Shown: positions 1-64,000 of the stretch, piece by piece
How positions within the stretch are numbered: the first letter of the stretch is position 1
How the letters are laid out: each line of letters starts with the position of its first letter
Assembly (NCBI GenBank): GCA_948567375.1
Contig: OX419756.1
Coordinates: 45,832,333-45,896,332, forward strand
Origin: Lunularia cruciata
Lineage: Eukaryota; Streptophyta; Marchantiopsida; Lunulariales; Lunulariaceae
Reading direction: 5' to 3'
DNA: 64,000 bases
Position numbers and translations under genes: made by a program
The notes under the pieces: model-generated
The model's database searches: none
What the model saw: the letters and a program-made list of their open reading frames with translations, nothing else
What the model was told of the DNA's origin: nothing

Positions 1-1376
1 GTTCATTAGAAAATTGCAATACTCATCTTTCTCCTATCCAATTAGAAAAAATCAGACTCTAATATTGCCATGTTGGGAAACATGGATGCAAATTCTTCAC
101 AAAATTGCTATAATGCTTGAAAATGCCCATTAGCTAACTAGTTGCTAACCCTCCTCAAAGCTAGTCTATGTGTTTGAGCACTTGTTGAGAGATTGATTTG
201 ACATAGGCTTGTTGCAATATGCATGTAGAAGATTGTGGTGGTCAACCTTGATCTACTCAATATGCTGGTCTGACAAGTTGGCATGTTGCAAATAGATATG
301 GTGCTCACAAACCAACTGATAGACTTGAGCCATTTGTAGAGTGATAAGGGAGTGCAATAGAACTAGTGGTAATGTTGCACAATAGGCTTGTTCTAGGTGA
401 TACAAGTTATGATGATGGTTGATGCCATAACACAACCCTATGATTAGGTTTGCAACACTTCTTGATATACAAGTTCTCTCTACTATCATAGAGTGAATCA
501 ATGACAAAGGTTCATTGGTCCTTGAAAAGAGAAAGTGGATCACAAACCCTCACTACAAATGAGTCACAAATAAAAAATACATCTGCATCCAACCTAGCAA
601 TGTTATAGGTAGAGAGCAGACCATTGACTTGGCATAACTCAAAGAGTGCAATGATGAGCTTCTTGAAGTATACTACTTGCTGGTTGAGCAAAGTGTGGAG
701 TCCTTGAAGGCCAATGCAGGTAGCCAATAGAACAAAAGCAATGTTATCCAAGCAAAACATCACAATTCACCACTATTGAGTTGGTGTACATGTAGGCTTC
801 TTATCATCAAGGTATGCAAGAACTCTCTAGAATGCTTTGCAAGCCATGCCATGACTTTCTTCATTGATAGCCATCATGCATTCATAACCTTTGGGTAGGT
901 GGTTTGCATCTCCATCTAATGATGTTGTTGTTGTCATAGTTATGAGGTCAGGATAGTCAATGTTGTCATAAATGTGTCATTGTACAACACTTTGTATTAG
1001 TTGGTATACGCTACACCAAACTTGCATGATACAATTTGTTCAAATTCAACTCTACAACTCTACAACTTGTTCAAATTGCACCACACACCAAAAATGCACC
1101 CAATCATTGTTTTACCACCATTAGTCCCAATCTAGATCATCTTCACTTGCCATTGAGGATCAATGATGTTCAAGCCATCTTGATATAGGTTAAATTGAAC
1201 CTCAATAGTCTTGTTCTCAAACAAGTGGACTGCCATAAGGTGGAAATATGCAATGCTTCTAGCTCACATACAAAGCAAAATCACAAGTCAAGATATGAGT
1301 TGGGCATGATCGACATCAAACATGAGAGAATATGTCCAATGGTCACTCAAAATCTCATGAATGCCTTGCAAACATA
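1..1376. other. AT-rich stretch with no recognised gene
   Basis: Two overlapping short minus-strand reading frames (253-543 and 512-763) lie here. Their products are rich in Leu, His and Ile and match no family I recognise. The local sequence resembles other decayed mobile-element DNA in the first 15 kb. I see no splice pattern, domain or RNA gene that would support a host gene. Confidence 0.4.
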
Positions 1377-1413
1377 TTGTAACAATATGGAGTTTATTTA
1401 TAACAATATGGAG

Positions 1414-1655
1414 TCTCAGCTCTTTTCTCAAAGCTAAACACCTAAGAGTAATACTGAGTCAATGCACTAGAATCTAAAATAATGATGCTCATCTTTTCTA
1501 CTTCCTCTAAATTAAGGTTCTCTCTATCTTAGCTATTACTAACTTTAGCTAATCATGACTAATATAAAACCATCCTTTATCTTTATATAAATAATATCTC
1601 TCAAGTACTTGTAATACCAAACTAAATATCACATTAGCACATACAAGCACAAATG
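1414..1655 (+). repeat. LTR fragment, family Z (copy 1)
   Basis: This segment is clearly homologous to 20744-20990. Both contain the same stretch running through a TATA-like tataaataatatctc box and ending in gtgtta(c/t)a. A complete-looking copy is at 20549-20997. Here the fragment directly abuts integrase-like sequence of a Y-related chromovirus, so it is part of a pile-up of old insertions. Confidence 0.5.
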
Positions 1656-2560
1656 AGTGTTATATGCCTATCGTCCTCACATTGATGGACAAACCAAACA
1701 TGTTAATTGCACTTTGGAGGATATACTTTGTGCTTTTTTCAATTTTCACCATACCAATTAGGATGAATGTTATAGTTCTTGATTTTGCCTTCAATAATTC
1801 CAAATAGGCAAGCATCAAATTCTCTCTCTTCTTCATTAATTATGACCAATAGCCCCTTGTTCTTGATTCCCTTATTACTCCTCTTCCATCTCATATTTCT
1901 CATATTTCCACCTTCTTGACCATAATATCACAATCCCTACAACAAGCCATATCTCATTCTCCTTGTTGCTCAAAATTATCAGAAACAATACGCAAATGAA
2001 CATCATTGTGATCTCACCTTTCAATTTGATGATAAGGTTATGCTTTCTTCTAGTACCCTACTCCTCTCACTTGATACCCAAGTTCATAAACCTACTCTTA
2101 ATTGGATAGGTCCATTTGATGTCACCCAAATCATTTCTTTTGTTGCTTATCAACTTGCCTTGCCTTGTCATGTGTGAATTCATCCTATCTTTCATGTTTC
2201 TAAGTTGAAACCCTTTGTTTCTAATCCATCTTCCTTTTCCTTTCCTATTCACTTACCTCTTCCTTCATCATATCAGCAATCATGAGGAGTATGAAGTTGA
2301 TTGTATACTTGCACGTTGCTACATTCAACTTGGCTGCCAACAACATCTGGAGTACAAAGTCCTTTGGAAAGTTTATCCCCTTCATGATGCCACTTGGAGG
2401 CCTCTTTCTCATCACCACAATGCTCAAATAGCTATCTAGTAATTTGAAGCTTTTATGATAATGAGCACATCACCAACTAGCAGTGGGAGAATATGTAACA
2501 ATATGGAGTTGAAAAATGAGTTATTCAAGACTAAAAACGTAGCAAATAGGCCTAATTAGC
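1656..2560 (+). mobile_element. Fossil of a Y-related chromovirus (integrase to chromodomain to LTR start)
   Basis: On the plus strand the segment opens with integrase-core sequence similar to the HPQTDGQTER region of element Y. It continues to a chromodomain-like stretch (NHEEYEVDCILARCYIQ, about 2278-2440) closely similar to the Y chromodomain, and ends with tgtaacaatatggagtt at about 2500, the LTR start of family Y. It is a broken 3' half of an old Ty3/gypsy chromovirus with many breaks. Confidence 0.7.
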
Positions 2561-2609
2561 CCAATGTGACCTTTCAATTTGATCTTCCATTCTCTTATTC
2601 TCTCCTTGG

Positions 2610-5012
2610 TCTCTTATGAGTTCTAGTCCAAGACCAAATCTGATAGGTGGTACTTCCCACCACCCATGTGCAAGAATCACCCATCAAAGAGATGCTCTCT
2701 AAAATGTATGTTGGAGAAATTGCTTGATAAAATTGAAGATGTCATAATATATGTAGTATCTACCAAAACATACCTAAGGGGATCTTGTAGATCCTAACCT
2801 CATCCAACATGGATATATCTTTGAATATCTAAAAATCCAAAATTCACCTAATGAATAGTACCATGTCTCTCTAAATGTTATGCTACCAACAAGGAAATGT
2901 TTGATGGTAAGGTCTTTTGGTAACACTTGATTGTTTACATTAGAAATAAATCAAGATACCAATAAGCCAAGTGTGCCAGATGATGTAGAGAGATGTGTCT
3001 AGAAATCTCATCTCTCTCTTCATAAAAGTACCTCTGAACACATATGCTTGCTTGCAAGTTTTGATCCTACCAAACAAATCCAATATGCACATTCTCTCCA
3101 TTGGATGTTGCCAGGCAATAGATGTGGTATGAAAGATAAGAAGGTAATAGATTCTAGATCCTCATCCTCATATTGGTCCACTGGTGGTACAAAGGTTCCA
3201 CTCCAAACCTAAAATACCAATTGATCCACATGTTTTTGCAATGCCTCATCAAAATTCTATGATAGAACATCCAAGATGGATGGAAAATCCCCACTTGCAC
3301 TCCAAATCCAAGTGATTTCCTTTGGATATTTGGATATCTTCCACATGGGCATTCCACTCTAGTAACTCATCAAGACAAGTAACAAAACCACTGAATGTTG
3401 AGAGTAATGCCATGGTCCCTAGTTATAATGAGCCAAGACTACTAGTACTAAAGAGCATTGGTAAGTGACATGCACATCCCTTACTTGATTGCCAACCTAG
3501 CCTATATGAAGATATCGCATCCCAATATTCAATTCTAAAACCCATTAGGGATAACATTACTCCACCAACTAGCACATGATATGGCTCTACAATTCTTGTA
3601 AGGGTCTAAGCTCTCATTATAGAACTATCAATCAAATGACCAGGCTAAATTTGGACAATGAATTCCCCACATATGATATATTGGATAGAACCACCTCCTA
3701 GAGATATATGGATCTAAAATGAACACCTCTCTATATTGGTCTTCTATAGCCCATGACCAATAACTATAGCCTCCTCCAACATAAGTGGCTACATGCTGGA
3801 GTTTAATAAGATCCTCTATAGTATATAGACCTTCCTTGAAGGTCTCACTCTTGTTGTCTAACTGAAAAATTCCAAACGTAAATTGAGCTTGCTCAAATGC
3901 ACGTCTAGTAGATAACTCTTCCAACCTAGAAACTATTGCTTACCATAAGCCACTAGTAACCAAATGGGATCCCATGCTCCTCAACCAATTCATCTCCATC
4001 ATCAACCACTTCTGCTTTAAAAGCAAGAACCATATTATCTTTACTCTGAAAAAGTGTGCAAGCCAATTGGAACATTAGAGCTTGGTCAACTCCCAATGTA
4101 AACATGTCACTAGTTGAGAATAAAGAAGGATGATAATATCTAAGTGGCCCAACATCATACTAGACATATTCTCTATAGAAGTAGGTGAGTGACTAGTATC
4201 TTGTCCATCCTACACCCCACCATAACCTATCACACCTACATTAGGACATCTAGGAGCCATGAATGTCATCTATAGTGGCTTAGAAAGTATGAAGTTATAC
4301 CCATGCTAGCCAATGTTTGCTCCAATTGCTAAATCCAAGTAGCTATAGTTGTATCACAAGCAAGGGAAAGTACTATGCTCCTACCAAGTATGGATCCTCA
4401 ATTGCTACCTCTAGCACTCTATTCTCTGTGACCTAGGGCTCCTCTACTACCTATCATAACAACTCTGCCACTTTGGATAGAGGTCAGAGCATTGGTCAAT
4501 AATGTAGCCAAATCTATAGAAATAGTCACATTTTTTCTAGGTTGGTTGTAGTGGTCTAGAAGTATCATGCCCACTCTCTTAGGTGCATTCTTTCTTGTGT
4601 TGAGGCTCACCATAAATCCAACAAGTAACACCATCATTCATTGGCTATTATTACCAAAAAATAAGAGTAAGGATCTAGGTGCATTTGGATCTCCACTCCT
4701 ATAAGATCAAGGTTGCTCACTCTACCCTTGAAGGCAAACATGGTGTGGTGCACTTTGTTGCACTCTAGAAGAGATAAAATTTATCTCTTTACCAAATCCA
4801 AATATCACCACTTTCTCTTCCACCATGTTGAGTTGAATGTGCTTTGCCAAACCAAGGACCACCGCAAAAGTTGGTGAGGTAGCCTATAATAATGTAGCAT
4901 CACATACTCTATTCATATCTCCTTGTCTAGTATCCCATACTAGAATTGGACTTCTTGGGTCTCAATAACTCCTTGAGTGAAATTGATCAACCATCTCATA
5001 TGAGTGTATGCT
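2610..5012 (-). mobile_element. Old broken copy of the methyltransferase-bearing gypsy family
   Basis: Read on the minus strand, this matches the element at 21.8-31.7 kb from mid-gag (about 24270 there) through the protease region into the methyltransferase domain (about 26900). Examples are 3628-3924 against 25690-25917, 3154-3357 against 26160-26408, and 4419-4637 against 24672-24866. Methyltransferase motif I remains visible (ILDLFGRI, about 3090), and similarity reaches the motif IV to VI region near 2700-2830. It is heavily diverged, with many breaks and no recognisable LTRs. At its gag side it is cut by the LTR of element X. It is much older than the main copy and shows that the methyltransferase is a long-standing part of the family. 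Confidence 0.8.
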
Positions 5013-5597
5013 CGTAATACCAATATCTAAACATACTATCTAGAGGTGAAAATTGGCTTGGTAACATCCAGAAGGATGTTGCGTAGGATGTGCTAACTAG
5101 ATCAGATAGAGGTGTCACCAAAAGAGTATTTCTACTTATAGGGCAAAAGTTTAAAATAGCCTAAAAACTTCAAAGTCAAATTTGGAGACCTAAATGGATG
5201 AATTAAACATAAAAATGGAAAACTTGTCTTCTGTTTAGGTCAAAAGGCTTGCCTTCTCTCCCCAAGAGTCATCTCATCAAGAGATTTCCAACTGTATCTC
5301 ACCCATGTGATTAAGAGTTTCTTACAAAAAGATTCTATAAAGATTCCCTTTGGTCAAACTTGTTTGACCAACTAGATAGGACAAGGATTGACATGTCATC
5401 CATCCAGGAAACTAATCTAAAGGTGGAGCTTTTTGATATGTCACCAATCTATGTATCTGATCCAAGGGTGGAGCTTCTTTGGAGAGGGTACTCTTTGCTA
5501 TATAATAAAGAGCAGGTGCTCCTTTAGGAGCACCGGAGTATTGAGTGTGAAACTTGTCTTTTCTCTCATAGAGTTCTCTTATCCTTGGAGTATTACA
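5013..5597 (+). repeat. 5' LTR of element X
   Basis: The boundary is set by similarity to 14362-14878 and by the ending tattaca followed by a tRNA-Met-like primer site. It contains ctatataataaagagcagg near 5496-5515, a plausible TATA box, beside a gagca/tgctc inverted repeat. Confidence 0.8.
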
Positions 5598-5612
5598 ATG
5601 ATATCAGAGTAT
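5598..5612 (+). other. Primer-binding site of element X
   Basis: The sequence atgatatcagagtat directly follows the 5' LTR. It resembles TGGTATCAGAGC, the complement of the 3' end of plant initiator-Met tRNA, which many Ty3/gypsy elements use. Confidence 0.6.
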
Positions 5613-5997
5613 GTGTTTTAAATCCAAGGATCATCCTCTTGGAAGAACAAGGAACTGAAATTGAGTCATTTGAGGGGAGAAAACGTAGTGCAATTGTTAG
5701 ACTTGGGTTGTGTTTTAGAGAGCGGATGGGATGGAGATACCTAGAGGACAATTTCTTGCATCTAGCTTCCCATTCTTGAATCTATTCCACATCAAGGTTA
5801 TTTATATCCAATGTGGGCAAATGAGAGTATCTCTTGTTTATTAGTTTGGAGTAGAATTCATAGACATAGTGATAAATTCACCATACTTGATGATTCTACC
5901 TGTGGTGGTATACGACAAAGAGTGGGATTTGATAATCTACATTTTGTTCTGATGTTATGGATCTGAATGTACCAAATCCTTACCCTTTCAACACATA

Positions 5998-6420
5998 TGT
6001 AAAAGACCGGAACCGAGGAGAGAAATAGGAGAATGGAAACTCACATTGGGACACTTGAATGAGGGAAAACTCCGAATGCCTAGCATGAGCTTTGGCCTTG
6101 GTATTTACAGGTAGCATACAAGACCTTTGAAGCTTCTCAAGAAGCTTCCTTGAGCCGCTTTCTTGGAGTGCAAGTCAAGTTAACTAGGAAGCTTCTCAAG
6201 AAGCTTCCTTCTAGAAGCCGCCTACTTGGCGTGCAAGCTAAGCTAGTTAGAAGCTTCTAGAAGCTTCCTTCTAGAAGCTACCTGCTTAGGGCGCAAGTTA
6301 ACTAGTTGGGAAGCTTCCTAAGAAGCTTCTTAGATGCTTCTAGAATATTCTAGGCTATTTTGGCTTATTCTCTACTTCGTAAGCCCGACTAACTTCGTCA
6401 CTAAACTCCATATTGTTACA
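5998..6420 (-). repeat. LTR of element Y (3' LTR in element orientation)
   Basis: Read on the plus strand it begins tgtaaaagacc and ends atattgttaca; in element orientation it is TGTAAC...TTTTACA. It is almost identical to 9934-10356. A purine-rich tract (GGCGGGGGAATA in element orientation) lies next to it at 6421-6432. Confidence 0.95.
6128..6350 (-). promoter_or_regulatory. Cluster of heat-shock elements in the Y LTR
   Basis: The stretch holds many alternating GAA/TTC units at 2-base spacing. GAAGCTTC occurs at about 6129, 6141, 6188, 6200, 6310 and 6322. A four-unit run GAAGCTTCTAGAAGCTTC is at about 6250-6267. TTCTAGAA is at about 6209 and 6269, and a three-unit TTCTAGAATATTC at about 6338. 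This is the nGAAnnTTCn arrangement bound by heat-shock factor trimers. Activity is inferred, not shown. Confidence 0.7.
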
Positions 6421-9400
6421 TATTCCCCCGCCGCTAGTTGGTGACGTCCTCGTCGCCAGTGAAGCTTCAAATTCCTTGATGGCCATCTGTGCATTCTGGA
6501 GGTGAGAAAGAGGTTCCCATGTGGCATCATGAAGGGGATACCCTTTCCAAAGGACCTTGTACTCCATGTGTTGGCGACGGCCTTGTTGAATATGGCGACG
6601 CGCAAGGATACGATCAACTTCGTACTCCTCATGATCATTGATAGGGATGGGAAGAGGGGGAGGTTGGACTCGAGAGGAAAAGGAAGAAGGGTTAGGAACA
6701 AAGGGTTTCAACTTGGAAACATGAAAGATAGGATGGATACGCATGTGACAAGGTAAGGCAAGACGATAAGCAACATGAGAGATAATATGGGTGATATCAA
6801 AGGGTCCTATCCAATTAGGAGCAAGTTTACGATTTTGGGTATCAAGTGGGAGAGGGAGGTTACTAGAGGATAGCATGACTTTATCACCAACTTCAAAGGT
6901 GAGATCACGACGATGATGGTCTGCATATTGTTTTTGGCGATTCTAAGCAACAAGGAGGTGAGACTTGGCTTGTTGGAGAGAGCGGGATATAGTGGTCAAG
7001 AATGTAGAAGTATGAGGAACCTGAGAGGGAGGGGGAGCAAGAAGAGAATCTAGAACAAGCGGATCTTGGCCAAAATTGAGAAAGAAGGGAGAAAATCCAG
7101 TGCTTGCCTATTTGGAGTTGTTGTAGGCAAATTCTACAGCTGCAAGACATTCATCCCAGTTGGTATGGTGGACATTGACAAAGGCCCGCAACATATCCTC
7201 CAATGTACGATTGGCGCGTTCAGTTTGTCCATCAGTTTGAGGATGATAGGCCGTGGACAAAGCAAGCTTGGTGCCGAGTATCTGAAAGAGTGCTTGCCAA
7301 AACTTCTCGGTAAAGCGAGGATCACGGTCGGAGATGAGTACGCGTGGCATGCCATGATGCTTGAAAACATTGTCAAAGTAGATTTGTGCTAAGGTTGGAG
7401 CATCCACGGTATCACAAGTTGGTGCCAAGTGGATTTGCTTACTAAGCTTATCCACAAACACCACGATGGCGGTGTGTCCTTGTTTTGTCTTTGGCAAGGA
7501 TGTGATGAGATCCAAGCTCACATGCTCCCAACGAGCGGATGGAATGGCAAGTGGTTGAAGGAGTCCACTCGGCTTCTGGTTGCTAGCCTTGTTCCGTTGG
7601 CAACTCTCACATGATCGGACAAAGTCTCAAACATCTCGTGTCATGTTGGGCCACCACCATTGGCGTTAGAGGGTGCCCAAGGTCTTGTCCACTCCCATGT
7701 GACCAGCTATTGGTAAATCATGGGCTTCTTGAAGGCGCACAAGTCGAAGATCATCTTTGGCTGGAACATAGATCTGGTCTGCATGGAACATATTCTTTGG
7801 AACAAATAGTACCGGTGCTCTCCACGGAGAGGTACTATGTCATATGAAATACTTCTCCAACAACTCTGTAAGTGTTGTTTGCAACTCCTCCAACTCCTTT
7901 GGTGAGAGCCAATAGATTGGTCTACTCACTGGAGTACTCCCTGGCAATAACTCGATCTTGAAGGGCATACCTTGATCGGAGGGTAATCCCTTTGGCAGAT
8001 CATCTAGAAACACATCTGCAAACTCCTGAACTATCCGATCAACCATTGCTTGATGCGGCACTTGGCCCTCCTCATATTGTTCTTGTGCAATCGGCTTGAT
8101 CCACACCGCAAATACAGACTTATTGTCCTCCAAAGCTTGCTCTATGGCTGCTTCATTCACAAACTTCCCTTTTAGGGACTCATCTCTCTTCCAAGCTTGC
8201 TCCATGGTTGCCTTCCTGGCAAACTTCCCATCTTGGGACTCATCTTCCTTCCATATTCGCTCTATGGCTACCTTCTCGACAAACTTCCCATCTTGGGACT
8301 GACTATTCTTAGGTGTCTTACTCAGGTGTGCCAGACAACCTAATCGGAAATTCCTACCTTGGTGTTGTACTTGAATTTGGTGTCGGGTCCAATCAAATTG
8401 AACCTTATGACATTCAAGCCAAGGTAGACCTAGAATGATATCATAGTGTAGAGGTGCCACTACAAACCTCATACACTCCAAATACTCCTTCCCAATCTTG
8501 AAGGTAACGGGATGCAAGGTGTGGAATGCAGAACCCTTTCTACCATCCGCCATCATCAAACTACTTCCAATCACTGGCTTGATAGGAATACCCAATTCCT
8601 TTGCTACTTGCATAGACATGTAATTCTCTGAACTTCCAGAATCAACTAAAATTCTACAACCCCAATTAGATATCATACCTTGCAAGTGAAGCAAACTTGC
8701 ATAGGTCGAGCATTCAATCCCATTGGAACTAATCAAGCTCCCAGTAGGTGGCTCAAAATCTCCTACTGGGATTCCTCGTTTCCCGGATCATTCCACTCCA
8801 CAACCTCCACTTGGGCAACTTGTCGAGGTCGTCCATTCTTGAGTGGACATTCAGCAATGCGATGCCCTAACTGGCGACAATAAAAACAACCTCCATTTTG
8901 TCGTAATCTTTCTCTATCTGCTGTGCCACTTGGTCTTCGCTGGATAGCATCAATCTCCATTGGTACCAGTTCTTCCACTCGTGGTACGGGTAGGTTTTGT
9001 GTAGGTCAATGTCGAGACCAAGTTGTGGCAACTAAGGAATCAAAATGCTCAGCCAATTGCATGGCTTCTTCTACGTTCTGTGGCTCTTGCATGGTCACCT
9101 CCAATCTGGTTTGTGACTTCAATCCTCGCACAAATCGATCTAGAACTTCACCTTCTTGGATATCTGGAATTTGCATGATGATATTCTGAACTTGTGTGAT
9201 GTAGCTTCTCACTAAGCCAATCTGCCTCAACTCCGCCAATTTATCTTATGCAGCTCGGGTGGCATTTTTAGTCTGAAATCGACCAAGTATTGCATCCTTG
9301 AATTCTGCCCATGTCAAAATTGGTGTAACAATTTGTCGTTCAGCTCTTTCTACTCGGAATCGCCACCAAAGTTTTGCCACGCCATCGAATTGGCTAGAAG

Positions 9401-9914
9401 CCAAGAGAATTTGTTTCCGCTCGTCTTGAAGATTGGTGGCTTCAAAGTAACGTTCACAGTCAAACACAAAATTCTCCACTATGCCTGGAAGATTCTTGCC
9501 TTCAAACACCTTGGGTTTCGGAAATCAAATGCGATCTTCTCCATCTCGAACTGGCGCTCTGTCTATCTGTTCTCGTCGTTGCTGGTCTCGTTCATCCAAC
9601 AATCGAGTAAGATGCTTGATTTGTTGTTGCATTGCAAGGATAACATCCGGTATTGCCGCCATCGCTACTACTCTATTCCACTACTCTCAATTTATCTAGT
9701 TGATTAACACATAGATACAACACGTCCACCGTTCTCCATAAGTTACAACTGGAAGTATCAAGGGTTCCTCTGACACGGTGATCATATGTAGAAAGTCCTG
9801 CCCAAAGCGTGAGGTGATGAATTGTGTGAAACAATGCTTTGGTAATATCTGGACATGAAAGTCCCAATGGTTTGGCAGAAGTGGATTTGGTGGTCCATAA
9901 ATTCCATCCATCAC

Positions 9915-9933
9915 ATTCCTGCTCCGATACCAA
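9915..9933 (-). other. Primer-binding site of element Y
   Basis: On the minus strand, directly inside the 5' LTR, the sequence reads TTGGTATCGGAGCAGGAAT. It is one base off the TGGTATCAGAGC core complementary to initiator-Met tRNA. Confidence 0.85.
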
Positions 9934-10356
9934 TGTAAAAGACCGGAACTGAGGAGAGAAATAGGAGAATGGAAACTCACATTGGGACACTTGAATGAGG
10001 GAAAACTCCAAATGCCTAGCATGAGCTTTGGCCTTGGTATTTATAGGTAGCATACAAGACCTTTGAAGCTTCTCAAGAAGCTTCCTTGAGCCGCTTTCTT
10101 GGAGTGCAAGTCAAGTTAACTAGGAAGCTTCTCAAGAAGCTTCCTTCTAGAAGCCGCCTACTTGGCGTGCAAGCTAAGCTAGTTAGAAGCTTCTAGAAGC
10201 TTCCTTCTAGAAGCTACCTGCTTAGGGCGCAAGTTAACTAGTTGGGAAGTTTCCTAAGAAGCTTCTTAGATGCTTCTAGAATATTCTAGGCTATTTTGGC
10301 TTATTCTCTACTTCGTAAGCCCGACTAACTTCGTCACTAAACTCCATATTGTTACA
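9934..10356 (-). repeat. LTR of element Y (5' LTR in element orientation)
   Basis: This is the near-identical partner of 5998-6420, followed by the ACATA target duplication. In element orientation it carries the heat-shock-element cluster followed by a TATAAATA box (minus strand, 10038-10045), which is the order expected of a promoter. Confidence 0.95.
10067..10288 (-). promoter_or_regulatory. Heat-shock-element array upstream of TATA box, active-side LTR of Y
   Basis: The same GAAnnTTC/TTCnnGAA array as in the other LTR lies upstream, in element orientation, of TATAAATA at 10038-10045. A heat-shock-factor-driven LTR promoter is known for the copia element ONSEN of Arabidopsis. The same mode here is an inference from motif density and placement. 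Confidence 0.7.
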
Positions 10357-13300
10357 ACATAAGTAGAAATCCATTATATGGTTAGACCAAAAGTGATGTT
10401 TAGGGATTTTGTAGTCCATAATTTTGGTGAGGGATATTATCACAAGTGATAGTCTTTGAGGTCCCAATAGTTTGTGCTCCCTTTGAATGATCATTCATTG
10501 AAGTAGGAAGAAGAAATTGAACATTGGTCATATGTAGGAATCATGGATCCGTAGTTGCAAGAGTTGATGCAAGGAATGTAGGGGATGTTGAACAAGTTTT
10601 GAGAAATCAAGATGACTATGGAAGAATTGCAAAATCAAATACATATTGTCAAGAATGATCAAGTAAGAATGCAAGAAGGGGAGCCCTCTCAACAACCAAC
10701 ACCAATGATCAAAGTACTTGGAGAGTTACTCATGCCGATGACACCAATTCCAATCAACAACCAAGCCATATTGTTACTACCAATGAAAAGATGTGCAACA
10801 TTGAGCCTTCCAAGGGATATCTTTCCATGGGAGTTATGGAAAATTGGATTTCAAGAATGAATGAATACCTTTGATTGTTCATAATGGAGATCATTGATCA
10901 TCTTGCACGTGTGTTTGCATGTGGGTACTTGATTGATATAGCCCTCACATGGTATGATGCTTGGGGACAATCATACCTCTCTTCCTTCTACCAAAGATTG
11001 GTAGAAGGAAGAGAGGTCACTTGGACAGCCATGCAAGAAAGGTTGCTCAAGAATTTCCAATCTATGGATTCCATGCAAATGGCCCAAACTAGAGTAAGGA
11101 GGTTGAAGCAAAAGAATAGCATACAAGAATATGTGAAGGCATTTCTTGATCTACAGGTTGCAATAATTGAAATGAGTCCAGCCAAAGCTCTTGTTAATTT
11201 CAAAAGAGGATTAAAAGAGCAAATTCATCAATAGATAATGGTGCAAATCCTTGTACTATTTTTGAAGCCATTTCTTATGCTCAAAGAATAGGCAGGGGTG
11301 CTTGGAAGAGATAAAGCAATAACATTGATGCAAAACTATTGGATTGAGACACACCATTTTGGTGGACTAATTCCTATGGAATTGTACAACATTTTGTTTC
11401 AAGACCAAGGAGCAAGACACCTCCAAGGAGAATGAGGACAAGTTGAAGAAAGGAGAGAAGGAGTCCTATGAGGAGAAGGAGCTCAAGCAGAACAACAATG
11501 ATGTCAAAATTGTGGTTGAATTGGACTTATAGCTATCAATTGTTGTGCTTGTCATCTTAGAAGCCCTTGGCCTCCATAAAAATGACCTTTGAATCAATGG
11601 AGAGATGAATTGAAGAGGAGGATGTAGACTCTACATCAAAAAACAAAGATCACCAATAAATGTACCTCATGGCCTTATTAACTCAATGAAGAAGAGTAAA
11701 AGCAGGGGAAGGAAGAGGACAAGTGTGCAAAGATGGAGGAAGACAAACATACAATTAATTGTTGTAAATGGATTGCTAGAAGGCAATGTGGTGATAGTGT
11801 AAATAGGCCCTAGAGCAACAAAGAATTTCTTGTCTTGCTTTATTGTGATAAGGTTGGGGATAGAACTAAAGAAGGATGAGAATGATGAATCAGAGTTACC
11901 AAATGGTCAACAGAGAGGATTGAGTCATTACCTAAAAAGGTAATACTATCTATAGGAGAATATCAAGAAGCAATTGAGTGGCAGGTGGTACAATTAGCTC
12001 ATTATGATGCAATCTTAGGTATGCCATGGATGGAGCACTACAATCCCACATGGTTGGATAAAGAAAGAAATGAAAACTAGTCAATGGAAGATCTTTGGGA
12101 TTAAAGGAAGATCAAAAGGCAAGAGTTGCCTTTATATGTCATAAAGACCACATCTATTGGTAAGACAAATAGACGTTTCATGGGGTTAATAAGAGAAGTC
12201 CGGAGTGCCCAAGTAAATGTAGAAGGTATCCAAGTGCTAATAGATAAAATAGAGGTCATTCAAAAATGGAGTGCTCCAAAAGATCAAACTCAGCTCAAGG
12301 GTTTCTTGGGATTGATGGGGTTTTATCATCATTGTTTCAAGGACTTCTCCAAGATTGCACAACCTCTAACAACACTATTGAGCAAGGAGAAGAACTGGAT
12401 ATGGGGAACCGCACAAGAATTGAACTTTTAGGAGTTCAAAGACATATTACTACATGCACCAATCTTGAAATGGTATGACACAAAAAATCCAATCAAGATG
12501 GCAATGGATGCATCAAGTGTAGCAATAGGAGTAGTCCTACAACAAGAGTGATAGGATGTATAGCATCCAATTACATATTTTTCTCATAAGTTATTACTGG
12601 AAAAATGCAACTATCACACCACCAAATGAGAAGAGCTAGTCATTATCCTTGCAACCAAGCATTGGAAGCACTCTTTGGGTGAGAAGGCATTTATGGTAGA
12701 GATAGATCATAAACCTCTAGTCTATCTCAAAACACAAAAAGACTTGTGTCTTGAGGTAGACTCATCAATATATTTGGTGAGCAGAGTGGAGATGACAATT
12801 CAACATGACAATCAGATATGTGGAAGGCAAGAAGCAACTTGCAGATGCATTCACCTAGATGCCAATGGTAAAAAATTTGATGGTTGAAGTCAAGATGAAC
12901 CCTAAATTTTGGGTAAGGATTCTTGTTGCTACAAAAACTAATCCAGAAATTGTAGGTGCTCAATCATCCAAAGGCATCACCAACACCAAAGAACTCACCT
13001 TCCATGATGGCAGGTTATAGATCTTGGATACCACAAATCTAAGAACCACCATCCTAGCAAAATGTCATGATTTGGCCATTGCAAGTCATGTTAGAGTAGA
13101 CAGGACCTTAGATGCAATCAAATGCCATTATTATTGGCCAAAGATAGAAATGATGTGATGGAGTATGTTTGGAGCTGCCTACTCTGTCAACAAAATAAGG
13201 CTTCCAATCAAGCTCCCATAGGAATCCTCCAATCCCTTCCCACTCTTACATAATGTTAGGAACATATAAGCATAGATCTGGTTTTTGAGTTGCCCAGGAC

Positions 13301-14361
13301 CACCTTTGAGTTTGACTCCATCGTATTCTTTGTCGACCAACTCAGCAAAATGATTCATATGTGTCCTACCACCACGGACGTGACTGCAACGCAACTAGAT
13401 CAATTGTACTTAGATGTAGTCTTTGCCCATCATGATCTATCTCGAGTACTCATCACCAATAGAGGCACTAAATTCACTATTTTGTTTTGGAGAACACTCT
13501 TTGGGTTCTTCAAAACCAAATTGGCCATGTCCACAACTTACCATCTATAGACCGATGGACAAACAAAGAGGGAAAATTGCACTATTGAGAACATGCTTTG
13601 AGGCTTTACTTTGGATGAGCAAGAGAGGTGGGACACCTTATTCCCATTGGTGGAATGTGCTTACAACAATTTTGTGAATGCCTCCACATAAGTCACACTA
13701 TTATTCCTCATGTATGGAGAGCATCCTTTCACACCTTCAAGTTTGATGAACGTCTGTCCTATGGCTACAAAGGTTGACGCAATCAACACTTTTGTGTCTA
13801 GAATCCAATAGGGTGTGGAGAACACCAAGCACATGTTGCAGATCACCCAAAACTGACAAAAGCAATATGTAGATGCACACCGCTAATACATGGAGTTCAA
13901 TGTGAGTGATCAAGTTTGGCTGTCAACCACCAATCTCAAGTTAGTTGGCCCTCATAACCTCAGACTTTGTTTTATTGAACCTTTCTCCATTCTTTGTCAA
14001 ATTGGCATAATGGCATATCACCTCACGCTACCACCACACATAAAGATCCATCTAGTATTTCATGTTTCCTTATTACATAGATATGCACCTTGATCGCCCT
14101 ACTTCTTTTCCATCCAAGAAAGTTGACCTTGCCCAACCCTCATTAATGACACGGAGGAATATGAAGTTGAACGCATTCTCCAGAAATGCATTTTTGGCAC
14201 TCGCCATCCATGTGTGGAATATCTTGTACATTGGAAAGGGTACCCATTGTATGAGGCAACATGGGAGCCAACAACCAACTTGACCAACGCACCGGTGTTA
14301 GTTCAATCTTTTGAGCAACAACTTCACAACAAGGATGTTGTGTCTTAAAAGAGGGGAGGTT

Positions 14362-14878
14362 TGTAATATCAATAGCTAGACACATTATCTAGAGGTGAAA
14401 ATTGACTTGGTAATATCTTGATGGATTTTGTGTAGGATGGGCTAACTAGATTAGATAGAAACGTTACCAAAAAAGTACTTCTACTAATAGGGTAGATTTT
14501 GAAAATAGCCAAAAAACTTCAAAGTCAATTTTGAAGACCTAAAGAGATGAATTAGGCATAAAAATGGAAATATTTCCTTCCCTTTGGACTAAAAGGCTTG
14601 CCTTCTCCTCCTTTGAGTCATCTTATTGAGAGCTTTCCAATGGTACCTCACTCATGTGATTCTCAACTTCTTACAAGAAGATTCCTTAAAAATTCCCTCT
14701 GGTCAAACTTGTTTGACCTACTAGATAGGACAAGGACTAACATGTCACCCATCTAGGTAACTAATCTAAGGGTGGAGCTTGTAGACATATCACCAATCCA
14801 TGTATCTGATCCAAGGGTAGAGATTCTTTGGAAGAGATCCTCTTTGCTATATAATAAAGAGCAGGTGCTCCTTTGGGG
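14362..14878 (+). repeat. 3' LTR of element X (partial)
   Basis: It begins TGTAATATC right after the purine tract gaggggaggt and parallels 5013-5530, including the ctatataataaagagcagg box. Similarity to the 5' LTR stops at about 14878. The divergence marks an old insertion. Confidence 0.8.
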
Positions 14879-15039
14879 GTATCAAAAATTTGGTTGACCT
14901 AACCTCATTATAGCAAGCAAGCTTGTTGACCCCTCTAGCCTTTACAACCTCTTTGGCATAATGCTTATACATCTAAATGTTCAAATTAAGCAAATGAGAC
15001 CTTTCTTCTTGCCAAAGTAAATCTAAACCATCTCCAATT

Positions 15040-15310
15040 TAAGTAACTTTTTTTCCAAATCTAGCACATCTTTGAATCTAGTCAACCTTTACCAACTTTG
15101 CCTTTGAACTTGGCCAACCTTTGCCAACTTGAACCTCCAAATTAGGTCAATCTTCTACCAAACTAATAAATCTCCAATTTGGCTAACCTTTGCCAAATTT
15201 GGCACACCTCCAAATCTGGCCGACCTTTGCTAACTTGACCTCTAAATCTAGGCAACCTCCACCAACTTGAACCTCCAAATCAAGTCAATTCTCCACCAAC
15301 CTAACAGATC
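15040..15310. repeat. Degenerate tandem repeat, about 28-30-bp period
   Basis: Variants of ctccaaatctggccaacc and tttgccaacttga recur about eight to ten times in direct order. The copies are diverged, so the array is old. I see no coding potential. Confidence 0.6.
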
Positions 15311-17029
15311 TCCAAGCCTTATGCCAATCTAGAGAACCCTTAAATCTTTTACTTAAACATCGAACCTCTCCAATTTGAGGAGTGAAACTCCAAATCCCTA
15401 ATTTGAGGAGATGGTTCCAAAATCTGACCTAGATTTTTCACCTTGGCTCAATTTCCACCACCTAATATTTGATTTCACCTTCTACTCCCAGATTGACTCC
15501 TCGATCAGCAAAATTGAATACCCAATTCAAATCAAATCAAATTGAATACTTCAATTTGATCTCAGTTTCATAACATATAGGCAAAATTTTTGTATATCAT
15601 CCATCCAATTGTCAACTTGACTATCAATCTGTATCAAATTCTATAGTGCTTCTACATACAATCCAATCAATTTCAATCCACTTAATGGACTAGAACTTGA
15701 ACCCTAACAATGCTTTTGTTGGCTCATCTAACAGTCTACTTGATGGTGCAAACGGTATGATTAATATCCCTAATACAAAGTTTGACTATCACTAAGTAGT
15801 CTTGGAGCAACTAGTGGTATAATTATGATGTTCAAGACTAATACCCCATAGTTAAGCAAACTAGCTTTGGTGTTATAAATGTCATGATAACTTTGTTATC
15901 CATATAAAAAATTAGAACTCAAGAAAATAAGTAGGGAAGACAAAAGAGAAGAGATGAACCAAGAACAAAATGAATCTATTCCAAATTTTAGAGATGACTT
16001 AAGGCCTTGTTCTTTATAGGTAAATATAACTATCAATTGCAAAGTATAGTTAACTTCCTAGCCAAGTTACTCACTCCCTGAGAAGACTCCTAAAAACTTT
16101 AGTACCTAAATCTATAAGAAGGGCTCAAAATATCATATTAGCCTATTCAATCCTTGCAAAATTTCTTATGCACTTTTTAAATATTCCTTCATTATAATTA
16201 ATGAGTATTTTTTGGAGTATCTTCCATAATTTTCTAGTAACTTGTATGAAATTTTACAAATTACTATGGTAATTTATTATAATATAGCCTTTATACAACA
16301 AATTTTTTATGCAAGAGATGTTTCCTTTGTAGATAATAGGAAAATAATGGGAATGATAGTACTCTAACAATGAGATTACTATTGTTATCATAACATGATA
16401 AAGGAAAAGGTTGTTTCTTACTTTGTTTTGCATTTTATTTCATACTTGAACTTATTCTCTTAAAGAAGAGTTTTTAATCCACATCTCTCTTAAGTTTTCA
16501 TGCTCAAACTATGAAGTGGAATAATAAAGCTTTATGAATAAAGCTCAATAAAGATTGGGTGCAAATAAAATATTTTAGATTGGGTAATTAAAAAATATAA
16601 AAACTTTATTATATAAAATAATAAAGTTATATATATATATTATATATAACTTTATATTATAAAGAGGTAAATATAGGAATAAAAGAAACTCAAAATTTAT
16701 TATAATCTATTTTGAACTATCTTAGTGTTTTTTTTAATTTTAACTCTCTTTTCACAAGTATATTGTAGCTAATGAGATTTGATTGTTGGAACAAGTGCTA
16801 AAAGAGGAAAAGAATTTGTACATGGATGTTGAAAGCAAATATTGTTAGCAATAAATGAATAGTAACTTTGGGCTTCAATGATTTTAAGGCTTTGCTCAAA
16901 GAAGAATTTGCATATACTATTATTTTGTAATTAGAAATCACCCATTTGGCAGCCAAAGTTTCAATTGAAAGTCCCTTAGTCTGACAACTATAAAATCTTT
17001 AGGTTGATGTGGTGGTATACATGATTTAT

Positions 17030-17300
17030 ATATATTAGTTTTTCACCATATTGAATAAATACATTGAATTACTCAGCATTCCAAGTTGCAACTTAAAGTA
17101 ATTCCAAGAAACCTCAAGCTCGGAAGATCTTCTTATATTAGTTGCTGATCATATAGAACAAATACATTAAAATAGTAAGCATTCCAAGTAATTCCAAGAA
17201 ACCTCAAGCATGGAAGATCTTCCATCTATTAGTTGTATATTAGTTTTTTATCATATAGAACAAATACATTGTACTAGTAAGCATTCCAAATTGCAAATGA
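17030..17300. repeat. Three imperfect tandem copies of a 90-110-bp unit
   Basis: Each copy runs attagtt...tcatat(a/t)gaa(c/t)aaatacatt followed by agcattccaagt. The first two add aattccaagaaacctcaagc and ggaagatcttc. Copies start near 17033, 17139 and 17230; the third is shorter. Confidence 0.65.
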
Positions 17301-19531
17301 AGGAGGGTGGATCTTCTAGTTTGTACAAGAAGGCATGATTAGAATATAATTGCTACACAAATTTCTTAAATAAGATTTCAAAAAGGTTATAGATTGACCA
17401 AGAATTATTACAAGGAGAGGTAGATTTTAGAAAGCACTTCAAGAAACAACTTTATTACAATTTGCTACATGATTTATCAGTAGAATTGCAACAAAATGCA
17501 CAAAGTTTCTTTGAGTATGAAGTAGGGTGTAGTAACATAGATTATCTTGATACAGACCTTTTCTTCTCTACATTTGAAAAATATATGACATATATCTAGG
17601 AACTCCTATAAGAGAACTTCAAACTACTTTTCCTATGTATAGTTCAAAATCTGAATTAGTTTAATTTAGTTGTTTGCAAGGTCCAATTAGTCTCTCAAGT
17701 ATTTCTTGACCAAAATATACATACAAAATACATAAACTATACATATACAAACTTAAACTGTAAATTATTTTTGAATATATTTCTACCCTAAAAAACTCCA
17801 ACTTAATACTCTTTGGACTTTATAACAGTATATATGACTCATGATTATAAATAAAAACTAATGAATTTGAGTTAAATCTAAAGCAAATAAGTTTGTATTA
17901 TTTTCAGATTGAGAGCTCAAATTTTTCTTTAAATAATGTTAGTCATATGGAATCATGCATATTCACTTTGTAAATGTAGGCATAATTAATTTTATGTTAA
18001 AATAAATGATCTTTTATACTATGGTATAATTATTAACTAGTATAACTATATAATATTTTATAACTAGTATTATATATTAATCTTGAGGTTGTACTTCACA
18101 ATTGTACATGTATAAGTATAAGTAACTAATAATTTTGCAATCAACTGTATGCCTTTTGGGAATAAATTTGCATTCTTTAATATAAAATAATGTCAATAAG
18201 AAGTAATAATCTACGAGCTAAGATTTTAGACTTTCTAACACTAGTTCAAATCATGCCACCTTTTACTTTGGCCTAAGATAAGATGCTTGAGGTGAGAATA
18301 AATTTCATAATTGAATTTCCATTCTATTTGCTAATGTTGTTTGTACATGGGAATATTTGTACTCTTTGAATAATTGGTGGTATGTTAAGTGAAATATCTT
18401 GTTTGAAAATGCTTCTATCAACAATTATGTGTCCTCCTTTTTTATCAACCCTGTCTTTGTGATTGAATTATTAGTATTGCAAGTGTTATGAAAGAAGAGT
18501 AACCAATATAGTAATGAAAATATTCATTGAGTATAATATCAATAGTGTTTCTAATATTCAAATAAAATTCTTGAGCTATTATAGAAATTTTTTTGAGGGC
18601 TATAAATGGTGTTGGACTATTTAATATGTTTTTAATATTTTATTGATATTGTAAAATAATTGCTATTTTTTTATTATATTAGTTATGTCTTCATAAAGAA
18701 CATTGCTTAATAGAATTATGATTGCTAGACAACTTTATGATTTTGTAAAATATATATAATTTTGAGAGAGGTGTTACCATCCTGTTCAGATTTGACATGA
18801 AGATGAAGGTAGAGAAGAGAGCACAAATATAAAGTTGAGTGAACAAGAAAATTAAGAACCTATAAGTGCTTCTGTTATTTTTTAATGTAAATTTATAACT
18901 AGTTACCATGTAGGCTTTGGAGAAAGTCTCAAGATTCATCTCCAAGTTGCAATGAAACTCAAAATACAAAAACAGTCAAATGAAAAAGAGAAAAATCATA
19001 AACCATAAAACCACCAAAAGTAACTATTTTAATGAACTGCTATAAACATTTTACTTGGATTGGTTGTAAAGTTTGTCATTGTTGTAGTTGAGTTATGACC
19101 CATTTAGATACCTTACTTGAAAGTAGAATTATATAATTATTCTTCAAAATTACTTACTTTAAATTTAAAAATAGATGAATTTATACTTTTCTCTAACTAT
19201 CAAAAACTAACTTTCTTCATATATATAGTGATTATTACAGTTAAAATATTATTAAATTCATTATAATGAGTAATAGAAAGAGATAAGTAGTTTAACATCA
19301 TTTAGAGAGACCCAATGTGTATATTTGGGAGAAGTTAATTGAATAAAACTCCAAGTAACTAGAGGCTGCAATTATATGCAATAGATTGAGAATCAGTTTT
19401 TAATATCTATCAATACTTATTATTGCTAATATTTCATACTAGCTTGATGCCCTTGGCTTTGCCATTGGAAATGAATAACTTTGAATATCTTTTGCCCTTG
19501 TTCAAAAGTTCTTTGTCATTAAGTTTGAGAG

Positions 19532-19731
19532 NNNNNNNNNNNNNNNNNNNNNNNNNNNNNNNNNNNNNNNNNNNNNNNNNNNNNNNNNNNNNNNNNNNNN
19601 NNNNNNNNNNNNNNNNNNNNNNNNNNNNNNNNNNNNNNNNNNNNNNNNNNNNNNNNNNNNNNNNNNNNNNNNNNNNNNNNNNNNNNNNNNNNNNNNNNNN
19701 NNNNNNNNNNNNNNNNNNNNNNNNNNNNNNN
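19532..19731. other. Assembly gap (200 N)
   Basis: There are exactly 200 N, a conventional fixed-size placeholder for a gap of unknown length. Reading frames across it are meaningless. Confidence 0.99.
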
Positions 19732-20548
19732 TTGCCATCTACAACAAGAAGCACAAAAAAGTGATGCATACCATAAACTATATTGAAATTCATCTAGTAG
19801 TCAAGAGGCACCACTCATAGTGATAAACAAGACTAGTTTGGTTCCATCTCTCAAAGAGTGAAAACCCAATGTTGCCACCCTATATGAAGAATAAAAGGAA
19901 ATTATACAAGAAGGAGGTTCGTGAACCCATAACTTATTTGCTTTAAAAAATAGAAACAACACAAAACAAACTACTTACAACTTGCAAGCTTTGCAATCCA
20001 GCTACCAAAAATACAAAGATAATAATATATTTTCTAAAAATACAAAGATAATAATAAAGTTTCTGATTTCTAATATATCTTGGTTCATAAATGGCTAAGG
20101 ATATTTGAACATGGATAGTAAAGGTCAAGCTGTTGATATACTTAGAGAAACTTTTTATGACTAAAAAAATTCTTTGTTTCAATGTTTCAAGTCGGTGGCC
20201 ACAAATATTACTTTCTCACATGGATTGAGTTTAATCAAGCTTGGTGATCCATGTTACCTGTTACAATGAAACCAAAAGCAATTGTGAGTATTGTGCGCAA
20301 GCAAGCCAAGGGATGTCTAACATGAAAGGAAGTATCTCTTTGCAATGAATTACACCCTTGTGGCTTAATAGTTCTGTCCTATGAACCCCAAATCCATCAT
20401 ACTCCTCCAAGGCTAACACTCCAAGACTCCAACCATTGCTCATTAGAGAACTCAATGAGAGAGAGATAGTTGCAAATGAAAGGATGATGAGTATCTCCTC
20501 ACACTTAGTTTATATACTTATGCAATAGTTACACACCAAAGTTACTAA

Positions 20549-20997
20549 TTGTTGGAGTAACTCAAGTTACTAGGCTAAAAGTCAAATAAAGTCAAAAAGC
20601 TAAAGGAATATCCATACTCATAGGAATATTCTCCTAAGCATGTGGTCTTATCTTGACCCAACCACTAAGTCATGGATTCCTTCACATGGGCTGTCCTTGG
20701 ATAATAGAAGAATCCAAAAAAAGAGAGGCTTGTGGGCCCAAGAGTTCTCAACTCTTTCCTCAAAGCCAAAAACCTAGGAATAATACCAAGTCAACACACT
20801 AGGATCCACAATAATGGTGCTCATCTTTTCCACTTCCTCTAAAGTAAGGTCCACTCTATCTTAGCTATGACTATCTTTAGCTAATCATGACTACTGTAAA
20901 ACCATCCTTTATCTCTATATAAATAATATCTCTCAAGTCTTTATAATACCAAACTAAACATCACAATAGCACGTACATGCACAAATGGGTGTTACAG
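20549..20997 (+). repeat. Probable solo LTR or LTR remnant, family Z (copy 2)
   Basis: The segment starts TGTTGGAGTAAC and ends GTGTTACA, with a TATA-like tatataaataatatc about 90 bp before the end. Its 3' half is homologous to 1414-1655. I find no flanking target duplication, so the exact ends are uncertain. Confidence 0.5.
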
Positions 20998-21479
20998 TCC
21001 AATGCATGAATGTGTTTGATGAATGACAAGGATTCCAAATAGAACTTGCCAAAATCATCTCAATAGTAAATTGATTGATTGCAAAATTTCCAAGAGGAAA
21101 ATTGAGAAATATTTTGACAACACAATCAGGAAGAAACTTGCAGTAATATTCAACATTCTATTTCTTCAAAATAAATATGAGCATGCATATCTTGCATTCT
21201 TTGGGTCCAGCAACCAACAGACTTTTGTGCTCCAAATATTCACTTCCATAGACATTACTAGCACACTTTTGTAGAGGATCAATGGCTGGATTCAATATAT
21301 GAGTAAAATGTATCACATAGGAATGGCTCAACTAAGACATAAGAATTGAAGATGGTAAAGTACAAAAAATGAGGAAGAGTTCAAAAATGACAAAAAAAAC
21401 ACCAACAAACAAGCTTTAATGAACTGCATCTTAATGAGTTGATAATGTTTTTCAAATAAACCCAACAGCAACTACCAAA

Positions 21480-21777
21480 AAATAATCAAAGGATCACCTT
21501 ATAAACACATTCCTAGTGGTGAACTGCACATTGGCAAGGGTTGACTGATCATTGGTAGGCTCGATGAAGAATTGCACTCTTTTGAACAATTAAGAACAGC
21601 TGAGCATCATGTAGAGACTATGTGCAAAGACATGCTTGGGGAGGTAAATAACAATCTTGTCTAGAGATTGACCTTGGCTCTTGTTAATAGTCATAGCAAA
21701 TGCTAGGTTTAGAGGGAATTACTTTCTTTGAATCTTCATTGGAATAATTTTATTGGTGGGTGATAGGTTAAGATGTG
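21480..21777 (-). pseudogene. Helitron Pif1-like helicase, C-terminal part (decayed)
   Basis: The minus strand encodes FPLNLAFAMTINKSQGQSLD and then KIVIYLPKHVFAHSLYMMLSC. This is the conserved motif V/VI region of the Pif1-family helicase found in plant Helitrons (typically FPxRLAFAMTINKSQGQTL...VYLPxPVFSHGQLYVALSR). Immediately upstream in the protein, HLNLSPTNKIIPMKIQRK also fits the family. In-frame stops (one just before FPLNL) show it is dead. The preceding part of the helicase continues at 31682-31800, on the other side of the retroelement inserted at 21778. Helitrons move by rolling-circle replication; this is only a fragment. Confidence 0.85.
21773..21777. repeat. Target-site duplication (ATGTG), left copy
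   Basis: ATGTG immediately precedes the element and recurs at 31682-31686. Taking one copy away leaves the Helitron helicase reading frame continuous from one side to the other, which independently confirms the element borders. Confidence 0.8.
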
Positions 21778-22228
21778 TGTCACGCCATTTGTAGTTCTGC
21801 ATCTAGATGCTCGAACATTGGAGTTCCAGTGATGGTAGTTAGAGTTATTCTAGCAGTTTCTTAGGGACTACTTTCTGACGGTTAGATTTTGTGTTCGGGG
21901 TACTGACTTCACGGTGGGGCCCACCGTCACTTTGCACCGTTTGCACCGTCGAGTGTGCCGTCAGCGGGACCGTTAGGGTTTCAGGGCTAGCTCGAGTCCA
22001 GGGGGTATAGTTTCAAAGTGAGCTCCAGAGAGCTCACTTCTCTGATGTTGAGCCTTCGAGTTCCTGGCTATGGTGGACAGAGGCCGGCGAGCGTCACATG
22101 GATTCTCTATGCTTGAGTGGGTGTGGCTTGACTGTAATCAGTGCCCAGTTGTTGGCAGTTTATAGAGTGATAGATCAAGTACTGATCTGAGTTGAGTTGA
22201 GTTGAGAGTGTTAAGCAATCTGATTACA
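21778..22228 (+). repeat. 5' LTR portion (segment B) of the methyltransferase element
   Basis: It matches 31128-31577 over about 450 bp with about 15 differences. It starts TGTCACGCC and ends GATTACA just before the primer site. The first about 107 bp of the full LTR (segment A, 31021-31127) is not present on this side. It contains two conserved perfect hairpins (21911-21927 and 22017-22038) and a cluster of CCGT motifs. Confidence 0.9.
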
Positions 22229-22245
22229 TCAGAGAAGTGAAGTCA
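22229..22245 (+). other. Weak primer-binding site of the methyltransferase element
   Basis: The LTR ends ..attaca and the next bases run tcagagaagtgaag, so atcagag overlaps the junction. It shares seven bases with the tRNA-Met-complementary TGGTATCAGAGC. The match is partial. Confidence 0.4.
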
Positions 22246-23506
22246 GGGGGAAATCGGGTGCAGGAACGTTGAGTGTTGGTGGTATCTCCAAGCTCGGTGG
22301 ATCGTGGTAGCTCGATTCAGGTTTTGTGTTTCCCTAGTGTGCAGAAGCTCGTGTAGTTGATGCAAATTTGGCAGTTAGGCGGACGGTGTGCGGAAGTGCT
22401 GGCCAAATTTCAAACAAAGAAGGAGCAATTTTCGAGCAGTGTTGTGATTTTGAGCTCAAGAGGTGAAGGCAGGACCAATTTGCTGCGAGTTGGGCTCAGA
22501 AAGTGAAATTGAAGGTGGAGTTGGAAAGCTCTTCTCATGAAATTGTGATTTGGAAAAACCCGTTTTGTCAATTTGGCTTGAGTGGAAAGTTAGCGGGGGA
22601 TTTGGCGGACATCCATCTTTAGGGTTACGTCAGATTTACGTCAAATTTTTGGGCCAAAATTGGAGGAGTTTTGCTGTTTGGCCAGATTTGGAGAAGTTTT
22701 GCTAGTTTGGAGGAGTTTCACAGATTTGGAGAAGTTTCGCCAATTTTGGAGGAGGTTCGAAGTGGCAACAAGAAAGGCCTCATTTGGGCGTTTAGAGGCT
22801 TTGAGGCATAGGGCTGTGGGCTATGAGAGGCTACGAAGGCCTAGAAGGGCCAGCAAGCCAGCTTGCTGGCGTGAGACTAGCTAGTTTAGAGTAGATCTTG
22901 GTCATTGGTTGGCAAAATCTGCCTTTCTTGCTAGATTGTGCACAACAGGGTTTGACCCCTAGATCTCTTGTTCCTAGACTGGTGCCCTAGCCAACTGGTC
23001 CACCCTCACTTGTTGTCATAGTGACTGTGCCAGTGTTATCTATACACATGTAGCTTTGGCTAGGAGAGGCAGTTTGATCCCATTCTTGGTGATCATGGTA
23101 GCTTAGGACTTAGATACGAACTACTCTTATGTCAAATGCCAAATGGTGGTAGAGTCAGTCCCGTGTTGTGTTATGAGATGGAGGGTTTTCGTTTAGATTT
23201 CTTGTGATTGGATCCCCTCCATTCTCTGCTTCCTGTTTGTGCACCACGTTTGTGTGAGGTGCCCTGACTTTTGAGCGTTGGTGCTCTGGTGTGCTCTCGG
23301 TGGTGAGGCTGGAGTGATGACCAGTCAGACTACCTTTGTTTCTCTCCGGTGAGGCAGGAAGTGATGACCTGCAGACCGTGAGAGTGCGTGTTATGATGGC
23401 AGGTTACAGGTTGCCCTTCCCCTAGTGTAGTTATCTCGGTTAGAGTTACATTAGTGGGTGGTGTCTAGTTGGTGTTGGCACTTGGTGGAGCACTTGCAGT
23501 TGCGAC
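22246..23506 (+). other. Long untranslated leader of the methyltransferase element
   Basis: About 1.3 kb lies between the LTR and gag. The only sizeable reading frame (22660-22884) is low-complexity and looks non-coding. A tRNA-like segment lies on the opposite strand at 22946-23004. Confidence 0.5.
22946..23004 (-). other. tRNA-like segment in the leader
   Basis: On the minus strand TGGACCAGTTGGCTAGGGC resembles a pol III A box and D arm (consensus TRGCNNAGYNGG). About 30 bases later GGGTCAAACCC resembles a B box and T arm. The intervening arm reads like a degenerate anticodon arm with AGG in anticodon position, but its stem does not pair. It could be a tRNA pseudogene, a SINE head or chance. 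Confidence 0.35.
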
Positions 23507-24830
23507 TTGCGGTTGCAGTTGGTGGTTCGGGTTTGTTGGTGTGGTTACGTGGTCACGACGGAGTTCTTTGGAGATTCCAGAGGAGTTAGCCCTGCAGTAC
23601 GCAATGGGTTTACTCGGAGTGGTGCTCGGTATCAGCCTGTATCTCGGGTCCCAGTGAGGGAGGAGATTGACTCTGAGTTGGAGTTCAACACAGGAGCTAA
23701 TTCAGTTGAGAGTGCACTTGGTGTGTCCGCACCGTTGTTGTGGGACATGGACGAGATTTATGGGGCCTCCAAAGGCCCTAGGCGTTACTCTGGTACAGTG
23801 GGTACCATTGAGTTGGATGACTTCATCCAGGAGTTTGATAGTTGGTGTGATCTGCAGCAGATGCGGAACCCGACTTTGTTCACACCTTTCATGGCATGGA
23901 AGGGGTTGTTTCAGCACTTGGAGGGTCCGCCAATGGATGACTACCATGAGTTTAGGAGAGCTTATTTGGAGGAGATTGAGTTATGGAGACAATATTGGTC
24001 TCCACACTATGTCTCCATCACTTCAGGCTCGGTGGCCAGGAGTAGATCGGCTGTACCCACAAGTTTTAGCTCGAGTAGTGTTGGTGGAGCTAGTGGAGGT
24101 GCACTAGCTGGAGATAGTGCTACAACGAGTGGAGGTACCGCTGCAGGAGGTGGTGTGGTACCGGGGTTTAACCCCATGGTAGAGTTCTTCCTATGTTTGA
24201 GGCAGAACTACCAGGGAGTGCGGACTGACAAGCTGAGGAGCTTGCAGGAGTTCCAGCGGAAGGCTGGAGAGAGCCTACGCGAGGCATATACTCGCATGAG
24301 GCGGCTGATCAGTTTCACTCAGGGAGTTACTGAGGCCCAGGCAGTCCAGTTTTGGTATGGGATACTGGACAGGGAGTTGCGACGTAGAGTTTGTGATGCT
24401 ACGTTGTTGCAGGCTACTTCACCCACTTTGGCAGTAGTCTTTGGTTTGGCTGAGCGTATTGAGCTCAACATGGTGGAGGAGAGAGTGGTGACAGCTGGAT
24501 TTGGTAGAGAGACCTCATCCATGGTTGTGACTTCTTCTAGAGTGCAGCAGAGTGCACCACGCCCAGTTGGTTTTCGAGGACAGGGTGGACAGCCCAGATC
24601 CTATGGAGCGAGTGGAGGGCCTAGTGGAGTTAGACCCTTACCCTCATTTTTGGGTCAGCAGCAGCCAGTGAGTGGTGGTGTTGCTTGTTGGACTTGTGGT
24701 GGACCTCACCATAGGAGAGAGTGTACTTAGGGCAGCGGACCTGATACCTCTGGTGCATCACAGCCAGCACAGAGGCAGTGTGAGCATTGCCACAGATTTG
24801 GTCACACTAGTGACCGGTGTTTTGACCTAC
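23507..24830 (+). other. gag region of the methyltransferase element
   Basis: A capsid-like Retrotrans_gag region is visible (WKGLFQHLEGPP, then FQRKAGESLREAYTRMRRLI and LDRELRRRV). It is followed by two zinc knuckles: CWTCGGPHHRREC (24687-24725) and CEHCHRFGHTSDRC (24781-24822), the latter a perfect CX2CX4HX4C. A Ser/Gly/Ala-rich linker separates the two halves of the capsid region. Confidence 0.85.
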
Positions 24831-25639
24831 ACTTGGAGTTACGGAGTGGTAGGGCTGCTATGGTAGGTAGTAGAGGAGCTCTAGTTCATGGAGGACGAGG
24901 TGGTAGAGGTGGTGGTAGAGGATCTACACCTAGTAGGGGTGCAGTACCTGCCCTTACTTCTGACATAGCTATGGCTACTTGGATTGAGCAATTGGAGCAG
25001 AGATTGGCTAGTATGGCTATTGCTCAGAGGAGATCAGATTCGGGTGCTGAGGCTTCCACCTCATATGCTGGTGATAGAGATGCTTTGGACTTCATGTGCG
25101 GAGCAGCACAGGTGGATGCATCTGCAGCAGTGACTAGGAGTGCAGTACGTGCTCTAGAGCCTAGAGGAGCATCAGTGGAGTTGGACCCACAAAGAGGAGA
25201 GGTTGGGAGACAGGTCAGACTTCCCCAGTCTTTCACGCTATCTGAGGCATTGCAGACAACATCCATGGTTCCTAGACGTCCCAATGTAGGTGTGGTAGGT
25301 GGTGATGGAGTACATGATGGACTACTTGCTAGTCAGCCACCTGCTACTACACAGACTGAGTCTAGCATGATGTTGGGGGCGGCTCAGCTGATTATGCGGC
25401 ATCCTTTATCTTCAGCCAATGACATGTTTACATTGGGAGTTGACCCAGCCCCAATGTTCCGGTTGGCTGCCACGTTGTGTGAGAGTAGGGATGGTGCAGT
25501 TCCTACTACTAGAGCAGAGGTGGTTGGTAGTGGAGCTGACTTGGTTGAGGAGCATGGGATCCGTTCAGCGACCAGTGGTTTATGGCAGGCAGCAGCGGCT
25601 AGACTGGAGGAGTTGCCAGCTAGACCGGCCTTTGAGAGA

Positions 25640-25980
25640 GCGCGGTTTACACCTATTGTTGTCCTATTGGATAACCAGAGGGGGATCTCTTGTTTAGTGG
25701 GACTTTCAGGGAAGGTCTATACACCACAGAGAGTCTTGTTAGACTCTGGTGCGCAGCCCCTTATGTTGGGGAAGGCTGTAGTTGTCGGTCTGGAGTTACG
25801 GAAGACCGATGTGGAGAGGTGTCCATTTCAGATCCAGACATCTCTTGGTGGTGGTTCGACACAGTACATCACACGTGGGGAGCTTGTTGTCCAGGTTCAG
25901 CCTGGTCATCCGACTGATAGCTCGGTGGTGAGAGCTCAAGCTATTGCGACGATAGTTGAGTCATATGATGTGCTAGTTGG
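25640..25980 (+). other. Aspartic protease domain of the methyltransferase element
   Basis: The retropepsin active-site motif VLLDSGAQPLML is at about 25732-25767, followed by the expected hydrophobic strands (VQVQPGH, VESYDVLVGGAVL). In Ty3/gypsy elements this enzyme cuts the Gag-Pol polyprotein. A Gly/Arg-rich basic stretch (GGRGGRGGGRGS, about 24890-24940) precedes it. Confidence 0.85.
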
Positions 25981-26449
25981 GGGAGCAGTGTTATACCCCA
26001 TGGGTTTCGGTATTGACTATTGGGAGGAGACAACCTCTTATAGACCTGGTTGGCAGTTTGGTGAAGGACGGGTATGTCACCTACCAGTACGCTTCAGTAG
26101 TGGCAGTCTTGGATCACTATAGTCCGGGACCATGGCAACATCAGTTTTAGCTTTCAGCGGTGCAGTTACTTGGCCTGGTGACTTGTTGGAGGGGAACGCC
26201 CATGCAGAGGATACTCCAGTACCAGAGGAGATCACTCGGCTATGGAGTACGAGTGGGATTGTTCCATCCACCTTGGATGTTCCATTGTGGAGTTCAGAGG
26301 AGGCATTGCAGCAGCATGCAGATCAGTTGGTGCAGCAGGCTTGGAGTGGAGCCTTCGTACCATCAGGAGATGAGTGTGAGGATGAGCCTCCAGAGGCGAT
26401 TGATTTGACACCTTTGGATACCACACTCATTGCTTGGCAGTATCCAGTA

Positions 26450-27420
26450 GAGGGGATATGTCTATTGGAGTTGTTTGGTGGGATCAGCACCGGACTAGCT
26501 ACGGTGTTACAGGCGGGTATCCGAGTACAGAGGTACTTGTATGTAGAGAGAGATGAGACTGCTAGGCGAGTCTCTCTACATCATGTGGCACACTTGGCCT
26601 ATCGGTATCCGGAGTTATTACCGATGTCAGCAGTCAGAGGTTACCAGAAGGCCTTACCAAGAGACATTTCCTTACTGGGGGCGCATGACCTAGAGAGACA
26701 TGGGCCTATTCACTTGGTGATTTCTGGATGGCCATGTCAGGGACATACACGTGCGGGCCGTGGTTTGGGTCTTCAGGATCCTCGTTCTGGTGTGTTTTGG
26801 GAGATGTTACGGATACTACGACATCTCCAGGTTCATTAGTCTGTTTCTCCAGCTTACCTTTTGGAGAACGTTCCTTTGTTGGGTGATTCTCGCACTAGAG
26901 TGGTGGTGAGTACACATCAGGTCCATTCTTGGATGGGACCTGCTGTATTGTTAGATGCAGCCAGAGTGGGATCACGAGCTCATCGTCTTCGTCTTTGGTG
27001 GACAAACCTTTTACCCAGAGAGGTTCTACAGCGTAGTTATGATGGGATTCAGCGACTTGACCACATCCTTGTTGATGATATCTTGGATGTTGGGCGGCAG
27101 TCTCAGATAGTGGTAGTGGCTGATAGGTCACCTATGGCAGTGGTGAACCTAGTTGGACAGCCTAGAGCTGCATTTCCCACACTCATGAGTTTCCCAGGCT
27201 CTCATGCTTTTCGAGAGGGAGGACCTGGACTTGTTTGGGACTCACAGTTACAGCAGTTGGTGGAGCCCAATGCTGATGAGAGAGAGCGGGCGATGGGTTT
27301 TTGCACCGGTATTACCGCTGTTCCAGCAGTGTCAGAGGCATCCAAGCGTCAGGTGTTAGGTCAGGCTATGGACCTAAACTGTTTGACTTGGATTGTGAGC
27401 CTTGGTTTGGCAGAGCAGCG
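26450..27420 (+). other. Cytosine-5 DNA methyltransferase domain (DNMT3-like) inside the gypsy pol
   Basis: The motifs run in canonical order. Motif I is LLELFGGISTGLATV (about 26462), the S-adenosylmethionine site. Motif II region is YLYVERDETARR. Motif IV is ISGWPCQGHT (PCQ at about 26732; the Cys is the catalytic nucleophile). Motif VI is LLENVPLLG (about 26858). Motif VIII is GSRAHRLRLWWTNL (about 26969). Motif IX is ADERERAMGF (about 27266) and motif X is KRQVLGQAMDLN (about 27340). The wording of I, VIII, IX and X fits the DNMT3/DRM clade best, and the unpermuted order fits DNMT3 rather than plant DRM. No bromo-adjacent-homology or chromo domain of CMT/MET1 type is seen. It lies between protease and RT, so it is presumably made as part of Gag-Pol. 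Members of this family methylate cytosine in DNA; activity of this copy is not implied. Confidence 0.9.
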
Positions 27421-27479
27421 TAGGATGCGCTTGATAGGCATCACCACTCGGACACTTGTGAGCCCTGTGCCTATCGAGA

Positions 27480-27660
27480 CGATTCAAGCACATGCTGGGG
27501 GCGATGGACCGAGTGGACATGGTATTCTTGGGACACATCCAGTAGCTACCAGGGAGAGTGGTCTACTTGGAGTCCATCCAGGTGAGCGTGGGCTACTTGG
27601 ATTACACCCTTGGTCCACATGGGATGCAGCCAGAGGACATATGGAGCTTGCAGCCAGAGT
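27480..27660 (+). other. Short-repeat linker between methyltransferase and RT
   Basis: The protein reads GHGILGTHP, GLLGVHPGER, GLLGLHPWS in succession, a small internal repeat of GLLGxHP with no known function. It separates the methyltransferase from the RT. Confidence 0.5.
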
Positions 27661-27899
27661 GGAGGGAGTTTTTCACACAGAGGTTGGGACCTCTAGTGGT
27701 CGGGAGCATGACACCATTGCTCCCAAGGGCCCAGTGTAGCAGCCAGTCAGTACGTCTTCCACTCCTACTACAGTTATAGAGGATACTTGGGAGCCAGATC
27801 TTGGACTCAAGCTTACTGGAGAGGAAAGACGGAGGGTTTGGAGGTTCTTCAGGAGTCACACGAGTTGTTTTGCCTTCAGTATGAAGGATTTGGGTGCTC

Positions 27900-28560
27900 T
27901 GAAGGGACCTGGTATACGGATTGAGCTGACTAGCGACACACCAGTTTTCCGACGTCCTTATTGATATAGTGATATGGAGAGGACATTGATTCAGAGCCGG
28001 AGTAGTGACCTTTTTGAGGCTGGTTTGGTGGAGATTTCACATGGAGAGTATGCATCAGCGACAGTGATGCCAGCCAAGAAGGATATGCATGGCAACTATA
28101 CAGATAGGCGGATGTGTGGAGATTACTGTCTTATCAACCGACAGACCAAGGCTGATCGGTATGCCATGCCTACACCGGAGGAGATTTTTGATGCGATTGG
28201 GCATACAAAGGTCTTCAGTACTTTGGATCTTCAAGCGGGATATCATCAGTTGCCGATCAGGGAGGAAGATAAGTCCAAGACAGCATTTTGGGCTATTGAT
28301 CCTCACGGCAAGGATGTGTTATATCAGTGGAGGTTCTTACCATTTGGGTTGAAGAACGCTCCTGCTGAGTTCCAGAGGGTCATGGATAGGATCCTAGCTG
28401 GACTGGATTTTGCTCGGTGCTATATTGATGACATTTTGGTTTATAGTACTACTGTGGAGGAGCATGAGAGACAGTTGTTGGAGGTGTTTGAGAGGTTGAG
28501 ATCTCATGACTCAAATTACATCCTGGGAAGTGTAGGTTCTTCCATGAGCAGGTTGAGTAT
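27900..28560 (+). other. Reverse transcriptase domain of the methyltransferase element
   Basis: Typical Ty3/gypsy RT blocks are present: GLVEISHGEYASATVMPAKK, RMCGDYCLINRQT, FSTLDLQAGYHQLPI, FLPFGLKNAPAEFQRVMD and the catalytic CYIDDILVYS (28418-28447). Confidence 0.93.
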
Positions 28561-28599
28561 TTGGGTCACACTATCTACCCCGGAGGACTTGGTGTTCAG

Positions 28600-29220
28600 C
28601 AGACCAAGGTGGAGGCTATTGCACGTATTCCTCGGCCCACGGATGTGAGCAGAGTGCGAGCATTCCTTGGGTTGGCAAACTTCTATCGCCGCTATGTTAG
28701 AGGATTTAGTGCCATTGCCAAGGCCTTGACGAAGCTGACCAAGCTTACACAGGAGTGGTGTTGGGGAGATGAGCAGGAGAGAGCTTTTGTAGAGCTCAAG
28801 GAGAGGTTGACATCTGCTCCTATTTTGAGGAGACCGATCAAGGGACGACCATTTCAGGTTCACACTAATTGGAGTATGTTGGGGCTTGGAGCGGTGCTCA
28901 CCTAGCATGATGATGAGGAGAAGGAGTTTGTGGTGGCCTATGCTAGTCGCTCCAACAATTCAGCAGAGGCGAAGTATAGTTCATATGAGGGAGAGTGCTT
29001 GGCAGCAGTTTGGGCAGTAGCACATTTCTGATGTTACCTATTTGGTAACCCCTTCACTCTCATCACTGATCATCAGCCGTTGAAGTGGTTGATGGAGTCT
29101 GACAAGCTTTCAGGGAAGCTTGCACGATGGGCTCTGATTTTACAGGAGTATGATTTCACGGTTGTGCACAGACCTGGAGTGGTGAACCGTGATGCAGATG
29201 GGTTGAGTAGAAACCCATGT
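28600..29220 (+). other. RT thumb and RNase H region of the methyltransferase element
   Basis: RVRAFLGLANFYRRYVRGFS and the following ALTKL are the RT-RNase H connection. LITDHQPLKWLM and VVHRPGVVNRDADGLSR are RNase H hallmarks of Ty3/gypsy elements. Confidence 0.88.
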
Positions 29221-29599
29221 CCCAGCCAGCAGGATCAGACCGGAGCACGTTGGCATGGTGAGATAGATGAGGAGATGGTGCCAGGTTGGCATGCATCGGC
29301 CTTTCTGTGTATATTTGTAGAGACTTTGGTGGTATCTCTCTCAGCGCATACAGGAGGAGTTATTGAGGTCACAGATCCAGAGAGTGAAGATATTAGTACA
29401 GTCCAGCGAGACATTCATGATGATGTCTTAGTGATGGACTATCTTTGCACTGGTGTTGTGGGTGGCACAGTTGGGGCCAAGGAGAGAGACCGTGTTCTTC
29501 AGCGAGCCAGACGGTTCAGATTGGAGGGTAGACACCTTTTGCGTGTATGGGAGGATGGTAGAGTGCGAGTAGTACCACTTCCATCACAGAGACCACAGT

Positions 29600-30650
29600 T
29601 GGTCCGTCATGCTCATGAGGAGCTAGGACATTTTGGAGTAAAGCGTACATATAGCTTACTCTAGAGTCATTATTGGTGGCGCGGTATGCAGACCGAGGTA
29701 CAACAGTTTGTTGCCAGATGTATGGTTTGTGACCAAGTTAGAGCATCATTCAATGCTCCTACGCCACAATTACACCCATTACCTATCATGGGATTGGGTT
29801 ATCGTTGGAGTTTGGACTTTGCCGGACCTTTACCGCTGACTGTGAGACATCATCGGTATGTTTTGGTGATGGTGGAGCACTTCTCCAAGTGGATTGAGTT
29901 GGTGGCACTTCCTGACAAGTCTAGTGAAGGGACAACTTACTTGTTCTTGGATCGAGTTCTTAGTCATTTTGGTGCACCAGCTGAGGTTTTGACTGATCAG
30001 GGTACAGAGTTCTTGGGAGAGTTTCAGGTCTTGTGTGACAAGGCTTTGATTGATCATCGTACTACATCCCGAGATCACCCTGAGGCAGATGGCTTAGCAG
30101 AGAGAGTGGTTCAGACGGTGAAGAGAGGATTGCGAAAGTATGGTTTGCAGAGAGGCCACTTGGGAGATTGGGATCTCTAGTTACCTTGGTTGGCCATGGG
30201 CTATCGGTTCAGCCGGCAAGCCTCCTTAGCATCCTTCTCTCCATACTTTCTACTCTATGGACAAGATCCAGATTTACCTACAGCCATTCGTCAAGATGCT
30301 ACTATAGTTTTGGACTTGGATGACCCCGATGTATGGATGAGCGCATATTCTCAGCGGGCAGAGATCTTTTGGAGAGTGATGCCGATGGCCTTTGAGAACT
30401 TGGCGATTGCTCAGCATAGAGATACTTTACGCTATGCTACCATTCGAGGAGGAGGTTATAGACCCTCGATCCGTCAATTTCATCCAGGTGACTATGTATA
30501 TCTACAGCAGACATCACCGACGACACTTGATGTTTCTACAGGCCGCACTATCTTGAGAGTGCACGAGGTTTTGCCATCTGGAGTCCTTTTGTTAGAAGGA
30601 CGTGATGGTGTTGTTTGGAAGGATCATGTGCGCAATTGTGCGCCATGCAA
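29600..30650 (+). other. Integrase region of the methyltransferase element
   Basis: An HHCC zinc-binding region (HAHEELGHFG ... CMVCDQ, about 29606-29735) is followed by the DDE core: WSLDFAGPLP (about 29810), LTDQGTEFLG (about 29990) and HPEADGLAERVVQ (about 30078). The C-terminal part with FHPGDYVYLQQ and VWKDHVRNCAP corresponds to the GPY/F-type tail. Confidence 0.9.
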
Positions 30651-30711
30651 CCTTCCAAACATTGATGGTACAATGGACCCAAGCTTGGCACTTGTACGTG
30701 CATGCTTGAGG

Positions 30712-30846
30712 TGTATGTTATGTGGCTCTTCTGGTGGAGCTGCTACTATGTTAGTGTGTGATAGCTGTTCGAGAGGATGGCATATGGCATGTATGACTCC
30801 TCCCCTCACGGTGGTTCCTCAGGGACAGTGGTTATGTCCTAGATGT
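30712..30846 (+). other. PHD finger at the end of the integrase
   Basis: A Cys4-His-Cys3 set is present: CMLC, then CDSC, GWHMAC, and WLCPRC. Spacing is C-x2-C-x11-C-x2-C-x4-H-x2-C-x14-C-x2-C, with the invariant Trp two residues before the seventh ligand. PHD fingers typically read histone H3 tails. The position is where chromoviruses carry a chromodomain, so a targeting role is plausible but inferred. Confidence 0.88.
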
Positions 30847-31009
30847 ACTTGACCTATAGCTAGTTTATTCTTTATATGGTATAGATTGCAGACAAGCGAC
30901 TAACGATGGGGCTCCATAGCACCCGGCCTCCTGATCTTCGCCCATTAGAGGGTATACCATATACTTAGAGTAGATGGCTATCTGGAGTTAGAGGGACCTA
31001 ACCGCCAGC

Positions 31010-31020
31010 TAGGGGGCGAT
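31010..31020 (+). other. Polypurine tract of the methyltransferase element
   Basis: The sequence agggggcgat sits directly before TGTGGCAC, the start of the full-length LTR. This supports reading the LTR as segment A followed by B. Confidence 0.65.
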
Positions 31021-31577
31021 TGTGGCACTTTAGAGTCTATGTATGACTTATGTGTGAGTTTTGCTTTTATAGTGTATGATGTTGACAACAATGTATGTTG
31101 TGTAGCGATGTATATACGCACGACAGCTGTCACACCATTTGTAGTTCCGCATCTAGATGCTCGAACACTAGAGTTCCAGTGATGGTAGTTAGAGTTATTC
31201 TAGCAGTTTCTTAGGGACTACTTTCCGACGGTTAGATTTTGTGTTCAGGGTACTGACTTCACGGTGGGGCCCACCGTCACTTTGCACCGTTTGCACCGTC
31301 GAGTGTGCCGTTAGCGGGACCATTAGGGTTTCAGGGCTAGCTCAAGTCCAGGGGGTATAGTTTCGAAGTGAGCTCCAGAGAGCTCACTTCTCTGATGTTG
31401 AGCCTTCGAGTTCCTGGCTATGGTGGACAGAGACCGGCGAGCGTCACCTGGATTCTCTATGCTTGAGTGGGTGTGGCTTGACTATAATCAGTGCCCAGTT
31501 GTTGGCAGTTTATAGAATGACAGATCAAGTACTGATCTGAGTTGAGTTGAGTTGAGAGTGTTAAGCAATCTGATTAT
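31021..31577 (+). repeat. Full-length LTR (segments A and B) of the methyltransferase element
   Basis: It starts TGTGGCAC after the purine tract; the partner LTR ends GATTACA. Segment A (31021-31127) ends in the left half of the palindrome GACAGCTGTC (31122-31131), and segment B starts at its right half. Segment B matches 21778-22228. Confidence 0.85.
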
Positions 31578-31681
31578 TGTGGCACTTTAGAGTCTATGTA
31601 TGACTTATGTGTGAGTTTTGCTTTTATAGTGTATGATGTTGACAGCGATGTATGTTGTGTAGCGATGTATATATGCACGAC
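31578..31681 (+). repeat. Extra LTR segment A at the right end
   Basis: It matches 31021-31124 with three differences in about 105 bp and joins the preceding LTR end to end, as in the LTR-LTR junction of a two-LTR circle. It stops at the left half of the GACAGCTGTC palindrome and is followed by the target duplication. Confidence 0.85.
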
Positions 31682-31686
31682 ATGTG
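31682..31686. repeat. Target-site duplication (ATGTG), right copy
   Basis: It matches 21773-21777. The helicase sequence resumes just beyond it. Confidence 0.8.
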
Positions 31687-31800
31687 GGATCAATACAAGA
31701 TCTCCCTTGCTAGCTCTAGTGATAACTTTGAAGTCAATAGTGTTCATGTACATAAACTTGGCTCACATTCTAGTTCAGTTGATCAAAGCTTAAAGTTTTG
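31682..31800 (-). pseudogene. Helitron helicase, continuation beyond the retroelement
   Basis: The minus strand gives KFMYMNTIDFKVITRASKGD and then LVLIPH, which runs straight into the helicase piece ending at 21777 (typical family wording ..VxxAKVITGxxxGxxVLIPRI). In-frame stops are present (for example within N-T-R-M, where the family has NGTRM). This confirms that the retroelement landed in an already coding-like or dead Helitron. Confidence 0.75.
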
Positions 31801-31869
31801 ACACATAAAACCCTTCATAGAAAAATCACCTCTCCTATTCATTCACATGGGCTTCCCTTATTGATTGAG

Positions 31870-32100
31870 GACTCATGTAGTACACTTCCTCCATGCTTGT
31901 TCATCAGCAGCGGCAGTAGCAACTTCTCACATGTTTGTGTCTTATGGTTTGATCGTAGCCTTCTCCTATATGGAAGGATTTTGTTGACTCCTGGAGTACA
32001 CTTCCTCCCTGCTTGTTCATCAGCAGCTTGTCTTGTAAAGTTCCTCCTTCAAAGTCCATGTCTCACAGTTCTATTGAAGCGTTCTCCTGCACCAAAGGGC
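31870..32100. repeat. Two imperfect tandem copies of an about 118-bp unit
   Basis: Both copies carry agtacacttcctcc(a/c)tgc followed by ttgttcatcagcagc, and end in (c/g)ttctcct. They start near 31870 and 31988. No coding meaning is evident. Confidence 0.55.
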
Positions 32101-32149
32101 TCAACTTTGGTTAATGTTTTAGTGAAGAGTTTAAGTTTTTAGTGCATAG

Positions 32150-33480
32150 AGTATGTAGTTAAAGGGTTTACCATAATATAAAATATTTTAAATTTAAAAA
32201 AATCCCTTATTGCACATCTATAACTTTATGTCTTTCATTTGAGACCTTTCCCAATGAAAATAAACAAAAAATATCAAAGAGGAGTTAATTGTAATAGAAA
32301 TGACTTTGCGTATTAGTATAATAAGGAGGCTTCTATGCTCTTTTTTTAGGTATTTGGACATATATAAGCTAACATAGATAGTCCATTTATTGAAAAGCAT
32401 CCCTAAAGAAGCATTGCCTTAGCTTGAATTGTAAAAACACATCTAAGACTTTTAAAGCGATTGAATCATTGGAACATTTGAACATCTTAAAAAATTTCCA
32501 AACTCTTTAATCTTGATATTGACACTCTTATTTCATCTCCTACATATCAAAGAAAAGTTTGGATGGTGACAATGAACTAGATAACTAAAAGCTGTCTAAC
32601 ATCTCTTATCATATTCTATGACATCAAATATATTGATTTGATGATGAAATATCAAACATCTATGGGTTAAAACTAAGGTACTGGTATACTGAAACGTTAA
32701 TTCTTAATTGAAGACTCTAAATGTTAAAATCACTAGTTCCTTTACCTCTAGAAAATTTACGATCTAATTTAATCACTTACATGATCTAATTTAAGATAAA
32801 AAACTGAAGTTATTTGTTAAGTGTACAAGGTGCGTATATCTAAAGAGGCTTTTGAGTGATCAAAGTGATAAAGAATTTGGTACGTTAACGGTAGATTGTG
32901 AGTTTGAAAAGTTTGGTTCATTTTTCATATTGATGATTTACCTTACTTGTGGTAGTAAGACTTCATAGATGTCTTGTCTTCAAAGTTTCTCGATTTATTG
33001 GTTTGAAGTTGGAAAATAACTTGTTCGTTGAAATAGTATCGAATGTTATGTATTCTACTTAAAGTCTGATCTATGGCTCTGTTATTGACATACCTCTGTT
33101 ACCTTAGCTTAGAGTTATACAACATGGTAACTTACGTACCCCTAATAGTCAATAAGAATGCCCTACTGTAGTGTAGAGTAGTAGTTCAGGTGCACACTAT
33201 ATATCTTTCTAGCTATTATGTAATCTATGGAAGAGTTTTTAATATTCCAGATAATGACGTTTGCACGAATATATTATGCCTTTCCTAGCATGATAAGGGA
33301 AGCCAACACGCGCCAGAATGTACTTTTGAAGGTTTTATAGGCTGCTTAAATCTTTATGTGAAATGCATAATTCCATTGTCTAATCAAGGTACATAATCAG
33401 TCAGCATTTTTCAAAAGCGCGAAGGTCATCACCAGATCTCCACTAGATGCATTGTAATAGTGCAGATTAAGATAAACAGT
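32150..33480. other. AT-rich intergenic stretch
   Basis: I see no gene, RNA or repeat that I can define between the Helitron debris and the small dispersed repeat at 33481. Confidence 0.4.
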
Positions 33481-33573
33481 GAGAAAAAGCGACCACGTAG
33501 AACACATGAAGGAAGGATGGAAATATATGGGAATACTCCATCAAGCCGTACAAGGGAGAGACAAAAAGAGGAA
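33481..33573 (+). repeat. Dispersed repeat R, single arm (copy 1)
   Basis: It shares the core gcgaccacgtag...aaggatgg...atcaagccgtacaagggaga with copies near 52655, 53547 and 63131. It is flanked by agattaagataaacagt at about 33464-33480 and 33576-33592, which could be a target duplication. Confidence 0.55.
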
Positions 33574-33985
33574 GATTAAGATAAACAGTACAGAGAGAGG
33601 AGATACGATAAGATAAACAGTTGGTTTGCCACATAGAAATCCATCATAAACAACTGTTGCCAGCTTTTAAGACACCACATTAGATGCCTCCTGTGTAAAT
33701 TAATCCGTTCCAGGAGTTGGCGGTGTGCGTGAGCTCTTCAAATGTGTGGTGCTTCAGCAGATAAATGTGGTACAGTCTCCTGTCTAATCTAGCATAGAGT
33801 AGCGGTTGGGAGGACGACATGAACCAGAATCATATCCATTGTCATTCGATAAAGGAAGGGTGGCTGGCTACTGTTGTGTTCTAACCAAGTGGGTACTGCT
33901 AGGTCTAGACATCAAACAAGGGTGGACAGTTCGAAACTCGCAGATAGATTCGAAGCAGAAGAGTACAGTAGAGAAGGAGTGACTC

Positions 33986-36900
33986 ATGGCCATGGGCAGG
34001 GCTGTGACTTTGGCAGCTTGCCCGTGTCAAAGGGAACTGTCGATCGTCCAGCAGCAGCAGCATTGTGCAGTTAGACGGTACTCTTCTTCTTCGCAGGCTT
34101 TTGGAGGAACATCGGTGGAGCTGGGTTCCAGAATTCTGAGTTTAATTCTGTCTGGGAAAAGTAGATTGGAGAGAAGAAAACCGAGTGGAGAATGTTTTCA
34201 GCTGTGGGTGGCTGCGGATTCGAAGAGCTGGGAAACAGAGGAGGCGAGATGGGTGAGGGAAGAACAGAGATGGGTGAGAGAGGAGCAGAGATGGGTGCGA
34301 GAGGAAGCGAGATGGTTAGCGGAGAAGCGGGCTTTGCAGGCAGAATCGGCAATTTTGAAGAACCAAGTTGCGGTTATGAGAGTGCAGCTGGAGGAGCTTC
34401 GCTCGCAGGTCCAACAGGAGGAGGTAACAGATGTGTCACTTAGAAACCTAGTGGCAGGAATGAAGACTCTTCTTCAGGCTTTGAATGCTCCCGGTTCGGG
34501 GGACTCTGTTTTAAGTTTGGGGGATAAGGACAAACGTAGTAGCGTGAAGCAAATAACAACTCCTTCTGCTGCCTCTGTTGAAGAACCAACACCCGAGGTG
34601 AAGCCAGTTATTGAAATTAACTCCCTCAATTCTCTGGGTACTGCTGCGGTTGTGACTGTCAAGGAGATACCGGTTGATCCCAATTCAATGGCAGCTGCTG
34701 CGTCCAGCAAGGCCAATTCCACCCCTCAATTGGTGAATCCAGCAGCATACCCAGCTTCCACCAAGAAGTCAAGAGCTCTAAAGACAGGAATGGATGGAGA
34801 TGATGTGAAAGAGCTGCAGGTGTGGAAGGAGCGGTCCTTTTCTTGCATTTACGCTTGAAGGCGAGTCTCGCTATATTCAGAGGCTCGTAGAGTGGATAGA
34901 TTGCTGTGTTTCGTGTCCTATTGCGTTGAAGATTTGTTGCTTATGGCTGTGTCTAGTAATATGAAAAAGCACTAAGGAGGGACATGTCTGTTCATACTTT
35001 TTCTTCTTCTTCCTCAGTAGAGGAACTTCTCAGCTTCAATGAGTAGGCATATTGTTGATTCTGTCGAAGTTTGACATTTAATTCCACATAGAAATTTTCT
35101 TCTGCAGGAAGCCTTGTCCAAATTGGGGTTTTACTCCGGTGAGGAAGAGATTGAGTTTTCCATGTTCTCCGATGGCACTGAAAGTGCTGTCAAAACCTGG
35201 CAGGTGAATATTACAAAGTTCATGAACAAGCTCCTCTAGCTTTTACTTTGCTGGAACGCCGGACAAGGTTGTGGGAACATATTTATGTTAAAAGGTTCCT
35301 TACATAAACCCTCCAATTCATGCTCTTTACGCAATTGTGTGGATCGCAGGCAACAATTGGTGTCTCTGAAGATGGTCTGGTAACTCCACAATTGTTGGCG
35401 ATCCTACTCGGCGGTAACGCTGAGGAGAGTGAGCCAGAGAAGGAATTACCAGCGACTCCAAAGGCAAAGGATGTTACGACACCCAAGACGAGAACTCCAG
35501 CCGTGGTACTGATAGGCCGTCTTGCATGTTTTAATGGGCAGAAACCGGAGTTTATCGCGTTGCGAGAATTTCTTCGCAATTCTTCAATACCATATAGAGT
35601 TGTTCAATATATTCTCATCAAGAACTATCATCAAGTCTTCCAGCAAAAGTATAAATGAATGGGGATGGAATTTGGATAGAGGAATTTATATTGCTTTTTT
35701 GCGAGGGAGATGGAATTCTTCCAAAACTTCAACTAGATTCTGGTGATTGTTCTTGCCCGATCGTGCTGTAGGAAGGGTCAGGCTTGACTTGTGAGCAGAG
35801 TCCTCTACAATTGAGGGGTTTACTGAGTTCTGTACCTTAGTTGTTTCGTCCGTTTTAGAAAGAGCTTTCCTGGAGCTCCTCGAGGGTGTCAGAATGCTCG
35901 GGATATTTAGCAACTAAAAGATAATCGCTTTTGCACTATGGCAGTCCAGCTTTGGACATCAAACAGTTCAGAATCAGCCATTGTTGTTGATGATGCTGCT
36001 CACTTTGGTTCTTGTTTAGGCCAAGGTGGTACCTCCAAGACAAGAGGTTGCAGCCACTCGTTCTTCGAGAGAGATTGATAGGTACGAGCGTACGAATGCT
36101 GAGGACACTCTTGGTTCACAAAGGCGAGTATACCTCTTAGGCGAAAATCGATGGGAGGAACCTGGTCGCCTTACAATAAAGTCAGAAAAAGTTCAGAATG
36201 GGAAATCTAGCGGCATGAAGCTAGTAACTGAGAATTGCTTCTCATGCAGAGGTGTCGGTACGATGTTGTGCACCGGTATGTTGCTTGGCCTTATATGTTT
36301 CGCTATCGATGATTGAGGTTGCTTTGTGATTCATGCCCAGGCCTCGTAATTAATTCAAGTAAATTTTTGTTTCTGTAAATCATGATTTCCTATACATTTT
36401 CCTGTAAAAAGTCCCTTGTGGTTTTCAGCATTAGTTAGGATGTATAGAGCAGTTTTTAATATGAAAAGGATAAGAACGGTGACTACCACTGAAGTCTCAA
36501 TAATATTATGTAGATATCGCTGATTGGAAAGAACCACCGCAGATTTGTCCTTAGATAACTAACATGAAAGTGAGATGTGAGGCCAAAGTTTCAAGGGTGC
36601 CGCAGATGAATTTCACTACGAGGTTTGTATAGGTGGGGGACCAGAGCTGCCGCTTTAGCACTTAGAGTCCTAAGATGTCCTTGGTCGCGTGACTAGTTGT
36701 CGTAGAGCTTATCAAGTTCTATTGTTCAGTGGGATAGGTGTATCACACTGTGGACTTAGTTAAAGTCGTCCTTTACGTCGTGGTTTCAGAATCATGTGAA
36801 ACTGTCTTTCTGGAGTATTTCTGTCAAGTGTAGACCCAAGCATATTATCAACCTGGGTCAAGCGAAAAGCTCCTATCCATAGTCTCTCTCGGAGTAGTTG

Positions 36901-37419
36901 ACCAAAATATGTCCTCATTGCAACCTAATTTGAGTTATCTTCGAAATTGTTCTACCTTCGTCGGGGAAATATTGGATGTTGTATTTACCCAAGTATTGAA
37001 TTATCGACTTGCTATGCAGACTGTGAAGGAACAGGTGATCTCAATGTCGAGGAACAGGTATTCCCAGCTTCACTTATTTTTACTTACATACTTGATTACT
37101 GGCGTTTGACTTTATCAAGACCTGCTGTCTGCTCTACTGGCTATATTGTGTACATTTCGTGCAACTTGCGCTTTATATCAAGTCACGTAAAACTTATGTA
37201 GTCTGTTTTGCCAATTTAGAAGTCCGTTGACTTAGAGAGGGAAGAACGCTGTTAGTGGCTGGTTAGAGACCATCTAATTTGTGGGTACAAACTTACTTTT
37301 GGTTGCTGCAGTTCTTGGAATGGGTAGGAGATGAGGCGAAGTGTCCATATTGTGATGGCGTAGGGGCTGTCCCGTGCGATGTTTGCGATGGAACGGGAAG
37401 CCAAGAAATAAAAAAGTAG
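33986..37419 (+). CDS. PTAC5: pTAC5-like plastid nucleoid protein (peptidoglycan-binding-like domain plus DnaJ-type zinc finger)
   Basis: Six exons with GT-AG borders: 33986-34819, 35108-35203, 35350-35505, 36020-36275, 37020-37057 and 37312-37419, giving about 495 residues. The end of exon 3 is the least certain border. The Ser-rich N-terminus looks like a transit peptide. Then come tandem RWVREEQ units forming a coiled coil (about residues 85-140), a low-complexity linker, a peptidoglycan-binding-like domain (DGDDVKELQ, EALSKLGFYSGEEEIEFS, TESAVKTWQ, SEDGLVTPQLL), the motif VYLLGENRWEEPGRL, and four CxxCxGxG zinc motifs (CFSCRGVG, CTDCEGTG, CPYCDGVG, CDVCDGTG). This order is that of Arabidopsis pTAC5, a plastid transcriptionally-active-chromosome protein reported to work with HSP21 in supporting plastid transcription under heat. 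It is somewhat longer than the Arabidopsis protein. No breaks are seen. Confidence 0.88.
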
Positions 37420-40132
37420 TCAATTCAGGCGGATGAAGACAACCGTCTGACCGAGTCCAAGGGTATATAAGTTACGGTTTTTAATAAAATATGTATATCT
37501 TCAGGCTGACCCCGATATTATGCGAACAAATTGTTTCGCTTTAGGGTCCCCTTAGTTGCAAAATGAACGCGAACTCGATACTCGGTCAATCCTGTTGTTG
37601 TCTCAAGTCGTGTGTAAATGATATGAAACAGTAGGCATCATGATCCAATCTGCTTACCGAGTCAAAGTCTTGTCATTGGAATCTCGCAACCTAATGGGTT
37701 ATAAAAGGATGATTGTGTGAAATCTGGATTGCAGGAACACCTTGTTCGTGAAGATCAATTTTGTATGCTTTTTGATCATTATCCTGAAATGAGACCTTTT
37801 CCTGGAACTTGAAGGAAGCCCATATTCTCTTCATCGAACCACTCGACTCACTATTCCAAATCTTAGTACCTGGTCAGGATAGTAGCCAATTGTCTCTAGG
37901 GTTATACCTATGGATGTGTCGTACTATGTCGTAGTTGTGGTTTACTTACTGTTCTCTAAGTTACCTATACACGCAATAAGGTTGAATGTTTCGGTGTGCA
38001 TGAAAAGAGTGGTTGAACTCAATGTACCTACTACATGTTGCGGTGTATCATCACCAGTAATAGGAAGGAATTTTTGCCTTGCAAACACTGTCTCTGAGAT
38101 GAATCTCATGAACACCTTCTATGACTGAGTGGTCCTGTGTTAGTACGGAGGTTGTCTGACCGTTTCAGGAATAGACCAGTCGTTCTTCATATTCTCGCTT
38201 TTGTGCCTTTCAGTTGGGAAGCTGAACAGTCTGTGACGCAAAGCCCATTGCTGCCACAGGTTGTCTCATGGCTGAGTCTTCACTGCACAAAGGATACTCC
38301 ACAAACTGTGCTTTATACTAAAACTCAGGGTGACAGAAGGTAGTCCACTGCTGTTTCTCTCGAGTCACGCGTAATACATGTCGGATAAACTGCCGGCACA
38401 AACAGTGTCTTGACCCTAATCTAGTGAGAGGATATATTCTGGGTCATTCAACCCAGTATGATACCAGAGGAGGTTCAGATTCACGTGAATCAAACACCCA
38501 AAGCCAAGGACGAACTTTAATTGAAGGATTTAGTGAAATAGGAAGTCACAAACATGCTTTCTTCTGTTTAGAGCGAATCCAGACAGATCTTCAAAGGTGG
38601 GTGGTGATACTGCTAACATTGCAGTAGTATCCAGACATTCCTTGTGTTTAGAAAATCATATTGAATTACAGTAATGTAGCCTTTAGCAAGTACACCCGAT
38701 CCAGATCGGAAATCGCGCCTCCTCTGGAAGGCTCTCCGGCTACCACCCTACGATAGCTGTCACATTCGATGACCAACCAACTTGACCGTTCCCCCTCTTG
38801 AAGATTCGTTTGCATCGAAATGTAGCTTCGATGGAATGGTTGTTGATAGGTCGCTTGCGGGATGAAGGTAGACGACAACGCCTAGATGTTTTCAACATGT
38901 CACCCCGGGTTGTGACCTTGCACCCAGCTGTAGCCGGGAAAAAGAAAAAGAAAAGTAGATTTGTGATTATTCTATGAAAATATTCTCAAACCGTATATCC
39001 TCTACATGAACGTTGTCGGGTTGGTCTGCCTTTCGCGCTTCGGATGAGGTGGACTTAGCAAAATGCCGTTTGTCAATCACAGGAGGTGATATTTTCCATT
39101 ACCTCACTAGCTCTCCTCTGGAGCTTCACTGAGCGGTCAGCTGAAACTTTTATGTACATAGCCTAAATCAGAAGACCTTGACCTGTCCCTCACTCAGACT
39201 TTGGTCGATGCGGAATAGCAGCACAGAAGTTCCATCATGAATGAATTCCAGTCCCACCTGTGCAGAGTGCAGCATAAACTCCGAAGTCGAAAGCAAACAA
39301 GAGTATACTGTCGCTCTCGATTTCACAGGCGAGCGACACAGACTCTTCTGTTAATCTCACCCGCTCTCGATCGAACGACTAAACCATAGGTGCAAGCCCA
39401 ACCAAAGTCATTCGCAGGTGCATCCGTCCCATAAACTTCGTTAACCCTACCTGAAAAGATCCTCCTGGGGCAGTTGAACTATCAATTTCAGTCCGAGCCT
39501 TAGCCCGAAAGTCTACAACTTATCGAGGGAGGTTCTCTTCATGTCCACAAGCATTCAACTAGGCTAGATTGTTTCTGACGTCCTCATGTTATGAAGTCCG
39601 TTAAGCGAAATCGGAAAGAAGACCGGACAAACCCATCATGTCGGAAAGGTAAGAATGTACTGAAGCACTGAAAAGTGCAGACAAGACAGCAGCCAAGTAG
39701 CACAACTATTCAACGCTCTCGACGGCTGCTGTTGCTGCTTATCGTTATCTACATGATTTGAAATGCAGTATCAAGTATCAACTTGCCACGTGCTTCCTGG
39801 ATCTGTGGTGTTGCTCGAGAGGAACTCAAAAGTGATTCATCTGCTGATTATAGCGATGCCATCTGGCTGGCAAGCGAGACATGTGCATGGGTGACCTCCT
39901 CATCTCACTTTCAGTGAAGTCTTTGATCCAGTGCTACGGGAGTGTTGATGTCCAGTCTCAACCTGTTCTCCTAAACTTCGTTGTAAACTCTGGATTTTGA
40001 TCGGCTGGTGCTGCTTCCTCTTAAAATTACATTCCCTGGTGTCTTTGCTTATGTGCAGAATGATTTGGTTTGCGACTACCATCGCTTTTCAGGGAATTTA
40101 CACCTTCTAGAGTAGTTAACCAGGGCTAAATC
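37420..40132. other. Intergenic region between the pTAC5-like gene and the next gene
   Basis: Only short unsupported reading frames occur (for example 37910-38128 and 38424-38627). I recognise no domain or RNA gene. The last few hundred bases probably hold the promoter and 5' untranslated region of the gene at 40133. Confidence 0.4.
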
Positions 40133-41390
40133 ATGGCCTGCCTGGCCATGATTTCCCTGAAAATAGCAGTAGGTGGGATTTCAAATGGTTGCTCAATGAT
40201 AAAGAGGGCTTCGATAGTGGGCTATCTCAATGCTGGATCCAGAAGTTCAGGCCACAGGGTCTATGCAGTGTACTCGGACTGTGGTAAAAATTTGCTGAAA
40301 TTTCGTCGGGAGTTATCAGGAGATCGTTCAGTTCGTAGGCTCGATAGAGCTCAAGCCCTTTCAATTTCAAGCGGAGAACAGCCTGACAGTGATGGGTCCG
40401 AGCAGATGCTTTCTGAAACAGAGTCGGGAAAACTGTCTGACACGAAGGAACGCGCGACAGTGAGGTTGGAGAAGCAAGAACAGTATGAAGTGGAAGGGGT
40501 GGAGAAGACGGATATTATGATCGAAGAGTACCGGCTGGAGGAAACAGGGGAGCTGAAGAAAGTGAAGGTTTCTGTTGCTGGAACTTCACGTTCCCCAACG
40601 TTTGCTCAGAACGTTTCGTCCACCATCAAACCGCATCTGCAATCGCTGCTGGACAGCGTACAACATTTTTCTGTCAAGCAATTCATCCGAGATTTTGGAA
40701 AAAAGAAACCCGGACCTGAAGACATAGCTTTCAATCCTGTGGTTTATGATCCCAAAGGCGGAGTGTCTAACCTTACTCAGTGGACATCAACAGAACTTAC
40801 ACTGCAACATGCTCAGATGGCGAGAATTGCCAAAGACACTAAGTACCTAGTCTGGGCCTTTGGCTTGTTTGGAGTGGTGAGAATATTGGAAGCCATCGTC
40901 GTCACGTTCACAGCGAGGCCGTTTCACATCACAAAATTACTGGACGCTTCGAACGCTTTGGACCCTCTTACTGTAGCATTCTTAGCGAATGGAATGAGAA
41001 AACCAATGGTGGCCATGTTGGACGTCGATCCCACCAACCTTCAAGAGGTCAATCGCTTGAAAATGAAATTCTGGACAGAGCTTCATGCTTTCTACGAGCG
41101 CCAATGGAAAGTTGTAAGCAGTCGTTCTTCTTCTCCTTTCTTCACCTTCCATGCTCTCGTTCCTGCTCTCCACTGCTCACAGATGTTCGAGTGGCTAACT
41201 TCCCTCGATAAGGTTCTGATAATGGCTTGATTTGACTGCTCATGCGATTGCGCTTGCTGTTGTACAGATGGCAACCCTGGGAATTGCAAGATTGTTAAAT
41301 TTGATCGCAACACATTGGCCACCTGCTCAATTTGTCACGGGGAAGCTGAAGCTAGTGTGGGACATGATGATGGCATTGCCATTATTCTAG
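40133..41390 (+). CDS. Unrecognised protein, probably plastid-targeted, with a membrane segment
   Basis: Two exons, 40133-41113 and 41268-41390, are joined by a GT-AG intron (gtaagc at 41114, tacag at 41267), giving 367 residues. The N-terminus is rich in Ser, Arg and Ala and poor in acids (MACLAMISLKIAVGGISNGC), as in a chloroplast transit peptide. A charged, low-complexity stretch with many Glu and Lys follows (about residues 75-150). The C-terminal 170 residues look folded and conserved: FSVKQFIRDFGKKKPGPEDI, TELTLQHAQMARIAKDTKYL, a probable membrane helix YLVWAFGLFGVVRILEAIVV, and a helical tail ending TGKLKLVWDMMMALPLF. I do not recognise the family and assign no function. The in-frame splice and uninterrupted frame make a real gene likely. 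Confidence 0.72.
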
Positions 41391-44300
41391 ACGCATGTGC
41401 ATGTCCTTTCTGTACATGTTGGAAAATATTCATTTTAAATGTGAGTGTACTCGTCTTGGTATCGACCAGGTCTTCGTAATTGGATTTGGTCAAGTTGGCA
41501 GTTACAGAGCATTCATGTACAGATAACAATCGTCCAGCCAAGACCACTGCCCATGCGGACTGTGTATTTAGTGTTTATCAGTAGATCGAACAAGAACACA
41601 GAAACTTCTCCCTCTAGATTTCCACCCGCATATTACCCCTCTACTGCTCAGCAACTTGACTCCGATGTGTCGAAGGCACAGGTTCCTTCGAGATGTAAGA
41701 GGTACGGAGGATCATTTTGTCAGAACTTTGAGGTATAGGATCGTTAGAGAAGAGGCTTGCCGAAGCTTTAGTCTAAGAGCCTGAGTTTTGTAGTCTATGT
41801 ATCCAAATCCGGGAACTTAGACGTCTCGGTATTTCGTCGGTCTTGTTACAAGAGCTGGTGAAGAAAGAGCTTGTCGGTCTCTGAGTCCGACCGGTACGGT
41901 GGGTAGAGAGAGGTAAGGAAAATTTATGGTGGTAGGAGAGGAAGTTATGGTGGTGCAGTGGGTGAATGTACGATTTCTATCTGTCCACTCATTCCACTAG
42001 TTGGTTATGTGCTGCTGTAACTGGAATGTTTCAAGTGTAAATTGGCAATTGCCATCAACTTGCACTTCTATCATTTTTAAAGCTCCAGATAAAAAGAGGA
42101 AATAGTATTCTGCGTGAAGATGATTCAGCCCAGTGAAGATTAGAGTTTGTCAGCAATTTCCGGCTAGCTCCGACTAGGGTAGCCCACTTGGACGTTCAGA
42201 GGATAAGATACTCAAAGTTGGAGATCTCTACTTCCCTTGAGATTCAGACAACTTGATCTGGTTTCTTCTGTTAGCTGCGATTTCCCTCTCTCTCTCTCTC
42301 TCGTGCGCGCCGATATGTCGCCAATCTATGGAGGAATATTCGGAGACCACATGCGTACCTTCACTGCTTGACCGCATATTCCTCAATCATACAACTTTGG
42401 ACAAATCTACCTCCGAGTTTCTCTTACAATCTGCTGGACCCGATGAAGAAAAAGTGTTGGAATGTCACTTAGCGGATGCGTACACTGTTCAAGTCCTATA
42501 TGCATATGTTAAACTTCCCGTTTCTATTCTCCTTAGGTTTTCATCTGAATAAATCATGACCATATGCGAACAACCACCACCCGATTGCAAGATGTGATCT
42601 GTGGCACTGTGGCCACTCCATGTCCTAGAGGCTGTTTTCATAAGATGAGTTTCCAACTTAGTGAGATTAGGATTCTCCCGGGGCACTCTAGTGGGCTTGA
42701 TTATCCTTCATATATTTGAAGCATGCCAGTGGGACACCAAATTCTAGTTTCTGTTAAGTAATAGAAAAGTTTTCCATTGTAAGTGAAACTTACAATGGAG
42801 TGCTTCCACCACGTATTAGCAACTGGGTGGTATATGCAAGCAAAAACGCACTGCTAGAAAACATGAGTATCTACTTCCAGCACAACGTCGAGGATGGAAG
42901 TATGCAAGGTCCGGAATTCAAACAAACAACTGGTCCATTCGAACAACGGGGGTCTGTGCTAATTTACATCACTTATAAGTAGCTGCTCCAAGCAGGCAAA
43001 ATTGTCAAATAGAACATGGCTCTTGGAAGACCAGCAAGAAGCCCAACTTTCTGTTCTCAGAACTGAAGAAGAGGCGAAACAAATCACCATACACATAATC
43101 GCCGAAATTAAATGCATTAGTTCGTCAGCTTCGGTGGAGTTTGATTTGACTTCCTCAACAACTTCATGACAATGAAACCATTGCATAACAATGGGACCAT
43201 TGCGTGTCAATGATATATCATTTACAGTACTGGAAGCTGTCAGATGAACTTGGTGTATGGGATTCATGCACACTCAAAAGTTCCAAAGGTCAAGGAGGAA
43301 AATGAGAAGTGCGGAAATCATATGTTTTCTGCAAAAGTACAACTATGAAATCCAGCAAAAGGCCTATGTCTGTGACGTCCAGCCGGTACTGGATAACTAA
43401 AAGGAATCTCCGAATGACTTTGATCAAGCCGATGATCGTGAGGTAAGATCTAGATAGCTAGTTACACCTGGAGACCGAGTACATAATCATCAAACACGCG
43501 TGCAGGGAGTACTCTCGCCAGAATACAATGCAATCCCTTTCAGATACTATTAAATTCTGTTATCCGGAGTTGTTTGCAGATATCCATATTTGAGATGCTG
43601 AAAGAGATTTGATGTACAGGAGATCTGATTACACAACACGCCCTTGTAATTCAGGATATTATATTTGTGCTTTCAAGCTCTAGGAAGCTCTCAGGTCATC
43701 TTCGGTGGAGGTGCTATGTTTACTCATCTCTCTACGCACATTTCAACATCATCAGTGGCAGATAAATCATCATACTGACTGCAACTGAAGGCTGTTTAGG
43801 TTATGGGGTATCACCTGTTTGTGTATGTCTGATACCGCCAATTTTGAACAAGAAGTCTGCGTGTGAAGTTTTGACATTTCTAGAAAGAGACAAACTACCT
43901 TCGATATCAATGTCCAGGTCACTGAGTTGTTAACCATAAACTAGGAGAACAAGGAAAGTTGGCAAGAAAAGTTGAATGAGAAGTTTAGAAAAAATATTAG
44001 TTGAAAGGATTCACACAGCAGGAACCACAATGACAGAAGATCATGTAGTACGACGGGTATCTCAATCCCATTGCCCATGGAGTTGACCTTAGATGTGGAA
44101 TAGAAGTTTTGATCGGATCGGATTATTGTAGCTGATATAGGGCATCTATTGATCGCTGTGTCAATACAGCATACAGTATACTGGATTGTGTAATTAATTA
44201 CTCCAAGAAACATCATAGATCTCTCTTTACCGGAGCCCAAATTAGACCATAGTCTCTTTAAATTGGCTTTTAGCGAATTGTTGTTCCTGTCCCAAAAAGT

Positions 44301-46559
44301 TCGACATGTTTGCATTCCAAAAAGCTCGTTTTTGTAACTTATTATACATGCCAAAAGACTAAGTTTGGATTCAGTACGTTCGAGTTGTAAATGCACCGTA
44401 TGAGGACAAAGGTGCCTGCACTGCCTTTGCATTCCCATCGGTTCATATTTGATGCTTTTCTTCCGACAATTTCTATTAAGGTGGCCACTGATTATTTTTG
44501 TAAAATTCAAATCTATTGACGAAGATCTCAAAATTTCATGTCAAGATAACAACTACGGGTAATTTCGTGTGTATTGATCGAATGGACCGATGTGTTAAAC
44601 ACTTTCAGACTTGCCATCTTTCGAAAGTTTGGAACTATCCTTGTCACGCGTAATAAAGTTCTGAGCGTGAACTTAAATGAATGGAATTGGGTTATAAACT
44701 TGGAAGGCGTGTACCTAACGAGACCTCAAGCTCATGCACATGTTCTGTATGAGGTACGTATGTAGCTGCATCCCAGTTGAATGAACGACAAGCTAACCTG
44801 GTTGTGGCAACTTTTAAATCAATTAATTGTTTATGTGAGAATGTGGATAGGATAACGGATATCCATGAAGTCGGCCTTTTGAATATTGTAAGTATATCAG
44901 CCTAGATGTCGGAACAAGAACCTCCGGCCCCATCTATATACATATATAGATATATCAGCAAGGACGATGCTAACCAGAGCCGACCTCTATACACCATCGG
45001 AAAGAAACTTAAAACTCGAGTACACTCAGGTGCACGATTATGGTTGAAAACATGTACGTTGCATCTTGACAATGGACGTGGAGCTCCCGATGTGTTCCAG
45101 AATGCTGCAATGCAATCACTACTTTATTTAGAGAGCTGAGATTTAACTCATCGTAAGTCTCCTATATACTGGAAACAGATTGCATCCCATTTACATTTGA
45201 GCCCACAAGTCTCGAGGAGCGGACTTGGGGGCGGGGCAAGAGGAATGCCATTGATCTCTTGCAGCTGATCGATTGGCTGACTCTCCTTAGTTTTCTGTTT
45301 CTCTCTCTCTACATGGTAACGCTATTCTGTGACTTTCGCTGGCACTGCAGTGCATCCACCAATTGAATGGTTAGTGGTTCATAGTACTGCAATATGGACT
45401 GATAGCGGTTGCTTCATTTCTTTCAGTTGAATGTACATGACACTGGTTTCGGGGTAGAACCGGACTCTGCTCGAGCTCTATATCAGATTATGTATATAGA
45501 GAAGTTTTCTGGTGAAGGAGTGACAGTACAAGTAGGCCAACTAGGAAGTAATATTTCATTGAGGAGAAATGAGCAGATGTGCGTGTTTAACCTGGTTACG
45601 CTATGTCAGTGAGCTCATATTCCATGCCAGAAGACTCTGCTGTGTCGAGCAATTATAAACTAGCGTAACGGTCCGGAAATTGCTGACAAGCCCGAATTCA
45701 CTGGCAGTACAAGGTGTACATGTCTAGATTGCAGCTGGAAGCTCTAGGTAGCTAAATTGTCCAGGTATTTTAAACGATATCACGAGGAGCCCAGGCAGCT
45801 CTGGAATTCAAGCTAGCTCAACACATGACGGATACTTACTAAATTCAAGCATGTCTAGCATATGCAAGCAAGCGTGTCCCTTTGCAAACTCATAGCTCCT
45901 GTGCTATCATGCTGCCACTTGGTTACAAGGAAGTACAGCCGTAAGTCCATGAACTCCCGCAAATCGGTGCTGGACACTGAAGTTCCAATGTATATGGACA
46001 TGAGGCAGGATTCAGACTCTAGTATCTATCTTGGGCAATTTCAAGGTCTAGAGATAGAGGATAATCCCCGACCTCGATCTTCCATCGAGCTCTTCTTTCG
46101 GTCAGATCGAAGCCTCCAACTTTCTCGGCTCCTTGTTCAAATGGTAACTTCAGTATGACGAATCCCTTACACTTAGAGACGTTTAAACGCTCGTCAGACA
46201 ACACATACAAGATCTATCTATATTATCGTGGAATTTTGAGGAGCCAAACTGAATAAGTGAAGTACTTATACCGGTGGAGAGTGTCAACAGGAGAATAGTA
46301 GGGTTTGACAATCTCCTACACTGTTCGAGTGAGTTACTGACAGTAACAACATGCGAAACTTCCTCCAAATACATAAACAGATTGACAGAATCTTCTAAAA
46401 GTCACGTCCCAAAGATCGATATACGATAGAGATTACGAGTAACGGACGCTCAAGTCATGCATTTGTTTCATGAAATTGAATTGCTGTTGTGTCAACGAGA
46501 GTTAAGCGCTTAATATTACCAACTGTTGGAACTTGTAGCAGGTACAAAGGGACGAAATT
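41391..46559. other. Intergenic region with no gene I can support
   Basis: Several short reading frames occur (for example 42253-42552 plus, 43941-44531 minus, 45862-46158 plus), but none shows a domain, a splice-consistent extension or strong coding bias. The 196-residue minus-strand frame at 43941-44531 is the longest; it has no recognisable motif and could be chance. The region just before 46560 is presumably the promoter of the NPF gene. Confidence 0.35.
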
Positions 46560-48961
46560 ATGAATGGAGAGGAAGCAAAAAGGATGGAGATGAAGAGAGC
46601 GGATAAGCTTGAGCGTGAGAGTTTGCTGGTTAGGAATGACACTGTAGATTACCTTGGCCAACGAGCTGACAAGTCAAGAACCGGAGGATGGATAACTGCA
46701 CCGCTCATTTTCGGTACGTTCTCACCAGACTGAGTACAGCTATTGCCACAAGCCTCAGAGCAAGCTCCAATCCAGGGCTTTTGAGACACCATACTATCGA
46801 TCTTTAGATGTTAATCAGGCCAAGCTATCCGTCGATGCCATGCAGGAGCGGAGATGTGCGAAAGAATGTCTGCCTGCGGGATTGTCTTCAACCTTGTCAC
46901 GTACCTCATGGGGAACCTTCATCTTTCCAGGCCGTATTCAGCGAACATGGTGACAAATATGTTGGGGACATCTTTCCTTACGTGCTTGATAGGAGGGTTC
47001 ATTGCCGACAGTTATTTGGGACGGTTTTTGACGATCGTTACCTTTGGCTGCATACAGTTCATGGTACCTTGCATCCCTTCTTTTAAGCCTTCTGATCTTC
47101 GTGTGATTTTCATGTTGGTCAACAAGAAAGCCTTGTCAACAGTTGCATGACATTGTGTGCGTCCTGACGGAACTTAAATTAACTGGTGTAGTTCCATGCA
47201 CGAGCATTGGTCTGTCTAGTGCTCTAATAACGTCAGGATGTGCAGGGTCTCGTTTTGATAACATTATTTGCGGCGTTGCCCCAGTTTCAGCTTCCACATT
47301 GCTCCCCGCCAGATGTTCCATGCCAAGCCATTCATGGTTTCAAACTGGCAGTTCTCTATTTCGCCCTTTACTTGATAGCATTGGGAACCGGAGGAATCAA
47401 AGCCTGCGTGTCAGCTTTCGGAGCAGATCAATTCGACTCGCATGATCCGCGTGAGAAGAAGCAGATGATGTCCTTTTTCAACTGGTTCTTCTTTTCAATC
47501 TCACTCGGTGCTCTTGTAGCCGTTACTATTCTTGTCTACGTCCAAGACAAACTGGGTCGGGGATGGGGTTTTGGCATAACTGCTTCTTGCATGCTCTTGG
47601 CACTAGTCGCACTCCTTGCAGGCCGCAAGTACTACAGATACAGTCCAATTGAGGGTAGCCCCTTGACAAAAATTGCTCGGGTCTTCATCGCAGCTTTCAG
47701 AAACCACAAGCTCACTTTCCCTGCCGATGTCTCACAGTTACATGAGACTTACCAAGGTTACGACAGGATCAGCCACACCAATCGATTATTGTAAGATTTG
47801 GACTGACATTAACTTATTCTGGATCACTACATACTTTACTGTTACTGTGGTACGATCCACTAATATCATTTCAGCAGGTTTGACAAACACCTTGACGGAT
47901 TGAACAAATTAATTAGCATCTAAATATTAATGCTTGAGTTGGTGGTACTGTGATATGAATGGTGCTAGTAATCTTAGAGAAAAATATTTGGACACATTCT
48001 GATCATTGCATCATTCTAAATCTAACTACAGATTATTGCCGCATGATCCAACAGATTTTTGAGTAAAGCAGCCATCAAGACCCCAAGAGAGAATGGAGAT
48101 GAATATTCTACTGACTTGAAAGCATCGAGGGACCGGTTACCAGCAGCAGTAACGGTAAATCAGGTGGAGGAGGTGAAAGTGCTCATCAGAGTCCTTCCTA
48201 TACTGCTTACCACGTTCCCTTTCTGGACGGTATACGCACAAATGACCACTTTCAGCATAGATCAATCTTTACGAATGAACAGAAAGCTTGGAAAGCACTT
48301 CGAGATTCCACCAGCATCCATTTCCATCTTTCTGCAATTGAGTATCATGCTTTTGTTGGTTCTTTACGATCGACTCTTCGTCCCATGTGCTCGTCATTTT
48401 TCTAAGCGTACTCGGGGCATCACTACCCTCCAACGGATCGGAGTCGGTTTGGTGTTTTCGATTACTGCCATGGTTGCTGCAGCCCTGGTGGAAACGAAAA
48501 GGCTCAATACTGTGCATCGCTCGGGATCCGATGGGAAAATCAGTGTGTTCTGGTTACTTCCTCAGTACTTTCTTGTGGGGACTGGAGAGGCCTTCACGTA
48601 TGTTGGCCAGCTTGAATTCTTCTACAACGAGTCGCCCACCAGCATGCGGTCCATGGCCACTGCAATTTGCTTGTGTACACTCTCGTTCGGTTTTTACTTC
48701 AGCAGTATTGTTGTTGACGCCGTTGACAGTCTTACCAGTAGGGGGTCTAACTCCGAAGGCTGGCTAGCAGAAAACTCAGACCTTGGGCATTTGGATAGGT
48801 TCTATTGGCTGCTTGCGATTGTCAGCACATTCAACTTCTTTCTCTATCTTCTTGTTTCGAAGTGGTATACCTACAGATTGAAGCCACACGAAAGCGATTT
48901 TGATGATCGAGATGAGGAGACTCCCGACATCACTGGTGATTCTTCCCGTCCCAAAGAATGA
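46560..48961 (+). CDS. NPF/POT-family proton-coupled transporter
   Basis: Four exons with GT-AG borders: 46560-46713, 46846-47063, 47246-47790 and 48055-48961, about 607 residues, which is normal for plant NPF proteins (about 550-620). All junctions keep frame. Hallmarks in order: GGWITAPLIFG; the EMCER form of the ExxER motif in the first membrane helix, linked to proton coupling; MGTSFLTCLIGGFIADSYLGR-like helices 2-3; GTGGIKACVSAFGADQFD; FFNWFFFSISLGALVA; HTNRL with FLSKAAI after the central loop; then VLPILLTTFPFWTVYAQMTT, IPPASISIFLQL and VGTGEAFTYVGQLEFFY. About 12 membrane helices with a central cytosolic loop are expected. Family members carry nitrate, di/tripeptides, hormones or glucosinolates across the plasma membrane or tonoplast; the substrate cannot be told from sequence. 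The first ATG at 46560 is chosen; a second Met is eight residues on. No breaks are seen. Confidence 0.93.
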
Positions 48962-51900
48962 TCAATTCAGTTTGACACTTATGTGAGTATCATACAGCGC
49001 TTCTGGACTAACTACATCATATACCGAGCAAGCCAGGTACATCACTGCTCTCGGCAAACGTAGGATATTATCATGAGTCGCTGATGTATAGTACATCTAT
49101 TGCCTGGGGGTTTGAAAGTAGATAAATTACACAGAAGTTTTGTCAGTCAAAATGTCGATCCAAGAAGCATTCATTATTCGTCCTCCTGGTAGTGTAAATG
49201 GGCATGCTTCATCGGAACTTCAACATATCTACAGAATACCTATAGGTCGGATTGGGTCTCTCAACAGTAGTGGTATCCACTGGAACTTCCTCCTCGAATA
49301 AATACTGCGATATGAATCGGTTAAAGTGGAAGCAACAGTTTTGAATCATGCACATGTTTGAGATGCTTATGTTTTTCTTGCTTGCTCCTGCATGAATGTT
49401 GGTCGATGACATTTCGAGAGACATTTGATGTGATCATACATATTATTCTTATCACTATGCATTCAGCGTGCATTATACAAATATGGATCATACTATTTGA
49501 AACACATAAAATGAATATTATAAACCACTGCTTCTAACATTCTATCACTATAACGCTTGGAAGACCCACCAAGTAGAGAAAGAGAAAAGATGATTTAGAG
49601 TAAGGGTCTTTGATCTAGTTTCCAATGTGTATGAAAAATATAAAGCTTTTGCGAATCGTCCATAAATCTTGGGGTCAAAGGTATCCTACATGAAGGTAAT
49701 GGAGTAATCTATGTAGCGCAACATTTATTATAGTTTTTTTCAAGTCATTGGAGTACGATGAACAAGGAAACCTGAATGAGAACATCTCTTTGATCAGTTC
49801 TATTGTCGTTTCCTTGAAAATAGTATGGTAGCGATTATAGTGTGGCCACTTATCATCTGCATTCATCACAATTTAAGTATGGAAATTGAGCACTTTATTG
49901 TTTTTAGATCTTCTCTTCTTTTCAATTATCATCAAATTACAACTTACTATTTATACTACGTATACCATGTACTCGTTCAAATTAGACCTGTGGACCCATC
50001 TAATATTCCAACTTTTTACTGCAACTTATTAAAAAATAACATACGGATATGTTTCTTACTTTCAGAGATGAACGATCACCAATATATCTGTAGGACTTAT
50101 TAAATAGTACTTGACCTATGCAGCTTTAGATAGCTAATTTCCATAAAGCCCACAAATTTAGAAGAAAATGTTCTTACTATTGTGGATAATTTGAAATTGT
50201 TTCAATTTATTTAGTCCCCGAGCTCGATTGACTTCATGATTGAACGTATAATATGATAAAAAAAAGGGAATTACTATTTCTACCACAACACTGTAAATTA
50301 AATCGACCGTAGACTAATCCCAATGCTGGGGTCTGGGGTTAAATGTGGTGGAAATAATAAGTCCCTAAAAAAAGACTGCTATTTGACTTAGTTTGATACC
50401 TCACAGTCAAGAAAACAAAAATGGACATTTCTTATCCTATAATTTTAGTAGATTTTAAACGATAATCCGCGTGGAGGGGAAGAAAAAAGAAGAAAAAAAG
50501 AAGAGAAACCGTAAAGAGTTATCAAGTCCAATGGCTACGTAATGGAATTTTGCTCCGGATCAGGTATTACACTTGTATATACACTTGGAGCTGACCGAAA
50601 TTATGTGGAAGTGGAGAATGATCCACTCCACTTCATATGCCGTTGCTTCTAGGATCAATTTGTTGAAGGGTCCTACTTGTGAGAGAGCACGAAGACAGAT
50701 CTTCACAATAAGGATGTCAAGCTTATGGATTATTATGGTAAAGATACTCTGAAGATGCTATCTGTTCCTGACATTGGATTAAAAAAAACAGAAGGTAATG
50801 CAGTTCCTTGTACATCCAGAACCAGAAGAGGAAAAAGGAGTTGGGAGAGGAATCTAGTAAATATGATATACTTTATAAGTAGATTAGACATCGTGAGCTG
50901 AATATTTTCATTCATCAATCTCCTTTTCATGTACCTCGTGTACATTCATACGTTTTATGAAAAAAATCAACTTAGTCTTTTTTGGCGACTGCACTTTGAT
51001 GTGAAGAATGTTTTATACTTTGGCTTTCATTGTTTATGAAACTATGCAAAGGCACGCGGGTATATATGACTTTATAATTATTCTTACTATATACTTCGTT
51101 GATCCTTGTTTATATTATTTTCATCGAGAAACGAAGTATTGGAGTCATGGATTTTTGTTTTCAAGCCTAGATTACTTGAAATAATGACACATTGCATATT
51201 GGAAGATTGCAAAAACAGAAGACCACCCCACATTTACTATTTGTAGTTCATAACCCATAACAAAGATTTAATTTCTAGTTGTTATCAGTAGCTTTTGGTT
51301 TGACTTTTTAGAATATTTAAAGTTCTTAAAATCAAGACAGAGAAAAATATGACAACATTAATTTTGTTTTCGTTACAAATAATATAGAATATATAGATTT
51401 AGAAGTGATTTGAACGAGTTGGGGAAAAAATAGAACCATTTTTATATTTTAATAAGAGGATTTAAATTCAATCAAAATTTCTAAATTATTTAAGCACACA
51501 GATCTCTTTAATAGATACGAATTAAGTTGATTTTTAAAATAAAATCGAATAAAATTTGTAATAATCATTTTTGCATATGTATTATTTTATCTAAATATAA
51601 TGGCTCATAATCCTCTATGTACAATAAGAAATCATAAGTAACCGGTTTTGACATCTTTTAAGAGTAACGAATTGCCACAAATAAGCATTTTTTTCTCATA
51701 TATTCCTAAATCTTATTCTGTAGATTGACATAAATATATTGAAAATGTATAGATTGTAATTTAATATTCATGTCAAGACTCTATTATCTCAGTGTGAAAA
51801 ACTGAAGTATACATGTAATTTTTATTGTCTAGTATATTCTAGGGTAAAATTTTCTCCGCAGATTGTCTAGAAAAATCTAGGGAAGAATAATTTTATATAC

Positions 51901-52654
51901 TAAAATTATTTTATAATGTATAATATCTTTTCATGCAAATTTCTTTTTATCTTTCTATGCTTTCGTAATATAATTGCCTATTATCCATACATGGATGCAG
52001 CTTCAATTAAATAAATGCTAACCAGAGGTCCGTAGGGAATATTGGATTTCTGACTTTGCAAACCAATATCTGGTATCCACAGCTCAGGGAACCTGTGCTT
52101 GAATTGTCATAAAAAGATAAATAAAAGAAAAAATATCTATAAAGTAAAATACTCCACCATTACTGATCCAGATGATTTTTCCATCTATATATTGTATATG
52201 TAACTTCATAGCTAAGTGGGTGGAAGTGAGATGTTTTCCTACATTTTGTTATGAAATTTGATAACAATGTGGGTCTAAAGTTGTTGTTATTTCTCATTCG
52301 TTAATTAATCTTAAAAACTCAAGATTTTCTCTGTTCATTTCATAAAACCTAATCCTCTTACTTTTAGTTTATAATATACGTTTATTATTGATATTCAATA
52401 AGGAAAAAAGATTTTCCCCAAAAATTTAACCGGTTTATTTATTATTCAAAAGTGAAGACAAATTTAAGAGTCTTCGTGCTCTATCTTGCGGAAGAAAATT
52501 ATTTCGTTTATCTTAATTATGTAATGTGGACTAAAATGATCTAACTTATACATCTTGCTGAGTTTCAATGTAATATTAAGTACATTTAACTTACTTATAT
52601 GAGTTTCTATGATCTAAATTAATTGTGAATACTCTACTTTATATCAGATTAAGC
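48962..52654. other. AT-rich intergenic stretch
   Basis: This is the 3' flank of the transporter gene followed by AT-rich DNA. I recognise no gene, RNA or defined repeat. Short reading frames such as 49675-49869 and 50733-50945 look random. Confidence 0.4.
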
Positions 52655-52730
52655 ACAAAGACGACCGCGTGGAAAAAATGAAGGATGGGATGACCCCCAT
52701 CAAGCCGTACAAGGGATTTGGTTTGATTTG
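52655..52730 (+). repeat. Dispersed repeat R, single arm (copy 2)
   Basis: The core gacgaccgcgtggaaaaaat, gaaggatggga and cccccatcaagccgtacaag is shared with copies near 33481, 53547 and 63131. It is followed by a tttggtttgatt-type simple repeat (52714-52745). Confidence 0.65.
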
Positions 52731-53102
52731 ATTTGGTTTGGTTTACAAGGGAGCAGATTTGGTTTTTTCAATATATGGTTAATTAACTGGTTAAAGTTTT
52801 TTGAATAATATAAATTTTATTTAGATAAATTTAGTTTGTCACTGAATTACCATAATATCATCTAAGTTGTCTGTATTATATATATTCTTCATGACGTCCA
52901 AAAGTTTTCTCAGACCAAATCAAATCAAATCCAAACAAAACATGAAAGTCTTGCTATTAAAATTTTATCAATGATGGCTTCGTTTGCCTACGTGCTCCAA
53001 AAGGCACCTTATGCCTTTAGTTGAGAAAATAGACTCGAATTTCAACTTGTGATCCTTTTAAGAGAGTTTGACTTTACTGAAATTTGCTCAGGAGCTTCGA
53101 AG

Positions 53103-53425
53103 CTCACATCACAGGTTTGGAGGTCAATGAACTCTCCTTTCCACCTACTCATGTTGTTCGTACATGCTTATCTGTCACCATGATCCCATGAACTTTTATT
53201 ACAGGTAGTCAGGCTTCTAACCTACTGTAGTGTCCAGGAATCCTGATCCTTCGGTCGTTGCTTCAAGCTCACAAGTTTTGAGGACAATGAACTCTCCTTT
53301 GTACCTACCTACTCATGCAGTTCGTACATGCTTATCCGTCACCATGATATCATGAATTTTATTACAGGTAGTCAGGCTTCACACCTACTGTAGTGTCCAG
53401 GAATCCTGATCCTTTGGTCTTTGCT
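53103..53425. repeat. Tandem duplication, two copies of about 164 bp
   Basis: Copies at 53103-53262 and 53267-53425 share gctcaca...aatgaactctcctt, gttcgtacatgcttatc, gtcaccatgat and ctactgtagtgtccaggaat. They differ by small changes, so the duplication is relatively recent. Confidence 0.85.
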
Positions 53426-53546
53426 GTATCATTATTCTTCGAACGAGAAGTAAAGTCCATCATGTACCCACATTGTATTCTTTTCTTTCTGCACAACATG
53501 TGCACTACAATTTTTATATGTGAAAGGTAAAGTAGTACCCCGAAGG

Positions 53547-53645
53547 AAGAAGGCGACCGCGTAGAAAAAAAGAAAGATAGGAAGACCCCATCAAACCGGA
53601 CAAGGGAGAGACAAAAAAGGTCAAATGGAGCTAAGCTCCAAAGGA
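53547..53645 (+). repeat. Dispersed repeat R, longer arm (copy 3)
   Basis: It runs from gcgaccgcgtagaaa through agaccccatcaaaccggaca and aggtcaaatgg to the palindromic end gagctaagctcc. A second, more degraded start (gccactgcgtggaaaac, about 53660) follows. Confidence 0.65.
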
Positions 53646-53829
53646 AAGAAAAAAGGGCCACTGCGTGGAAAACACAAAGGAAGGAAAGAGGAAAGGAATA
53701 CAAAGAACACATAAGTGCAGAAGGAAAAAGGAACACCGGTCCGACCTTCCCGAGAGGCTTGAAAATATGAACACTAACCCACAAGAAGAAAGAAAAGTTA
53801 AGCAACACCAATGAAATCAAGGCAATGTA

Positions 53830-54590
53830 GTCTACCCTTGAATGGTATGGTAGATCCTAGTCATGTTAGATGTGTTCACCTTTGTGGGAGGTCAGTGAAA
53901 ACCCAATGCTTAAATGCATTACAATATGATTGATGTGCGTTGTTTGTAATATGATGTGAACATAGCTAGAGAGACAAACAATACTCCTTTCCATTGTTAT
54001 GAACCGTAAGCTGCATCCTTGAGAAGACCATCAAAGTGATGATGAAGACACCCAAAAATATCAATCACTAAAGGGACAAACATATAAGAGGATAGCTGTG
54101 TGGTCCTCCTTGCCCCTAGAGGCAATATCATTGCTAATATTGCCTATGTGCCTACTTGTGCCAATGACTCAACTCATAGAGGGTTTGTCACCACCATATC
54201 ATGCAAAGTGTGATGACCATCTGTGAAAGTAATAATACTGCTTGCACCTAACAAATAGGCTGTCTTGGTAGATCCATTGATTGCTCAATCTAAAGCTGGG
54301 CCTATGTAGCTCAGAAGATTTGAGCAACTATACCATGAAGAGAATCACAGACTCTAGTGTGCTCTCTATCGACAACATATGATAAAAATTGTATCCCCTA
54401 TAAATCATATGAGGAACCACATGCACAATGGTCTGCATGCCCTTTGAGCGCTGGATGTGAGAGACCCAAACTCAAGCATAATGTTGTGGTAAACTCCTCA
54501 AAAGTACACTTCTTCTCCTCCACACTCTCCATCATCCTATCTAGCTCTTTCTCCTTCTCTGCTACCCTCGGCATAGCATGAATAATCTCG
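53830..54590. other. Gene-free stretch, probably decayed mobile-element DNA
   Basis: No domain is recognisable. Minus-strand frames are fragmentary and lead into the coding-like block at 54600-56500, so this may be part of the same dead element. Confidence 0.3.
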
Positions 54591-54599
54591 GTCTTGAAT

Positions 54600-56500
54600 C
54601 AACAAACTGCTATTTCAAGATCTCATTCTCCGCTACTTGTCTTTCTCTTGCTATGTCATTTTGCTCTATTATCATGTCTCTACTCCCCACGTCCTTCTTC
54701 AAGTTCTCAATTACTTGATTCTATACTACTGCATCTACTCGTAGTACTTCCCTCTCTTCTTCACCTCGGATCACACTCTTCTTCAATTCCGAGTTCTCTT
54801 CTTCTAATCTTGCTAACACTTGTAATACAATCTTCACCTCCCGACACTTTGACTGCATTTCCTTCTTCTTGTGCTCCAACTTTACTAACAATGGGCACAC
54901 AATCTCTCGCAAATACTCCACTCCTTCACTTGGGGTTACCTTGACTTGCAGACTTGGCTGATTCTTCGCCTCTTCTTCTCTTGATACTCATCTTCTCAGC
55001 CGTAACTGCCTTATGGGAATAGATTCTTTGCTCCCCAAACTTCCACTCTCCACTTCTCTTACCTTACTTGGTCCCGCTTCATCCTTCACCTTCCTTCTAG
55101 AGCAGACTCCTCTCTGAATAGTCACCCTCTTCTCCTCCTGCTTTGGAACCTCATCTTTGGTTCTTGGGTCACTTCCTTCTTCCATCTCCATCTTTACTTC
55201 CTCCACTTCGGGTACCAACTGCATCTCCCCTCCATCATCACCATCGCTACTTGTGTCCCCACTCTGCAGCGTGAACTCAGGTTCTTCCTCCTTCTCCAAG
55301 TCTTCTTCCTTACACTCGGCCTCTCCTTCTGACTCTTTGCACGATGACGCGATTACCACCAGATCTTTCCTCGGGTTCACCTTTCTAGCTTTATGAGGTC
55401 TTGCCGCTGCTACTTCTTCTCCTTGTTGACTCCTCTTCTTCGACTTTGGAGTGTTTACCTTCACCTACATGCTATGCCCAGTCTGCACGTAGTACTCGTT
55501 GCTACTCCTGATTTGCAAGATGTACTACTGCTCCTCCGCATCCACATCTCTTCTCAAATTGGGATGGAAGTGTGACACCATTGTGTGTCTCTCTGCTGCA
55601 TTGAGCAAGTTCAGCCCCAGATAGAAATGGGCTGCAAACGGCACAATGTAATGTGGAGGCATCTTGTCTCGCAAATTCCACACCATTTGTCTTGCATGTT
55701 GGTGAAAACACTTGCCCAATTGATTGGCTCTCCTGCAAACATCTTGTGGAAGAACACCGCTTGATGTTTCATCACGTAGGTTATTCTCTCCGGCTTCAAG
55801 ATCACCATTAGTGCACTTACAACACCTCTTCTCATAGGATCTTTATACCTCTCCCTTTATAGCTATTCTTCATGCGCTTTGAAGAGAAGGCATCTCTCAC
55901 TTCTTGGGTTTCTTCAACTACTTCTCCCTTCCCCAAGAATGTGGCACCATGCTCTATGCCTACCTCTCTTCCAAGTACTAATCTCCAATTCAACTCTGTC
56001 CATCGAGTCAGATTTCCTCTCTTCTCTTCTCCCTTGGGGCCATTGAGACATCTTCTCTTGATGATCTCAGTCATGAAACTTGGAAAACTAACATTCTAGT
56101 TCCATGCCAAGAATGTGATCCAAAGCCTGCTCAAGACCTCGATTCTCATGATCACATCTAACCTCTGAATTGCATGATTTCTCACTACAAAGTCAGAGTC
56201 CTTCTTTCCACCTCCCATCTTTCTCTCTTCCACTCTAGGGTTGGGGCTATCCTTCCTACTGATTCCCAGACTAACTCTCTCGACTTCCTCTCAACACACC
56301 AGTGCGTCTTTGACTACACTTCCCTTCCCACAATCTCTGTAGGACAACTTCTTAATGGCAATGGAAAATTACTTGTCATCGCTTCATCTCTAGCCCAGAT
56401 TTCATAGTAGCGCGCCTTCTCCGTCTTTCTTCACTTTGAGTTTCTACCAAGAAATCACATGTCCTGCATGCTCCTATCACTGCAAATTTTCCCTCACGTG
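54600..56500 (-). pseudogene. Unrecognised decayed coding block with coiled coil and acidic linker
   Basis: Coding-like minus-strand sequence spans almost 2 kb in several frames, with several breaks. From its N-terminal side it shows a globular part (TRWTELNWRLVLGREVGIEH, 55832-56074; KPERITYVMKHQAVFFHK, 55611-55835; NLRDKMPPHYIVPFAAHFYL, 55525-55719). A Lys-rich then strongly acidic linker follows (54988-55464, for example EEDLEKEEEPEF), then a Glu/Lys coiled coil (54721-54921, LEEENSELKKSVIRGEEERE). I do not recognise the family. It may be a multi-copy mobile-element protein or a dead host gene. Confidence 0.5.
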
Positions 56501-56799
56501 TATGACTGCCGTTTTTGTAAGCAGTACCTTCTTGAATGTCTCACCCCAAAGGAAAGTTGTTGCACTATCCTCGCCTCGGGTTGAGCACCCTCGAGACAAA
56601 GTGTCCTTACTTTGGGTTGTATGCTGACAGGGCAATTCCGAGTACCTTGCCTTCTGACACAAAGTCATTTTACCTTGAGTTACAACCCGAGGATCCTTTC
56701 TTTGCCTTCTTGTGCCATACAGGCACAATTTGACTTCTTCTATACACTTCTTCTTCAAAAATAAGAAAAAAATAAAAATGTGGGTACCACATTTGGCAC

Positions 56800-57640
56800 T
56801 ACCAATGTTATGATAGAGCTATGGGAGCATAAATGGACCTAAGAGAATGGAGAAAATATGCCGGATAGTGCTATCAAACATCCTCAAGTGTAATAACAAT
56901 GTGTGTGCCAAATATGAGGCCCTAGGGAGGTAAGATCATGCAAGAATAGAACAAGCCACATGGGTATTCCCCAACCAAGGTAGGAGATGAATATGGGCTA
57001 TGGCCTAAACTAGGGTGTTTGAAATGAAAGTACTGCAATAATCCTCTTATTCTAAAGGAAAACCCAAAACTCTCAAACCACCTATGGAGAATTAGAATCT
57101 TGGTGGGAAGTCAAAGAGAGTGAGGAACATAAGTGTGCTCCAACCCTTGCATTTATGCGTTTAGACTCATAAATCCAAGGCCTCCAAGTAGAGTGTGAGA
57201 GCAAAAACTGCTCAAACTACATCACCCAAGAGGTCTATTATATGAGTGTCATCCAAGAGAGAAGGGAAAAGACATGATAAAAAATCAGCTACCACTTGTT
57301 GAAGAGCCTTGTAATGTGCTATGGAAAAGAGAGGCCCTCCTAAGGGATCCCTCTATCTTGTGCACTCCACTAATGCCAACTATGTGAACTCTCTAGAAGT
57401 ATTATAGTGACTATACAATAGAGGTGTCTTTATACCATAGAAAGTACAAAAAATGATATCAAAGAAGAGATTTGATCTCCATTTGAGCAAAGAGCATGAA
57501 ACAATGCTAGATGGTATTAAAGGCATTAGAAACATCAACTTGGACCACCACACAATTTGGATGGATGTACAAAGATGCTTGAATGCCTACAATCATTGTC
57601 TTGTATCTCCTTGGAGTAGCCACTTCATACTAATGGGAAG
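56800..57640 (-). pseudogene. LINE-type (non-LTR) reverse transcriptase relic
   Basis: The minus strand reads RDPLGGPLFSIAHYKALQQV, then FPSLLDDTHIIDLLG, near 57210-57360. This corresponds to the non-LTR RT blocks usually written GTRQGDPLGGPLFALAHxRAL and FPSLADDTHI, the latter holding the catalytic Asp pair. Further down, GGLRVLGFPLE and AIAHIHLLPWLGNTHVACSI fit the family's downstream region. In-frame stops (for example TR-stop-RDPLG) show it is dead. I see no poly(A) tail or target duplication. Confidence 0.7.
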
Positions 57641-60600
57641 ATAATGCAGACAAAAACAACTAATGCAACTAAAGACAAAGAGTATGAGATACCAAACACA
57701 AAAGAACTCCAATTTCAATGAGATGCACACTTGAGGTCTCCTTTGCAAGTGCTAAGAGACAAGAAGCACCAAAAAGATGGGATGCTCTTGGGAGCACCTG
57801 GCTTGAGGCAATGCACTGACAAAAAGCAAAGAGAAGAGGGAATTTTGAGTTTAGAGCATTTGGGGAGAGGCAATCTCATAGGTGCTCAAAACTTAGCCCG
57901 GATGGCTTACTTGCAAAGAAACATGGGGAGTGGATTAATACATGGGCAAAGCAAGACTTAGTAAGTTATAACTCCTTATCTGGATGGTAATCATGGAGAA
58001 ATGATAGGAGTTCCTTAATGGCATATGGATGTAGGGTCTATAAAGTGGATAGAGTGTCCAAGGAGAAGAGTGATGTTCAAGAGGGTGAGAGCACTTGGGC
58101 TACCTATCTATACTCAACTACCTAACCTAACATCAAGGAGCAAAAAAAGTGATGATGCTCCAATGGTAGGGCGTGGAGCTATAGAGACTCTGCAATATGC
58201 CGAGTGTTAGCTTGAACCTTAATGGTATACTCCTCTTGGAGTGCTTCCTTATCTCCTCTCAAAAACCTATGAATACTAGAAGCATTATCATAATGCCTTG
58301 AAGCACCTCTATGGGCTAGAAAGAGTAATGTCCAATGTGGGAAAAGGGCCAATAAAGTCAAAGTAGAGACATCTTTGCATTGAGCATCGGCCAAAATAGC
58401 ATGGAATAAGAGAAAGATAGAGAGAGTGTGAAGAGAAAATGAGAGGATGCAATGGCAAGGGGATGTGAGTGTACATTCATGGTTAGGGAAAACTTGGCAA
58501 GAATGCATAGAGAGGACCTAATGAGTATAACTAAGAATACAAGTTTGGGAGAGCTTGGAGAGCCACTACTAGCATACAATAAGGTCTAAAGGTGTTGGCT
58601 AAAGGCTAGTGGTGGCCTTAGACGTAAGCAACAAGATCTCTCTCTATGCTAATTGAATCCAATCCCTACCCATGAACAATCCGAACAAGGTTAAGTAGGA
58701 CACTAATGTATGGATGTGATGATATCCTTGGAGTAGGAAAATGATCCTTTGCAAGTGGTGGGGTGGTGGTGGTGGTGGGAGGAGGAGGATGAGGGGTAGG
58801 AGGGTGGGGAATCCTCCATAGAGGAGTCACCTCTATAGAGCCCATTGATGGTAGAGGAGAAGTTAGTGATCTAGGGATTGAAGGGACTCCATCTAGATAA
58901 ACCTTTGGAACTATGGGTGTATGTTGAAATAGAGGAGGTAAGGGTCAAGCCCTAGGTTGCACATACAAAGTATAGGGTACAAGATGAGGAATGACACTTG
59001 AGGTAGTCCTTCTATGGCCATGTTATTGTACTTTACTTTTCTCTCTTTGGGGACACATAGGATGCCTAGTTGTGGAGCTTACGGATCAGAGGTTGTATGT
59101 AAATTTATCACTACTAGTCTACTCATGTGTTTTACCCAACCATTGAAACCCTCCATTCTTGTTTCTACTATTCCTTCTGCCGAGTAGAGGGTAATGGACA
59201 ACTTAACTTGTCATCATTACACACACTCTGGGTTTGCTGGTTATCATTTCAAGCATTACCAAGGAGAAATAGATAGAATTCCTAGAAGGAAAGAACCTAA
59301 GTACAATGCCGACATACCAATCCAATCCAACTAGGCATATAAACAAGCATGCAAGCATAAAGAGGATCCAACCACAAGAACTTAACAACTCTCCATGTTT
59401 GTGGTTAAAGTCAACTTTATAACCTCTTGCCTTATCCTCAAGCTTGTTTCAATCTGTACTCCAATTTTCTTTCAATTTGTACTCCAACTTTTAATCTAAT
59501 TTGTATTCCAAGTGGGGAAATTTTATGTCTTTTTTATGGGAAAAATCTATGCAACTCAAAGAGAATAACTTTTTTTGTGTTGCTCTAGTTAAAATGATCT
59601 AGAAATCAATGAAAAGCATGTGAGATAAGCTTTCCAATAGTATGAAGCAAATCATAATCTGATTATTATAGCTCCCTTAACAAGATCTCAAACTTTCCAA
59701 TTTTCTTTTGTAATTTCCGCCCTAATTTCAAAATCCCTAATTGAGAATTTGCTCTTGGCAAATTCTCAATTTGGTTCTTGGCAACTTTCCCTAGATTTCT
59801 AGATCAAAGGTACACATAATCCTCACAAACACTCCAAAAACTTAAAAGCTTCAATCATAGTCACAAAAATGAGAGAATTAACTTAAACTCATGATTGAAG
59901 ATAGAAATGATCTACCTAGTTTATGATAATATTTTCAATAGAACTTGTTGCAAAATCTCTCACTCTCCATGAACCCAAAGCCTATCCAAATTTTCACAAT
60001 AGTTGAATGTACCCTTTTCTAAATCCTTGCAAAGTTTGATAGCCTAATCCAACCCTAATCCCTAAATATGGATCAATTCTGAGTTGGCCTAACCGGTGAG
60101 CTCTACAGACCCAAGTATGCTTGATCCAAGACCTTGAATTCTCTATTTAAGGAATTCACATGAAATTTTTTCACAAATGTGCAAGATCTAACCACCAACC
60201 AGAAATTTTCATAAGCTGATTCAAACTATAACTTGAGGAGTGACTAAAACTCCAAACCTGATCATCATTTTATCTCCAATACCTTACTTTCCAGACTTCA
60301 ATTTCAATCAACCAAATCTGATTTGAGATTGATCCAAAACTAGAATTTCTTGCACTCAACACCATAAAAACTTTGTTTACTTTGCAACCCCATTGATAAA
60401 TTATGAAAATGTGTCAAAAATCTCTCCAAACTGTCCAATTTGTGCACATGGATATGAATTCTACCCCCTTGATTCAATCAATCATATCTCACTAAGAGTC
60501 TTCTCAAATCACTTGTTTTTTATATTCAAATTATAGCCTACCAGCTCTTCTCTCCAACCATGGTCTTTTCTTCCCAAATCCACTCTCATCACGCCTTTGA

Positions 60601-60950
60601 TCATCAAAAGACTCCAAATTTCTCATCTTGAGACCCAATCACTTGCATTTTTATCATTTAGTTGTTTCTCTTTTTGCCATATGGACCTCACAACTCCAAC
60701 TTGAAGCCATTGAACTAGATTAAGTCCTTCCCTATCTATAAAAACACAGATTGTCAAGTCCTAGACCCACTCATAGGTAAACAAAGAAAAACAATTGGAT
60801 TTGGGCTTCCCATCATAGACTCCTTGAATTACTCAAGTGTTTCCTTTGATGCTCTAGCACCCACGCTTAGCTACAACTCTCACTCCACACGTCTTCCTCC
60901 CGCTTGAGACTCTTAAAATTGAAACACATGTTTACCAACTCTCCACCACC
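57641..60950. other. Gene-free, repeat-derived stretch
   Basis: Short frames on both strands carry no domain. 57700-58200 may be further upstream LINE sequence. A G-rich tract lies at 58756-58810. 59400-60900 is AT-rich with no feature I can define. Confidence 0.35.
58756..58810 (+). other. G-rich tract with quadruplex potential
   Basis: Runs such as ggtggggtggtggtggt, gggaggaggaggatgaggg and taggagggtgggg give more than four closely spaced G runs within about 55 bases. This is compatible with a G-quadruplex on the plus strand. Function is unknown. Confidence 0.5.
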
Positions 60951-60972
60951 TATATATATATATATATATATA
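60951..60972. repeat. Microsatellite (TA)11
   Basis: A perfect TA run 38 bp upstream of the longer TA array. Confidence 0.95.
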
Positions 60973-61009
60973 AGAGCCGTCAAAGAGGACAAGACCATAA
61001 TTCAAATGG

Positions 61010-62491
<1,482 letters not shown>

Positions 62492-62538
62492 ACAAGTTGT
62501 CATCCAAGTTGACGAGGTCAACTTGGATGACAACTTGT
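62492..62538. repeat. Perfect 22-bp inverted repeat with 3-base loop
   Basis: Arms 62492-62513 and 62517-62538 are exact reverse complements (left arm begins acaagttgtcatcc, right arm ends ggatgacaacttgt) around the loop gag. The loop is too short for a microRNA precursor. Not a terminator in any obvious sense, since no transcript is known here. Confidence 0.95.
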
Positions 62539-62979
62539 GAAATGTACTCGTAGGTGCAGTACATGTAGAGCTGGGAGAAGAAACTTTTCGATTTTGTGTA
62601 TCCACAGCAGTATCTGTCTTCAAGAAAAGCCGGAACTCGAAGGAATGGTCATGAATCATGATGGTGATAGGAAGTAATCTGAGTATGTTGCTCCTAAATC
62701 AACATTATGTAAACACCTCAGATAAGTGATTTAGATCATCGCTGGAGCATAAAGATGGAGACGAGGACAAGTCTTGTTAGTAAATCAACTCCAGGCTCTA
62801 GAGAGTGCTGTGGTGAGTGTAAACTGTTCAATTGACCATGAAGCGCTGGAAGTTAAAATCAAAACTCTAGCGGCTTAGATTAACAACCTTGCAATCTGAG
62901 CACAGAATTGAACGCATGTCTAACGGAGAATTTGACGTCGTGGGGTCACTGAAAATCAAGCCATACCGACACTACTGCG

Positions 62980-63225
62980 GCTTGGCACCATTTTATTTCT
63001 TGTGTCTTATGACTCCTATCCTTGTTCGGCTTGATGGATGGGGTCTTCCCATCCTTCTTGTTATGCTACAAAGTAGCTTTTCCTTCTCCATTGAAAATCA
63101 AGTAAACGTTGGGCTTTGCGATTCGCATGTGTAAAAGACGACCGTGAAAAATAACAAGAAGGATGGAAAGACCCCCATCAAGCCAAAGAAAAGACATAAG
63201 GGTAAAATGGGGCTAAACTCCAATC
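62980..63225. repeat. Foldback (MITE-like) element built from repeat R
   Basis: Two inverted arms of about 90 bp lie around a spacer of about 60 bp. The left arm (about 62980-63070) contains cggcttgatggatgg and tcttcccatccttcttgtta. The right arm (about 63131-63225) contains taacaagaaggatggaaaga and cccccatcaagcc. The outer ends read ggcaccattttatt and gtaaaatggggct. Single arms elsewhere in the window (33481, 52655, 53547) are related. Confidence 0.65.
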
Positions 63226-64000
63226 GCATGTGGTACAGGATTGGGTTTCGGTGATATAGCTACTTTTATCAGTACTTTCATGCCATACTTGAAAGTCGAC
63301 AGGTATTTGGGCTTGGTCTCAGGTGCCCTGGCTCAGGTTCCTCCAGCTTTGTCCGGTAGAATCAGTTCAACCTTCGATTCACACAATAATCCAGGCATCT
63401 ACCTCCAATCAAGTAGAAAGACAAAAGTTGCATCGAGTATCACGATGGCTTCCTTCTGTTCAGTACAGGGACAAAAGCGTACGCTACACATAAGTTTCGA
63501 ACGAGCACAAGATGTGCCTGAGGCTGATTCTGAAAAGGATAATGTTGACAATCGGTGCCGACTTTTGAAAACGCCAACGCCATTAATATTAGCGTCAAGT
63601 CCAAGCTTGTTTGAAATATAGTTCAGTCTATGCCTCTTGTCTCTCTACTTCAGCTCTACTTTTGTAATGAACTGACAAAAAAGCGCAACTTGATGGCAGC
63701 AACCTCAACCTTCTGGCATACGCGCGAGTGCGTTGAGAAATTGTCCTCTATTTGCCATTTTTCGGCATCGATTTGCTAGTCGGAAAGCTTTTCCTGCAGA
63801 TATAGGTGCCAACTGCCTTCTGACACAGCAATTTCCAGGATGTCTGCTTCTCGAGATTGAGAAGTTGACGTTGCCATTATTAAACAGAAGTACACATTCC
63901 GAGTTCAGTAATTGCCCTAGTCTATATCTCTCGATTGTGTCGAAAGGAGCATACTGAAGATTGCGGGACGGATCTTGGACGTACTCATGGTGAGTTATTC
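63226..64000 (+). other. Possible 5' part of an unidentified gene, not supported
   Basis: A plus-strand frame at 63241-63621 (126 residues) and another at 63733-63957 contain no domain I recognise. They could be exons of a gene continuing beyond the window or chance frames. Base composition here is closer to the host-gene region than to the AT-rich repeats. Confidence 0.25.

What the first reader, a model, noticed from the sequence alone, without database searches (positions are those of the whole stretch)
21778..31681. Plant Ty3/gypsy element that encodes its own DNMT3-like cytosine methyltransferase
Seen: methyltransferase motifs I, IV (PCQ), VI (ENV), VIII, IX and X lie in order between the aspartic protease and reverse transcriptase of one LTR element (26450-27420). 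Known: DNMT3 enzymes put new methyl groups on DNA; plant DRM enzymes have permuted motifs and this one does not. From memory, retrotransposon-borne cytosine methyltransferases have been reported in dinoflagellates and a charophyte alga, but I know of no land-plant gypsy family with gag-PR-MTase-RT-RH-IN-PHD order. Inference: the element may write methylation on its own or host DNA, for example to hide from or shape silencing.
Basis: partly seen in the sequence, partly recalled or inferred. Interest (0 to 1): 0.95.

Follow-up and report, generated by a model that had tools for sequence, protein, structure and literature searches.

The report
Jumping gene carrying its own methyltransferase
A very abundant virus-like jumping gene in what is probably a liverwort genome carries its own DNA-methylating enzyme, well preserved across distant relatives of the element, although land plants were said in print to lack such elements and what the enzyme does for the element is still unknown.

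Summary
Window 21778-31682 is a Ty3/gypsy-type element (gag-PR-MTase-RT-RH-IN-PHD) with a DNMT3-type, unpermuted cytosine methyltransferase. This copy is decayed; the family is large. The genome (566 Mb) holds 4,020 matches to a 26-mer at its PCQ motif; 33 of 65 sampled copies have no stop in 538 MTase codons. Relatives occur in Marchantia, Riccia, Calypogeia, Sphagnum and Monoraphidium. Against a distant relative (L001) with saturated silent sites the MTase keeps 52-53% identity without a gap: above protease and gag, below RT and integrase.
Corrections: the MTase ends ORF1; RT-IN follows one in-frame UAG in the readthrough context CARYYA, also present in L001. The ends are split repeats, A-int-B-A-B, with 4-bp target duplications. 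A recent copy of host DNMT3 is not supported.
A charophyte gypsy-DNMT3 element with this repeat plan is published (PMC5890265); a 2019 paper says land plants lack such elements (PMC6338049). New here: land plants, high copy number, readthrough context, PHD, deep conservation. Activity is untested.

The parts
21774..21777 (.). Left target-site duplication TGTG
   Evidence: a 4-bp duplication also in 5 of 5 other copies with both ends located, of 9 tried
21778..22226 (+). Repeat A1 (5' end, begins TG)
   Evidence: 434/449 identical to A2
22224..22235 (+). Possible degenerate primer-binding site at the end of A1
   Evidence: read by eye; weak match (8 of 12) to an initiator-Met PBS from recall; not tested
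23444..27736 (+). ORF1 frame: gag - zinc knuckles - PR - MTase; three premature stops in this copy
   Evidence: 1428-aa open frames in other copies
23660..24727 (+). gag, with a CCHC-like zinc knuckle at 24686-24724
   Evidence: Pfam Retrotrans_gag 0.011, under cut-off; zinc knuckle read by eye
24779..24820 (+). second CCHC-like zinc knuckle
   Evidence: read by eye
25640..26119 (+). aspartic protease (DSGAQ motif)
   Evidence: 43% identity to L001 protease; homologs P0027 and P0030 carry PF13650; no Pfam hit of its own
26450..27430 (+). DNMT3-type cytosine C5 methyltransferase domain, motifs unpermuted; one premature stop in this copy
   Evidence: fold of homolog P0004
27737..27745 (+). ORF1/ORF2 junction UAG-CAG-CCA, type I (CARYYA) readthrough context
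   Evidence: motif in 64 of 66 copies, window included; motif as described in PMC5382211 and PMC3542737
27965..28500 (+). reverse transcriptase (ORF2); frame broken in this copy
   Evidence: RVT_1 9e-22
28510..29150 (+). RT end and RNase H
   Evidence: RT_RNaseH_2, RT_RNaseH
29580..30180 (+). integrase zinc-binding and DDE core
   Evidence: Integrase_H2C2, rve 2.5e-13; 76% identity to L001 in the core
30712..30849 (+). PHD finger at integrase C-terminus
   Evidence: PHD 1.5e-11; aligned with L001, P0040, P0073
31008..31016 (+). polypurine tract, GCTAGGGGG
   Evidence: read; CTAGGGGGG at the like place in L001
31019..31125 (+). Repeat B1
   Evidence: 104/107 identical to B2
31119..31133 (.). 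B/A junction CACGACAGCTGTCAC (palindrome GACAGCTGTC)
   Evidence: identical in L001; 2,670 matches to a 24-mer over the junction in the genome
31128..31576 (+). Repeat A2
31576..31682 (+). Repeat B2 (3' end, ends CA)
   Evidence: A/B junction 28-mer has 3,556 matches in the genome
31683..31686 (.). Right target-site duplication TGTG

Best explanation
A high-copy gypsy-type retroelement family makes a Gag-protease-methyltransferase protein from ORF1 and, by occasional reading through of one UAG, a longer protein that adds RT-RNase H-integrase-PHD. The MTase is therefore expected at Gag-like amounts inside the particle, and most likely adds methyl groups to cytosines of the element's own new DNA copy before or at integration, so that new copies arrive already marked like the host's methylated chromatin. 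Shown: the domains, their order, the DNMT3-type sequence and (in a homolog) fold, deep conservation, copy number, split repeats, integrase-type target duplications, the UAG-CARYYA junction. Inferred: readthrough in vivo (about 0.8), catalytic activity (about 0.7), own cDNA as main substrate (about 0.5), advantage being concealment or tolerance by the host (about 0.3). The anatomy also suggests that integrase joins the ends at the B/A palindrome, which lies inside the PPT/PBS-defined repeat, so a circular or joined cDNA stage is likely (about 0.6; the PBS itself is not established).
Confidence: 0.55

Rival explanations
1. The MTase acts in trans on host chromatin, at insertion sites or genome-wide, with the PHD finger steering the integration complex, so that the element shapes its landing places rather than its own cDNA.
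For: PHD found next to integrase in window, L001, Marchantia P0040 and P0073; thousands of motif matches.
Against: No methylome here; MTase and PHD lie on different ORFs; PHD histone binding untested.
Confidence: 0.15
2. The MTase modifies RNA (genomic RNA or the tRNA primer), not DNA.
For: Gag-side position puts it with packaged RNA; the LINE-borne DNMT was suggested to act on RNA (PMC5890265 discussion).
Against: Profile is far nearer DNMT3A (2.2e-24) than the tRNA enzyme DNMT2 (2.4e-4).
Confidence: 0.1
3. The domain is kept as a DNA-binding or assembly part without catalysis, as DNMT3L is in mammals (recalled).
For: 8 of the 70 proteins in which the motif IV pattern was found have ECQ in place of PCQ.
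Against: The motif IV Cys-Gln and motif VI Glu-Asn are invariant over 17 diverse rows; GWPCQGH in 64 of 66 copies.
Confidence: 0.12
4. Passenger domain carried along by a successful element, with no function.
For: This copy and 32 of 65 sampled copies have stops in the 538 MTase codons; N/S contrast within the family is weak.
Against: 52-53% identity at saturated silent sites, above protease and gag; RNase H 26-mer 4,434 matches against MTase 26-mer 4,020, which suggests that MTase-less copies do not dominate (copies were not paired one by one).
Confidence: 0.06

Closest known systems
KnitGypsy-Dnmt3 of Klebsormidium nitens (PMC5890265)
   Same: Gypsy domains plus an unpermuted DNMT3-type domain; A-coding-B-A-B repeats; purifying selection reported there
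   Different: Reported from a charophyte; MTase described in the Pol ORF; the main text has no word PHD, moss or liverwort; its sequence was not found here, so homology is untested
SymbioDIRS-Dnmt3 of dinoflagellates (PMC5890265)
   Same: Retroelement DNMT3 with split repeats; CG activity shown in yeast
   Different: Tyrosine recombinase elements; ours has a DDE integrase and target duplications
Host DNMT3 (L127, L130) and DRM (L128, L141) of the same genome, named by motif content
   Same: C5 methyltransferase motifs
   Different: Host DNMT3 and DRM group with animal DNMT3A (97/88), apart from the element enzymes (77/99), though AU does not reject a joint group; DRM is permuted
Type I stop-codon readthrough of tobamoviruses (PMC5382211, PMC3542737, passages)
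   Same: UAG followed by CARYYA
   Different: Here between gag-PR-MTase and RT-IN of a retroelement; no function test

Membership tests
Ty3/gypsy retroelement | gag-PR-RT-RH-IN order with DDE integrase after RT | tested here: met
   (gag and protease rest on weak Pfam or on alignment to L001)
Ty3/gypsy retroelement | TG...CA ends and 4-5 bp target duplication | tested here: met
   window TGTG; 5 of 5 copies with both ends located, of 9 tried
Ty3/gypsy retroelement | a complete LTR at each end (usual feature; PMC5890265 still classed KnitGypsy-Dnmt3 as Gypsy without it) | tested here: not met
   A-int-B-A-B split repeats; so filed only as gypsy-type by coding domains
Ty3/gypsy retroelement | RT branches inside Ty3/gypsy | not tested
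   no reference RT set held
DIRS retroelement | tyrosine recombinase, no target duplication | tested here: not met
   DDE rve found, no recombinase hit among 9 pieces; 4-bp duplications
KnitGypsy-Dnmt3 type | gypsy domains with DNMT3-type MTase | tested here: met
KnitGypsy-Dnmt3 type | A-coding-B-A-B repeats | tested here: met
   described in PMC5890265 Fig. 4 legend
KnitGypsy-Dnmt3 type | sequence homology to the K. nitens element | not testable with these tools
   no record named Klebsormidium returned or 41
DNMT3 | unpermuted motifs, nearest profile and fold DNMT3 | tested here: met
DNMT3 | falls inside the animal plus plant DNMT3 group | tested here: inconclusive
   free tree puts element enzymes apart (77/99; host DNMT3+DRM+DNMT3A 97/88), AU p 0.111 for joining them to host DNMT3
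Plant DNMT3 | C-terminal DUF3444 (PMC6453930 passage) | tested here: not met
   only DNA_methylase found in P0001
DNMT3 | de novo methylation activity | not testable with these tools
   bench assay needed
DRM | permuted motif order | tested here: not met
   window order I-IV-VI-VIII-X; host DRMs L128 and L141 are permuted
Type I readthrough | UAG followed by CARYYA between two in-frame ORFs | tested here: met
Type I readthrough | readthrough product made | not testable with these tools
   reporter or proteomics needed

The most novel reading that the evidence does not exclude
Retroelements take up a methyltransferase when their cDNA passes through a circular or joined stage in the nucleus: here integrase attacks the internal B/A palindrome of such a molecule, and the Gag-borne MTase marks that DNA before integration, together with a PHD reader on the integrase. 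The shared split-repeat plan of this family, KnitGypsy-Dnmt3 and methyltransferase-bearing DIRS elements would then be no accident. This writer-plus-reader gypsy lineage would be about as old as green plants (horizontal transfer is not excluded) and would have expanded to thousands of copies in a liverwort.
Probability: 0.22. Interest if true: 0.92.

Novelty: new variant of a known kind. Interest (0 to 1): 0.75.

Why it matters
It is an element that carries the very enzyme class used to silence such elements, at a copy number (4,020 motif matches) where its effect on a methylome could be measured. Marchantia polymorpha, a laboratory plant, has long ORF1 records of the family (P0079, P0080), so the open question why transposons carry DNMTs becomes testable in a plant with genetics. 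It contradicts, for bryophytes, the printed statement that land plants lack methylase-encoding transposons (PMC6338049; vascular plants were not tested here), adds stop-codon readthrough as the likely gag-pol switch, and strengthens the link between DNMT-bearing elements and split repeats.

Tried and rejected
Lone insertion or assembly chimera: rejected. DRM: rejected by motif order. Recent capture of host DNMT3: not supported, not excluded. Relatives in IMG/VR: P0079 gave 3 pattern matches, none confirmed; A1 gave 50 weak loci, identity up to 45% over short stretches, best E 4e-10, not examined for retroelement domains; a DNA pattern gave 0. In genome contigs 8 loci were found, 7 of them weak bacterial ones, and L001. 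Host by NPF exon search: not informative; full-length NPFs probably fall outside the search's length range. Rfam: 0 hits at gathering scores. RNA structure after the UAG: none in the window, strong in L001. CpG depletion as a self-methylation footprint: not seen. The second profile search returned 35 proteins, none of which I could recognise as a host DNMT3. In one search DRM structures are not among the 50 rows shown; no weight is put on that. The PPT-B1 junction was never counted (unanswered, not repeated).
Full report
Anatomy. The element spans 21778-31682 and is flanked by TGTG on both sides. Its ends are not a normal LTR pair. Repeat A stands at 21778-22226 and 31128-31576 (434 of 449 identical) and repeat B at 31019-31125 and 31576-31682 (104 of 107), giving A-internal-B-A-B. 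A polypurine tract stands just before the first B, so ordinary reverse transcription would bound the cDNA by B and A, whereas the integrated ends are A (TG) and B (CA). The B/A junction CACGACAGCTGTCAC contains the palindrome GACAGCTGTC and is identical in the relative L001, again about 100 bases after a polypurine tract. I infer that integration joins that junction, as from a circular or joined cDNA; the primer-binding site is not established. In the genome a 28-mer over the A/B junction has 3,556 matches and a 24-mer over the B/A junction 2,670, with 0 in reversed controls; solo A-B remnants may be among the former. Both ends were located in 5 of 9 further copies tried, and all 5 have a 4-bp target duplication. 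One of them (L147/L148) ends after a single B; later recombination between the B copies could also give this.

Coding. Pfam finds RT, RNase H, integrase and PHD, a weak gag, and DNA_methylase. The protease gave no Pfam hit in the window and rests on its motif and on 43% identity to L001. ORF1 is gag-PR-MTase, ORF2 is RT-RH-IN-PHD, in the same frame and parted by UAG at 27737. The next six bases are CAGCCA in the window and CAATCA in L001; both fit CARYYA, the type I readthrough motif (motif from passages of PMC5382211 and PMC3542737). UAG-CARYYA occurs at the junction in 64 of 66 copies, window included, and twice in all on the window's + strand, which holds 1,035 TAGs, so the motif by itself is at chance frequency and it is the place that counts. 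The copies are close kin, so the independent evidence is the pair window and L001. Of 13 database proteins over 900 residues with a recognisable motif X, 11 end 96-146 residues after it; P0083 ends after 36 and P0098 runs on into RT.

Family. One search gave 77 proteins, one search gave 35, of which 26 were new. Source names include Calypogeia fissa, Marchantia polymorpha, Riccia sorocarpa, Sphagnum and Monoraphidium; many come without a name. Of 103 database proteins, 45 show protease before MTase, 5 MTase before RT, 3 RNase H before MTase (one of them also RT), 3 MTase directly before integrase, and 46 show the MTase alone, so two domain orders exist. ECQ replaces PCQ in 8 of the 70 proteins where the pattern was found, in both orders. 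In the 68-row tree the window's enzyme groups with the Calypogeia, Marchantia and Sphagnum ones (SH-aLRT 91, quick method). L001 lies in a MAG labelled cyanobacterium; that its true source is an alga is my inference, and horizontal transfer of the family is not excluded.

Own genome. G000 has 565,766,749 bases in 74 contigs; the contigs met include eight of 60-85 Mb. A 26-mer around PCQ has 4,020 matches and an RNase H 26-mer 4,434 (up to 3 mismatches, reversed controls 0). If each MTase match were a full copy this would be about 40 Mb, 7% of the genome; full length was not tested. From the liverwort kin of the element, eight large contigs and this size, the host is probably a liverwort, perhaps Lunularia cruciata, whose genome (581 Mb by k-mers) was enlarged by Ty3/Gypsy bursts (passages of PMC9985172); the species is inference only.

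Selection. Between window and L001 fourfold sites agree as random (9 of 34 and 17 of 60 in the MTase), yet identity is 53% and 52% over 129 and 197 MTase residues without a gap, against gag 30%, protease 43%, RT 64%, integrase core 76%. Of 65 copies taken from the 150 scored (a sample biased to the best matches), 33 have no stop in 538 codons. In the MTase domain N/S is 83/41 for singletons and 21/22 for variants in 4 or more copies (p 0.045); with all variants in 2 or more copies the contrast is lost (p 0.49), and RT shows none (p 0.39). Deep conservation is the strong evidence, the within-family test weak.

Methylation history. Between the repeat copies 17 of 18 differences are transitions and 13 of 18 lie at CG or CHG, contexts that make up 89 of 257 cytosines of A1 and B1. 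This fits deamination of methylated cytosines after insertion, by host enzymes at least for CHG. CpG content gives no sign of extra self-methylation.

Known and new. PMC5890265 (parts 1-2 of the text, sections 9-11 and passages read) describes KnitGypsy-Dnmt3 in a charophyte with the same repeat plan; its DNMT gave no yeast activity, called inconclusive. PMC12344493 (passages only) refers to retroelement DNMT3s of streptophytes and dinoflagellates as previously reported. [quoted passage not shown] Searches listed no land-plant report by title or abstract start; the library lacks most subscription papers. PMC6317226, a survey of plant LTR elements, has no occurrence of PHD or methyltransferase in its main text. 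The case is a new variant of a known kind.

Noticed in passing
window 2643-5011 (- strand): A second, diverged member of the family (71-73% nucleotide identity over the gag-PR-MTase region).
   Followed up: partly
window 6355-8787 (- strand): Remains of a chromodomain gypsy element (protease, integrase, SH3, chromodomain).
   Followed up: no
window 10875-13745: gag and RT/integrase fragments of other retroelements.
   Followed up: no
window 46815-48961: Exons of a plant POT/NPF transporter gene (PTR2 family), so the element lies in a stretch with host genes.
   Followed up: partly
L001 1-9285: Contig filed under a cyanobacterial MAG is a gypsy-MTase element, closed by a 127-bp end overlap: probably contamination of the MAG, assembled as a circle.
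   Followed up: partly
L147 and L148: A copy of the form A-internal-B only, with 4-bp target duplication ACTT: integration of a one-repeat circle or later recombination between B copies.
   Followed up: partly
P0055, P0056, P0057, P0059, P0065, P0067, P0074, P0098: ECQ instead of PCQ in motif IV; 4 of these 8 show MTase after RNase H or directly before integrase (P0055, P0059, P0067, P0074).
   Followed up: partly
window 19532-19731: Run of N in an AT-rich stretch.
   Followed up: no
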